The notes below the pieces were generated by a model. That model was not told where the DNA came from. It worked only from the letters and a program-made list of their open reading frames with translations, and searched no databases. From assembly GCA_027490095.1 (NCBI GenBank), contig JAIXYT010000011.1, positions 1 to 37,057 of the forward strand: DNA of 37,057 nucleotides, in the 5' to 3' direction. The DNA is from Sphingomonadales bacterium. Lineage in GTDB: Bacteria > Pseudomonadota > Alphaproteobacteria > Sphingomonadales > Sphingomonadaceae. Both the position numbers and the translations under genes were made by a program. Within the stretch, counting starts at the first letter, position 1. Each line of letters opens with the position of its first letter. Positions 1 through 37,057 of this stretch are shown here, in pieces.

Positions 1-1
1 C

Positions 2-1909
2 TTCGACCCCAATGCCGCCCAGCCGGTGTCGGTGGTCTATGACGATGTCGCGCTCGAGAACCCGATGCTGAAGAGCTTCCCGGTGTTCGATGTCGCGAAC
101 ATCGAGGTTCTGCGGGGGCCCCAGGGCACGCTGTTCGGCCGCAACACGCCGGCGGGCGTTGTGAAGATCAGCTCGGCAAGGCCCTCGACCGAGGCGCTGA
201 CGGGCTATGGCAGCATCAGCTGGGGCACCTACAACACGGTGAACGCCGAAGCGGCGCTGAACGTGCCGCTGGGTGGCGGCTTCGCAGCCCGCCTGTCGGG
301 GATCGTGCAGCGGCGGGACGACTGGGTGGAGAACACGGACACGGCGGGCCTCGCCGACAGCAACCTCGAGGGCTATCGCGACATTGCGGGCCGGCTGCAG
401 ATCGGCTTCGAGAGCGACGGCTTCAATGCGCTGGTGAACGTACACGCCCGCGATCTCGACGGCACGCCGCGGATCTTCCGGGCCGGCCTGTTCCGCCGTG
501 GCACCAATGACTTCGCACCGGGCTTCGACAAGGGGCGCGTGGCCCTGGACGGACTGACCAGCCAGTCGCTGAGTTCGTTCGGCGCGAACCTCAGGATGGA
601 CCTGACCTTCGACGGCATCGGCACGCTGTATTCCGTGACGGCCTATGAAGAGGCCAATGTGGAATCGACCGGCGATATCGACGGCGGCAACCGTTATGTC
701 TTCCCGCCGCTTGGGCTGAACAATGCGCTGTTCCCGGTGAACACCGGCGGCCGCACCAAGCCCAAGGAGTTCAGCCAGGAGCTGCGCTTCGCGACGGAAG
801 ACTTCGGCGGGTTCCGGGCGCAGGCCGGGCTCTACTATTTCAAGCAGGACCTCTACTACAACGAGACCAGCTTCTTCCCCGGCGACACCGTCACCAACAC
901 GCTGATCGAGCATGAGAACAACTTCACCAACTGGGGCCTGTTCGCATCCGCCGAATACAAGGTTGCCGAGACGCTGACCCTGCGTGGCGGCCTGCGCTAT
1001 TCCAACGACGAGAAGGACGACACGGTGTCGGGCTTTGCGCCGGGCTTCGCGGTGCCGCCCGGCACCCTGCCGGTCAGCGCGAGCGTTTCGGGTGACAATC
1101 TGGCCTGGGATCTTTCGGCCACCTGGGAGGCGACCGACACGCTGAACCTCTATGCCCGGGTTGCAACGGGCTACCTTGGGCCGGCGATCCAGGGCCGGGT
1201 ACAGTTCGGCAGCCAGGTGACGACGGCGGGCGAGCAGACGACGATCTCGGGCGAAGCGGGGCTGAAGTATCTGTCGCCGACGCGGGAGCTGCGCTTTGAC
1301 CTGTCGGCCTATTGGAACCGGACCAACGACATCCAGCTGACGGCGGTGGGCGGCGGCACCAATTCGGCGCGGCTGCTGAACGCCGACAAGGCGGTGGGCT
1401 ATGGCCTGGAGAGCGAGCTGGGCTGGCGGCCGCTGGAGGGCCTGGACATCACGGCCAGCGGCAGCTGGAACTTCACCGAGATCCGCGATTCCGGGCTTGC
1501 AGTGGCGCCGTGCGGATCGGGGGTGTGCACGGTGCGTGACCCGCTGAACGCAGGCGGCCTTGCCATCATCGACGGCAACGACCTGCCGCAGGCGCCGCGG
1601 TTCACGGCCAATGCGACGTTGCGCTATGGCGTGCCGATGGGCGACGGGGAGATCTTCTTCTTCACCGACTGGGCCTACCGGTCGGAGGTGAACTTCTTCC
1701 TGTATGAAGCGGTCGAGTTCAGGGGCAAGTCGCTGCTGGAAGGGGGCCTGAAGGCGGGTTACGCGTTCGGCAACGGGCTGGAGGCGAGCCTGTTCGCGCG
1801 CAACATCACCAACCAGATCCGCGCCGTTTCGGGCATCGACTTCAACAACCTGACGGGGATGATCAACGAGCCGCGGATCATCGGGGTGGAGCTGCGGGGG
1901 AGGTTCTAG
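2..1909 (+). CDS. TonB-dependent receptor, 5' end missing
   Basis: Outer-membrane TonB-dependent receptor: a 22-stranded beta-barrel with an internal plug, importing a ligand with energy from TonB-ExbBD. The reading frame is open to the window edge, so the signal peptide, TonB box and start of the plug lie outside; GTG at 26 is only an internal valine. The end of the plug is clear (IEVLRGPQGTLFGRNTPAG, followed by VVKISSARP). The remaining residues are alternating amphipathic barrel strands, ending in the aromatic C-terminus VELRGRF expected for outer-membrane insertion. The plug motif is typical of the large receptor families of sphingomonads. The substrate cannot be read from the sequence. 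No copy of the 18-base operator described below is visible near its 3' side, and its own promoter is outside the window, so membership of the TetR regulon is undecided. Confidence 0.93.
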   Translation, partial: FDPNAAQPVSVVYDDVALENPMLKSFPVFDVANIEVLRGPQGTLFGRNTPAGVVKISSARPSTEALTGYGSISWGTYNTVNAEAALNVPLGGGFAARLSGIVQRRDDWVENTDTAGLADSNLEGYRDIAGRLQIGFESDGFNALVNVHARDLDGTPRIFRAGLFRRGTNDFAPGFDKGRVALDGLTSQSLSSFGANLRMDLTFDGIGTLYSVTAYEEANVESTGDIDGGNRYVFPPLGLNNALFPVNTGGRTKPKEFSQELRFATEDFGGFRAQAGLYYFKQDLYYNETSFFPGDTVTNTLIEHENNFTNWGLFASAEYKVAETLTLRGGLRYSNDEKDDTVSGFAPGFAVPPGTLPVSASVSGDNLAWDLSATWEATDTLNLYARVATGYLGPAIQGRVQFGSQVTTAGEQTTISGEAGLKYLSPTRELRFDLSAYWNRTNDIQLTAVGGGTNSARLLNADKAVGYGLESELGWRPLEGLDITASGSWNFTEIRDSGLAVAPCGSGVCTVRDPLNAGGLAIIDGNDLPQAPRFTANATLRYGVPMGDGEIFFFTDWAYRSEVNFFLYEAVEFRGKSLLEGGLKAGYAFGNGLEASLFARNITNQIRAVSGIDFNNLTGMINEPRIIGVELRGRF

Positions 1910-1928
1910 GCTGAAGCGGGCCGCGACC

Positions 1929-2086
1929 AGCGCGCAGCGCTGGTTCGCGGACTCCGCGCAAGCCCGGCCGGCGGAGTCGGCGATCTCTCTCGCCGACCCG
2001 TCCGACGAGTCCGGCTTTGCCGGACCCTTTTTCTATTTTCTTGAACGCCTTAAGCGGACTCGGCGGCTTTGCCGCCGGCCGCCGAG
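1929..2086 (+). repeat. Dispersed hairpin-rich intergenic repeat, copy A
   Basis: The stretch contains a small palindrome (CAGCGC-GCA-GCGCTG type), then GCCCGGCCGGCG, then a 25-base block at 2003-2027 identical to 34887-34911, then a 22-base block at 2053-2074 identical to 34944-34965. The order and approximate spacing of blocks match copy B (34806-34965) and, in part, copy C (2261-2425). It lies directly behind the receptor gene and carries two terminator-like hairpins. Function as a repeat family is inferred. Confidence 0.7.
2009..2032 (+). terminator. Rho-independent terminator within repeat copy A
   Basis: A perfect 7-base stem GTCCGGC/GCCGGAC with a TTT loop (2009-2025) is followed by CC and five T residues (2028-2032). 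It lies about 100 bases behind the receptor stop codon on the same strand and is probably its transcription terminator. Confidence 0.75.
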
Positions 2087-2090
2087 TTTT
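2059..2090 (+). terminator. Second tandem terminator hairpin in repeat copy A
   Basis: CTCGGCGGC (2059-2067) pairs perfectly with GCCGCCGAG (2078-2086) and is followed by TTTT (2087-2090). An alternative shorter stem with a TTT loop is also possible. Together with the hairpin at 2009 it forms a tandem terminator. Confidence 0.65.
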
Positions 2091-2260
2091 CGCAGTTTTC
2101 GCGCTGACAACGGGGACTCCCGGGCAGGCGTGCGCGCGTTGCATGGAAAGCGGGTTGTAGGACAGCGGCTTGTTCGCTGCGGCTTCCACGGTGCAAAGAG
2201 CAACGGGGAGGATAGGCACAGGTTGGGGCTGTAGGACAGGCCGGAGGCGGCAGCGGCGAA

Positions 2261-2425
2261 GGCGCAGCGATCGTCCGCTGACTCGACGCAGGCCCGGCCG
2301 GCGGGGCCGCGCAGCGGAACCCGACCGACGAGCGGGCGTTCAGCCGGAGGCTGACCTGCGGTGCGCCCGCAATTCTTTCTTGTTCTTGACCTTCAGGCGG
2401 ACTCGTCGGCTTCGCCGCCGGCCGC
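2261..2425 (+). repeat. Dispersed hairpin-rich intergenic repeat, copy C (diverged)
   Basis: It shares CGCTGACTCG-N-CGCAGGCCCGGCCGGCG (2276-2303) with copy B, and its 3' block GCGGACTCG-N-CGGCTTCGCCGCC with copy A, including the T-rich lead-in. The middle terminator-like hairpin is replaced by other inverted repeats (TCAGCC-GGA-GGCTGA nested in CGGGCG/CGCCCG). I infer a degraded relative of copies A and B. The DNA on either side of it (2091-2260 and 2426-2563) shows no gene. Confidence 0.55.
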
Positions 2426-2563
2426 TTGGGGGCCGATACCGGAACGACAGATTCCGGGCTTGAGCTACAAGAATCCGCCGTTCCCGCAGGGCGGTGCACA
2501 GCGGGCCTCGTTGGCGCTGGGCAGCCCGAGCTGTCGTTCAATGTCGGCGGGCCTGGCGCTTTG

Positions 2564-2656
2564 TCAGATCTCTGTCGGATCCGCGAGCGCGAGGGCTTCT
2601 TCCATCTCGACGCCGAGGTATCGAATGGCGGCCTCGATCTGTAGGCGCCCGGATCG
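2564..2656 (-). pseudogene. Fragment of a tyrosine recombinase/integrase C-terminus
   Basis: Reading leftward, the last 30 codons before a stop at 2564-2566 include IEAAIRYLGVEMEEALALAD followed by PTEI. This resembles the extreme C-terminal tail seen in many proteobacterial tyrosine recombinases (of the form LESTVRYLGIEVDDALEIAE). No catalytic domain (R...HxxR...Y) can be read upstream, and the frame then runs antisense into the second receptor gene, so only a scrap remains. It suggests that a mobile element once ended here. The match is from memory of the family and is short, so it needs a search. Confidence 0.5.
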
Positions 2657-2681
2657 GGTGGCGCCACTTCGCCATGGCACC

Positions 2682-2710
2682 TTGTCGCACACGATACAGT
2701 TGTGTATTGA
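2682..2710 (+). promoter_or_regulatory. Candidate promoter of the TonB receptor gene at 2783
   Basis: TTGTCG (2682-2687) and TATTGA (2705-2710) are separated by 17 bases. The 18-base operator at 2692-2709 fills the spacer and overlaps the -10. The same layout (TTGTTA-N17-TATTGA with the operator in the same register) occurs on the minus strand in front of the second DUF885 gene, which supports both assignments. Confidence 0.55.
2692..2709 (+). promoter_or_regulatory. TetR-type operator, site 1
   Basis: CGATACA-GTTG-TGTATTG is a near-perfect inverted repeat of 7-base arms around 4 bases. It is one of four such sites in this window, all ahead of genes in the same functional cluster. It lies 73 bases before the receptor start. 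The likely binding protein is the TetR regulator encoded at 7498-8100 (inference). Confidence 0.75.
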
Positions 2711-2782
2711 TACGAGACAGCATTGTTTCGGCCAGATCAGCGGAACCGCGGCAGGCCTGCCAAATGAAGGGGATTCAAGGTC

Positions 2783-4900
2783 ATGAAGAACGCCCGACTG
2801 GTCAGCCGTTCCAGCCTTCTTGCCGCTGCTGCATTGCTTGCAGTGCCTGTCATTGCCCAGGAGGCGCCGTCTGCCGAGGCCGGTGCAGCAGCGGACATCA
2901 TCGTGACCGCCCAGAAGCGCGAGGAGCGGCTGATCGATGTGCCGGTGTCGATCAGCGCCTTTTCCGCGAACGACATCGCGAACCGCAACGTGAGCACCCT
3001 CGATGCTCTGCAGGCGTCCGTCCCCGGCCTGCGCATGGTCGACATCGGGCCGGGCTCGCAGCGCATCCAGCTCCGCGGCATCTCGCAGTATCAGGGGCTC
3101 CCGACGGTCGGCGTCTATCTCGACGAATTCTCGGTCCTGACGCTGGGCGCCTCGGGCACCGCCGAAATCCGCCTGCTCGACCTTGAGCGGATCGAAGTGC
3201 TGCGGGGCCCGCAGGCCGCGCTGTACGGCGAAAGCTCGATGGGCGGCACCATCCGCTATGTGACGGCAAACCCGGATCTCGACACGTTCGGCGGCTCGGC
3301 GCTTGGCGAAATCAGCACGGTGAAGGACGGCGCCACGGGTTACCGGATGGAAGGCGTGGTGAACGCGCCGCTGATCCAGGACAAGCTCGGCCTGCGCATC
3401 GCGGCCGCGCGCGAGAATCTTCCCGGTTGGGTCGACGGCGCGCTGGGCGATGACCGCAACGGGCAGGACAACACCACCATCCGCGGCACCCTGCTGTTCG
3501 AGCCGACGTCTGCGCTCTCGATCAAGCTGCTCGGCCTCTACAACAAGTCCGAACAGTGGGTGAAGAACTACGCATTGCCCGATCGGACGACCGCGCAGAT
3601 CGTGCCGTCGATCGCCAACCAGGATTACTGGCTGGGCACGCTGGTCGTGAGCTATGATGTCGGCCCGGTCACCCTGATGAGCTCGACCGGCTATCTCGAC
3701 CAGTCGGGCCGCTCGGTCGACGACAGCGCGCAATTCTACAACAACCTGTTCGGCGCCCCGCTGCTGACCACCGCGGTGACCGACAGCAGGGGCAATTTCC
3801 GCCGCTGGAGCCAGGAGCTGCGCCTGACCTCCAACGGCACGGGCCCGCTGCGTTACGTGGCCGGGATCAACTATTTCGATGCGGAGTCGAGCGGCCTCAC
3901 CACCGGCGACGGGGAAAGCAATGTTCTGCCGCCCGAGCTGCTTGGCGTGGTCTTCGAACAGGACACCGACTCGTTCCGATCCAAGGCGCTGGCGGTCTAT
4001 GGAAGCCTCGCCTACGATTTCAACGATGTGGTGACGCTGGATGTGGGTGGTCGCTACTTCTATGACCGCCGCAGTGTCGACAGCGTCTTCACGCTGATCG
4101 GCTTCCCGATCCCGCCGACCGTCACCGACCAGTCGGGCAGCTTCCGCAGCTTCAACCCCAGCGTCTCGCTTTCAGTGAAGACCGGGGAATCGGGGCAGGT
4201 CTATGGCCGAGTGGCCAAGGGCTTCCGGTCGGGCGGGTTCAACCAGGTGACCAATCCGATCATCCCGCCGACCTATGGTCCGGAAACGCTCTGGACCTAT
4301 GAAGTCGGCACGAAGCAGTCGCTGCTGGATGGCACTCTGTTCGTGGATGCGAGCGTCTACTACAATGATTACAAGGACATCCAGGCGAACCAGCTGGTGA
4401 ACCCGACGGTCGCCACGGTGGTGAATGCCGGCAATGCGCGCGGCCCGGGGGTGGACCTGACGGTGCAGGCCAAGCCAATTCCCGACCTCTCCGCAATGGC
4501 GACGCTGGGGTACAACAACCTGCGCTACAAGGGGCAGACGCTGGACCGCAATCCGGGCGACCCGGCGGACATGGTGCCCGACTGGACCTGGTCGGTCGCG
4601 CTCGACTACACGCCGCGCCTCAACGACCAGGTCGGCCTGCTCGCCCATTTCGACATCGGCTTCATCGACGAGGCGCGGATCACCATCCGCTCGCGGACCT
4701 TCAACCAGACCGCCTTCACCCAGGCGCGTGCCGTCGCCAACCTTCGCCTGGGCGCGACGTTCGGCCGGATCGAGGGCTATGTGTTCGCGAACAACCTGTT
4801 CGACGAGAACAAGATCGTGAACCCGGCTTTCGGCGCCTTCTTCGAACCGACCCGCACCCGGCCGCGCACGCTTGGCATCGGGGCGCGCGCCGCCTTCTGA
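2783..4900 (+). CDS. TonB-dependent receptor of the peptidase cluster
   Basis: Complete outer-membrane TonB-dependent receptor of 705 residues. A signal peptide of about 25 residues ends in VPVIAQEAP. A TonB-box/plug start follows (DIIVTAQKREERLIDVPVSI), with plug motifs IQLRGIS and IEVLRGPQAALYGESSMGG, then the barrel, ending in an aromatic residue (GIGARAAF). The ATG at 2783 is chosen because the signal peptide begins there, with a purine-rich AAGGGGATTCAAGG upstream. The gene is preceded by an 18-base operator inside a plausible promoter and ends in a strong terminator shared with the convergent DUF885 gene. The same operator precedes two DUF885 peptidase-like genes and a hydrolase/peptidase operon. 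I infer that this receptor imports the substrate those enzymes process, probably a peptide or peptide-like compound. The ligand is unknown. Confidence 0.95.
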   Translation: MKNARLVSRSSLLAAAALLAVPVIAQEAPSAEAGAAADIIVTAQKREERLIDVPVSISAFSANDIANRNVSTLDALQASVPGLRMVDIGPGSQRIQLRGISQYQGLPTVGVYLDEFSVLTLGASGTAEIRLLDLERIEVLRGPQAALYGESSMGGTIRYVTANPDLDTFGGSALGEISTVKDGATGYRMEGVVNAPLIQDKLGLRIAAARENLPGWVDGALGDDRNGQDNTTIRGTLLFEPTSALSIKLLGLYNKSEQWVKNYALPDRTTAQIVPSIANQDYWLGTLVVSYDVGPVTLMSSTGYLDQSGRSVDDSAQFYNNLFGAPLLTTAVTDSRGNFRRWSQELRLTSNGTGPLRYVAGINYFDAESSGLTTGDGESNVLPPELLGVVFEQDTDSFRSKALAVYGSLAYDFNDVVTLDVGGRYFYDRRSVDSVFTLIGFPIPPTVTDQSGSFRSFNPSVSLSVKTGESGQVYGRVAKGFRSGGFNQVTNPIIPPTYGPETLWTYEVGTKQSLLDGTLFVDASVYYNDYKDIQANQLVNPTVATVVNAGNARGPGVDLTVQAKPIPDLSAMATLGYNNLRYKGQTLDRNPGDPADMVPDWTWSVALDYTPRLNDQVGLLAHFDIGFIDEARITIRSRTFNQTAFTQARAVANLRLGATFGRIEGYVFANNLFDENKIVNPAFGAFFEPTRTRPRTLGIGARAAF

Positions 4901-4922
4901 TCCTTTCCACGGGCACCAGGGT

Positions 4923-4957
4923 GGGAGCAGGCATCATTCCGATGCCTGCTCCCTTTT
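4923..4957 (+). terminator. Strong intrinsic terminator behind the receptor gene
   Basis: A perfect 13-base stem GGGAGCAGGCATC (4923-4935) / GATGCCTGCTCCC (4941-4953) with loop ATTCC is followed by TTTT. It sits in the 61-base gap between two convergent genes. On the minus strand the stem is the same but no T-run follows, so it serves mainly the receptor gene. Confidence 0.9.
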
Positions 4958-4961
4958 CCGT

Positions 4962-6752
4962 TCAGGGCCGGGCCCTGCGCTGGCCGGCGATCCACTTTTC
5001 CATGTGCTGGTCGAGCACGCTGAGCGGCAGGGCGCCGGGCGCCAGGACGGCATCGTGGAATGCGCGCAGGTCGAAGTCCCTGCCGAGCTCGGCCTCGACG
5101 TGGCGGCGCAGGCCGAGGATATGTTCATGGCCGAGCTTGTAGCCGAGCGCCTGGCCGGGGACGTCGGTCGCGTAGCGCAGCACCTCGGCGGACGCCTGCT
5201 GGGGTGACATGAGCGTGTTGTCGACGAGGTAGGTGCGCGCCTTTTCGTAATCCCAGCCAAGCGCGTTGACGCCGGTGTCGACGACCAGCCGCGCTGCCAT
5301 CATGACGTCGGTCGCGACCAGGCCATAGTGCTCGTAATCGTCCTTGAGGGCGCCCATCTCGATCGCGAGATTGGCGGCATATTGCGCCCAGCCCTCGTTG
5401 TAGGCGCTGAGCCGGAGGCTGGCGAGCTCGCGCCGGATCATCGGGAGCGCCTTGTTCTCGGCCTGGAGCGCGAGGTGGAAATGGTGGCCTGGGATCAGCT
5501 CGTGGAAGTTGATCGCCGCGGCCTGGACCATGGAGCGCTTGTCGAGGTCTGCGCCGTTGTAGCGGAACAGGCCTGCGGGTTCGACGCTGGACGGCTTTTC
5601 GTAATAGCCGAAGGCGACGCCGCGCTCGTTGGCGGGCGGGATCCGGCGGATGCCGTAGGGCGCCCTTGGCAGGCGGCCGAAATAGGCGGGGACATGCGGC
5701 TCGATGCGGGCGATCTGTGCGCGGTAGAGCGCCTCGAGCGCGGCGTCGTCTGCGACCCGGAAGCGCGGGTCGGTGTCGAGCATGCGGTGGAATTCGGCCT
5801 GGGTGCCGGTGAAACCGAGCCGGCTGCGGATTGCGGCCATGCGGCCTTGCGCGTCGGCGACCAGCCGCAGGCCGAGCGCATGAAGCTCTTCCGGCGAGGC
5901 CTGCATGGTGGTGTAGGTGGCGACAGCACGGGCATAACGATCCCGCCCGCCGGGATACTGGGACAGGCCGATCGCGGCAGGGGCCTTCGCCTCGTAGGCG
6001 GGGTCGAGCAGGCCGGCGATTGCCGCGATCCGGGGTGCGATGCGGGCCTGCACCAGCGACCGGACCTGGGCAGCGTAGGCGTCGCGCTCCTTGTCCGGAA
6101 GGCCGGCCAGGCGCGCCGCATCGGGCACAAGGCGGGGTTCGACCCCGCCGGCCAGGCCCTGGTAGGTGGCGCGCAGCGAGGCAATGGCCGGCTTCGGAAG
6201 GTAGATGCCGGCCTCGCGCTGGGCGACGGTCCTGGCGTGCATCTGGTCGATGCGGTCCCCCAGTTCGGCGAGCAGGCGGAGATATTCCGCGCGCTGGGCC
6301 GGCGTGGCGAGCGGGCGTTTGGAGGCGAATTCCAGGAGCCCGTTCAGCGGCAGGACGCCGCTGTAGGGCGTGATCGCAAAGTCCAGCAGCCAGTTGTCGG
6401 GCTCGTAGGCGACATCCTCGTGGAACTTCAGCAGGAACTGTCGGGTGATCTCGTCATCGGCGGAGAGTTGGCTCGGGTCGATGGCGCGCAGGGCCGCGAG
6501 GCGGTTGCGGGCGAAGCTGGCATCCTTGCGGGCTTCGGCAAGATCGATGTCCTTGATGCCGATGAAGGGGAGGCCGGCGGCATCGCGCAGGACATTGTCG
6601 GTCGAGAGCACCCATTGCCAGCTTTCGTCGGCGATTCCCGCGACCGCGCGTTCGGCCTCGTTCGACCTTGCGGGCGGCTGGGCCACGGCTGGAACCTCGA
6701 CCGCGCCGGAGGCCAGCAGGGCAGCCATGGCGACGACGGACATCCGGTTCAT
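4962..6752 (-). CDS. Exported DUF885 family putative zinc peptidase (paralogue 1)
   Basis: Protein of 596 residues with a signal peptide (MNRMSVVAMAALLASG, cleavage probably after VAQ), so periplasmic. The DUF885 hallmark HELIPGHH is at about residues 417-424 (INFHELIPGHHFHLALQ). By analogy with HExxH metallopeptidases, its histidines and glutamate would bind and activate zinc. The C-terminal half (TDVPGQALGYKLGHEHILGL; AFHDAVLAPGALPLSVLDQH) closely parallels the second DUF885 protein encoded at 12223. The frame stays open to 6797, but ATG at 6752 is preferred: it begins the signal peptide and has GAAAGG about 6 bases upstream. The gene is transcribed leftward, divergent from the SRPBCC-tetR pair, and the shared gap contains an operator. 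Peptidase activity is a family-level expectation; the substrate is unknown. Confidence 0.9.
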   Translation of the reverse strand: MNRMSVVAMAALLASGAVEVPAVAQPPARSNEAERAVAGIADESWQWVLSTDNVLRDAAGLPFIGIKDIDLAEARKDASFARNRLAALRAIDPSQLSADDEITRQFLLKFHEDVAYEPDNWLLDFAITPYSGVLPLNGLLEFASKRPLATPAQRAEYLRLLAELGDRIDQMHARTVAQREAGIYLPKPAIASLRATYQGLAGGVEPRLVPDAARLAGLPDKERDAYAAQVRSLVQARIAPRIAAIAGLLDPAYEAKAPAAIGLSQYPGGRDRYARAVATYTTMQASPEELHALGLRLVADAQGRMAAIRSRLGFTGTQAEFHRMLDTDPRFRVADDAALEALYRAQIARIEPHVPAYFGRLPRAPYGIRRIPPANERGVAFGYYEKPSSVEPAGLFRYNGADLDKRSMVQAAAINFHELIPGHHFHLALQAENKALPMIRRELASLRLSAYNEGWAQYAANLAIEMGALKDDYEHYGLVATDVMMAARLVVDTGVNALGWDYEKARTYLVDNTLMSPQQASAEVLRYATDVPGQALGYKLGHEHILGLRRHVEAELGRDFDLRAFHDAVLAPGALPLSVLDQHMEKWIAGQRRARP

Positions 6753-6818
6753 TGCAGCGCCTTTCATTCCACGGCCCGCTGGGCAGCCCATTCGCATTGA
6801 CCTTTCGCCATGGTCGGT

Positions 6819-6836
6819 CGATACATCAATGTATTG
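6819..6836 (-). promoter_or_regulatory. TetR-type operator, site 2 (divergent gap)
   Basis: CGATACA-TCAA-TGTATTG has the same arms as site 1. It lies in the 141-base gap between the leftward DUF885 gene (start 6752) and the rightward SRPBCC-tetR pair (start 6894), so one site could control both directions, including tetR itself (autoregulation). I could not assign convincing -35/-10 elements to either direction here. Confidence 0.75.
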
Positions 6837-6893
6837 TAATTATGCGCCGTCGGTGCAACCGAAATCGGGTGCCGGCATGGGATGGAGGCACGG

Positions 6894-7496
6894 ATGAAGA
6901 TCGGCAAGGCAATCGGGGTGGCCGCGCTTGTTGCAGCAAGCGCGCTGGCCGGGGAAACGGGCGGACTGGCGGCCGAGATGAAGGCGCCGCAGGCCTCGGA
7001 CATGATCCTGGCGCCCTTTTCCGATCACCACAGCATCAGGGTGGAAAAGCCGGCCGACGTGGTGTGGAAGCATATCAAGCGGCTCTATGTCGATGGCGAA
7101 CGGATGCGCCAGCAGGGATTTTCGGTGAGCCCGGTGACGGCGGACCCGACGGCGTGGCTCGGCGGTGTCCGTGGCGTGCGCGGCAACGACACGAGCCGAC
7201 CGGAGGTCACCATCCTGGTAAGCGGGGTCGACGAGAAGGAGCGGCTGCTGACGCTGATGATCCTGCTCGAGAATCCGGTCCCGGTCTATGTGATCCACCA
7301 GGTGCGGCCCGACGGGCCGAACGCCTCGGTCTACCAGACGATCATCCAGACGCGCTGGCCTGTGAAGAAGCCCGACGGCGGTGCGCTGACCGCAGACTAT
7401 GCCCGAGAGAAGATGAAGGCCGACGTCGCCTTCCACAATTCCGAAGTCGCCGCGATCATGAAGCGCGAGAAGGCCGTCATCGAGGCGCTGGATTGA
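6894..7496 (+). CDS. Exported SRPBCC-like protein of unknown function
   Basis: Protein of 200 residues with a clear signal peptide (MKIGKAIGVAALVAASALAG, cut near GLAAEM). The segment HHSIRVEKPADVVWKHIKRL, followed by alternating strands and a long C-terminal helix, resembles the START/SRPBCC fold, whose members hold hydrophobic ligands in a deep pocket. The ATG at 6894 is preferred over 6882 because GGAGG lies 5 bases upstream. It is followed one base later by tetR, so the two are probably translated from one message. A role as a periplasmic binding or processing protein for the cluster's substrate is inference. No catalytic residues were recognised, and the fold assignment is moderate. Confidence 0.75.
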   Translation: MKIGKAIGVAALVAASALAGETGGLAAEMKAPQASDMILAPFSDHHSIRVEKPADVVWKHIKRLYVDGERMRQQGFSVSPVTADPTAWLGGVRGVRGNDTSRPEVTILVSGVDEKERLLTLMILLENPVPVYVIHQVRPDGPNASVYQTIIQTRWPVKKPDGGALTADYAREKMKADVAFHNSEVAAIMKREKAVIEALD

Positions 7497-7497
7497 C

Positions 7498-8100
7498 ATG
7501 GCTGATGGCTTGACCGACGAGCCCCGCATGCGGGGCAAGGCGCTGAGTGGACAGGACCGCGACACGCCGGTCGAGAAGGACTGGATCGCGGCCGCGCGCG
7601 AGATGCTTATCGAAGGCGGCATCGCTGCCGTTCAGATCAATCCGTTGGCCGGCCGGCTGGGCGTGACGCGAGGCGGCTTCTACTGGCGGTTCCGCAACCG
7701 GCAGGATTTGCTGGACCAGCTGCTGCTCGACTGGGAAGGCTCGAACGCGCAGCATTTCCTGGACCGGCTGGCCGAGCCGGGGACGCCGCGCGAACGGATC
7801 GACCGGCTGATCGACCTGTGGCTGGAAGAGCGCCAGTTCGATCCGCGGCTGGAAGCGGCGATCCGGCAATGGGCGCGGATCGACGAGGCGGTGCACGAGC
7901 GGGTGCGCAAGGTCGACCTCGGGCGAATCCGGGCGATCGCGGACATCTTCCTTCAGGGCGGTTTCGAGCCGGCCGATGCGGAGGCGCGGGCGCGGATCAC
8001 CTATTTCCACCAGATCGGCTATTATGCGCTGGACCTGGGCGAGAGCCCGCAGCAGCGCGCCGAAATGCGCCCGCACTACACGCGCGTCCTGTACGGCTGA
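7498..8100 (+). CDS. TetR family transcriptional regulator
   Basis: Cytoplasmic one-component regulator of 200 residues. The N-terminal DNA-binding domain (about residues 27-75) has the TetR helix-turn-helix: an amphipathic first helix (DWIAAAREMLIEGG), then VQINPLAGRLGVTRGGFYWR with the family's GxFYxxF-type recognition helix, and a following helix FRNRQDLLDQLLLDW. The C-terminal ligand domain is divergent, as is usual for the family. The start ATG follows the SRPBCC stop by one base. TetR proteins normally repress from 15-20 base inverted repeats near their own gene. The 18-base repeat upstream of this gene pair, repeated at three more promoters nearby, fits that pattern. The inducing ligand is probably the imported substrate or a product (inference). 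Confidence 0.93.
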   Translation: MADGLTDEPRMRGKALSGQDRDTPVEKDWIAAAREMLIEGGIAAVQINPLAGRLGVTRGGFYWRFRNRQDLLDQLLLDWEGSNAQHFLDRLAEPGTPRERIDRLIDLWLEERQFDPRLEAAIRQWARIDEAVHERVRKVDLGRIRAIADIFLQGGFEPADAEARARITYFHQIGYYALDLGESPQQRAEMRPHYTRVLYG

Positions 8101-8136
8101 CGCCTGAGGCCGATGCGACGGCCGCGAAAGCGGCGA

Positions 8137-8165
8137 TTGCGCAATACATATGTGTATCGTAAGCT
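8137..8165 (+). promoter_or_regulatory. Candidate promoter of the hydrolase-peptidase-deiodinase operon
   Basis: TTGCGC (8137-8142) and TAAGCT (8160-8165) are separated by 17 bases, with the operator filling the spacer. The -10 is weak, and the register differs slightly from the promoters at 2682 and 14159. Confidence 0.4.
8142..8159 (+). promoter_or_regulatory. TetR-type operator, site 3
   Basis: CAATACA-TATG-TGTATCG is the reverse-orientation form of the same inverted repeat. It sits in the 91-base gap between tetR and the alpha/beta hydrolase gene, 33 bases before the hydrolase start. It indicates that the downstream three-gene operon has its own regulated promoter rather than relying on read-through from tetR. 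Confidence 0.78.
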
Positions 8166-8191
8166 GAGCCCTCATCGAGGCGGAGGACAGG

Positions 8192-9382
8192 ATGAACGGC
8201 TTCCTGAGCAATGACTGGGCAGGGCTGGTGCTGGCCGGCGGCGTCGCCGTCGTTGCCGCGCTGATCTACCTGGCGAGCCGGCGCTGGTGGCTTGCCGCGC
8301 CCGTCGGGCTGCTGGCGGTGGCCATGGCGATCGGCAGCGCTGTGCACCTGAGCCGCGTTGCAGAGATGGAGCGCCGCTATCCGGCGCCGGGCACCTTCGT
8401 GGAGGTGGACGGGCAGAAGATCCATGTGCTGGTGGAAGGACCGGAAAATGGCCGGCCGACGATCGTGCTGTTCGGCGGCGGGCACGCGCCGGCGACTTCG
8501 ATGCGGTTCCTGCACGATGCCTTGAAGACGGACTATCGCAGCGTCCTCATCGACCGGCCGGGCATGGGCTGGAGCGGGCCGGCGCAGTTTCCCCTTTCGA
8601 CCGCCGGTGAGGCGAAACAGATGTGGGCGGTGCTCGACAAGGTGGGGGCCGAGGGGCCCTTCATGCTGGCTGGGCACAGCTTTGGCGGCCTGCTGGCGGC
8701 GAACATGGCGCGGCTTAGGCCGGACAAGGTGCATTCGCTGGTGGTGATGGACGCGACGCCTCCTGACGTGATCCTGTACGGGCCGCGGCTCGAGGAACTG
8801 TCGTCGCTGACGCGCGACCCCTGGTGGGCCGGTTTCCTCGCGCTGTTCGGGCTCGACTACAAGGCGCTGAAGGGCGAGCCCGAGATGCCGCCGGCCTATG
8901 CCGTGCTGGAGCGCAAGATCGCCGCGACCATGGGCACGGACGATGCGATTCAGAAGGCCTATGCGACGCGCCCGCGGGCAAACATGGCCGCGCATTCGAT
9001 CTTCCAGGAGCTGACGCCGCAGGGGATGGCGGCGGTCGGGTATGAGACCGGCTTCTTCGAGGGCGAGCTGGGGAACATGCCGCTGTTCCTGTTCGCGCCG
9101 CAGAATGCGGTCGGCATTTCGGACGTGTCGACCTTCAGGACTGCCGAGGAGCGCGAAGCCAGGCGGCTGCAGACCTTCTATGCCGTCGCGCGCGAGCGCT
9201 ATCTCGATTACTCGAACAACTCGACGCGGATCGTGGCGCCGGCGGATGCCAGCCACAATTTCCTGTACGAGTATCCGGATTTCACCATCGAGGTGCTGCG
9301 GAAGATCGCGGCCGGCACCATGGTTCCCGCGGCAGCAGCGGCCGAAGACGGCAGCCAGCCGACCGCGGCGCCGAAGCCGTGA
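8192..9382 (+). CDS. Membrane-anchored alpha/beta hydrolase
   Basis: Protein of 396 residues. Two hydrophobic helices (about 11-28 and 33-50) anchor the N-terminus. The alpha/beta hydrolase domain follows: strand and oxyanion region IVLFGGGHAP, then RPGMGWSGP, the nucleophile elbow GHSFGG with Ser163, and a late His in ASHNFLYEYP that probably completes the triad. Family members hydrolyse esters, amides or peptides (prolyl aminopeptidases use the same fold); the exact reaction cannot be assigned. The ATG at 8192 has GGAGG 5 bases upstream. Its stop overlaps the GTG of the M3 peptidase (GTGA), so the two are translationally coupled. The gene is preceded by operator site 3. Confidence 0.9.
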   Translation: MNGFLSNDWAGLVLAGGVAVVAALIYLASRRWWLAAPVGLLAVAMAIGSAVHLSRVAEMERRYPAPGTFVEVDGQKIHVLVEGPENGRPTIVLFGGGHAPATSMRFLHDALKTDYRSVLIDRPGMGWSGPAQFPLSTAGEAKQMWAVLDKVGAEGPFMLAGHSFGGLLAANMARLRPDKVHSLVVMDATPPDVILYGPRLEELSSLTRDPWWAGFLALFGLDYKALKGEPEMPPAYAVLERKIAATMGTDDAIQKAYATRPRANMAAHSIFQELTPQGMAAVGYETGFFEGELGNMPLFLFAPQNAVGISDVSTFRTAEEREARRLQTFYAVARERYLDYSNNSTRIVAPADASHNFLYEYPDFTIEVLRKIAAGTMVPAAAAAEDGSQPTAAPKP

Positions 9383-11511
9383 GCCTGCGCGCCCTCGTGG
9401 CGCTGGGCCTGCTGGCCGCGGCGCCTGTGGCGGAGCTTCATGCGCAAGGGTCAGCGGCGCCTGCGCCACGGCCGGCGGCCGACCTGTCCGCGTGGGAGGG
9501 GCCGTGGCGGCTTCCGCCGGTGGAACGGTCTTCGCCGGAGACCCTTTTGCAGCAGATCCCGCAGGCGATCGAGGCCTACCGCCGCGAGATCGCAGCCATC
9601 GTGGCGAACCCGGCGCCGCCCGACTTTGCCAATACGATCGAACCGCTCGACCGTGCCGGCCGACCGCTGCGGCGGCTGATGGCGGTGCTGCGCATCCACC
9701 TGTCGACCCATGCCGACGAGGCCTGGCGCAAGGCGGGGCCCGGGCTGGTTGCGATGAATGACGCGGCGCTGGCCGAGGCGTTGAGCAACCCTGCCCTGTT
9801 TGCGCGGGTCTCGGCTGTCCATCGCAGCCTGCCGGCCGGCACTGCCGATCCCGAACAGGCCCGGCTGACCGAACTGATCCATGGCGAAATGGCCCGGGCG
9901 GGCGCCGGGCTGGGTGCCGCCGAGCGGGCCCGGCTGACGGAGATCGAGGGCGAGATCGCGCGACTGCAGGCGCAGCTGAACCAGAATCTGAATCGGGAAG
10001 CGGCCGGGCAGTTCAGCTTCTTCGAGGATGCGAAGCGGCTGGACGGGCTGCCGCAGGCGCAGATCGACGCCGCGGCCGCGCTGGCCGCGAAGCAGGGGCG
10101 CGCTGGGTCCTTTGCCATCCCCAACCAGCGCCCGCAGGTGTTCGCGGTGCAGACCCATGTGCGCGACCGGGAGACCCGCCGCGTGGTGTGGCAGCAGTGG
10201 ATGAACCGCGGTGCGACCCCGGGCGAATTCGACAATCGCCCGGTCGCTGCGCGCATCCTTGAGCTGCGCAAGGCCAAGGCCGGGCTGCTGGGCTATCCGC
10301 GCTATGCCGACTTCCTTCTTGCCTCGCGCATGGTCGGCACGCCGGAACGCGCGCTGGCGATCCTCGATGCCAACTGGGACGCGGTGATAGCGGCCGATGC
10401 GCGCCGCGTCGCCGAACTCGAGACCCTGGCAAAGGCAGACGGGATCGACGCGATCGCGCCCTGGGATCGCCTCTTCTATCTCGACAAGCTGACGCGACAG
10501 CGCTTCGGCATCGATGCGCAGGAGATCGCTGCCTATTTCCCGCTGCCGGCCATCCGCGACGCCTTTTTCGCCGCCGCCGGGGACAGCTACGGCTTCCGCT
10601 TCGAACGGCTGCCGGGGGTGCCGACCGTCAGCCCGGACATCGAGGTCTATCTCGCCCGGCGGAACGGCAAGCCTGCGGGAATCGTCTATCTGGACATCCG
10701 GCCGCGCCCGGAAAAGCCGCAGGGGTCATGGGCGGTGCAATATCGCCAGACAGGTGACCTGGAGACGGGCGAACTGCCGGTCGTAGCGCTGCACTCGAGC
10801 CCGCCGGCGGCGGCTCCGGGACAGGAGATCCTGCTGCCCTTCGAATATGCCAATGTGCTGTTCCACGAGTTCGGCCATGTGCTGCACATGCTCTCCAGCA
10901 CCGCGCGCTACAATGGGACGGCGGCGCTGACCGTGCCCTGGGACTTCATCGAGGTGCCGTCGCTTCTCAACGAACGCTGGCTGCTGACGGACCGCACGCT
11001 CGATCGCCTGGCGCATCACCTTACCGGCAAGACGATGCCGCCGGAGCTGCGGGAGCGGCTGCGGGCGGCGCGGCAGTATGAGCGCGTGTTCACCGTGAAC
11101 CCCGAGTATATGGCGATGGCGCTGGTGGACCAGAAGCTCCACCAGGCGACCGACCCGATCCCCGATGTGAATGCGTTCGAGAAGGCCTTGCTGGCGGAAC
11201 GCGGCTTTCCGCAGTCGGCCGATCCGACGATGCGGGCGACGGCCGCCTTCCACACCTGGACGCGCGAATATGCGGCCAATGTCTACACCTATCTGTGGTC
11301 GGACATTCTGGCAGCTGATCTTGCCGAGGTGTTCGTTCGAGCGCCCAAGGGGTTCCATGATCCCGAGGTCGGCGCGCGCTATTTCGACTTGGTGCTGTCG
11401 CGCGCAAACCGGGTGCCGATCGAGCAGGCTTTCCGCGAATTCCACGGCCGGGCGCCGGATGAAGCTGCGCTGATCCGGCGCTTCGAGCTGGGCGATGGGA
11501 AGCCGCATTGA
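9379..11511 (+). CDS. Exported M3 family zinc metallopeptidase (Dcp-like)
   Basis: Protein of 710 residues starting at GTG 9379, with a signal peptide (MSLRALVALGLLAAAPVAEL, cut near HAQG), so a periplasmic enzyme. The M3 zinc site is complete: FHEFGHVLHM with His496, Glu497 and His500, and the third ligand Glu525 in DFIEVPS 25 residues after the second His, the spacing of E. coli Dcp. The length and largely helical N-terminal half fit the dipeptidyl carboxypeptidase/oligopeptidase A group, which trims short peptides. Its 4-base overlap with the hydrolase gene and the close deiodinase-like gene downstream define one operon. Its presence is the strongest evidence that the cluster's substrate is peptidic. 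Confidence 0.94.
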   Translation: MSLRALVALGLLAAAPVAELHAQGSAAPAPRPAADLSAWEGPWRLPPVERSSPETLLQQIPQAIEAYRREIAAIVANPAPPDFANTIEPLDRAGRPLRRLMAVLRIHLSTHADEAWRKAGPGLVAMNDAALAEALSNPALFARVSAVHRSLPAGTADPEQARLTELIHGEMARAGAGLGAAERARLTEIEGEIARLQAQLNQNLNREAAGQFSFFEDAKRLDGLPQAQIDAAAALAAKQGRAGSFAIPNQRPQVFAVQTHVRDRETRRVVWQQWMNRGATPGEFDNRPVAARILELRKAKAGLLGYPRYADFLLASRMVGTPERALAILDANWDAVIAADARRVAELETLAKADGIDAIAPWDRLFYLDKLTRQRFGIDAQEIAAYFPLPAIRDAFFAAAGDSYGFRFERLPGVPTVSPDIEVYLARRNGKPAGIVYLDIRPRPEKPQGSWAVQYRQTGDLETGELPVVALHSSPPAAAPGQEILLPFEYANVLFHEFGHVLHMLSSTARYNGTAALTVPWDFIEVPSLLNERWLLTDRTLDRLAHHLTGKTMPPELRERLRAARQYERVFTVNPEYMAMALVDQKLHQATDPIPDVNAFEKALLAERGFPQSADPTMRATAAFHTWTREYAANVYTYLWSDILAADLAEVFVRAPKGFHDPEVGARYFDLVLSRANRVPIEQAFREFHGRAPDEAALIRRFELGDGKPH

Positions 11512-11536
11512 TGGGATTGGCTGGAAGGAGCATGCC

Positions 11537-12211
11537 GTGAAGCACCATGAATCGGTTCCATTGATGGACCATGTCGAGCTGCCGCCGGCCAAAATGTTGC
11601 ACGAGGCACAGGCCTTCCTGGAGCGCATGAAGCGTCGCCACACCGTGCGGGAATTCTCGGATAGGCCGGTCGACCGCGCAATCATCGAGGCGGCCATCGC
11701 GGCCGCCGGGCGCGCGCCGAGTGGGGCCAATCACCAGCCCTGGCACTTCTGCGCCATCGGATCGGCCGACGCCAAGCGCACCCTGCGCGAGCTGGCCGAA
11801 AAGGAGGAGCGGGAGTTCTATGGGGGCAAGGCGGGCGATGTCTGGCTCGATGCGCTGGCCCCGCTCGGCACTGACGAACACAAGCCCTATCTGCAACACG
11901 CGCCCTGGATCATTGCGGTGTTCGGCCAGCGCAAGGGCGGCATCGATGAGGATGGCGCGCAGCAGAACTACTATGTGCCGGAATCGGTCGGCATCGCCAT
12001 GGGCTTCCTGATCGCGGCCTTGCACCATGCAGGACTGTGCATGCTCACGCACACGCCCAAGCCGATGACCTTCCTGAACGACCTGTGCGGGCGGCCGACC
12101 AGCGAGAAGCCCTACCTGCTGCTGGTGGTGGGCCATCCGGCAGAGGAAGCGACGGTGCCGCTCCACGCGCTCAGGAAGAAGCCGCTCGATCAGATAGCTT
12201 CGTTCCTCTGA
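11537..12211 (+). CDS. Iodotyrosine deiodinase-like nitroreductase-fold flavoprotein
   Basis: FMN-dependent nitroreductase-superfamily protein of 224 residues, with VREFSDRPV and APSGANHQPWHF in the FMN-binding half. It carries the features that separate iodotyrosine deiodinase (IYD) from ordinary nitroreductases. In the lid, Glu91, Tyr95 and Lys116 have exactly the spacing (4 and 21) of the substrate-zwitterion ligands Glu157, Tyr161 and Lys182 of human IYD. The C-terminus GRPTSEKPYLLLVVGHPAEE followed by ATVP...RKKPLDQI closely follows the human protein as I recall it. Known homologues reductively remove iodine, bromine or chlorine from halotyrosines. GTG 11537 is chosen because GGAAGGAG lies 6 bases upstream; ATG at 11495 would overlap the peptidase gene. 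There is no signal peptide, so it is cytoplasmic. It is the last gene of the operon and converges on the DUF885 gene 11 bases away. The substrate here is unproven. Confidence 0.85.
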   Translation: MKHHESVPLMDHVELPPAKMLHEAQAFLERMKRRHTVREFSDRPVDRAIIEAAIAAAGRAPSGANHQPWHFCAIGSADAKRTLRELAEKEEREFYGGKAGDVWLDALAPLGTDEHKPYLQHAPWIIAVFGQRKGGIDEDGAQQNYYVPESVGIAMGFLIAALHHAGLCMLTHTPKPMTFLNDLCGRPTSEKPYLLLVVGHPAEEATVPLHALRKKPLDQIASFL

Positions 12212-12222
12212 GGGGTGGGCGG

Positions 12223-14049
12223 TTACTTGCCGCCCGCGGCCTCCCAGCGTTTCAGATGGGCATCGAGCAGGTCCATCGGCAGGGCGCCCGGCGACAGGAC
12301 AGCGGCATGGAAGGCAGGGAAGCTGAACCGCTCGCCCAGCGCCGCCCGGGCTTCGGCGCGCATCCGCAGCAGCTCGCGCTGGCCCATCGCATAGGAAAGA
12401 GCCTGGCCCGGGATGTCGGTCGAATAGCGCAGCAGTTCGCTCTCGATCTCAGCGTCCGATGCGAAGGTGTTCGCCTTCATGAAGGTGCGCGCTTCGTCAT
12501 GCGTCCAGCCGAGCGCATTCAGGCCGGTGTCGACGACCAGCCGGTTGGCGAGGAACATCTTGGCGTAGAGGCGGCCGAAGCGCTCGTAGGGTGAGGCGTA
12601 CATGCCCATTTCGTCTGCAAGGTCGGCGGCATACTCCGCCCAGCCTTCGACATAGGCGTTGAGGAAGAGGAAGGAGTTCGCCCGGCGCAGGGTGGGCAGA
12701 TCCGCATTCTCGAGCTGCAGCGCGATCTGGAAATGGTGACCCGGCAGCAGCTCGTGATAGATGAGTGCTGCGGCGTTGGCATAGGACGTCGTTTCGGGGG
12801 AGGCGCCGTTGTAGACATAGGCGCCGACCGGCACGTCGGGGGTGGGCTCCCGATAGTAGCCATAGGTCATGCCCTCCTCGACGGCACGAGGCGCCCGTTC
12901 GACCGCGTAGGGTGCCTTGGGCAACAAGGAGAAGTAGCGCGGCAGCACCGGCTCGATCCGCTGCATGGCGCGCCGGAAATGGGCTTCGATGTCGGCCGGC
13001 GTCTTGGCGGAAAATTTGGGATCGGCATCGACGAGGGCCGCAAACGCCCGATCGGAGCCGGTGAAGCCGATCTCCTTCTTGATCGCAGCCAGTTCCGCCC
13101 GGGATTCGCCGAGAATCTGCATGCCGATCGCGTGGATCTGTGTGGGCGACAGGTCGGTTCCGGTCTGCAGCCGGGCAAGGAGGGCATATTGCGCCTCGCC
13201 CCCCTTCTGCCACATCAGCCCGGGTCGGCCGGGGGCGGCGGCCGCATAGTCCTCGTCGAGCGCGGCCCCAAGCGCGGCGAAGGCCGGGGCAATCTCTCCC
13301 TTCACGATGGCGGCCACCTGGGCGCGATAGGCCTCCGCCTCTTCGGCGCGCAGCGACCCCAGCCGCTCGGCCTTGGGCACGAAGGCACCGGAGGCTTCGG
13401 CGAGGTTGGCGGCAACGCGACGCGCGCCCGGAATGGCGGGGCGGGCGATCCGGATGCCCTGGCCGGCCTGGTAGTCCAGCTTGTCGACCTGGGAGCGGAT
13501 ATGGGCGGCATAGGCCTTCATGGCGGCGAGGTAATGGGCCCGATCGGCGTCCGTCTTCAGGGGACTGCTCAGGGCCGACTGGCGGATGCTGTTGTGCCGC
13601 CAGCCACCGGAATAGGGCGTGATCGGGAAGGAATAGCGCCAGGCCTGCGGATAGGATTCCATCCCACGGGCGAGTGCGATCAGATAGTCGCGGGTGAGGC
13701 GGTCGGATTCGCCCAGCCCCTCGGCGGGTACGGCTTCGAGCTGCCCGCGGAAGGCTGCCCCCTGCGCTGCGACCCCCTGCCAGTGGGCCAGCGTGTCGGG
13801 CGGCAAGACAGGCACGGGATTGCCAAGCAGTCCCTGCAGCGACAGGTCGAATGGCCGGAGCGCGGTGACCATTTCGTCGTGCAGGGCCATGAGCTGCTCG
13901 CGGGGGGCGCCAACCGGTTGGGCAACGGCGGCCGCTGGTTGCGCAGCGGCCGCCGCGAGCGCGGGGACCGGTGCAAGAGCCAAGGCCGTCAGCAGCAGAC
14001 AGCGCAGGGCTCGGCCACTTGTCCGCGCGTCTTGAAGTGCAGTCGCCAT
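12223..14049 (-). CDS. Exported DUF885 family putative zinc peptidase (paralogue 2)
   Basis: Protein of 608 residues from ATG 14049. The signal peptide (LRCLLLTALALAPVPALAAA) predicts export. The DUF885 signature HELLPGHH is at about residues 432-439 (LIYHELLPGHHFQIALQ), and the C-terminal region (TDIPGQALSYAMGQRELLRM; AFHAAVLSPGALPMDLLDAH) matches paralogue 1 closely. The frame is open to 14379, but the extra N-terminal stretch would translate the promoter and operator and precedes the signal peptide, so it is rejected. GAGG lies about 10 bases before the chosen ATG. The promoter at 14159-14187 carries an operator in the same register as the receptor promoter, so receptor and peptidase should respond together. 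The enzymatic reaction is unknown; a zinc-dependent peptidase is the family-level expectation. Confidence 0.9.
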   Translation of the reverse strand: MATALQDARTSGRALRCLLLTALALAPVPALAAAAAQPAAAVAQPVGAPREQLMALHDEMVTALRPFDLSLQGLLGNPVPVLPPDTLAHWQGVAAQGAAFRGQLEAVPAEGLGESDRLTRDYLIALARGMESYPQAWRYSFPITPYSGGWRHNSIRQSALSSPLKTDADRAHYLAAMKAYAAHIRSQVDKLDYQAGQGIRIARPAIPGARRVAANLAEASGAFVPKAERLGSLRAEEAEAYRAQVAAIVKGEIAPAFAALGAALDEDYAAAAPGRPGLMWQKGGEAQYALLARLQTGTDLSPTQIHAIGMQILGESRAELAAIKKEIGFTGSDRAFAALVDADPKFSAKTPADIEAHFRRAMQRIEPVLPRYFSLLPKAPYAVERAPRAVEEGMTYGYYREPTPDVPVGAYVYNGASPETTSYANAAALIYHELLPGHHFQIALQLENADLPTLRRANSFLFLNAYVEGWAEYAADLADEMGMYASPYERFGRLYAKMFLANRLVVDTGLNALGWTHDEARTFMKANTFASDAEIESELLRYSTDIPGQALSYAMGQRELLRMRAEARAALGERFSFPAFHAAVLSPGALPMDLLDAHLKRWEAAGGK

Positions 14050-14158
14050 GGCTTTGGGTCCTCTGGTGGATGAGGGGGCGGTCCGGCCCGGGCAAGAGGC
14101 GTCCCGGTCTCCAACTGATGCCCGAAACAGCTTCCTCCCGGAACAGAATGCTGTGACA

Positions 14159-14187
14159 TCAATACACTGATGTATTTCACCTAACAA
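14159..14187 (-). promoter_or_regulatory. Candidate promoter of the second DUF885 gene
   Basis: On the minus strand TTGTTA (14187-14182) and TATTGA (14164-14159) are 17 bases apart, the same -10 hexamer and spacing as the receptor promoter at 2682-2710. The operator covers the spacer and -10 in the same register. Confidence 0.55.
14160..14177 (-). promoter_or_regulatory. TetR-type operator, site 4
   Basis: CAATACA-CTGA-TGTATTT, the same inverted repeat with one arm base changed (TGTATTT instead of TGTATYG). It lies 111 bases before the DUF885 start codon and overlaps the predicted -10. Confidence 0.72.
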
Positions 14188-14202
14188 ATCACTAATGTAT
14201 TC
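14185..14202 (-). promoter_or_regulatory. Degenerate second operator copy next to site 4
   Basis: CAAATCA-CTAA-TGTATTC keeps one good arm (TGTATTC) and a weaker partner. It starts 25 bases from site 4 and overlaps the predicted -35, so it could allow cooperative binding. It may also be chance. Confidence 0.35.
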
Positions 14203-14425
14203 GAGGCAGGGCTGGATTCTGCCACGGGAGGCGACTGGTGCGGATTCCGGACGAAGCAGGAAAGAGCGAGTGTGGCGCGTGACATCGGCGTGTCTTCCGA
14301 GGTGTCGCAGAGGATGGGCGTGCGCAGCGAGGATGTTGTGAGGATCAACGGTATCCGCGAAGGCCGACGCATGGACCACGGACTTGCGGCCATCCGCCGG
14401 TGGGCTTGCTGAGGATCGCCGTGCA
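14203..14425. other. Gap between the second DUF885 operator and soxB
   Basis: About 220 bases without a convincing gene. A 46-codon frame from GTG 14272 to TGA 14412 exists on the plus strand but has no good ribosome-binding site and no family I recognise. The soxB promoter should lie here; I found no clear -35/-10 pair and no copy of the 18-base operator facing soxB apart from those at 14160-14202. Confidence 0.4.
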
Positions 14426-15670
14426 ATGACCCGTTACGGCGCCTTGTCCCTGCTGCGCGGTGGCCTCTCGGGGCAGACCAACTGGCAACCCGCCTGGCGG
14501 GAGCCTGCGCCAAAGAGCGGCTATGATGTCGTCATCATCGGCGGCGGGGGCCATGGGTTGGCGACCGCGCATTACCTCGCTGCAAACCATGGCATCACGA
14601 ATGTGGCCGTGATCGAACGCGGATGGATCGGCGGCGGGAACACGGGTCGGAACACGACGATCATCCGCTCCAACTATTTCTTCCCGCAGTCGGCGGCATT
14701 CTATGATTTCTCGGTTCGGCTGTACGAGGGGCTGACCCGGGCGCTGGATTACAACATCATGTTTTCGCAGCGCGGCATGTGGATGCTGGCGCATGACCGG
14801 CACGGGCTGGAGATGCTGCGGCGCTCGGCGAACGCGATGCGCTTGAACGGGGTGGATGCCGAGCTGCATGACGAGGCGGGGGTCAGGGCGGCGATCCCGC
14901 AGCTGAACCCGAACCCGCGCTTTCCGGTGCTGGGCGGGCTGTGCCAGCCCCGGGGCGGGTCTGCGCGGCATGATGCGGTGGCCTGGGGCTATGCGCGGGC
15001 GGCGTCGGCGGCGGGCGTGCACATCCTGCAGAACACCGAAGTGACCGGTTTCCGGATCGCGGGCGGGCGGGTGACAGGCGTGCAGACCAGCCGGGGCGAG
15101 ATCGGCTGCGGCAAGGTCGGCGTCGCGGTGGCGGGCCACAGCAGCGTGGTGGGCAAGCTGGCGGGCCTCTCCCTGCCGGTGCAGTCCTATGCCCTGCAGG
15201 CCTTTGTGTCGGAGCCGGTGAAGCCGTGCCTCGACACGGTGGTGCTGTCGCCGGCAACCGGCACCTATCTCTCTCAGTCGGACAAGGGGGAGCTGGTGAT
15301 GGGGGCAGGGCTTGACCTGTTCCTGTCGTATGCGCAGCGCGGCAGCCTGCCCTGGATGGAGCAGACGGCGGCCGGCGTGATCGAGCTGTTCCCGCAGTTC
15401 TCGCGGCTGCGGTTCCTGCGGCAATGGGCGGGCATCTGCGACGTGGTGCATGACAGCTCGCCGATCATCGACGAGAGCGAAGTCGCAGGCCTTCACTTCA
15501 ACTGCGGCTGGGGGACGGGCGGGTTCAAGGCGATTCCGGCGGGCGGCTGGTGCCTGGCGCACCATCTGGCGACCGGCGAGGCGCATGCATTGGCGAAGGA
15601 CTTCGGCTTTGCGCGGTTCCGCACGGGCGCGCTGATCGACGAGGCGGCGGGCGCCGGGATCGCGCACTGA
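14426..15670 (+). CDS. soxB: Sarcosine oxidase subunit beta
   Basis: Catalytic flavoprotein subunit (414 residues) of heterotetrameric sarcosine oxidase, which converts sarcosine, O2 and THF to glycine, H2O2 and 5,10-methylene-THF in the cytoplasm. The FAD dinucleotide fold VVIIGGGGHGLATAHYLA is at about residues 35-52. GRNTTIIRSNYF and the histidine in GSARHDAVAWG (the region of the covalent FMN attachment) identify the beta subunit rather than monomeric sarcosine oxidase. The start is ATG 14426, with GAGGA about 10 bases upstream; the upstream in-frame ATG at 14384 lacks support. The length equals that of typical SoxB. It is first in the order soxB-soxD-soxA-soxG-purU, with overlapping starts and stops throughout. 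Confidence 0.96.
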   Translation: MTRYGALSLLRGGLSGQTNWQPAWREPAPKSGYDVVIIGGGGHGLATAHYLAANHGITNVAVIERGWIGGGNTGRNTTIIRSNYFFPQSAAFYDFSVRLYEGLTRALDYNIMFSQRGMWMLAHDRHGLEMLRRSANAMRLNGVDAELHDEAGVRAAIPQLNPNPRFPVLGGLCQPRGGSARHDAVAWGYARAASAAGVHILQNTEVTGFRIAGGRVTGVQTSRGEIGCGKVGVAVAGHSSVVGKLAGLSLPVQSYALQAFVSEPVKPCLDTVVLSPATGTYLSQSDKGELVMGAGLDLFLSYAQRGSLPWMEQTAAGVIELFPQFSRLRFLRQWAGICDVVHDSSPIIDESEVAGLHFNCGWGTGGFKAIPAGGWCLAHHLATGEAHALAKDFGFARFRTGALIDEAAGAGIAH

Positions 15671-15945
15671 TGCTGAACATCGACTGCCCATATTGCGGCC
15701 CCAGGGCCGAGAGCGAGTATCGCTGCGGCGGCGAGAGCCTGATCCAGCGCCCTGCGCTTGACTGCAGTGATGCCGAGTGGGCGGATTATCTCTACACGCG
15801 CAACAACCCCAAGGGGGTGCACATCGAGCGCTGGCACCATGTGCATGGCTGCGGGATGTGGTTCAACGCGGCGCGCTCGACGGTCACGCACCAGATCTTC
15901 GCGACCTGGGGGATGACCGACCCTGTGCCGGAGCTGCCGGAATGA
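15670..15945 (+). CDS. soxD: Sarcosine oxidase subunit delta
   Basis: Small 91-residue zinc-binding subunit of sarcosine oxidase. The N-terminal CPYCGPRAESEYRCGG and the later HHVHGCGMWFN supply the cysteines and histidines of the single structural zinc site, and the length is normal for SoxD. Its ATG overlaps the soxB stop by one base (TGATG) and its stop overlaps the soxA start (ATGA), so it is translated by coupling. It sits at the interface of the subunits and has no catalytic role of its own. Confidence 0.95.
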   Translation: MLNIDCPYCGPRAESEYRCGGESLIQRPALDCSDAEWADYLYTRNNPKGVHIERWHHVHGCGMWFNAARSTVTHQIFATWGMTDPVPELPE

Positions 15946-18806
15946 GCGGCTACAGGCTGGCTGAGGGCGGGCGGATCGACCGGTCGCGGACGGTTCGGTT
16001 CCGCTGGGGCGGGCAGCCTTATGAAGGCCATCCCGGCGACACGCTGGCCTCGGCGCTGCTGGCGAACGGGGTGTCGATCGTCGGGCGGAGCTTCAAGTAT
16101 CACCGGCCGCGCGGGCTTTTGGGGGCGGGGCTGGAGGAGCCCAACGCGCTTCTGCAGCTGGGCGACGGGGCAACGACCGTTCCGAACCGCAAGGCGACCG
16201 AGGTGGAGCTGTTCGACGGGCTGTCGGCCAGCGCGGTGAACGCCTGGCCGTCGCCCGAGCTGGACCTGATGGCGGTCAATGGGCTGGTGAAGCGGTTCAT
16301 CCCTGCGGCCTTCTATTACAAGACCTTCACCTGGCCGCACTGGCGCTGGTTCGAACCGGCGATCCGGAAGGCGGCCGGGCTGGGGCGCGCGCCCGAGGCG
16401 GCGGACCCCGACCGCTATGACCAGCGGCACGCGCATGAGGACCTGCTGGTGGTGGGGGGTGGCCTTGCCGGGCTGGCGGCAGCGCTGGAGGCTGCGCGCG
16501 CGGGGCGGCAGGTGCTGCTGGTGGAGGGCGATGCGCTGCTGGGGGGCGCGATCTTCGGCCGGCAATCGGCGGACGACCGGGCCGAGGCGGAGCGATTGGC
16601 GGCGGCGCTTTCCGCGTTGCCGAACGTGACGTTGAAGACCCGGACGCTGGCGGTCGGCTATCACGACCACAACCTTCTGAGCCTGGTCGAGCGGCTGACC
16701 GACCATTTGCCCGAGGATCGGCGTCGCGGGCCGCGACAGCGGCTGTGGAAGGTGCGCGCGGGCGAGGTGGTGCTGGCGACCGGGGCAATCGAGCGGCCGC
16801 TGGTGTTCGACGGCAATGACTTGCCGGGCGTGATGCTGGCCTCGGCCGCTGGGCTCTACCTGGAGCGCCATGCGGTTGCACCGGGGCGGCGGGTGGTGCT
16901 TGCCTGCAACAACGACCGGGCCTGGGGGGCAGCGCTGGCGCTGGCCGAGGCCGGGGTGCGGGTGGAGGCGATCCTGGAGGCGCGGGCCGAGGTGGAGCCG
17001 GCGCTGCTGGCGGCTGCGCGGGGCGCAGGGATCGTGGTCGAGACCGGGACCACGGTGCTGCAGGCGCTGGGGCGGCGCGGGGTGACCGGGGTGCGGACCA
17101 CGCGCCTCGACGCCCAAGGCCATGCGACCGGGGAGGGGCGGCGTCTGCCTTGCGACTGCCTGTTGATGTCGGGCGGGTTCAGCCCGGTTGTCCACCTGCA
17201 CAGCCAGGCGGGCGGATCCCTTGGATGGGACGAGGGGCTTCAGGCGTTTGTGCCCGGGGCCCAGCCGCAGGCGTGCCGCAGCGTGGGCGCGGCGGCGGGC
17301 GATCTCGATCTCTCCATTCGCCCCTTGTGGCATGTGGCGCGGGCCGGTGCCGATCCCTCGCCCTCGGCCTGGGTGGACTTCCAGAATGACGTGACCGCCG
17401 GCGACGTGGCGCTCGCCCACCGCGAGGCGTTCCGCTCGGTCGAGCATCTGAAGCGCTACACGACGCTGGGGATGGCGTCGGACCAAGGCAAGACCAGCAA
17501 TGTGAACGGGCTTGCGATCATGGGCACGCTGCTGGGCAAGGCGCCGGCGGACGTCGGCACCACCCGGTTCCGCCCGCCCTATGACCCTTCGACCATGGGG
17601 GCCTATGCCGGGCTTCGGCGCGGGGACCTGCTGCGTCCGGCGGCGGGGCTGCCGGCCCATGCGGCGCATGAAGCGCTTGGGGCTGTGTTCGAGGAGTATG
17701 GCCACTGGCTGCGCCCGGCCTTCTACCCCCGCGCCGGCGAGGGCGAGGCGCGCGCGGTTGCGCGTGAAGCGGCAGCTGTGCGTGCATCAGCCGGGCTGTT
17801 CGATGCCTCGCCGCTGGGCAAGATCGCGGTGAAGGGGCCGGATGCGGCGACGTTCCTCGATCGCATCTATGTGGGCACCATCTCCACGCTGAAGCCCGGG
17901 CGCTGCCGCTACGGGCTGATGCTGAACGAGCATGGCATCCTGTTCGACGACGGGGTGGTGGCGCGGATCGCCGAGGATCACTTCCTGGTGGGGACGACGA
18001 GCGGCCATGCGGCGGCCGTGCAGGCTGCCTTCCAGGAGTGGCTGCAGTGCGAGTGGACGGGGCTTGCGGTTGCCAGCGAGAACGTCACGCAAGGCTGGGC
18101 GGTGATGAACGTCGCCGGGCCTCATGCGCGCACGATCCTGCAGAGCCTGGAGACCGACATCGACCTGTCGGCGGACGCGTTCCCGCACCTTGCGCACCGA
18201 GAGGGCACGCTTGAGGGCGTGCACTGCCGCATCCAGCGGGTGAGCTTCACGGGGGAGCTGAGCTTCGAGGTGGCGGTTCCGACGCGCTATGGCCTTGCGC
18301 TGCATGCGCGGCTGATGGAGGCCGGAGCGCCGTTCGGCATCACCCCGTTCGGCGTCGAGGCGCTGATGATCTTGAGGACCGAGAAGGGGTTCCTGCACCT
18401 GGGCTCGGACACTGACGGCATGACGCTGCCGCAGGACATCGGGTTCGGTGGGCCGGTGACGACGAAGAAGGTGGACTTCGTGGGGCGCAGGTCCTGCCTG
18501 AGACCCGACGGGCAACGCGCCGACCGGCGGCAGTTCGTGGGGCTGGAGAGCCTGGACGGGCGGCTCTTGCCGGTGGGCGCCCATGTGCTGCGACCTGGCG
18601 AGGCGGCGCCCGGGCGATCGCAGGGGTGGGTGACCTCGTCGGTCAACTCGCCCAACCTCGGGCGGCCGCACGCGCTGGCGATGATCGAAGCAGGGCAGTC
18701 GCGGTTGGGCGAGGAGATCTGCGTCTGGGACCTCGGCACAAGCCACCGCGCCCGGATCGTGGACCCGTGCGCGTTCGATCCGGAAGGAGTGCGGATGCAT
18801 GGCTGA
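15942..18806 (+). CDS. soxA: Sarcosine oxidase subunit alpha
   Basis: Large subunit of 954 residues, close to the family norm. The N-terminal domain (YEGHPGDTLASALLANGV and SFKYHRPRG) has the ferredoxin-like fold without iron-sulfur cysteines. It is followed by an NAD-binding Rossmann fold (DLLVVGGGLAGLAAALEAAR, about residue 166 onward) and a C-terminal aminomethyltransferase-like THF-binding domain (from about residue 610, with ASPLGKIAVKGPDAATFLDR and FGVEALMILRTEKGF). It passes the methylene group from the oxidised product to THF. ATG 15942 overlaps the soxD stop; longer frames extending upstream merely read through soxD. Third codon positions are very G-rich. Confidence 0.96.
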   Translation: MSGYRLAEGGRIDRSRTVRFRWGGQPYEGHPGDTLASALLANGVSIVGRSFKYHRPRGLLGAGLEEPNALLQLGDGATTVPNRKATEVELFDGLSASAVNAWPSPELDLMAVNGLVKRFIPAAFYYKTFTWPHWRWFEPAIRKAAGLGRAPEAADPDRYDQRHAHEDLLVVGGGLAGLAAALEAARAGRQVLLVEGDALLGGAIFGRQSADDRAEAERLAAALSALPNVTLKTRTLAVGYHDHNLLSLVERLTDHLPEDRRRGPRQRLWKVRAGEVVLATGAIERPLVFDGNDLPGVMLASAAGLYLERHAVAPGRRVVLACNNDRAWGAALALAEAGVRVEAILEARAEVEPALLAAARGAGIVVETGTTVLQALGRRGVTGVRTTRLDAQGHATGEGRRLPCDCLLMSGGFSPVVHLHSQAGGSLGWDEGLQAFVPGAQPQACRSVGAAAGDLDLSIRPLWHVARAGADPSPSAWVDFQNDVTAGDVALAHREAFRSVEHLKRYTTLGMASDQGKTSNVNGLAIMGTLLGKAPADVGTTRFRPPYDPSTMGAYAGLRRGDLLRPAAGLPAHAAHEALGAVFEEYGHWLRPAFYPRAGEGEARAVAREAAAVRASAGLFDASPLGKIAVKGPDAATFLDRIYVGTISTLKPGRCRYGLMLNEHGILFDDGVVARIAEDHFLVGTTSGHAAAVQAAFQEWLQCEWTGLAVASENVTQGWAVMNVAGPHARTILQSLETDIDLSADAFPHLAHREGTLEGVHCRIQRVSFTGELSFEVAVPTRYGLALHARLMEAGAPFGITPFGVEALMILRTEKGFLHLGSDTDGMTLPQDIGFGGPVTTKKVDFVGRRSCLRPDGQRADRRQFVGLESLDGRLLPVGAHVLRPGEAAPGRSQGWVTSSVNSPNLGRPHALAMIEAGQSRLGEEICVWDLGTSHRARIVDPCAFDPEGVRMHG

Positions 18807-19311
18807 GCTTGTGCCCTCCCTGCCCGATCCCCAACCGCTGCCGGGCGTCGCGCGGCTCGACCTCGGCGTGCTGAGCGTCCGCCGCCTCCGCCGGTTCGGG
18901 CCCGCGCTGCCGGAGCTGCCGATGTCTGCGGACCTAGCCGTGGGAACAGCGGCCCGCGCCGATGGCCTGCTGCTCGCCGCCCCCGCGCCCGGCGAGTGGC
19001 TCGTGCTCGGCTCGCACAGCACCATCGCGGACCTCGCCCCCACCCAGGACCCCACAGCGTTCCTCGCGCTCGCGGTCGGCGAAGCCCATGCGATCTTCCG
19101 CCTCGCCCCCGCGCTGGCGGCCGAGGCGCTCGCGGCCTACGCCCCGATCGATCCCGCCTCGCTCACCCCCGGAACCGCCACGCGCGCCCGGTTCGCCGAG
19201 ATCACCGCGCTCATCATCCCCGAGCCCGACGGCAGCCTGCTGATGCTGGTCGACGCGGCCGACGCCGACCATCTGGTTGCCCTTCTCGCCTTCATGACCA
19301 CGGACCCCTGA
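18799..19311 (+). CDS. soxG: Sarcosine oxidase subunit gamma
   Basis: Subunit of 170 residues that resembles a shortened THF-binding domain and packs against the alpha subunit. SoxG proteins are poorly conserved. The assignment rests on position directly behind soxA (8-base overlap), size, and the patterns LAAPAPGEWLVLG and a C-terminal hydrophobic segment LVALLAF. Codon choice shifts here towards C-ending codons compared with soxBDA, and this continues into purU. The stop overlaps the purU ATG by one base. Confidence 0.88.
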   Translation: MAELVPSLPDPQPLPGVARLDLGVLSVRRLRRFGPALPELPMSADLAVGTAARADGLLLAAPAPGEWLVLGSHSTIADLAPTQDPTAFLALAVGEAHAIFRLAPALAAEALAAYAPIDPASLTPGTATRARFAEITALIIPEPDGSLLMLVDAADADHLVALLAFMTTDP

Positions 19312-20168
19312 TGCCCGACCACCCCGCCCACATCGTCCTGCGCCTCGTGTGTCCGGATCGCCCCGGCATCCTCGCCGCGGTCAGCCCGGTGCTCGCCGGC
19401 GGCGGTTGGGACATCCGCGAGGCCGCCGTCTACGGCGACCCGGACACGCGCACCTTCTTCGTCCGCATGGAGCTCGCCGGCCTGCGCGGCGCAGTCGACA
19501 AGCTCCCTGCCCTCCTCGATCCGTTCCGCACGTCCCTCGGGCTCAGCTGGGACACGCGCGACACCGCCACGCCGATGAAGGTGCTTGTCGCGGTGTCAAA
19601 GACCGACCACTGCCTCAACGACATCATCCACAAGACCCGCATCGGCGTACTGCCCATCGAGATCGTGGGCGTGGTCTCCAACCACGAGACACTGCGCCAG
19701 GTGACCGAATGGCATGGTCACACGTTCCGCCACCTGCCCGTCACCGATGCAACGAAGGACACCCAGGAAGCCTCGTTCGAAGCCATGATCGCCTCCACAG
19801 GCGCGGAGCTCGTCGTGCTCGCCCGCTACATGCAGATCCTCTCGAACGGCTTTGCGGCCAGGCTCGCCGGGCGCTGCATCAACATCCACCACAGCTTCCT
19901 GCCCAGCTTCAAGGGCGCAAAGCCCTACCACCAGGCCCACGCCCGCGGCGTGAAGCTGATCGGCGCCACCGCCCACTATGTGACGGCCGACCTGGATGAA
20001 GGCCCCATCATCGAACAGGACATCCGCCGCGTGAACCACTCGGCCACCGCCGACGACATGGTGGAGGTGGGCCGCGAAACCGAAGCCAGCGTGCTCTCCC
20101 GCGCGATCCGCTGGCACGCCGAACACCGCCTGTTCCTAAACGGACACAGAACCGTGGTATTCGTGTGA
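19311..20168 (+). CDS. purU: Formyltetrahydrofolate deformylase
   Basis: Enzyme of 285 residues hydrolysing 10-formyl-THF to formate and THF. An N-terminal ACT domain (about residues 6-75: LRLVCPDRPGILAAVSPVLA) is followed by the formyltransferase-fold domain. The latter has the conserved catalytic Asn-His-Asp set in INIHHSFLPSFKGAKPYHQA and the later TADLDEGPI. Coupled to soxG by a one-base stop/start overlap. In this operon it removes one-carbon units made when sarcosine oxidase loads THF, after conversion to the 10-formyl form, and so restores free THF. C-ending codons dominate, unlike most neighbours. Confidence 0.96.
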   Translation: MPDHPAHIVLRLVCPDRPGILAAVSPVLAGGGWDIREAAVYGDPDTRTFFVRMELAGLRGAVDKLPALLDPFRTSLGLSWDTRDTATPMKVLVAVSKTDHCLNDIIHKTRIGVLPIEIVGVVSNHETLRQVTEWHGHTFRHLPVTDATKDTQEASFEAMIASTGAELVVLARYMQILSNGFAARLAGRCINIHHSFLPSFKGAKPYHQAHARGVKLIGATAHYVTADLDEGPIIEQDIRRVNHSATADDMVEVGRETEASVLSRAIRWHAEHRLFLNGHRTVVFV

Positions 20169-20364
20169 GCAGGGCGACCGGCAGCGGCCCAGACAAGAGG
20201 GCAGGCTGTCGGTTCGCAATCCCTCTGCTTCCGACGCCTCGGCCAAGCGGTTCGAACATGACTTCAAACGTCCGGTTACGGGCAATCGTCCAGGAATGAC
20301 GGACGGCTGCATTGGGGGCGCGAAGCAGCCGCTCTGACGGCCGAGGCTGCGGCGAGTCCGGCCG

Positions 20365-20411
20365 CTGACGCTGCGCGTCAGGCCCGGCCGCCGCCGCCTT
20401 CGCGGCGGGCC
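20365..20411. repeat. Possible partial copy (D) of the dispersed repeat at the moxR 3' end
   Basis: A perfect hairpin CTGACGC-TGC-GCGTCAG (20365-20381) followed by GCCCGGCCG resembles the first half of copies A-C. It contains the moxR stop codon (20378-20380, minus strand). The preceding 20169-20364 has no gene that I can see. The similarity is short and could be coincidental in GC-rich DNA. Confidence 0.35.
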
Positions 20412-21274
20412 ATGAACGCCAGTCTCTCGAATAGCATCACGTCCTGCTCGTTCTTGAGGAGGGCGCCGTGCAGCGGGGGGATGAGCTTCTTGGGGTCGCG
20501 GGACTGGAGGACGTCCAGGGGCAGGTCCTCGTGGAGGAGGAGTTTCAGCCAGTCCAGGAGTTCGGACGTGCTCGGCTTCTTCTTGAGGCCGGGGACTTCG
20601 CGGATGTCGTAGAAGATGGTCAGCGCCTCGCGGACCAGGGCCTTCTGGATGCCCGGGAAGTGGACCTCGATGATCGCCTTCATCGTGTCCTGGTCGGGGA
20701 AGCGGATGTAGTGGAAGAAGCAGCGACGCAGGAAGGCGTCGGGGAGGTCCTTCTCGTTGTTGGACGTGATGACGACGATGGGGCGCTGCTTGGCCTTCAC
20801 CGTCTCGCCGGTTTCGTAGACGTTGAACTCCATTCGATCGAGCTCTTGCAGGAGGTCGTTCGGGAATTCGATGTCGGCCTTGTCGATCTCGTCGATGAGG
20901 AGGACCGGGAGCTCGGGGGCGGTGAAGGCCTCCCAGAGCTTGCCGCGGCGGATGTAGTTGGCGATGTCCGCGACGCGGGGGTCGCCGAGCTGGCTGTCCC
21001 TGAGGCGCGCCACGGCGTCATATTCGTAGAGGCCCTGCTGGGCCTTGGTGGTGGACTTGATGTGCCATTCGAGGAGCGGCGCGTTGAGGGCCTTCGAGAT
21101 TTCGTGGGCGAGGACCGTTTTCCCGGTGCCGGGTTCGCCCTTGACGAGGAGCGGGCGGCGCAGTGTCGCCGCGGCGTTGACGGCGACCTTGAGGTCGTCG
21201 GTCGCGACATAGTTTTCGGTGCCCTCGAAACGGGTCGCCCCGGAGGGGCGCTCGCCGGAAGTTGCTTGGCTCAT
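20378..21274 (-). CDS. MoxR-type AAA+ ATPase
   Basis: Cytoplasmic AAA+ ATPase of 298 residues. The Walker A motif is GEPGTGKT (about residue 47 onward), Walker B VLLIDEIDK, sensor 1 VVITSNNEKD, and the arginine finger region DAFLRRCFFHYIRFP. MoxR ATPases act as chaperones for metal-enzyme maturation or envelope functions, usually together with a von Willebrand A (CoxE-like) protein encoded immediately downstream. Here none follows: 209 bases of non-coding DNA separate its end from the convergent purU. ATG 21274 is preferred (AAAGGA 7 bases upstream); GTG 21277 directly precedes it. The specific client is unknown. Confidence 0.9.
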   Translation of the reverse strand: MSQATSGERPSGATRFEGTENYVATDDLKVAVNAAATLRRPLLVKGEPGTGKTVLAHEISKALNAPLLEWHIKSTTKAQQGLYEYDAVARLRDSQLGDPRVADIANYIRRGKLWEAFTAPELPVLLIDEIDKADIEFPNDLLQELDRMEFNVYETGETVKAKQRPIVVITSNNEKDLPDAFLRRCFFHYIRFPDQDTMKAIIEVHFPGIQKALVREALTIFYDIREVPGLKKKPSTSELLDWLKLLLHEDLPLDVLQSRDPKKLIPPLHGALLKNEQDVMLFERLAFMARREGGGGRA

Positions 21275-21458
21275 CACGCAGTCCTTTCGGCTGCTCTTGT
21301 GCGGGGGGTGTGCGGAATTCTCAACATCGCTTTTGGGAGGGGTTCGGGCGCGGGCCGTGCCGTTTGCCGCAAACGGGCTTGCGCAGCGGCGCAGCGGGCC
21401 GCATGCAGGGACATCTGCGACGTGCCCCGGAAGACGGGCCTGCGCCAGGGAGACATAA
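21275..21458. promoter_or_regulatory. Divergent promoter region moxR / peptide transporter
   Basis: A 184-base gap between divergent genes. It contains an inverted repeat CCGTTTG-CCG-CAAACGG at 21360-21376 that could be an operator or leader hairpin. I found no convincing -35/-10 pair and no copy of the CRATACA-N4-TGTATYG operator, so the transporter operon is not obviously part of the TetR regulon. Confidence 0.35.
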
Positions 21459-23054
21459 GTGACGCAAATTGCCGCTGGGCTTGGCGGGGAAGAGGGGCGG
21501 CCGACGTGGCTCGGCCATCCGCGCGGACTGTTCGTGCTGTTCTTTGCCGAGATGTGGGAGCGCTTTTCCTATTACGGGATGCGGGCGCTCTTGATCTTCT
21601 ACCTGACCAAGCACTGGCTGTTTTCCGACGGGCAGGCAGGCGTGATCTATGGGGCCTACACGGCGCTGGTGTACATCACGCCGGTGATCGGGGGCTATCT
21701 GGCGGATCGCTATCTGGGGCAGAGGAAGGCGGTGCTGTATGGCGCGGTGCTGCTGACGTTCGGGCATTTGCTGATGGCGGTGGAAGGGGAGGGTGCCGGG
21801 CAGCAGGACCCGGCGATCAACATCTTCTGGCTGGCGCTGAGCTTCATCATCGTCGGGAGCGGCTTCCTGAAGGCCAACATCTCGGTGATCGTGGGGCAGC
21901 TGTATCGGCGGACGGACCCGCGGCGGGACCCGGCCTACACCATCTTCTACATCGGGATTAACCTGGGTGCCTTTCTGGGGGCGCTGATCGCGGGCTGGTT
22001 GGGGGAGACCTATGGCTGGGCCTATGGCTTCGGCGCGGCCGGGATCGGGATGCTGCTGGGGCTGATCGTGTTCGTGATCGGCAAGCCCTGGCTGGAGGGC
22101 CGGGGCGAGGCGCCGGATGCGGCGCGGCTGAAGGCGCCGGTGCTGGGCGTTCCGCTGGAGTGGCTGATCTATCTGGGCGGGATCCTGTGCGTGGGGGTGT
22201 GCTGGTGGATGATCCAGAACCAGGGCGTGGTGGGGACGCTGCTGGGCGGGTTCGGGGCGCTGCTGGTGGGCTATGTGATCTTCACCGCGGTGACGAAGCT
22301 GCCGGCGCATGACCGGGACCGGATCTTTGCGGCGCTGTTCCTGATCTGCGGATCGATCCTGTTCTGGGCGCTGTTCGAGCAGCATGGGAGCAGCGTGAAC
22401 CTGTTCACCGACCGGCATGTGGACCGCACCATCTTTGGGTTGGAGGTGCCGGCGAGCGTGTTCCAGAGCGTGAATGCCTTCTATATCATCCTGCTTGGGC
22501 CGCTGTTCGCCGGGCTGTGGCTGTTCCTGGCGAAGCGGGGGTGGGAGCCGAGCAGCCCTGCCAAGTTCGGGCTGGCGCTGGTGCAGGTGGGCCTGAGCTT
22601 CCTGGTGCTGGTGTGGGGTGCGGCTGCGGCACCCGACCTGGTGCCGGTGATCTTCATCTTCCTGCTGTATCTGCTGGCGACGACGGGTGAGCTGTGCCTG
22701 AGCCCCGTGGGGCTGAGTGCGATGAACCGCCTGGCGCCAGCGCACATGGCGAGCCTGATCATGGGGACCTGGTTCTTTGCCTCGGCCACGGGCAATTTCG
22801 CGGCCGGGCTGATCGCCAGTGCGACCGGGGGGCATGAGGGTACTGCGACGAAGGAAAGCGTGCTGGCGGTCTATTCCAATGTGGGGTGGCTGGGTGTCGG
22901 CGTGGGGGTGGCGGTGCTGGCGGTCAGCCCGCTGGTGAAGCGGCTGATGCACCTCGATACGCTGCAGGATGATGTGGTTGCGGGGGCTGCCGAGGTTGGC
23001 GAGCCCCAGGCGGCGGGGATGCACCCGGAAGGGTCGATCGGGAAGGCGAATTGA
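21459..23054 (+). CDS. POT/PTR2 family proton-coupled oligopeptide transporter
   Basis: Inner-membrane major-facilitator protein of 531 residues with about 14 hydrophobic helices, importing di- and tripeptides with protons. The first helix carries the POT motif EMWERFSYYGMRALL, the proton-coupling ExxERFxYY. GGYLADRYLGQRKAV is the MFS loop 2-3, and FYIGINLGAFLGALIAGWLG is the PTR2 signature. The start is GTG 21459, with GGGAGA about 7 bases upstream. The stop overlaps the next ATG (TGATG), making an operon with the two amidohydrolase-family genes. It could take up the peptides released by the periplasmic peptidases of the cluster upstream, but no shared operator links them. Confidence 0.94.
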   Translation: MTQIAAGLGGEEGRPTWLGHPRGLFVLFFAEMWERFSYYGMRALLIFYLTKHWLFSDGQAGVIYGAYTALVYITPVIGGYLADRYLGQRKAVLYGAVLLTFGHLLMAVEGEGAGQQDPAINIFWLALSFIIVGSGFLKANISVIVGQLYRRTDPRRDPAYTIFYIGINLGAFLGALIAGWLGETYGWAYGFGAAGIGMLLGLIVFVIGKPWLEGRGEAPDAARLKAPVLGVPLEWLIYLGGILCVGVCWWMIQNQGVVGTLLGGFGALLVGYVIFTAVTKLPAHDRDRIFAALFLICGSILFWALFEQHGSSVNLFTDRHVDRTIFGLEVPASVFQSVNAFYIILLGPLFAGLWLFLAKRGWEPSSPAKFGLALVQVGLSFLVLVWGAAAAPDLVPVIFIFLLYLLATTGELCLSPVGLSAMNRLAPAHMASLIMGTWFFASATGNFAAGLIASATGGHEGTATKESVLAVYSNVGWLGVGVGVAVLAVSPLVKRLMHLDTLQDDVVAGAAEVGEPQAAGMHPEGSIGKAN

Positions 23055-24448
23055 TGCGGATTGTCGGGATTGGCCTGCTGGCTGCGTTGTTGGCGGGATG
23101 TGCGACGACGGGTGGCGGGAAGACGGCGGCTTCGCAGCCGGCGGCACCGGCCTTGCCGGGGGGGAGCCCGGACGCGGAGAGTGCGGTTTCCTCGACCTAC
23201 CGGCCCTGGCCGGGCGTGCCGACGGTGATTGCCAATGTGACCATCTATGACGGCAAGGGCGGCCGGATCGACAATGGCGCGGTGCGGTTCGAGGCCGGCC
23301 GAGTTGTGGCCATCGGGCAGAGCGTGGACACGGGCGGCGCGACCGTGATCGACGGCCGGGGCAAGTGGGTGACGCCGGGCATCATCGACATCCATTCGCA
23401 CCTGGGGAATTACCCGTCGCCCGGCGTGCCGGCGCATTCGAACGGCAACGAGGCGACCTCGCCTGCGAGGCCGGAGGTCTGGTCCATTCACTCGGTCTGG
23501 CCGCAGGACCCGGGCTTTTCGCGGGCGCTGGCGGGCGGGGTGACGGTGCTGCACGTGCTGCCGGGTTCGGCGAACCTGTTCGGCGGGCGGGGATCGACCT
23601 TGAAGAATGTCTATGGGCGGACCGCGCAGGACATGCTGATGCCGGCCGCGCCCTGGAGCCTGAAGATGGCCTGCGGGGAGAACCCCAAGCGGGTCTATGG
23701 ATCGAAGGGGCAGATGCCGCAGACGCGGATGGGCAATGTCGCCTACATGCGGCAGACCTGGGCGAATGCGCGGGATTACCAGGCACGGCTGAAGGCTTCG
23801 AAGGGGCCGATGAAGCGCGACCTGCAGATGGAGACGCTGGCAGGCGTGCTGGACGGCAAGATCCTGGTGCAGAACCACTGCTATCGGGCGGACGAGATGG
23901 CGAACATCATCCAGCTGAGCCACGAGTTCGGCTACAAGGTGGCGGCGTTCCACCATGCGGTGGAGGCCTACAAGATCGCCGACCTGTTGAAGGCCGAGGG
24001 CATCTGCGGTGCGCTGTGGGCCGACTGGTGGGGCTTCAAGCTGGAGAGCTATGACGGGATCGAGGAGAATCTGCCCTTCCTGCATGCCGCCGGCGGTTGT
24101 GCGATCACCCATTCGGACGATGCCGACGGGATCCAGCGGCTGAACCAGGAGACGGCGAAGGCGCTGGCCGACGGGCGGAAGTGGGGCCTGCAGATCAGGG
24201 ACGAGGAGGCCTGGACCTGGATCGCGATCAACCCGGCGAAGGCGCTGGGCATTGCCGACAAGGTGGGCAGCCTGGAGCCGGGCAAGCAGGCGGACGTGGT
24301 GCTGTGGAACGGCAACCCGCTGAGTGTCTATTCGCGGCCGGAGAAGGTGTGGATCGACGGGGCGCTGCTGTATGACACGGATGATCCGAAGCGCCGACCT
24401 GTGAGCGATTTCGAGCTGGGCCAGCCGGGCGAAGGAGACCGCAAGTGA
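23054..24448 (+). CDS. Amidohydrolase family lipoprotein (imidazolonepropionase-like)
   Basis: Protein of 464 residues with a lipoprotein signal peptide (LLAALLAGC, Cys16), so probably anchored on the periplasmic side of a membrane. The amidohydrolase metal ligands are present: His114-Ser-His116 in IDIHSHLG, His275 in LVQNHCYRADEM, His300/301 in VAAFHHAVEA, and Asp355 in ITHSDDADG. The C-terminal NPAKALGIADKVGSLEPGKQ and ADVVLWNGNP are typical of the family. Relatives include imidazolonepropionase and bacterial prolidase-like carboxypeptidases, so hydrolysis of a cyclic amide or a dipeptide is possible; the substrate is unknown. ATG 23054 overlaps the transporter stop, and the gene's own stop overlaps the next GTG. 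Confidence 0.9.
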   Translation: MRIVGIGLLAALLAGCATTGGGKTAASQPAAPALPGGSPDAESAVSSTYRPWPGVPTVIANVTIYDGKGGRIDNGAVRFEAGRVVAIGQSVDTGGATVIDGRGKWVTPGIIDIHSHLGNYPSPGVPAHSNGNEATSPARPEVWSIHSVWPQDPGFSRALAGGVTVLHVLPGSANLFGGRGSTLKNVYGRTAQDMLMPAAPWSLKMACGENPKRVYGSKGQMPQTRMGNVAYMRQTWANARDYQARLKASKGPMKRDLQMETLAGVLDGKILVQNHCYRADEMANIIQLSHEFGYKVAAFHHAVEAYKIADLLKAEGICGALWADWWGFKLESYDGIEENLPFLHAAGGCAITHSDDADGIQRLNQETAKALADGRKWGLQIRDEEAWTWIAINPAKALGIADKVGSLEPGKQADVVLWNGNPLSVYSRPEKVWIDGALLYDTDDPKRRPVSDFELGQPGEGDRK

Positions 24449-25749
24449 AGAGGCTTCTTCTTCTTTCCACGGCGCTTGCGCTGGCGACCGGCGCGGCCGC
24501 CCAGGACCGCATTGCGATCACCGGGGGCAAGGTGATCACCAATGCAGGCGCGCCGATCGAGGGTGGCACCGTGCTGCTGAACGATGGCGTGGTGGTGGGC
24601 GTGCAGGCGGGCACGTCGGTGCCGGCGGGCTATACCCAGGTGGATGCGACCGGCAAGTGGGTGACGCCGGGTGTCATCGCGGGGATCAGCCAGATCGGAT
24701 CGGCCGAGGTGGCGGGCGACGAGAGTGCAAACGACCAGTCGGCGCGCAATGCCGCGGGCTCTGCGGCGTTGATGCTGGACGTGGCGCTGAACCCCGGCGA
24801 GACGTCGATTCCGGTGAGCCGGCAGGAGGGCGTGACGGCTGCCATTGTCGGGCCGTCGCCCGGGCGGACGCTGTTTGCAGGGCAGGGCTATGTCCTGAGC
24901 CTGGCGGAAGGGCAGACCAATGCGCTGAAGCCGAGGGCCTTCCAGTATGTGAGCTATGGCGAGCGCGGGGCAGCGTTGGCCGGTGGGTCGCGCCCATCGG
25001 CGTGGAACGAGCTGACCAATGCGCTGGAGGAAGCGAAGCGGGTGCAGAACGGCCTCGCCTTCCCGATGCGGGACCAGCACATGGACCTGCGCGTGACGCG
25101 CGACGACGCCGAGGCGCTGACGCTGGTGCTGAGGAGTGCGCAGCCGCTGCTGGTGCGGGTCGACCGGGCGTCGGACATCCGGCAGGTGCTGAAGCTGCCG
25201 AGCATGTATCCGGGGCTGCGGCTGGTGCTGGTTTCGGCGAACGAGGGCTGGATGGTGGCCGACGAGATTGCGCGGGCAGGCGTTCCGGTGATCACGCTGG
25301 GGATGCAGAACCGGCCGGAGAATTTCGAGGAGCTGGGCGCGACCATGTCGAACGTGGGACGGCTGGTTGCGGCCGGGGTGAAGGTGGCGCTGGGGACACC
25401 CGACCTCGATGCCTCGTTCCAGCCGCGGAACCTGCCGCACTATGCCGGGAACATGGTGGCGCAGGCGCGGCTTCCGGGCGGGGTCGGGCTGACGTGGGAC
25501 CAGGCCTTTGCCAGCATCTCGCGGGCGCCGGCCGAGATCTTCGGGCTGTCGGGACACGGGGTGTTGCGGCAGGGCGCGCAGGGGGACGTGGTGATCTGGT
25601 CGGGCGATCCGCTGGAGCTGTCGACGCAGGCGGAGCGGGTGTTCATCCGCGGGGTGCCGCAGACCCTGGAAAGCCGGCAGACGAAGCTTGCCCGGCGCTA
25701 TCTGCCGGGCCGCGAGCGGGGCGATCTGCCGGAGGCCTATCGGCGCTGA
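24445..25749 (+). CDS. Exported amidohydrolase-like protein lacking metal ligands
   Basis: Protein of 434 residues with a cleavable signal peptide (MKRLLLLSTALALATGAAAQ). The overall amidohydrolase architecture is retained (KWVTPGVIAG, late GVLRQGAQGDVVIWSGDPLE). However, the HxH of the upstream paralogue is replaced: Ile81 and Gln83 in GVIAGISQIG stand where His114 and His116 stand in the neighbour. The histidines of strands 5 and 6 are also missing (LLVRVDRASDI; LVLVSANEGW). It is probably a non-catalytic partner of the preceding enzyme or a divergent enzyme. GTG 24445 overlaps the upstream stop (GTGA), with GAAGGAG 8 bases upstream, so the two proteins are made together. Confidence 0.88.
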   Translation: MKRLLLLSTALALATGAAAQDRIAITGGKVITNAGAPIEGGTVLLNDGVVVGVQAGTSVPAGYTQVDATGKWVTPGVIAGISQIGSAEVAGDESANDQSARNAAGSAALMLDVALNPGETSIPVSRQEGVTAAIVGPSPGRTLFAGQGYVLSLAEGQTNALKPRAFQYVSYGERGAALAGGSRPSAWNELTNALEEAKRVQNGLAFPMRDQHMDLRVTRDDAEALTLVLRSAQPLLVRVDRASDIRQVLKLPSMYPGLRLVLVSANEGWMVADEIARAGVPVITLGMQNRPENFEELGATMSNVGRLVAAGVKVALGTPDLDASFQPRNLPHYAGNMVAQARLPGGVGLTWDQAFASISRAPAEIFGLSGHGVLRQGAQGDVVIWSGDPLELSTQAERVFIRGVPQTLESRQTKLARRYLPGRERGDLPEAYRR

Positions 25750-25779
25750 CGGACCGGACGGACGGAGGGGGAGGGCGAG

Positions 25780-26469
25780 ATGGGGCTTTTTGCACTGCTG
25801 ATGGCGGCCTTCGTGGTGACGCACATCGGGATGGCCACCTCGGGTGTGCGGGACGGGATTGTGGCGCGGGCGGGCGAGAAGGGCTTCCAGGGGCTTTATG
25901 CGCTGGTGTCGTTCGCGCTGCTGGGCGCGGCGATGTTCGTCTATCGCGATCTGGAGCCGGTGATCGCGTGGGTTGCGCCGACCGGGGCGTGGCACGTGGC
26001 GACGCTGGTGATGCTGCTGGCCTCGATCCTGTTCGTCGGGTCCGTCACGCCTGCCAACAAGGCGTTGGCCGGGGTGCCGGCGAGTGACCGGCCGGCATCG
26101 GGCGTGCTGAGGATCACGCGGCACCCGATGATGTGGAGCTTTGCCCTGTGGGCCATGGTGCACGCGACCCTGTCGGGGAGCTGGCCGACCGTGATCCTTG
26201 CCGCCGGCGTCGGCGCGCTGGCGCTGCTGGGGGCGGCGCACCAGGACCAGAAGAAGCGGCGGCTGATGGGCGAGACCTGGGCGCGGTACGAGCGGGAGAC
26301 GAGCTACTGGCCGCTGGGGGCGCAAGTGTCGGGCCGGCAGCCGTGGCGCACGGTCTGGCCCGGGCTGGTGCCGGTGCTTGGCGGTGTTGCGCTGTGGGCC
26401 CTTCTGACGTTCGTGCACCCGGTGCTGATGAAGGCGCCCGTGGTGCCGCCATGGAGTTTCGCGCAATGA
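25780..26469 (+). CDS. NnrU-like integral membrane protein
   Basis: Inner-membrane protein of 229 residues with about six hydrophobic helices. The motif LRITRHPMMWSFALWAMVH and the later RYERETSYWPLG are characteristic of the NnrU family, related in layout to isoprenylcysteine methyltransferase-like proteins. NnrU was named for nitrite/nitric oxide metabolism, but many homologues have no denitrification context, as here. ATG 25780 has a very purine-rich ribosome-binding region (GGAGGGGGAGGG). Its stop overlaps the ATG of the SDR gene (ATGA). Confidence 0.85.
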   Translation: MGLFALLMAAFVVTHIGMATSGVRDGIVARAGEKGFQGLYALVSFALLGAAMFVYRDLEPVIAWVAPTGAWHVATLVMLLASILFVGSVTPANKALAGVPASDRPASGVLRITRHPMMWSFALWAMVHATLSGSWPTVILAAGVGALALLGAAHQDQKKRRLMGETWARYERETSYWPLGAQVSGRQPWRTVWPGLVPVLGGVALWALLTFVHPVLMKAPVVPPWSFAQ

Positions 26470-27278
26470 GCAAGCCGGGGAGCTTCGAGGGACAGCGGGT
26501 CTGGATCACAGGCGCCTCGTCGGGAATTGGGGCCGGGTTGGCGCGCGCGTTCGGCAAGGCTGGAGCCACGGTGATCCTGTCGGGCCGGAACCGGGAGGCG
26601 CTGGCGGCCGTGGGGGCGGATGTGCCCGACGCCGTGGTGCTGCCCTTCGAGGCGACCGATCACGACGCGCTGCCCGCGATCGTCCATCATGCCGGCGCAA
26701 TCGACCTGCTGATCAACAATGCTGGCATTTCCCAGCGGAGCCTGGCGGAGGACACCGACCTTTCGGTCTATCGGACCATCATGGAGGTGGACTTCTTTGC
26801 GCCGGTGCACCTGACCAAGCTGGTGCTGCCGCAGATGCTGGCGCGGGGGACGGGCCACCTGGCGGTGGTGGCGAGTGTTGCGGGCAAGGTGGGATCGCCG
26901 CAGCGCACCGGCTATTGCGCGGCCAAGCACGCGGTGATGGGCTTTTTCGATGCGCTGCGCACCGAGGTTTCGCACCGGGGGGTGCAGGTGACCACCATCG
27001 TGCCCGGCTTTGTCCGCACCGAGATCGGGGCGCGGGCGCTGACGGGCGACGGCAGTGTCAAGGGTGCCGGCGACGATGATGTGGACGCCGGGATCACGGC
27101 CGACGAGGCGGCGGCCATCATCCTGGATGGCATGGCACGGGGCCTGCGCGAGATCCCGGTAGGGGGCGGCGGGCCGGAGATGGCGCTGCTGGATCTGAAG
27201 CGGCAGGACCCGGATCGGCTGCTCGACCTTATGGGGGGCATGGGCGAGGCCGTTGTGCGCAAGTTGAAGGGCGGCTGA
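26466..27278 (+). CDS. Short-chain dehydrogenase/reductase
   Basis: NAD(P)-dependent oxidoreductase of 270 residues. The cofactor motif TGASSGIG is at about residues 15-22, NNAG follows near 85-88, and the catalytic Ser137, Tyr150 and Lys154 lie in VVASVAGKVGS and TGYCAAKHA. The pattern and the PGFVRTEI segment resemble the DHRS7-like SDR group. ATG 26466 overlaps the NnrU stop; the longer in-frame extension reads through the NnrU gene and is rejected. It ends the run of tightly linked genes that begins at 21459. The substrate is unknown. Confidence 0.92.
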   Translation: MSKPGSFEGQRVWITGASSGIGAGLARAFGKAGATVILSGRNREALAAVGADVPDAVVLPFEATDHDALPAIVHHAGAIDLLINNAGISQRSLAEDTDLSVYRTIMEVDFFAPVHLTKLVLPQMLARGTGHLAVVASVAGKVGSPQRTGYCAAKHAVMGFFDALRTEVSHRGVQVTTIVPGFVRTEIGARALTGDGSVKGAGDDDVDAGITADEAAAIILDGMARGLREIPVGGGGPEMALLDLKRQDPDRLLDLMGGMGEAVVRKLKGG

Positions 27279-27367
27279 CCCGGGGGGGTGCCGATTTCGG
27301 GGCGTTTGGCCGGCGGCCCGCTTCAAACGGGATGCATGGGCGCCCAAGCTGTGGCACCTAGACGGGC

Positions 27368-28702
27368 GTGACGAGCAACCAGTTCTTCCTGACGGGTGTG
27401 GCGGCGGCTGCCGGGTTGCCGGCTGCGGCGCTTGCCGCCAATGCCGGCGTGTCGCCGCTGGTCTATGGGCTGCTGATCGGGTTTGTCATCTTTCTGGTTT
27501 ATCGGGCAAGCGAACCGCTTCCCGAGCCAGAGGAGTCCGACGTGTCGCTGCGGTCGCGGAGCATGACGTTCGAACCGGCTGACGGGCAGGATCGGGTCAG
27601 CATCACGGCGCTTGCCGATCCCGCGATCGTGGTGTCCGGCGGATGGCGGGTTCTGGCCGCCAATGCGGGCGCGCAGGACCTGTTCGGGAACCGGATCGTC
27701 GGCACCGATGTGCGGCAGACGGTGCGGCACCCGGTTGTGGTGGAGGCCCTCCGCCTGGGCATGGCGGGCGAACGCCCCGAGCCGCGCGAGGTGACCACCC
27801 TTGGGGTGCATGACGGTGCCTTCCAGGTGCGGGTGGTGGCGGTTGACCCCGAGCCGCAGCGCGGCGGCCGGCTTCTGCTGACATTCTCGGACATGACGCA
27901 GACCCGGCTGACCGAGCGGATGCGCGCGGATTTCGTGGCGAATGCGAGCCATGAGCTGAGGACGCCGCTTGCCAACATCTCGGGCTTCATCGAGACGCTG
28001 CTGGGGCCTGCAGCCGAGGATGAGCCGGCGCGGCGGCGGTTCCTGGAGATCATGGCGGGCGAAGCCGGGCGGATGTCTCGGCTGATCGACGATCTTCTGA
28101 GCCTGAGCCGGATCGAGCTGGACAAGCATGTGCGACCGCAGACGCTGCTGGCGCTGCCGCCCTTGCTGGCCGATGTCGGCAAGACGCTGGCGATGCGGCT
28201 GGAGTCTGACGGGCGGCAGCTCGAGCTGAGGGTCGACCCGGACCTGCCGCAGGTGATCGCGGACCGCGACCAGATCCTGCAGGTGCTGCACAACCTGGTG
28301 TCGAACGCGCTGAAATATGGCCGGTCGGGAACGCCGATCGTTGTGGTGGCCGCGCCGGACACGGCTGCCCGCGGCGAACCGATGGTGCGCGTTTCGGTGA
28401 TCGACCAGGGCGACGGGATTGCGCCCGAACATCTGCCGCGGTTGACCGAGCGCTTCTATCGGGTGGACACCGGCCGCTCGCGCTCGATGGGTGGCACGGG
28501 CCTGGGGCTTGCGATCGTGAAGCACATCGTCGAACGGCACCGCGGGCGGCTGGAGATCGTGAGCCGGCAGGGTGAGGGCACGAATGTGTCGTTCACGCTG
28601 CCCGTGCAGGCCCTGCCGCGGACCGAGCCGGGCGAGCAGGAACCCGAGGGCGGGACAGCGCCGGCGCGGCCGTCACAAAACCGCAACGCGCCTGTCACAT
28701 AA
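27368..28702 (+). CDS. phoR: Phosphate-starvation sensor histidine kinase PhoR
   Basis: Sensor kinase of 444 residues for the PhoB response regulator. One or two N-terminal hydrophobic segments (about 8-24 and 30-45) precede a PAS domain (about 75-175). The dimerisation/phosphoacceptor helix SHELRTP follows with His195, then the ATPase domain with the N box (NLVSNALKYG), DQGDGI and GTGLGLAIVKHIVERH. The start is GTG 27368, just behind an 89-base gap without a recognisable promoter. It is identified as PhoR by architecture and by the pst-phoU-phoB genes downstream. Its last 33 bases coincide with the Pho box that serves pstS. Confidence 0.93.
   Translation: MTSNQFFLTGVAAAAGLPAAALAANAGVSPLVYGLLIGFVIFLVYRASEPLPEPEESDVSLRSRSMTFEPADGQDRVSITALADPAIVVSGGWRVLAANAGAQDLFGNRIVGTDVRQTVRHPVVVEALRLGMAGERPEPREVTTLGVHDGAFQVRVVAVDPEPQRGGRLLLTFSDMTQTRLTERMRADFVANASHELRTPLANISGFIETLLGPAAEDEPARRRFLEIMAGEAGRMSRLIDDLLSLSRIELDKHVRPQTLLALPPLLADVGKTLAMRLESDGRQLELRVDPDLPQVIADRDQILQVLHNLVSNALKYGRSGTPIVVVAAPDTAARGEPMVRVSVIDQGDGIAPEHLPRLTERFYRVDTGRSRSMGGTGLGLAIVKHIVERHRGRLEIVSRQGEGTNVSFTLPVQALPRTEPGEQEPEGGTAPARPSQNRNAPVT
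28670..28702 (+). promoter_or_regulatory. Three-unit Pho box of the pstS promoter
   Basis: Three successive 11-base units, each a 7-base element plus 4 bases: CCGTCAC-AAAA, CCGCAAC-GCGC, CTGTCAC-ATAA. This is the CTGTCAT-N4 direct-repeat layout recognised by PhoB (established for E. coli and alphaproteobacteria). The box lies inside the 3' end of phoR and 88 bases before pstS, so it drives pstSCAB-phoU-phoB. A hairpin CGGTCT-GGCCCT-AGACCG follows at 28709-28726. Confidence 0.8.
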
Positions 28703-28790
28703 GCCGCACGGTCTGGCCCTAGACCGGCTGGACGGCGCTTCGGACTTTGCGGGGCGCTGCGATGCCAACGCATTCGAGCGGGGACGATTC

Positions 28791-29834
28791 TTGCAACGGC
28801 TGCCACAGTTTCGCGCCTTTGCTGCGGCGGCGGCCTTCGCTGCCCTGCTGTCGTCGTGCGGTGATTCGCGGACGCAGATCCGGATTGTCGGCTCGTCCAC
28901 GGTCTTTCCGTTCACGACGGCGGTTGCCGAGAATTTCAGCCGCAACAATCCCGAATATCTGGCGCCGATCGTCGAGGCGACGGGGACGGGTGGCGGGATC
29001 AAGCTGTTCTGTGCCGGGGTCGGATCGCGCTTTCCGGATGTGGCCAATGCCTCGCGGCGGATGAAGCGCTCGGAGCTGAAGGACTGCCTGGCGAACGGGG
29101 CGCGCGAGGTTGTCGAGGTGCAGGTTGGCATCGACGGGCTGGTGCTGGCGCAGGGCAAGCGGGGTGTGCCGATCAACCTGACGCTGCGGGACGTCTATGC
29201 GGCGCTTGCGGCGGAGCCGTTCGGCAAGCCGCAGACGGCGCGGACCTGGGCGGATGTGAACCCGGCCCTTCCGGCGATCCGGATCGAGGTGATCGGTCCG
29301 CCGCCGACATCCGGCACGCGGGACAGCTTCAACGAGCTGTACATGGAGGCAGGCTGCCTTGCCGAGCCCGCGATGAAGGCGCTGAAGGCTGCGGACGAGG
29401 AGCGTTTCAAGACGATCTGCAACCGGGTTCGCGAGGACGGCAAATATGTGGAAGCCGGCGAGAACGACAATCTGATCGTGCAGAAGCTGGCGTCCAACCC
29501 GAATGCCATCGGCGCGTTCGGGTTCAGCTTCCTGGAGGCCAATCTGGATACGCTGCGGGATGTGCCGATCAACGGAGTCCCTGCCACCAACGAGACGATC
29601 TCGAACCGGACCTATCCGGCTGCGCGGGCGATGTTCATCTATGTGAAGGCGCAGCATGTGAAGGCGATCCGGGGCCTGCGCGAGTTCCTGGACGAATACA
29701 CCAGCGACCGGGCCTGGGCGCCCGGCGGATACCTGGAGCGGCGCGGCCTGGTGCCTTCGCCCGAGGAGGTGCGTATCGAAACCCGCGCGCGGGCTGCGGC
29801 CCTGACGCCGCTGGCGGCGGAGGACCTGGCGTGA
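28791..29834 (+). CDS. pstS: Phosphate ABC transporter substrate-binding lipoprotein
   Basis: Periplasmic phosphate-binding protein of 347 residues. A TTG start at 28791 is chosen: GGGGA lies 6 bases upstream, and translation from it gives a compact lipoprotein signal (MQRLPQFRAFAAAAAFAALL followed by SSCGDS, lipobox Cys). No ATG or GTG in a sensible position was found, and the longer frame back to 28572 would translate the phoR end and Pho box. IVGSSTVFPFTTAVAENFS, ATGTGGG and SGTRDSFNE provide the phosphate-contacting serines and threonines of the PstS family. The gene overlaps pstC by 4 bases. Confidence 0.93.
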   Translation: MQRLPQFRAFAAAAAFAALLSSCGDSRTQIRIVGSSTVFPFTTAVAENFSRNNPEYLAPIVEATGTGGGIKLFCAGVGSRFPDVANASRRMKRSELKDCLANGAREVVEVQVGIDGLVLAQGKRGVPINLTLRDVYAALAAEPFGKPQTARTWADVNPALPAIRIEVIGPPPTSGTRDSFNELYMEAGCLAEPAMKALKAADEERFKTICNRVREDGKYVEAGENDNLIVQKLASNPNAIGAFGFSFLEANLDTLRDVPINGVPATNETISNRTYPAARAMFIYVKAQHVKAIRGLREFLDEYTSDRAWAPGGYLERRGLVPSPEEVRIETRARAAALTPLAAEDLA

Positions 29835-31225
29835 GCGTCGGCCTCGCCCTTGCGATGCTGCTGCTGCTGGGCGGCGGTGGCTATCTGCTCGGCCGCCAGC
29901 GCGGGGTTGCGTTCGTGGCATCCGAAGGGACGAGCGTGGGGGCGGTGCATTCGCGCCCCGGCTATCATGGCGCCTTTGTCGCGATCCTTGCGCTGCTGCC
30001 GGCGGCGGCCTTGCTGGTGGCCTGGGCCCTTCTGGGCGAAGGCCTGATTGCGCGCGAAGTGCTGGCCGGGCTTCCGGCGGGCGCGGTCGGGCCGAGCGAA
30101 CTGGACCGGGAGGCCTTCCTGTCTGAGGTGCGCGGCCTGGTGCGTGGGGATTATGCCGCGGCCTTCAATCCCAATGCCGAAGCCGCGGCCGCAGCCTGGA
30201 AGGTGGCAGCCCGGCGCTACGGGCTGGTGTTCGGGCTCGGCGCGCTTGCGCTTGGCGCGGTTGGTGCGCTGTGGGGGTGGAGCCGGCTGACGCCGCAGTT
30301 CCGGGCGCGCACCCGGGTCGAGCGGATGACGATGATCCTGCTGGTGGTGGCCTCGCTGGTGGCCATCCTGACGACCTTCGGGATCGTCGCCAGCCTGGTG
30401 TTCGAGAGCTTCCGCTTCTTCCAGATGGTGAGCCCGGTCGAGTTCCTGTTCGGCACCCAATGGTCGCCGCAGACCGCGATCCGGGCGGACCAGGTGGGAT
30501 CCTCGGGCGCGTTCGGGGCCGTTCCGCTGTTCTGGGGCACGGTGTTCATCGGTGCGATCATTGCGATGGTGGTGGCGATCCCGCTGGGGCTGATGACGGC
30601 CATCTACCTGACGCAATATGCAGCGCCCGAGTTCCGGAAGGTCGCAAAGCCCGTGCTGGAAGTGTTGGCCGGGGTTCCGACCGTGGTCTACGGCTTTTTC
30701 GCGGCCCTGACGGTTGCGCCGGCGGTGCGCGACTTCGCGATTTCGATCGGCATTTCGAATGCAAGTTCGGAAAGCGCGCTGGCGGCCGGCCTGGTGATGG
30801 GGGTGATGATCATCCCGTTCGTGAGCTCGATGGCTGACGATGCGCTGACGGCGGTGCCGCGGTCGATGCGCGACGGCAGCCTTGCAATGGGGGCGACGCC
30901 TTCGGAGACGATCCGGCGGGTGCTGATCCCCGCGGCGCTGCCCGGGATCGTCGGCGGCGTGCTGCTGGCCGTGAGCCGGGCGATCGGCGAGACGATGATC
31001 GTGGTGATGGCGGCCGGCCTTGCCGCCAACCTGACGCTGAACCCCTTCGACAGCGTGACGACGGTGACGGCGCAGATCGTCGCGCTGCTGACCGGCGACC
31101 AGGAGTTCGACAGCGCCAAGACCCTTTCGGCCTTTGCGCTGGGGCTGGTGCTGTTCCTGGTGACGCTGGCCTTGAACATCTACGCGCTGGCCGTGGTGAA
31201 GAAGTATCGGGAAGCCTATGACTGA
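29831..31225 (+). CDS. pstC: Phosphate ABC transporter permease PstC
   Basis: Inner-membrane permease of 464 residues. An N-terminal extension with two hydrophobic segments (about 4-20 and 38-62) and a periplasmic region precedes the conserved six-helix permease core with the EAA-like loop MRDGSLAMGATPSETIRRVL. Such long PstC proteins are usual in alphaproteobacteria. The start is GTG 29831, overlapping the pstS stop (GTGA). With PstA it forms the channel for phosphate delivered by PstS. The stop overlaps the start of pstA. Confidence 0.95.
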   Translation: MSVGLALAMLLLLGGGGYLLGRQRGVAFVASEGTSVGAVHSRPGYHGAFVAILALLPAAALLVAWALLGEGLIAREVLAGLPAGAVGPSELDREAFLSEVRGLVRGDYAAAFNPNAEAAAAAWKVAARRYGLVFGLGALALGAVGALWGWSRLTPQFRARTRVERMTMILLVVASLVAILTTFGIVASLVFESFRFFQMVSPVEFLFGTQWSPQTAIRADQVGSSGAFGAVPLFWGTVFIGAIIAMVVAIPLGLMTAIYLTQYAAPEFRKVAKPVLEVLAGVPTVVYGFFAALTVAPAVRDFAISIGISNASSESALAAGLVMGVMIIPFVSSMADDALTAVPRSMRDGSLAMGATPSETIRRVLIPAALPGIVGGVLLAVSRAIGETMIVVMAAGLAANLTLNPFDSVTTVTAQIVALLTGDQEFDSAKTLSAFALGLVLFLVTLALNIYALAVVKKYREAYD

Positions 31226-32519
31226 GGCTGCATTGACCGAAGCCCGGGGCACGGCGCCCACGGCCTGGAGTTCGCCTGCGATGCAGGCGCGCATTCGCCG
31301 CCGCTATGCCCAGGAGCGGAACTTCCGCCTGATGGGGCTTGCCGCGCTGTCGATCGCGATCGGCTTTCTGCTGTTCCTGATGGCGACCGTGATCGCGAGC
31401 GGCTGGACGAGCTTCGTGCAGACCCGGGTGCTTGTGCCCGTGACCCTGTCGCCCGAACGGCTGGGCGTGACCGCCGAGGCGGTGAAGGCTGATCCGGCCC
31501 TGTTGCGGCGGGCGAATTTCCAGGGCGTGGTTTCGGATTCGGTCGAGCAGGCGTTCCGGACCGACGTCGGGATCGTTTCCGACGGGGCCTGGCTTGCGGT
31601 GCGCGAGGCAGTCGAGGAGGACCCGGGCCTGATCGGCCAGACGACGGAGATGTGGCTGATCACGACCTCCAACCTGGACCAGCTGGCCAAGGGGCGGATC
31701 GACCTGGAGGCCGGCGAAGCCGACCGGCCGGTCAGCGATGCGGAGGTTGCCGTCTGGCGCAAGCTGTCGGCCGAGGGCAAGCTGGAGAAGGGGCTGAACG
31801 GCACCTTCCTGACGAGCGCGGATTCGGTGGATCCGGAGCTGGCCGGCATCTGGGGTGCGCTGAAGGGCAGTTTCCTGACGCTGGTGGTGACGCTGCTGAT
31901 CAGCTTTCCGGTGGGCGTGCTGGCGGCGATCTACCTGGAGGAGTTCGCGGCCAAGAATCGCTGGACGGACATCATCGAGGTGTCGATCAACAACCTGGCG
32001 GCGGTGCCCTCGATCATCTTCGGCCTGCTGGGGCTGGCGGTGTTCCTGAACACGCTGAACATGCCGCGGTCTGCACCGATCGTCGGCGGGCTGACGCTTG
32101 CGCTGATGACCTTGCCGGTGATCGTGATCGCGAGCCGGGCGGCGATCAAGGCGGTGCCGCCCTCCATCCGCGATGCGGCGCTGGGGATCGGGGCGAGCCG
32201 GGTGCAGGTGGTGACCCACCATGTGCTGCCGCTGGCGCTGCCGGGGATGCTGACGGGGACGATCCTGGGCATGGCGCGCGCGCTGGGCGAGACGGCGCCG
32301 CTGCTGATGATCGGGATGCGGGCGTTCCTGACGAGCGTTCCGCAGGGGTTCACGCAGCCGGCGACTGCGCTTCCCGTGCAGATCTTCATCTGGTCCGACA
32401 ATGTGAGCCGGGGCTTCGTCGAGAAGACGTCCGGCGCGATCATCGTGCTGCTGGTCTTCCTCCTCACGATCAACAGCCTCGCCATCTATCTGAGGAACCG
32501 TTTCGAGGTGCGCTGGTGA
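31218..32519 (+). CDS. pstA: Phosphate ABC transporter permease PstA
   Basis: Second permease subunit of 433 residues. The long N-terminal part (about residues 1-200, of the DUF3333 type, with a hydrophobic helix near 32-55) precedes the permease domain, whose loop reads [20 protein letters not shown]. Conserved segments [14 protein letters not shown] and [13 protein letters not shown] identify PstA. It overlaps pstC by 8 bases and its stop overlaps the pstB GTG. Confidence 0.95.
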
Positions 32520-33322
32520 ACGACATGGCCCTGACTGCAACGGCGCCTGCGGCGGCCGCGGAGACGACGCTGAAGATGACCGCGCGCGACGTGCGGGTGT
32601 TCTATGGCGAGTTCGAGGCGATCAAGGGTGTCTCGATTGATGTGAGCAAGGAGGATGTGACGGCCTTCATCGGCCCGTCGGGCTGTGGCAAGTCCACCTT
32701 CCTGCGCTGCCTCAACCGGATGAACGACACGGTGGCGGCCGCCCGCGTGACGGGCGACATCCGGCTGGACGGGCAGGACATCTACTCCCCCGAGATGGAC
32801 GTGGTGCAGCTGCGCGCGCGGGTGGGGATGGTGTTCCAGAAGCCCAACCCCTTCCCGAAGAGCATCTACGAGAATGTGGCCTATGGCCCGCGCATCCATG
32901 GCCTGGCGCGCAGCAAGGCCGACATGGACGTGGTCGTGGAGAAATCGCTTCGGCGCGCCGGGCTGTGGGACGAGGTGAAGGACCGGCTGGGGGATTCCGG
33001 CACTGCGCTTTCGGGTGGCCAGCAGCAGCGGCTGTGCATTGCGCGTGCGATCGCGGTGAACCCCGAGGTGATCCTGATGGACGAGCCGGCAAGCGCGCTG
33101 GACCCGATTGCGACGGCCAAGATCGAGGAGCTCATCGACGACCTGCGCGGTCGCTATGCCATCGTGATCGTGACGCACAACATGCAGCAGGCCGCGCGGG
33201 TGAGCCAGAAGACCGCCTTTTTCCACCTGGGCACGCTGGTGGAATATGGCGACACGCGGGAGATCTTCACCAACCCGAAGGAAACCCGCACCAAGGACTA
33301 CATCACCGGTCGGTACGGCTGA
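32516..33322 (+). CDS. pstB: Phosphate ABC transporter ATP-binding protein PstB
   Basis: ATPase subunit of 268 residues powering phosphate import. Walker [10 protein letters not shown] is at about residues 53-61, the Q-loop is [20 protein letters not shown], the ABC signature LSGGQQQR, Walker [13 protein letters not shown], and the switch His is in [11 protein letters not shown] 32516 (GTGA overlap with the pstA stop, GAGG 7 bases upstream) is preferred to ATG 32525, which is too far from that ribosome-binding site; the difference is only three residues. Much longer upstream extensions are antisense-like readings of pstA. Confidence 0.96.
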
Positions 33323-33333
33323 GGAGACACGAC

Positions 33334-34053
33334 ATGGCCCAAGCTCCGACTGCACATACCGTTCGCTCGTTCGACGAGGAGATCGAACAGCTCCGCTCGC
33401 TGATCGGGCAGATGGGGGGGCTTGCCGAGGCACAGGTGAAGGACGCCGTGGATGCGCTGCGCCGGCGCGACGCCGATGCGGCGATGGAGGTGGTGGTCCG
33501 CGACACCCAGCTGGACGCGATGGAGACCGAAGCCGAGCGCCAGGCCGTGACGATCATCGCGCTGAGGTCGCCGATGGCGGATGACCTTCGCGAGATCGTC
33601 GCGGCGCTGAAGATTTCCGCCATCATCGAACGGATCGGGGATTATGCGAAGAACATCGGCAAGCGCGTGCCGGTGCTGACGCAGGCCGCGCCGATCGGGC
33701 CGGCCGTTATCATTCCGGAAATGGCGAAGGCGGCAGCCGAGATGATCCGGGACGCGCTGGACTGCTATGTCGACCGGGACCCTGAGCTCGCCATCCAGGT
33801 GATGGAGCGGGATGCCCAGGTGGACGACCTGTACAACAGCCTGTTCCGCAGCCTGCTGACCTACATGATGGAAAACCCGCACCACATCACCCCGTCGGCC
33901 CACCTGTTGTTCATCGCCAAGAACCTGGAGCGGATCGGCGACCATGCCACCAACATCGCGGAACTGGTGCATTTTTCCGTGACGGGCGAGCATATCGCCG
34001 AGCGGACCAAGACCGATCAGACCGCGACGATCGCGGCCGAACCGAACGACTGA
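33334..34053 (+). CDS. phoU: Phosphate signalling complex protein PhoU
   Basis: Helical regulator of 239 residues linking the Pst transporter to PhoR and keeping the kinase in its inhibiting state when phosphate is plentiful. Two tandem three-helix PhoU repeats are visible, each with the metal-binding E(R/K)xxD motif: IIERIGDYAKNIGKR in the first and NLERIGDHATNIAE in the second. ATG 33334 has GAGGAG 7 bases upstream and lies 11 bases after pstB. Confidence 0.96.
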   Translation: MAQAPTAHTVRSFDEEIEQLRSLIGQMGGLAEAQVKDAVDALRRRDADAAMEVVVRDTQLDAMETEAERQAVTIIALRSPMADDLREIVAALKISAIIERIGDYAKNIGKRVPVLTQAAPIGPAVIIPEMAKAAAEMIRDALDCYVDRDPELAIQVMERDAQVDDLYNSLFRSLLTYMMENPHHITPSAHLLFIAKNLERIGDHATNIAELVHFSVTGEHIAERTKTDQTATIAAEPND

Positions 34054-34085
34054 GACGGCCGCTGGCCGGCGAATAGGAGAGAGAC

Positions 34086-34793
34086 ATGCGCCCGAAGATC
34101 CTGCTGGTCGAAGACGACGCCAACCTGGTCGAGCTTATCCGCTACAACCTGGAGAAGGAGGGCTTCGACGTCGTGACGACGCCCGACGGCGAGGAAGCGC
34201 TGGTGCTGGCCGAGGAGGATCGGCCGGACGTGGTGGTGCTGGACTGGATGATCGCCAACCTGAGCGGCATCGAGGTGTGCCGACGCCTGCGCCGGGCGCC
34301 AGAGACGGCTGGCCTGCCCATCATCATGCTGACGGCGCGGGCCGAGGAGAGCGACCGGGTGCGGGGGCTGGAGACAGGGGCCGACGACTATGTGACCAAG
34401 CCCTTCAGCCCACGGGAACTGGTGGCACGGGTGCGCGCGCTGCTGCGGCGGCTGCGGCCTGCGCTGAGCGGCGGGGCGCTGGAATATGGCGGGATTTCCA
34501 TGGACACGAGCGCGCACAAGGTGACGCGCGATGGCGCCGCTGTGCAGCTGGGGCCGACGGAGTTCCGCCTGCTGCGGCACTTCCTGGAGCATCCGGGCCG
34601 GGTGTTCAGCCGCGAGCAGCTGCTGGACGCGGTGTGGGGCCGGGATGTCTATGTGGAACAGCGGACGGTGGATGTGCATATCCGGCGCTTGCGGAAGGCG
34701 ATCAACGGGGACGATTTGCCGGACCTGATCCGCACCGTGCGGTCGGCCGGCTATGCGCTGGACAGCGACGCGTCCCTCAAAATGGCCAGCTGA
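34086..34793 (+). CDS. phoB: Phosphate regulon response regulator PhoB
   Basis: Response regulator of 235 residues that binds Pho boxes when phosphorylated. The receiver domain has the acidic pair Glu9-Asp10, phosphoacceptor Asp53 (VVLDWM), Thr83 and Lys105. The C-terminal winged helix of the OmpR/PhoB type has FRLLRHFLEHPGRVFSREQL and RTVDVHIRRLRKAI. A good ribosome-binding site (AGGAGAGAG) precedes ATG 34086. It is the last gene of the operon, and a terminator-bearing repeat follows it. Confidence 0.97.
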   Translation: MRPKILLVEDDANLVELIRYNLEKEGFDVVTTPDGEEALVLAEEDRPDVVVLDWMIANLSGIEVCRRLRRAPETAGLPIIMLTARAEESDRVRGLETGADDYVTKPFSPRELVARVRALLRRLRPALSGGALEYGGISMDTSAHKVTRDGAAVQLGPTEFRLLRHFLEHPGRVFSREQLLDAVWGRDVYVEQRTVDVHIRRLRKAINGDDLPDLIRTVRSAGYALDSDASLKMAS

Positions 34794-34805
34794 GGCCGGA
34801 GGGGG

Positions 34806-34965
34806 CAGCGATCAGTGCGCAGCACTGACCCGCTGACTCGCCGCAGGCCCGGCCGGCGTGCGGCTGTCGAAGCCAGGCGACACGTTCGACGAGTCCGGCT
34901 TTGCCGGACCCGATTTTTCCTTCCCTTCGGCCCTTCCAGTCCTAGCGGACTCGGCGGCTTTGCCG
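34806..34965 (+). repeat. Dispersed hairpin-rich intergenic repeat, copy B
   Basis: The layout matches copy A at 1929-2086. It has a palindrome CAGTGC-GCA-GCACTG, then CTGACTCG-CCGCAGGCCCGGCCGGCG, a 25-base block at 34887-34911 identical to copy A, and a 22-base block at 34944-34965 identical to copy A. It begins directly behind phoB. No gene is seen in 34794-35016. Confidence 0.72.
34893..34918 (+). terminator. Terminator of the pho operon within repeat copy B
   Basis: GTCCGGC-TTT-GCCGGAC (34893-34909) is followed by CCGA and five T residues (34914-34918). It is the same hairpin as at 2009-2025 and lies 100 bases after the phoB stop. Confidence 0.72.
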
Positions 34966-35016
34966 ACGGCAGCGAATGGCCCTATGGCGCGTCGAACTCA
35001 AAGGGAGACTTGAAAG

Positions 35017-35910
35017 ATGAGCATCCGCTTCGACAACCGCGTGGCAATCGTGACGGGCGCGGGCAACGGCCTTGGCCGCCGCTATGCGCTGGATTTGGCC
35101 GCGCGCGGGGCGAAGGTGGTCGTGAACGACCTGGGCGGTGCGCGCGACGGATCGGGCGGGAGCGTGACCGCGGCGCAGGCCGTGGTGGACGAGATCGTGG
35201 CTGCCGGCGGCGAGGCAATGGCCAATGGCTCGAGCGTGACGGACGCGGACGGCATCTTCGCCATGGTGGAGGAGGTGAAGGCGCGCTGGGGGCGGATCGA
35301 CATCCTGATCAACAACGCCGGGATCCTGCGGGACAAGACCTTCACCAAGATGACGCTGGAGGATTTCCGCATGGTGCTGGACGTGCACCTGATGGGGAGC
35401 GTGATCTGCACCAAGGCGGTGTGGGACCTGATGCGCGACCAGGCCTATGGGCGGATCCTGATGACGACGTCGTCGACCGGGCTTTACGGCAATTTCGGCC
35501 AAGCCAATTACGGTGCGGCGAAGCTGGGCCTTGTCGGGCTGATGAAGACGCTGGCGCTGGAAGGCGCCAAGTACAATGTTCGCGTGAACACGATCGCGCC
35601 GCTGGCGGCGACCCGGATGACCGAGGACCTGATGCCGGCCGAGCTGCTGGCGAAGATGGGGCCGGAGACGGTGTCGCCGGCGTCGATCTACCTCGTGAGC
35701 GAGGAGGCGCCGACCAATGTGATTCTGAATGCCGGCGGCGGCGGGTTCGAGGCGGCGCATGTGACGCTGACGCAAGGCGTGCATGTGGGGGCCGATGCGA
35801 TGACGCCCGAGACCGTTGCGGCTGAGATTGCGAAGATCCGCGACCGGACCGGCGAGACCGTGCCGGACACGGGGGCGGCACAGGGGCAGCGGGCGCTCGC
35901 CGGGCAGTAA
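35017..35910 (+). CDS. SDR of the multifunctional enzyme type 2 / 3-hydroxyacyl-CoA dehydrogenase kind
   Basis: NAD-dependent short-chain dehydrogenase of 297 residues. TGAGNGLG (about 13-20) binds the cofactor, NNAG is at 99-102, and Ser152, Tyr165 and Lys169 lie in MTTSSTGLYG and ANYGAAKLG. The N-terminal wording VAIVTGAGNGLGRRYALDLA followed by VVVNDLGG, and the C-terminal extension past residue 240, match the dehydrogenase domain of peroxisomal multifunctional enzyme 2 (HSD17B4) and its stand-alone bacterial relatives in fatty-acyl-CoA or steroid oxidation. GGGAG lies 9 bases before ATG 35017. Alone between phoB and groES, with no beta-oxidation partner in view, so the substrate is open. 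Confidence 0.92.
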   Translation: MSIRFDNRVAIVTGAGNGLGRRYALDLAARGAKVVVNDLGGARDGSGGSVTAAQAVVDEIVAAGGEAMANGSSVTDADGIFAMVEEVKARWGRIDILINNAGILRDKTFTKMTLEDFRMVLDVHLMGSVICTKAVWDLMRDQAYGRILMTTSSTGLYGNFGQANYGAAKLGLVGLMKTLALEGAKYNVRVNTIAPLAATRMTEDLMPAELLAKMGPETVSPASIYLVSEEAPTNVILNAGGGGFEAAHVTLTQGVHVGADAMTPETVAAEIAKIRDRTGETVPDTGAAQGQRALAGQ

Positions 35911-35959
35911 GCCCTGGCCGCCGCTGCGGCTTCACGAAAATTTCATGGGGCGCTGCGTC

Positions 35960-35988
35960 TTGACCGGTCGTGGCGGCGATCCTATTTC
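35960..35988 (+). promoter_or_regulatory. Candidate promoter of groES-groEL
   Basis: TTGACC (35960-35965) and TATTTC (35983-35988) are 17 bases apart, a sigma70-like arrangement directly upstream of the CIRCE element, which would then begin at about the transcription start. Confidence 0.6.
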
Positions 35989-35995
35989 AGCCATG

Positions 35996-36022
35996 TTAGC
36001 ACTCCCCCAAGGTGAGTGCTAA
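35996..36022 (+). promoter_or_regulatory. CIRCE element (HrcA operator)
   Basis: Perfect consensus TTAGCACTC-N9-GAGTGCTAA. HrcA binds this inverted repeat and represses chaperonin genes until heat shock (established). It lies 67 bases before groES. The hrcA gene is not in the window. Confidence 0.97.
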
Positions 36023-36089
36023 AACCTGGCCGGGAGGGGTTTCCCGCCTGGCCGCGTTTCAACTGCAAGCGAACATAAGAGGGACCAAC

Positions 36090-36407
36090 ATGGTGGAATT
36101 CACGCCCCTGCACGATCGCGTGCTGGTTCGCCGCATCGAGGCCGAGGAAAAGACGGCCGGCGGCATCATCATCCCCGACACGGCCAAGGAAAAGCCGCAG
36201 GAAGGCGAAGTGGTCGCTGTCGGCGCCGGTGCCAAGGACGAGGCCGGCAACCGCATCCAGATGGATGTGAAGGCGGGCGACCGCATCCTGTTCGGCAAGT
36301 GGTCGGGCACGGAAGTGAAGGTCGGCGGCGAAGACCTGATCATCATGAAGGAAAGCGATATCCTGGGCCTGGTCCACGGAGCCGCGGCAGCAAAAAAGGC
36401 CGCCTGA
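36090..36407 (+). CDS. groES: Co-chaperonin GroES
   Basis: Heptameric 10-kDa lid of the GroEL folding chamber, 105 residues. [20 protein letters not shown], followed by the mobile-loop segment [16 protein letters not shown], is unmistakable, as is [19 protein letters not shown]. After the usual end it has an Ala/Lys-rich tail ([11 protein letters not shown]), making it slightly longer than the common 95-97 residues. ATG 36090 has a purine-rich AAGAGGGA upstream. It is controlled by the CIRCE element and followed by groEL after 114 bases. Confidence 0.97.
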
Positions 36408-36425
36408 GGCTGGTTTGACGACCGG

Positions 36426-36451
36426 GAGGGGAGCCCGCTTGCGGGCCCCTC
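36426..36451 (+). terminator. Hairpin between groES and groEL (attenuator-like)
   Basis: GCCCGC-TT-GCGGGC (36433-36446) is extended by GGG/CCC and flanking pairs across one bulge, followed by GGCTTTCT. The T-run is poor, so it may cause partial termination or act as an mRNA-stabilising structure rather than a full stop. Confidence 0.45.
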
Positions 36452-36461
36452 GGCTTTCTGA

Positions 36462-37057
<596 letters not shown>

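Follow-up and report, generated by a model that had tools for sequence, protein, structure and literature searches.

Known regulators of comparable genes

TetR proteins usually act by repression. EdcR of Caenibius tardaugens is the TetR repressor of oestradiol genes and, in the accessible part of the report, its palindrome is described from one other strain and as not found in two more (PMC8700777). Sarcosine oxidase is controlled by SoxR and sigma-54 in Bacillus thuringiensis (PMC4941409), and AmtR controls creatine genes in Corynebacterium (PMC8864220), according to the available portions of these papers. A soxBDAG set has been named N-methylglutamate dehydrogenase, again in a partly available source (PMC8292978).

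The locus described here lies in a stretch of 37,057 nucleotides from a Sphingomonadales bacterium (contig JAIXYT010000011.1), referred to as the window. With a probability of roughly 0.78, its TetR regulator (7498-8100) represses a set of genes marked by four operator sites, likely including soxBDAG-purU, and would release them in the presence of a peptide substrate. A search of the open-access literature for the literal operator motif returned no paper, and the proposal of an earlier sequence-only reading that this regulon was previously unnamed is not contradicted there.

Four palindromes in intergenic gaps

An inverted repeat of 18 bases with the core ATACA-N4-TGTAT is found at four places in the window, all of which, with their spacers GTTG, TCAA, TATG and CTGA, had been given correctly in the sequence-only reading. 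Sites 1 to 3 (2692-2709, 6819-6836 and 8142-8159) show no mismatch to CGATACA-N4-TGTATTG in one orientation. Site 4 (14160-14177) had been described as having one arm base changed, which holds against a perfect CAATACA/TGTATTG palindrome; against the quoted pattern, however, it is two bases off in either orientation. The non-coding location proposed for the sites is confirmed for all four, the gaps between genes that contain them being 1910-2782, 6798-6893, 8101-8191 and 14050-14425. When the window was scanned for the core with up to one mismatch, four matches were obtained, all of them exact, compared with 0.04 expected in shuffles.

A matrix was trained on 57 sites of relatives, with the window left out of the training, and it ranks the four sites 1-4 with 28.2-29.9 bits. 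Site 1 (forward strand, 28.2 bits) is the primary candidate operator ahead of the TonB receptor, and site 2 (forward, 29.4 bits) would be common to the reverse-strand gene DUF885a and the forward pair SRPBCC-tetR. Site 3 (reverse, 29.3 bits), which is conserved in Sphingosinicella microcystinivorans, precedes the hydrolase-M3-deiodinase operon, and site 4 (forward, 29.9 bits) occupies the divergent gap between DUF885b and soxB. Next in the scan come two weak second copies, one adjoining site 4 (14185-14202, forward, 14.7 bits) and one adjoining site 1 at 21 bp centre to centre (2713-2730, forward, three mismatches, 9.0 bits). The best score outside these six is 4.2 bits at 24630. When a site was sought in front of the POT transporter at 21459, the scan gave none. 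Both weak copies are absent from the earlier reading.

The regulator and the genes of the cluster

The TetR/AcrR-family regulator (7498-8100, forward; PF00440 8.2e-12) carries the recognition helix VTRGGFYWRF, and its TetR_N helix-turn-helix passes the Pfam cut-off (45.2 bits against 24). Its structural model (pLDDT 87) includes the all-helical C-terminal domain for ligand binding that typifies the family, and the best ten Foldseek matches are TetR-family chains (QacR, FadR, FasR, EthR and others; TMq 0.57-0.71). The position of site 2 ahead of SRPBCC-tetR, together with the genome statistics below, supports the prediction that this TetR binds the palindrome at its own promoter. The partner gene (6894-7496, forward) has no Pfam match; its AlphaFold model (pLDDT 85) shows the helix-grip fold of the SRPBCC superfamily, with best Foldseek matches in the PYL/Bet v 1 family (E 4e-7, TM about 0.5), and the SRPBCC identity proposed earlier is thus supported by fold. 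By eye, the N-terminus of this protein resembles a signal peptide.

The other genes of this part of the cluster encode a TonB-dependent outer-membrane receptor (2783-4900, forward; PF00593 4e-31, PF07715 1.2e-19), an alpha/beta hydrolase (8192-9382, forward; PF00561 1.1e-13), and three predicted metallopeptidases whose HExx-type motifs are intact. Two of these are DUF885 proteins with HExxPGHH, a (4962-6797, reverse; PF05960, 390 bits) and b (12223-14049, reverse; PF05960, 393 bits). The third is an M3 metallopeptidase resembling Dcp and the K-26 dipeptidyl-carboxypeptidase (9379-11511, forward; PF01432, HEFGH; 1y79 1.7e-84, 5l43 1.3e-81). Several of the peptidases have N-termini that look like signal peptides by eye.

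The hydrolase-M3 operon continues with a nitroreductase-fold flavoprotein of the iodotyrosine-deiodinase type (11537-12211, forward), whose match is PDB 5ko7 (1.1e-57), listed as Nitroreductase, which we take to be the Haliscomenobacter iodotyrosine deiodinase. Glu-Tyr-Lys forms the substrate-zwitterion triad of the human and Haliscomenobacter iodotyrosine deiodinases. In the window protein, E91, Y95 and K116 align ungapped with 5ko7, so that this triad of halotyrosine dehalogenases is retained. The deiodinase of the sequence-only reading can therefore be kept as an iodotyrosine-deiodinase-type protein.

Site 4 and the sarcosine-oxidase-type operon

On the other side of site 4, five genes follow each other on the forward strand. 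The first, soxB (14426-15670), encodes a sarcosine-oxidase beta-type subunit (TIGR01373, 632.5 bits, cut-off 529.45) and is a likely regulon member. It is followed by soxD (15670-15945; PF04267 2.9e-33; TIGR01374 at 107.5 bits, below the cut-off of 116.5), soxA (15942-18806; Fer2_4, SO_alpha_A3 and GCV_T domains), a gene matching 0 Pfam families that is soxG by position (18799-19311), and a purU-like formyltetrahydrofolate hydrolase gene, purU by context (19311-20168; Formyl_trans_N, PF00551 3.3e-37). The predicted local TetR regulon is well supported, whereas the list of eight genes first proposed for it is probably incomplete, because site 4 lies between DUF885b and soxBDAG-purU, which share its gap.

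It is possible, although somewhat improbable, that the TetR governs the peptidase-side genes only, with site 4 belonging to DUF885b alone and soxBDAG-purU being a neighbour under other control. Site 4 is nearer to DUF885b (112 bp) than to soxB (250 bp, with a 46-codon frame between), and in relatives with a core ahead of soxB the core lies 12-68 bp before the gene; in addition, no soxB was seen within 56 kb around the regulon of S. microcystinivorans. Against this narrower regulon stand the data from 35 loci (L071-L105), all of them holding a TetR related to that of the window, in which soxB has the core directly ahead in 11 of 18 cases, or 16 of 18 with one mismatch. The weak copy at 14185-14202 also sits on the soxB side. 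Furthermore, among the other five genomes of the genus a SoxB relative at E<=1e-60 occurs in one only (55%), a rarity suggesting that soxB was acquired together with the cluster or retained alongside it.

In the same 35 loci, an exact core was found up to 350 bp ahead not only of soxB but also of the TonB receptor (16 of 21), the hydrolase (4 of 4) and tetR (16 of 35), compared with 0.0 in the permuted-arm control. These counts use tblastn positions. The ORFs of relatives, which a simple script had predicted from the longest open frame and the GC content by codon position, were not used here because some of their starts and some "inside-gene" sites are unreliable. As a point against the proposed regulon, no site was seen directly ahead of the DUF885 gene in the five loci holding one, or directly ahead of M3 in the three holding it. 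Conservation of the sites in relatives that keep the genes had been named as a check on the regulon, and the core is indeed kept beside the same kinds of gene.

Proposed mechanism and possible substrates

In the preferred reading, which includes the sox genes, a TetR dimer would bind the four sites and jointly repress SRPBCC-tetR, the TonB receptor, the two DUF885 genes, the hydrolase-M3-deiodinase-type operon and likely soxBDAG-purU, and the weak second sites by sites 1 and 4 may tighten repression there. A substrate-derived ligand in the C-terminal pocket could then cause release from DNA. The most likely role of the system would be to derepress the uptake and dismantling of an unusual peptide: the receptor would import a peptide-like molecule, the peptidases would cut it, the flavoprotein and the sarcosine-oxidase-type complex may strip halogen and N-methyl groups from its unusual residues, and PurU would return the one-carbon unit as formate. 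A sigma-70 scan gave 0 promoter-like sites in each of the four gaps. This counts against the reading, in which repression, presumably through overlap of the sites with promoters, stays a prediction.

That scan is compatible with a TetR that binds the sites but activates. The substrate might also be a non-peptide, such as an ester or a small molecule bearing an N-methyl group, with the peptidases as side players, and the varying gene sets of relatives (Rieske oxygenase, MFS, S10, M19, POT and dimethylglycine-oxidase-like genes) would agree with this. Both ideas appear unlikely, given the three metallopeptidases with intact motifs, the closest cluster, which has a POT-family transporter and an M19 dipeptidase in addition, and the usual mode of TetR action.

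In S. microcystinivorans, whose TetR is 76% to that of the window, the regulon genes stand in another order, and conserved sites precede the TonB receptor, the SRPBCC-tetR pair, a hydrolase-M3-POT-deiodinase operon and the PhyH-DUF885 / M19 pair. No further close TetR was found in its genus (one of six genomes, the known one). Outside it, TetR homologues at 83-99% were found. The named holders of close homologues include strains that degrade microcystin, which gives a lead, and only a lead, to a bloom peptide as substrate. The mlr-type genes on the contig of the S. microcystinivorans regulon were considered as regulon members and excluded, no exact core being present within the 20 kb examined; MlrC_C was found in two of six genomes searched, and not in the window's own. 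A more specific picture, which appears unlikely, is the control circuit of a pathway dedicated to non-ribosomal peptides that carry N-methyl groups and halotyrosine, the cyanobacterial cyanopeptolins being an example. In it, TetR would sense the peptide or a fragment, DUF885 cut, the deiodinase-type enzyme remove halogen and Sox remove N-methyl. The helix-operator pair would have been retained between Actinobacteria and sphingomonads, with one set of regulated genes replaced by another.

Distribution of the operator

The window's own genome is a draft of 51 contigs (3,151,776 bases, 96.6% complete), in which the 18-base pattern with up to two mismatches occurs only at the four places in the window. 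With three mismatches there are 29 further matches among those listed, two of which come from the weak copy at 2713-2730, counted once per strand, and such matches are near chance level (37 in all against 24 for a reversed control pattern). The motif is thus not equally frequent elsewhere in the genome; equal frequency had been named as an outcome that would refute the proposal. An ordinary repeat was rejected on this whole-genome uniqueness.

L071-L105 contain the exact core 57 times, spread over 27 of the 35 loci, compared with 0 or 1 occurrence for each of 19 arm-permuted palindromes; when spacers of 0-11 were compared, only spacer 4 was enriched. Among 397 genomes of the family, at least two cores are present in 11 of the 12 holders of the TetR at E<=1e-40, own genome included, and in 16 of the 372 without it at E<=1e-20 (Fisher p 2.6e-13). 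One holder (G265, 1.2e-41) has no core. An exact core lies within 500 bp of tetR in 48 of 62 loci with the helix VTRGGFYW[RH]F, window included, and in 0 of 23 with other recognition helices, in a sample where the helix is over-represented, part of the loci having been collected through the word VTRGGFYW, and where kinship among loci limits their independence. No exact core is present in the stretch examined for seven of the 62, and one of them (L044) shows two in a longer stretch (L183). Plasmid records with a TetR relative number 362, all below 60% identity, and of the six plasmid regions examined one (L188) carries the exact core no more than 500 bp from tetR. The claimed link to TetR is supported by this co-occurrence and by the dependence on the recognition helix.

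It is very improbable that the palindrome is a dispersed repeat or the site of another regulator flanking these genes by chance, for although those 16 genomes have cores, and a pair of cores 44-45 bp apart is common to four genomes, so that such a site can serve another protein, the core co-occurs with the window-type TetR and its helix, and spacers and outer bases vary around it among sites selected for the exact core.

The predicted regulator-operator pair is unusually conserved, and a clean operator can now be given for a TetR subfamily represented in both Proteobacteria and Actinobacteria. Regulons of this subfamily may be identified directly in genome sequences, and a reporter could serve to screen for the inducer. 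One predicted unit joins peptidases of the uncharacterised DUF885 family with a bacterial enzyme of the deiodinase type and a complex of the sarcosine-oxidase type.

Comparison with known systems

The QacR, FadR and EthR structures are among the best Foldseek matches of the TetR model, with 15-22% identity among the 50 matches listed, and their operators and ligands differ from those of the window TetR. The putative deiodinase-type flavoprotein resembles the Haliscomenobacter iodotyrosine deiodinase (5ko7) in its close sequence match and in the triad. SoxR of B. thuringiensis and AmtR of Corynebacterium likewise regulate sarcosine-oxidase or creatine-utilisation genes but, in the available parts of the reports, these systems are described without a TonB receptor or metallopeptidases, SoxR is not assigned to the TetR type, and AmtR serves as a central nitrogen regulator (PMC4941409, PMC8864220). 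PA3973 of Pseudomonas aeruginosa, a TetR-type protein, has its (pseudo)palindromes in pairs at the promoter of its own gene, whereas its motif is SAAGRNMTGAACG, its binding sites exceed 300, and its genes, in the portion of the paper at hand, are those of acyl-CoA dehydrogenase and thioesterase (PMC9736018). The operator of EdcR, TnnCnnTACnAnTnGTAnnGnnA, has another sequence and spacing and serves steroid genes; by inspection the window sites do not have this palindrome, showing TAC-N6-GTA where EdcR has TAC-N5-GTA. As far as the partly available source goes, EdcR resembles the picture predicted for the window TetR in being a repressor of the sphingomonad group whose palindrome recurs at several promoters of a single catabolic cluster, with a weaker form at the promoter of its own gene (PMC8700777).

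Predicted operator sites in the window and the genome

The repeat CGATACA-N4-TGTATTG occurs without mismatch at 2692-2709, 6819-6836 and 8142-8159 (sites 1-3). The sequence-only reading had counted four copies; all four were located, but site 4 (14160-14177) departs from the exact pattern by two bases. The invariant part of the four sites is ATACA-N4-TGTAT, the core. Allowing up to one mismatch, it has four window matches and every one is exact; shuffled sequence would give 0.04. Across the whole genome (3.15 Mb in 51 contigs, with a completeness of 96.6%), the 18-base pattern with up to two mismatches matches the four window sites only. Three mismatches approach background, with 37 matches in total on both strands versus 24 for a reversed control pattern. 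The window spans contig C15 from end to end, and readable sequence stops at both edges. A scoring matrix was built, window excluded, from 57 sites picked for an exact core in loci of TetR relatives (L071-L105). It gives the four sites 28.2-29.9 bits, followed by weak copies adjoining site 4 (14185-14202, 14.7 bits) and site 1 (2713-2730, 9.0 bits); the next best window score is 4.2 bits.

Genes of the cluster

Pfam identifies a TonB receptor (2783-4900), two DUF885 proteins on the reverse strand (DUF885a, 4962-6797; DUF885b, 12223-14049), tetR (7498-8100, TetR_N), an alpha/beta hydrolase (8192-9382) and a peptidase M3 (9379-11511). HExx-type motifs are present in both DUF885 proteins (HExxPGHH) and in the M3 protein (HEFGH). 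The product of 6894-7496 has no Pfam family. Its earlier SRPBCC label is supported by the structure model, a helix-grip SRPBCC domain (pLDDT 85) whose best structural matches are PYL and Bet v 1 proteins (E from 4e-7, TM about 0.5). The "deiodinase" (11537-12211), a nitroreductase by Pfam and structure-entry matches, is supported as a deiodinase-type flavoprotein. Its matches include 5ko7 (E 1.1e-57) and, at 4e-39 to 2e-38, entries under the names iodotyrosine dehalogenase or deiodinase 1; its E91, Y95 and K116 coincide with the substrate triad of deiodinases.

Outside the interval first described lies a soxB-soxD-soxA-soxG-purU operon (14426-20168; soxG by position only). Since it starts at 14426, site 4 sits in a divergent gap, with soxB opposite DUF885b. 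Site 4 and soxB are separated by 250 bp. A 46-codon frame between them (14272-14409), with a best match of only E 0.54 in the fetched loci, is possibly a gene remnant. The contig end truncates a second TonB receptor (1-1909), whose upstream region falls outside the readable sequence. A POT-family peptide transporter and two amidohydrolases follow at 21459-25749 without an operator.

Occurrence of the core with TetR relatives

Reference genomes provided 73 loci of TetR relatives. By title, L071-L105 are proteobacterial, except L089 (Candidatus Planktophila), and L106-L143 actinobacterial, except L141. In the former, 27/35 loci contain the exact core, with 57 copies in all; in the latter 31/38 do, with 31 copies. 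Each of 19 permuted-arm palindromes occurs at most once. Among spacers of 0-11 only 4 is enriched (57 and 31 versus at most 3). The whole genomes of 16 relatives contain 67 cores versus 13 reversed-control matches, and most of these cores share a contig with a tetR of this group.

Of 397 family genomes, 25 have a TetR match at E<=1e-20. At least two cores are found in 11 of the 12 genomes with a match at E<=1e-40 (own genome included; mean 3.2), in 2 of the 13 with a weaker match (1e-40 to 1e-20) and in 16 of the 372 without one (mean 0.24). Comparing the first group with the last gives a Fisher p of 2.6e-13. Four genomes without a TetR match at E<=1e-20 have exact cores paired 44-45 bp apart (G261, at L197 5125-5186; G046, G136 and G191); a different regulator, whose operator is identical or similar, is likely there.

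The 31 core-bearing loci among L106-L143 have one site per locus, mostly CCATACA-N4-TGTATGG or ACATACA-N4-TGTATGC. These sites often separate tetR from a divergent gene, and two of three divergent proteins tested were DUF2867. A conserved pair of exact cores, 77 bp apart, precedes a TonB receptor in three sphingomonads (L082 12763-12857, L092 13036-13130, L099 12946-13040).

Recognition helix and core

The helix was compared in 108 distinct loci, window included, counting identical TetR segments once and dropping four loci without a tblastn match. With VTRGGFYW[RH]F, an exact core lies within 500 bp in 48/62 loci and anywhere in the fetched locus in 55/62. VTRGGFYWFF has it exactly in 3/11 and with one mismatch in 9/11, V[TS]RGSFYWHF in 3/12 and 10/12, and all other helices in 0/23 and 1/23. 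L071-L143 were retrieved using helix words, so the first two classes are over-represented; the last two come mainly from other searches, including family genomes and plasmid records. At the level of sequence, core presence follows the recognition helix.

VTRGSFYWHF proteins pair with a lopsided site, with arms AAACA and TGTAT (L054, L055, L057-L059, L068, L069). It precedes soxB in six of these loci; the stretch fetched for L069 is without soxB. A change in helix-to-base specificity is possible.

Genes headed by the core in relatives

Genes of L071-L105 were placed by tblastn, with "ahead" meaning a core at most 350 bp upstream. An exact core lies ahead of tetR in 16/35 loci, the TonB receptor in 16/21, soxB in 11/18 (16/18 with one mismatch), the hydrolase in 4/4 and the POT transporter in 1/7. 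In the same loci none lies directly ahead of M3 (0/3), DUF885 (0/5), the deiodinase (0/1), soxA (0/19) or purU (0/15). The mean for permuted-arm controls is 0.0 exact; allowing one mismatch, it is no higher than 0.53. In a wider set, in which many loci represent a single place several times, the exact core lies 12-68 bp ahead of soxB in 25/41 loci; the other 16 have none within 400 bp upstream. The 250 bp between site 4 and soxB in the window leaves some doubt about soxB as a target.

The motif is conserved in relatives beside the same kinds of gene. In S. microcystinivorans (TetR 76%) sites head the same four functions in a different gene order: TonB receptor; PhyH-DUF885b with a divergent M19 dipeptidase; hydrolase-M3-POT-deiodinase, with POT at L171 11378-12820; and SRPBCC-tetR. 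DUF885, M3 and deiodinase are downstream of site-headed genes. Around the hydrolase site, GATTGC-N-C-(A/G)-ATACAT...TGTAT-N-GTA is conserved between diverged flanks. G267 (TetR 60%) has sites that separate hydrolase-M3 from DUF885-hydrolase-tetR and that precede a 64% TonB receptor. More distant members (up to 50%) have sites before sarcosine-oxidase operons, TonB receptors, S10 carboxypeptidases and MFS/POT transporters. In Sphingobium relatives, dimethylglycine-oxidase-like genes stand behind the site, adjoining sox genes (L178 8111-10525, DAO and GCV_T by Pfam; L175 3769-6186, SoxA-like by BLAST).

Possible origin, mode of action and substrate

Within the genus, just one of five further genomes contains a SoxB relative at E<=1e-60 (55%), and the best TetR match in the five is 34%; the cluster therefore looks acquired.

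Repression by a dimer on a palindrome is the classical mode of the TetR family, and the model of this TetR has the family fold. No promoter could be placed in the four site gaps. The sites are predicted operators, each of which a dimer would bind as a single 18-base palindrome; because tetR would be autoregulated at site 2 and the further targets would be local, classical repression is the best reading.

The gene content (receptor, three predicted metallopeptidases, deiodinase-type flavoprotein and N-methyl oxidase) suggests a substrate that would be taken up through the outer membrane, cleaved by the metallopeptidases and acted on by the flavoprotein and the oxidase. Named homologues of at least 64% (TetR or SRPBCC) come from S. 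microcystinivorans, Sphingopyxis sp. YF1 and C-1, other Sphingopyxis, Sphingorhabdus, Sandaracinobacter and Pacificimonas, most matched proteins carrying no name. The first three are microcystin degraders. In S. microcystinivorans the regulon's contig also carries, about 45 kb off (L204 9013-14587; G397 C2, about 80-86 kb), an mlr-like set of M81/MlrC, POT, beta-lactamase-type and, by eye, CPBP-like proteins, with no exact core in the fetched stretch; MlrC_C matches lie on three further contigs. Bloom peptides are a lead only. As a soxBDAG set is also named N-methylglutamate dehydrogenase in PMC8292978, sarcosine is not the sole candidate.

Comparison with known systems

No paper naming this motif or regulon was found in the open-access literature, and looking there for the motif itself yielded none. 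The operator of EdcR (PMC8700777) differs from the window sites. Local TetR regulons are a familiar type of system; what is new here is the operator, the gene set and how broadly the helix-operator pairing extends.
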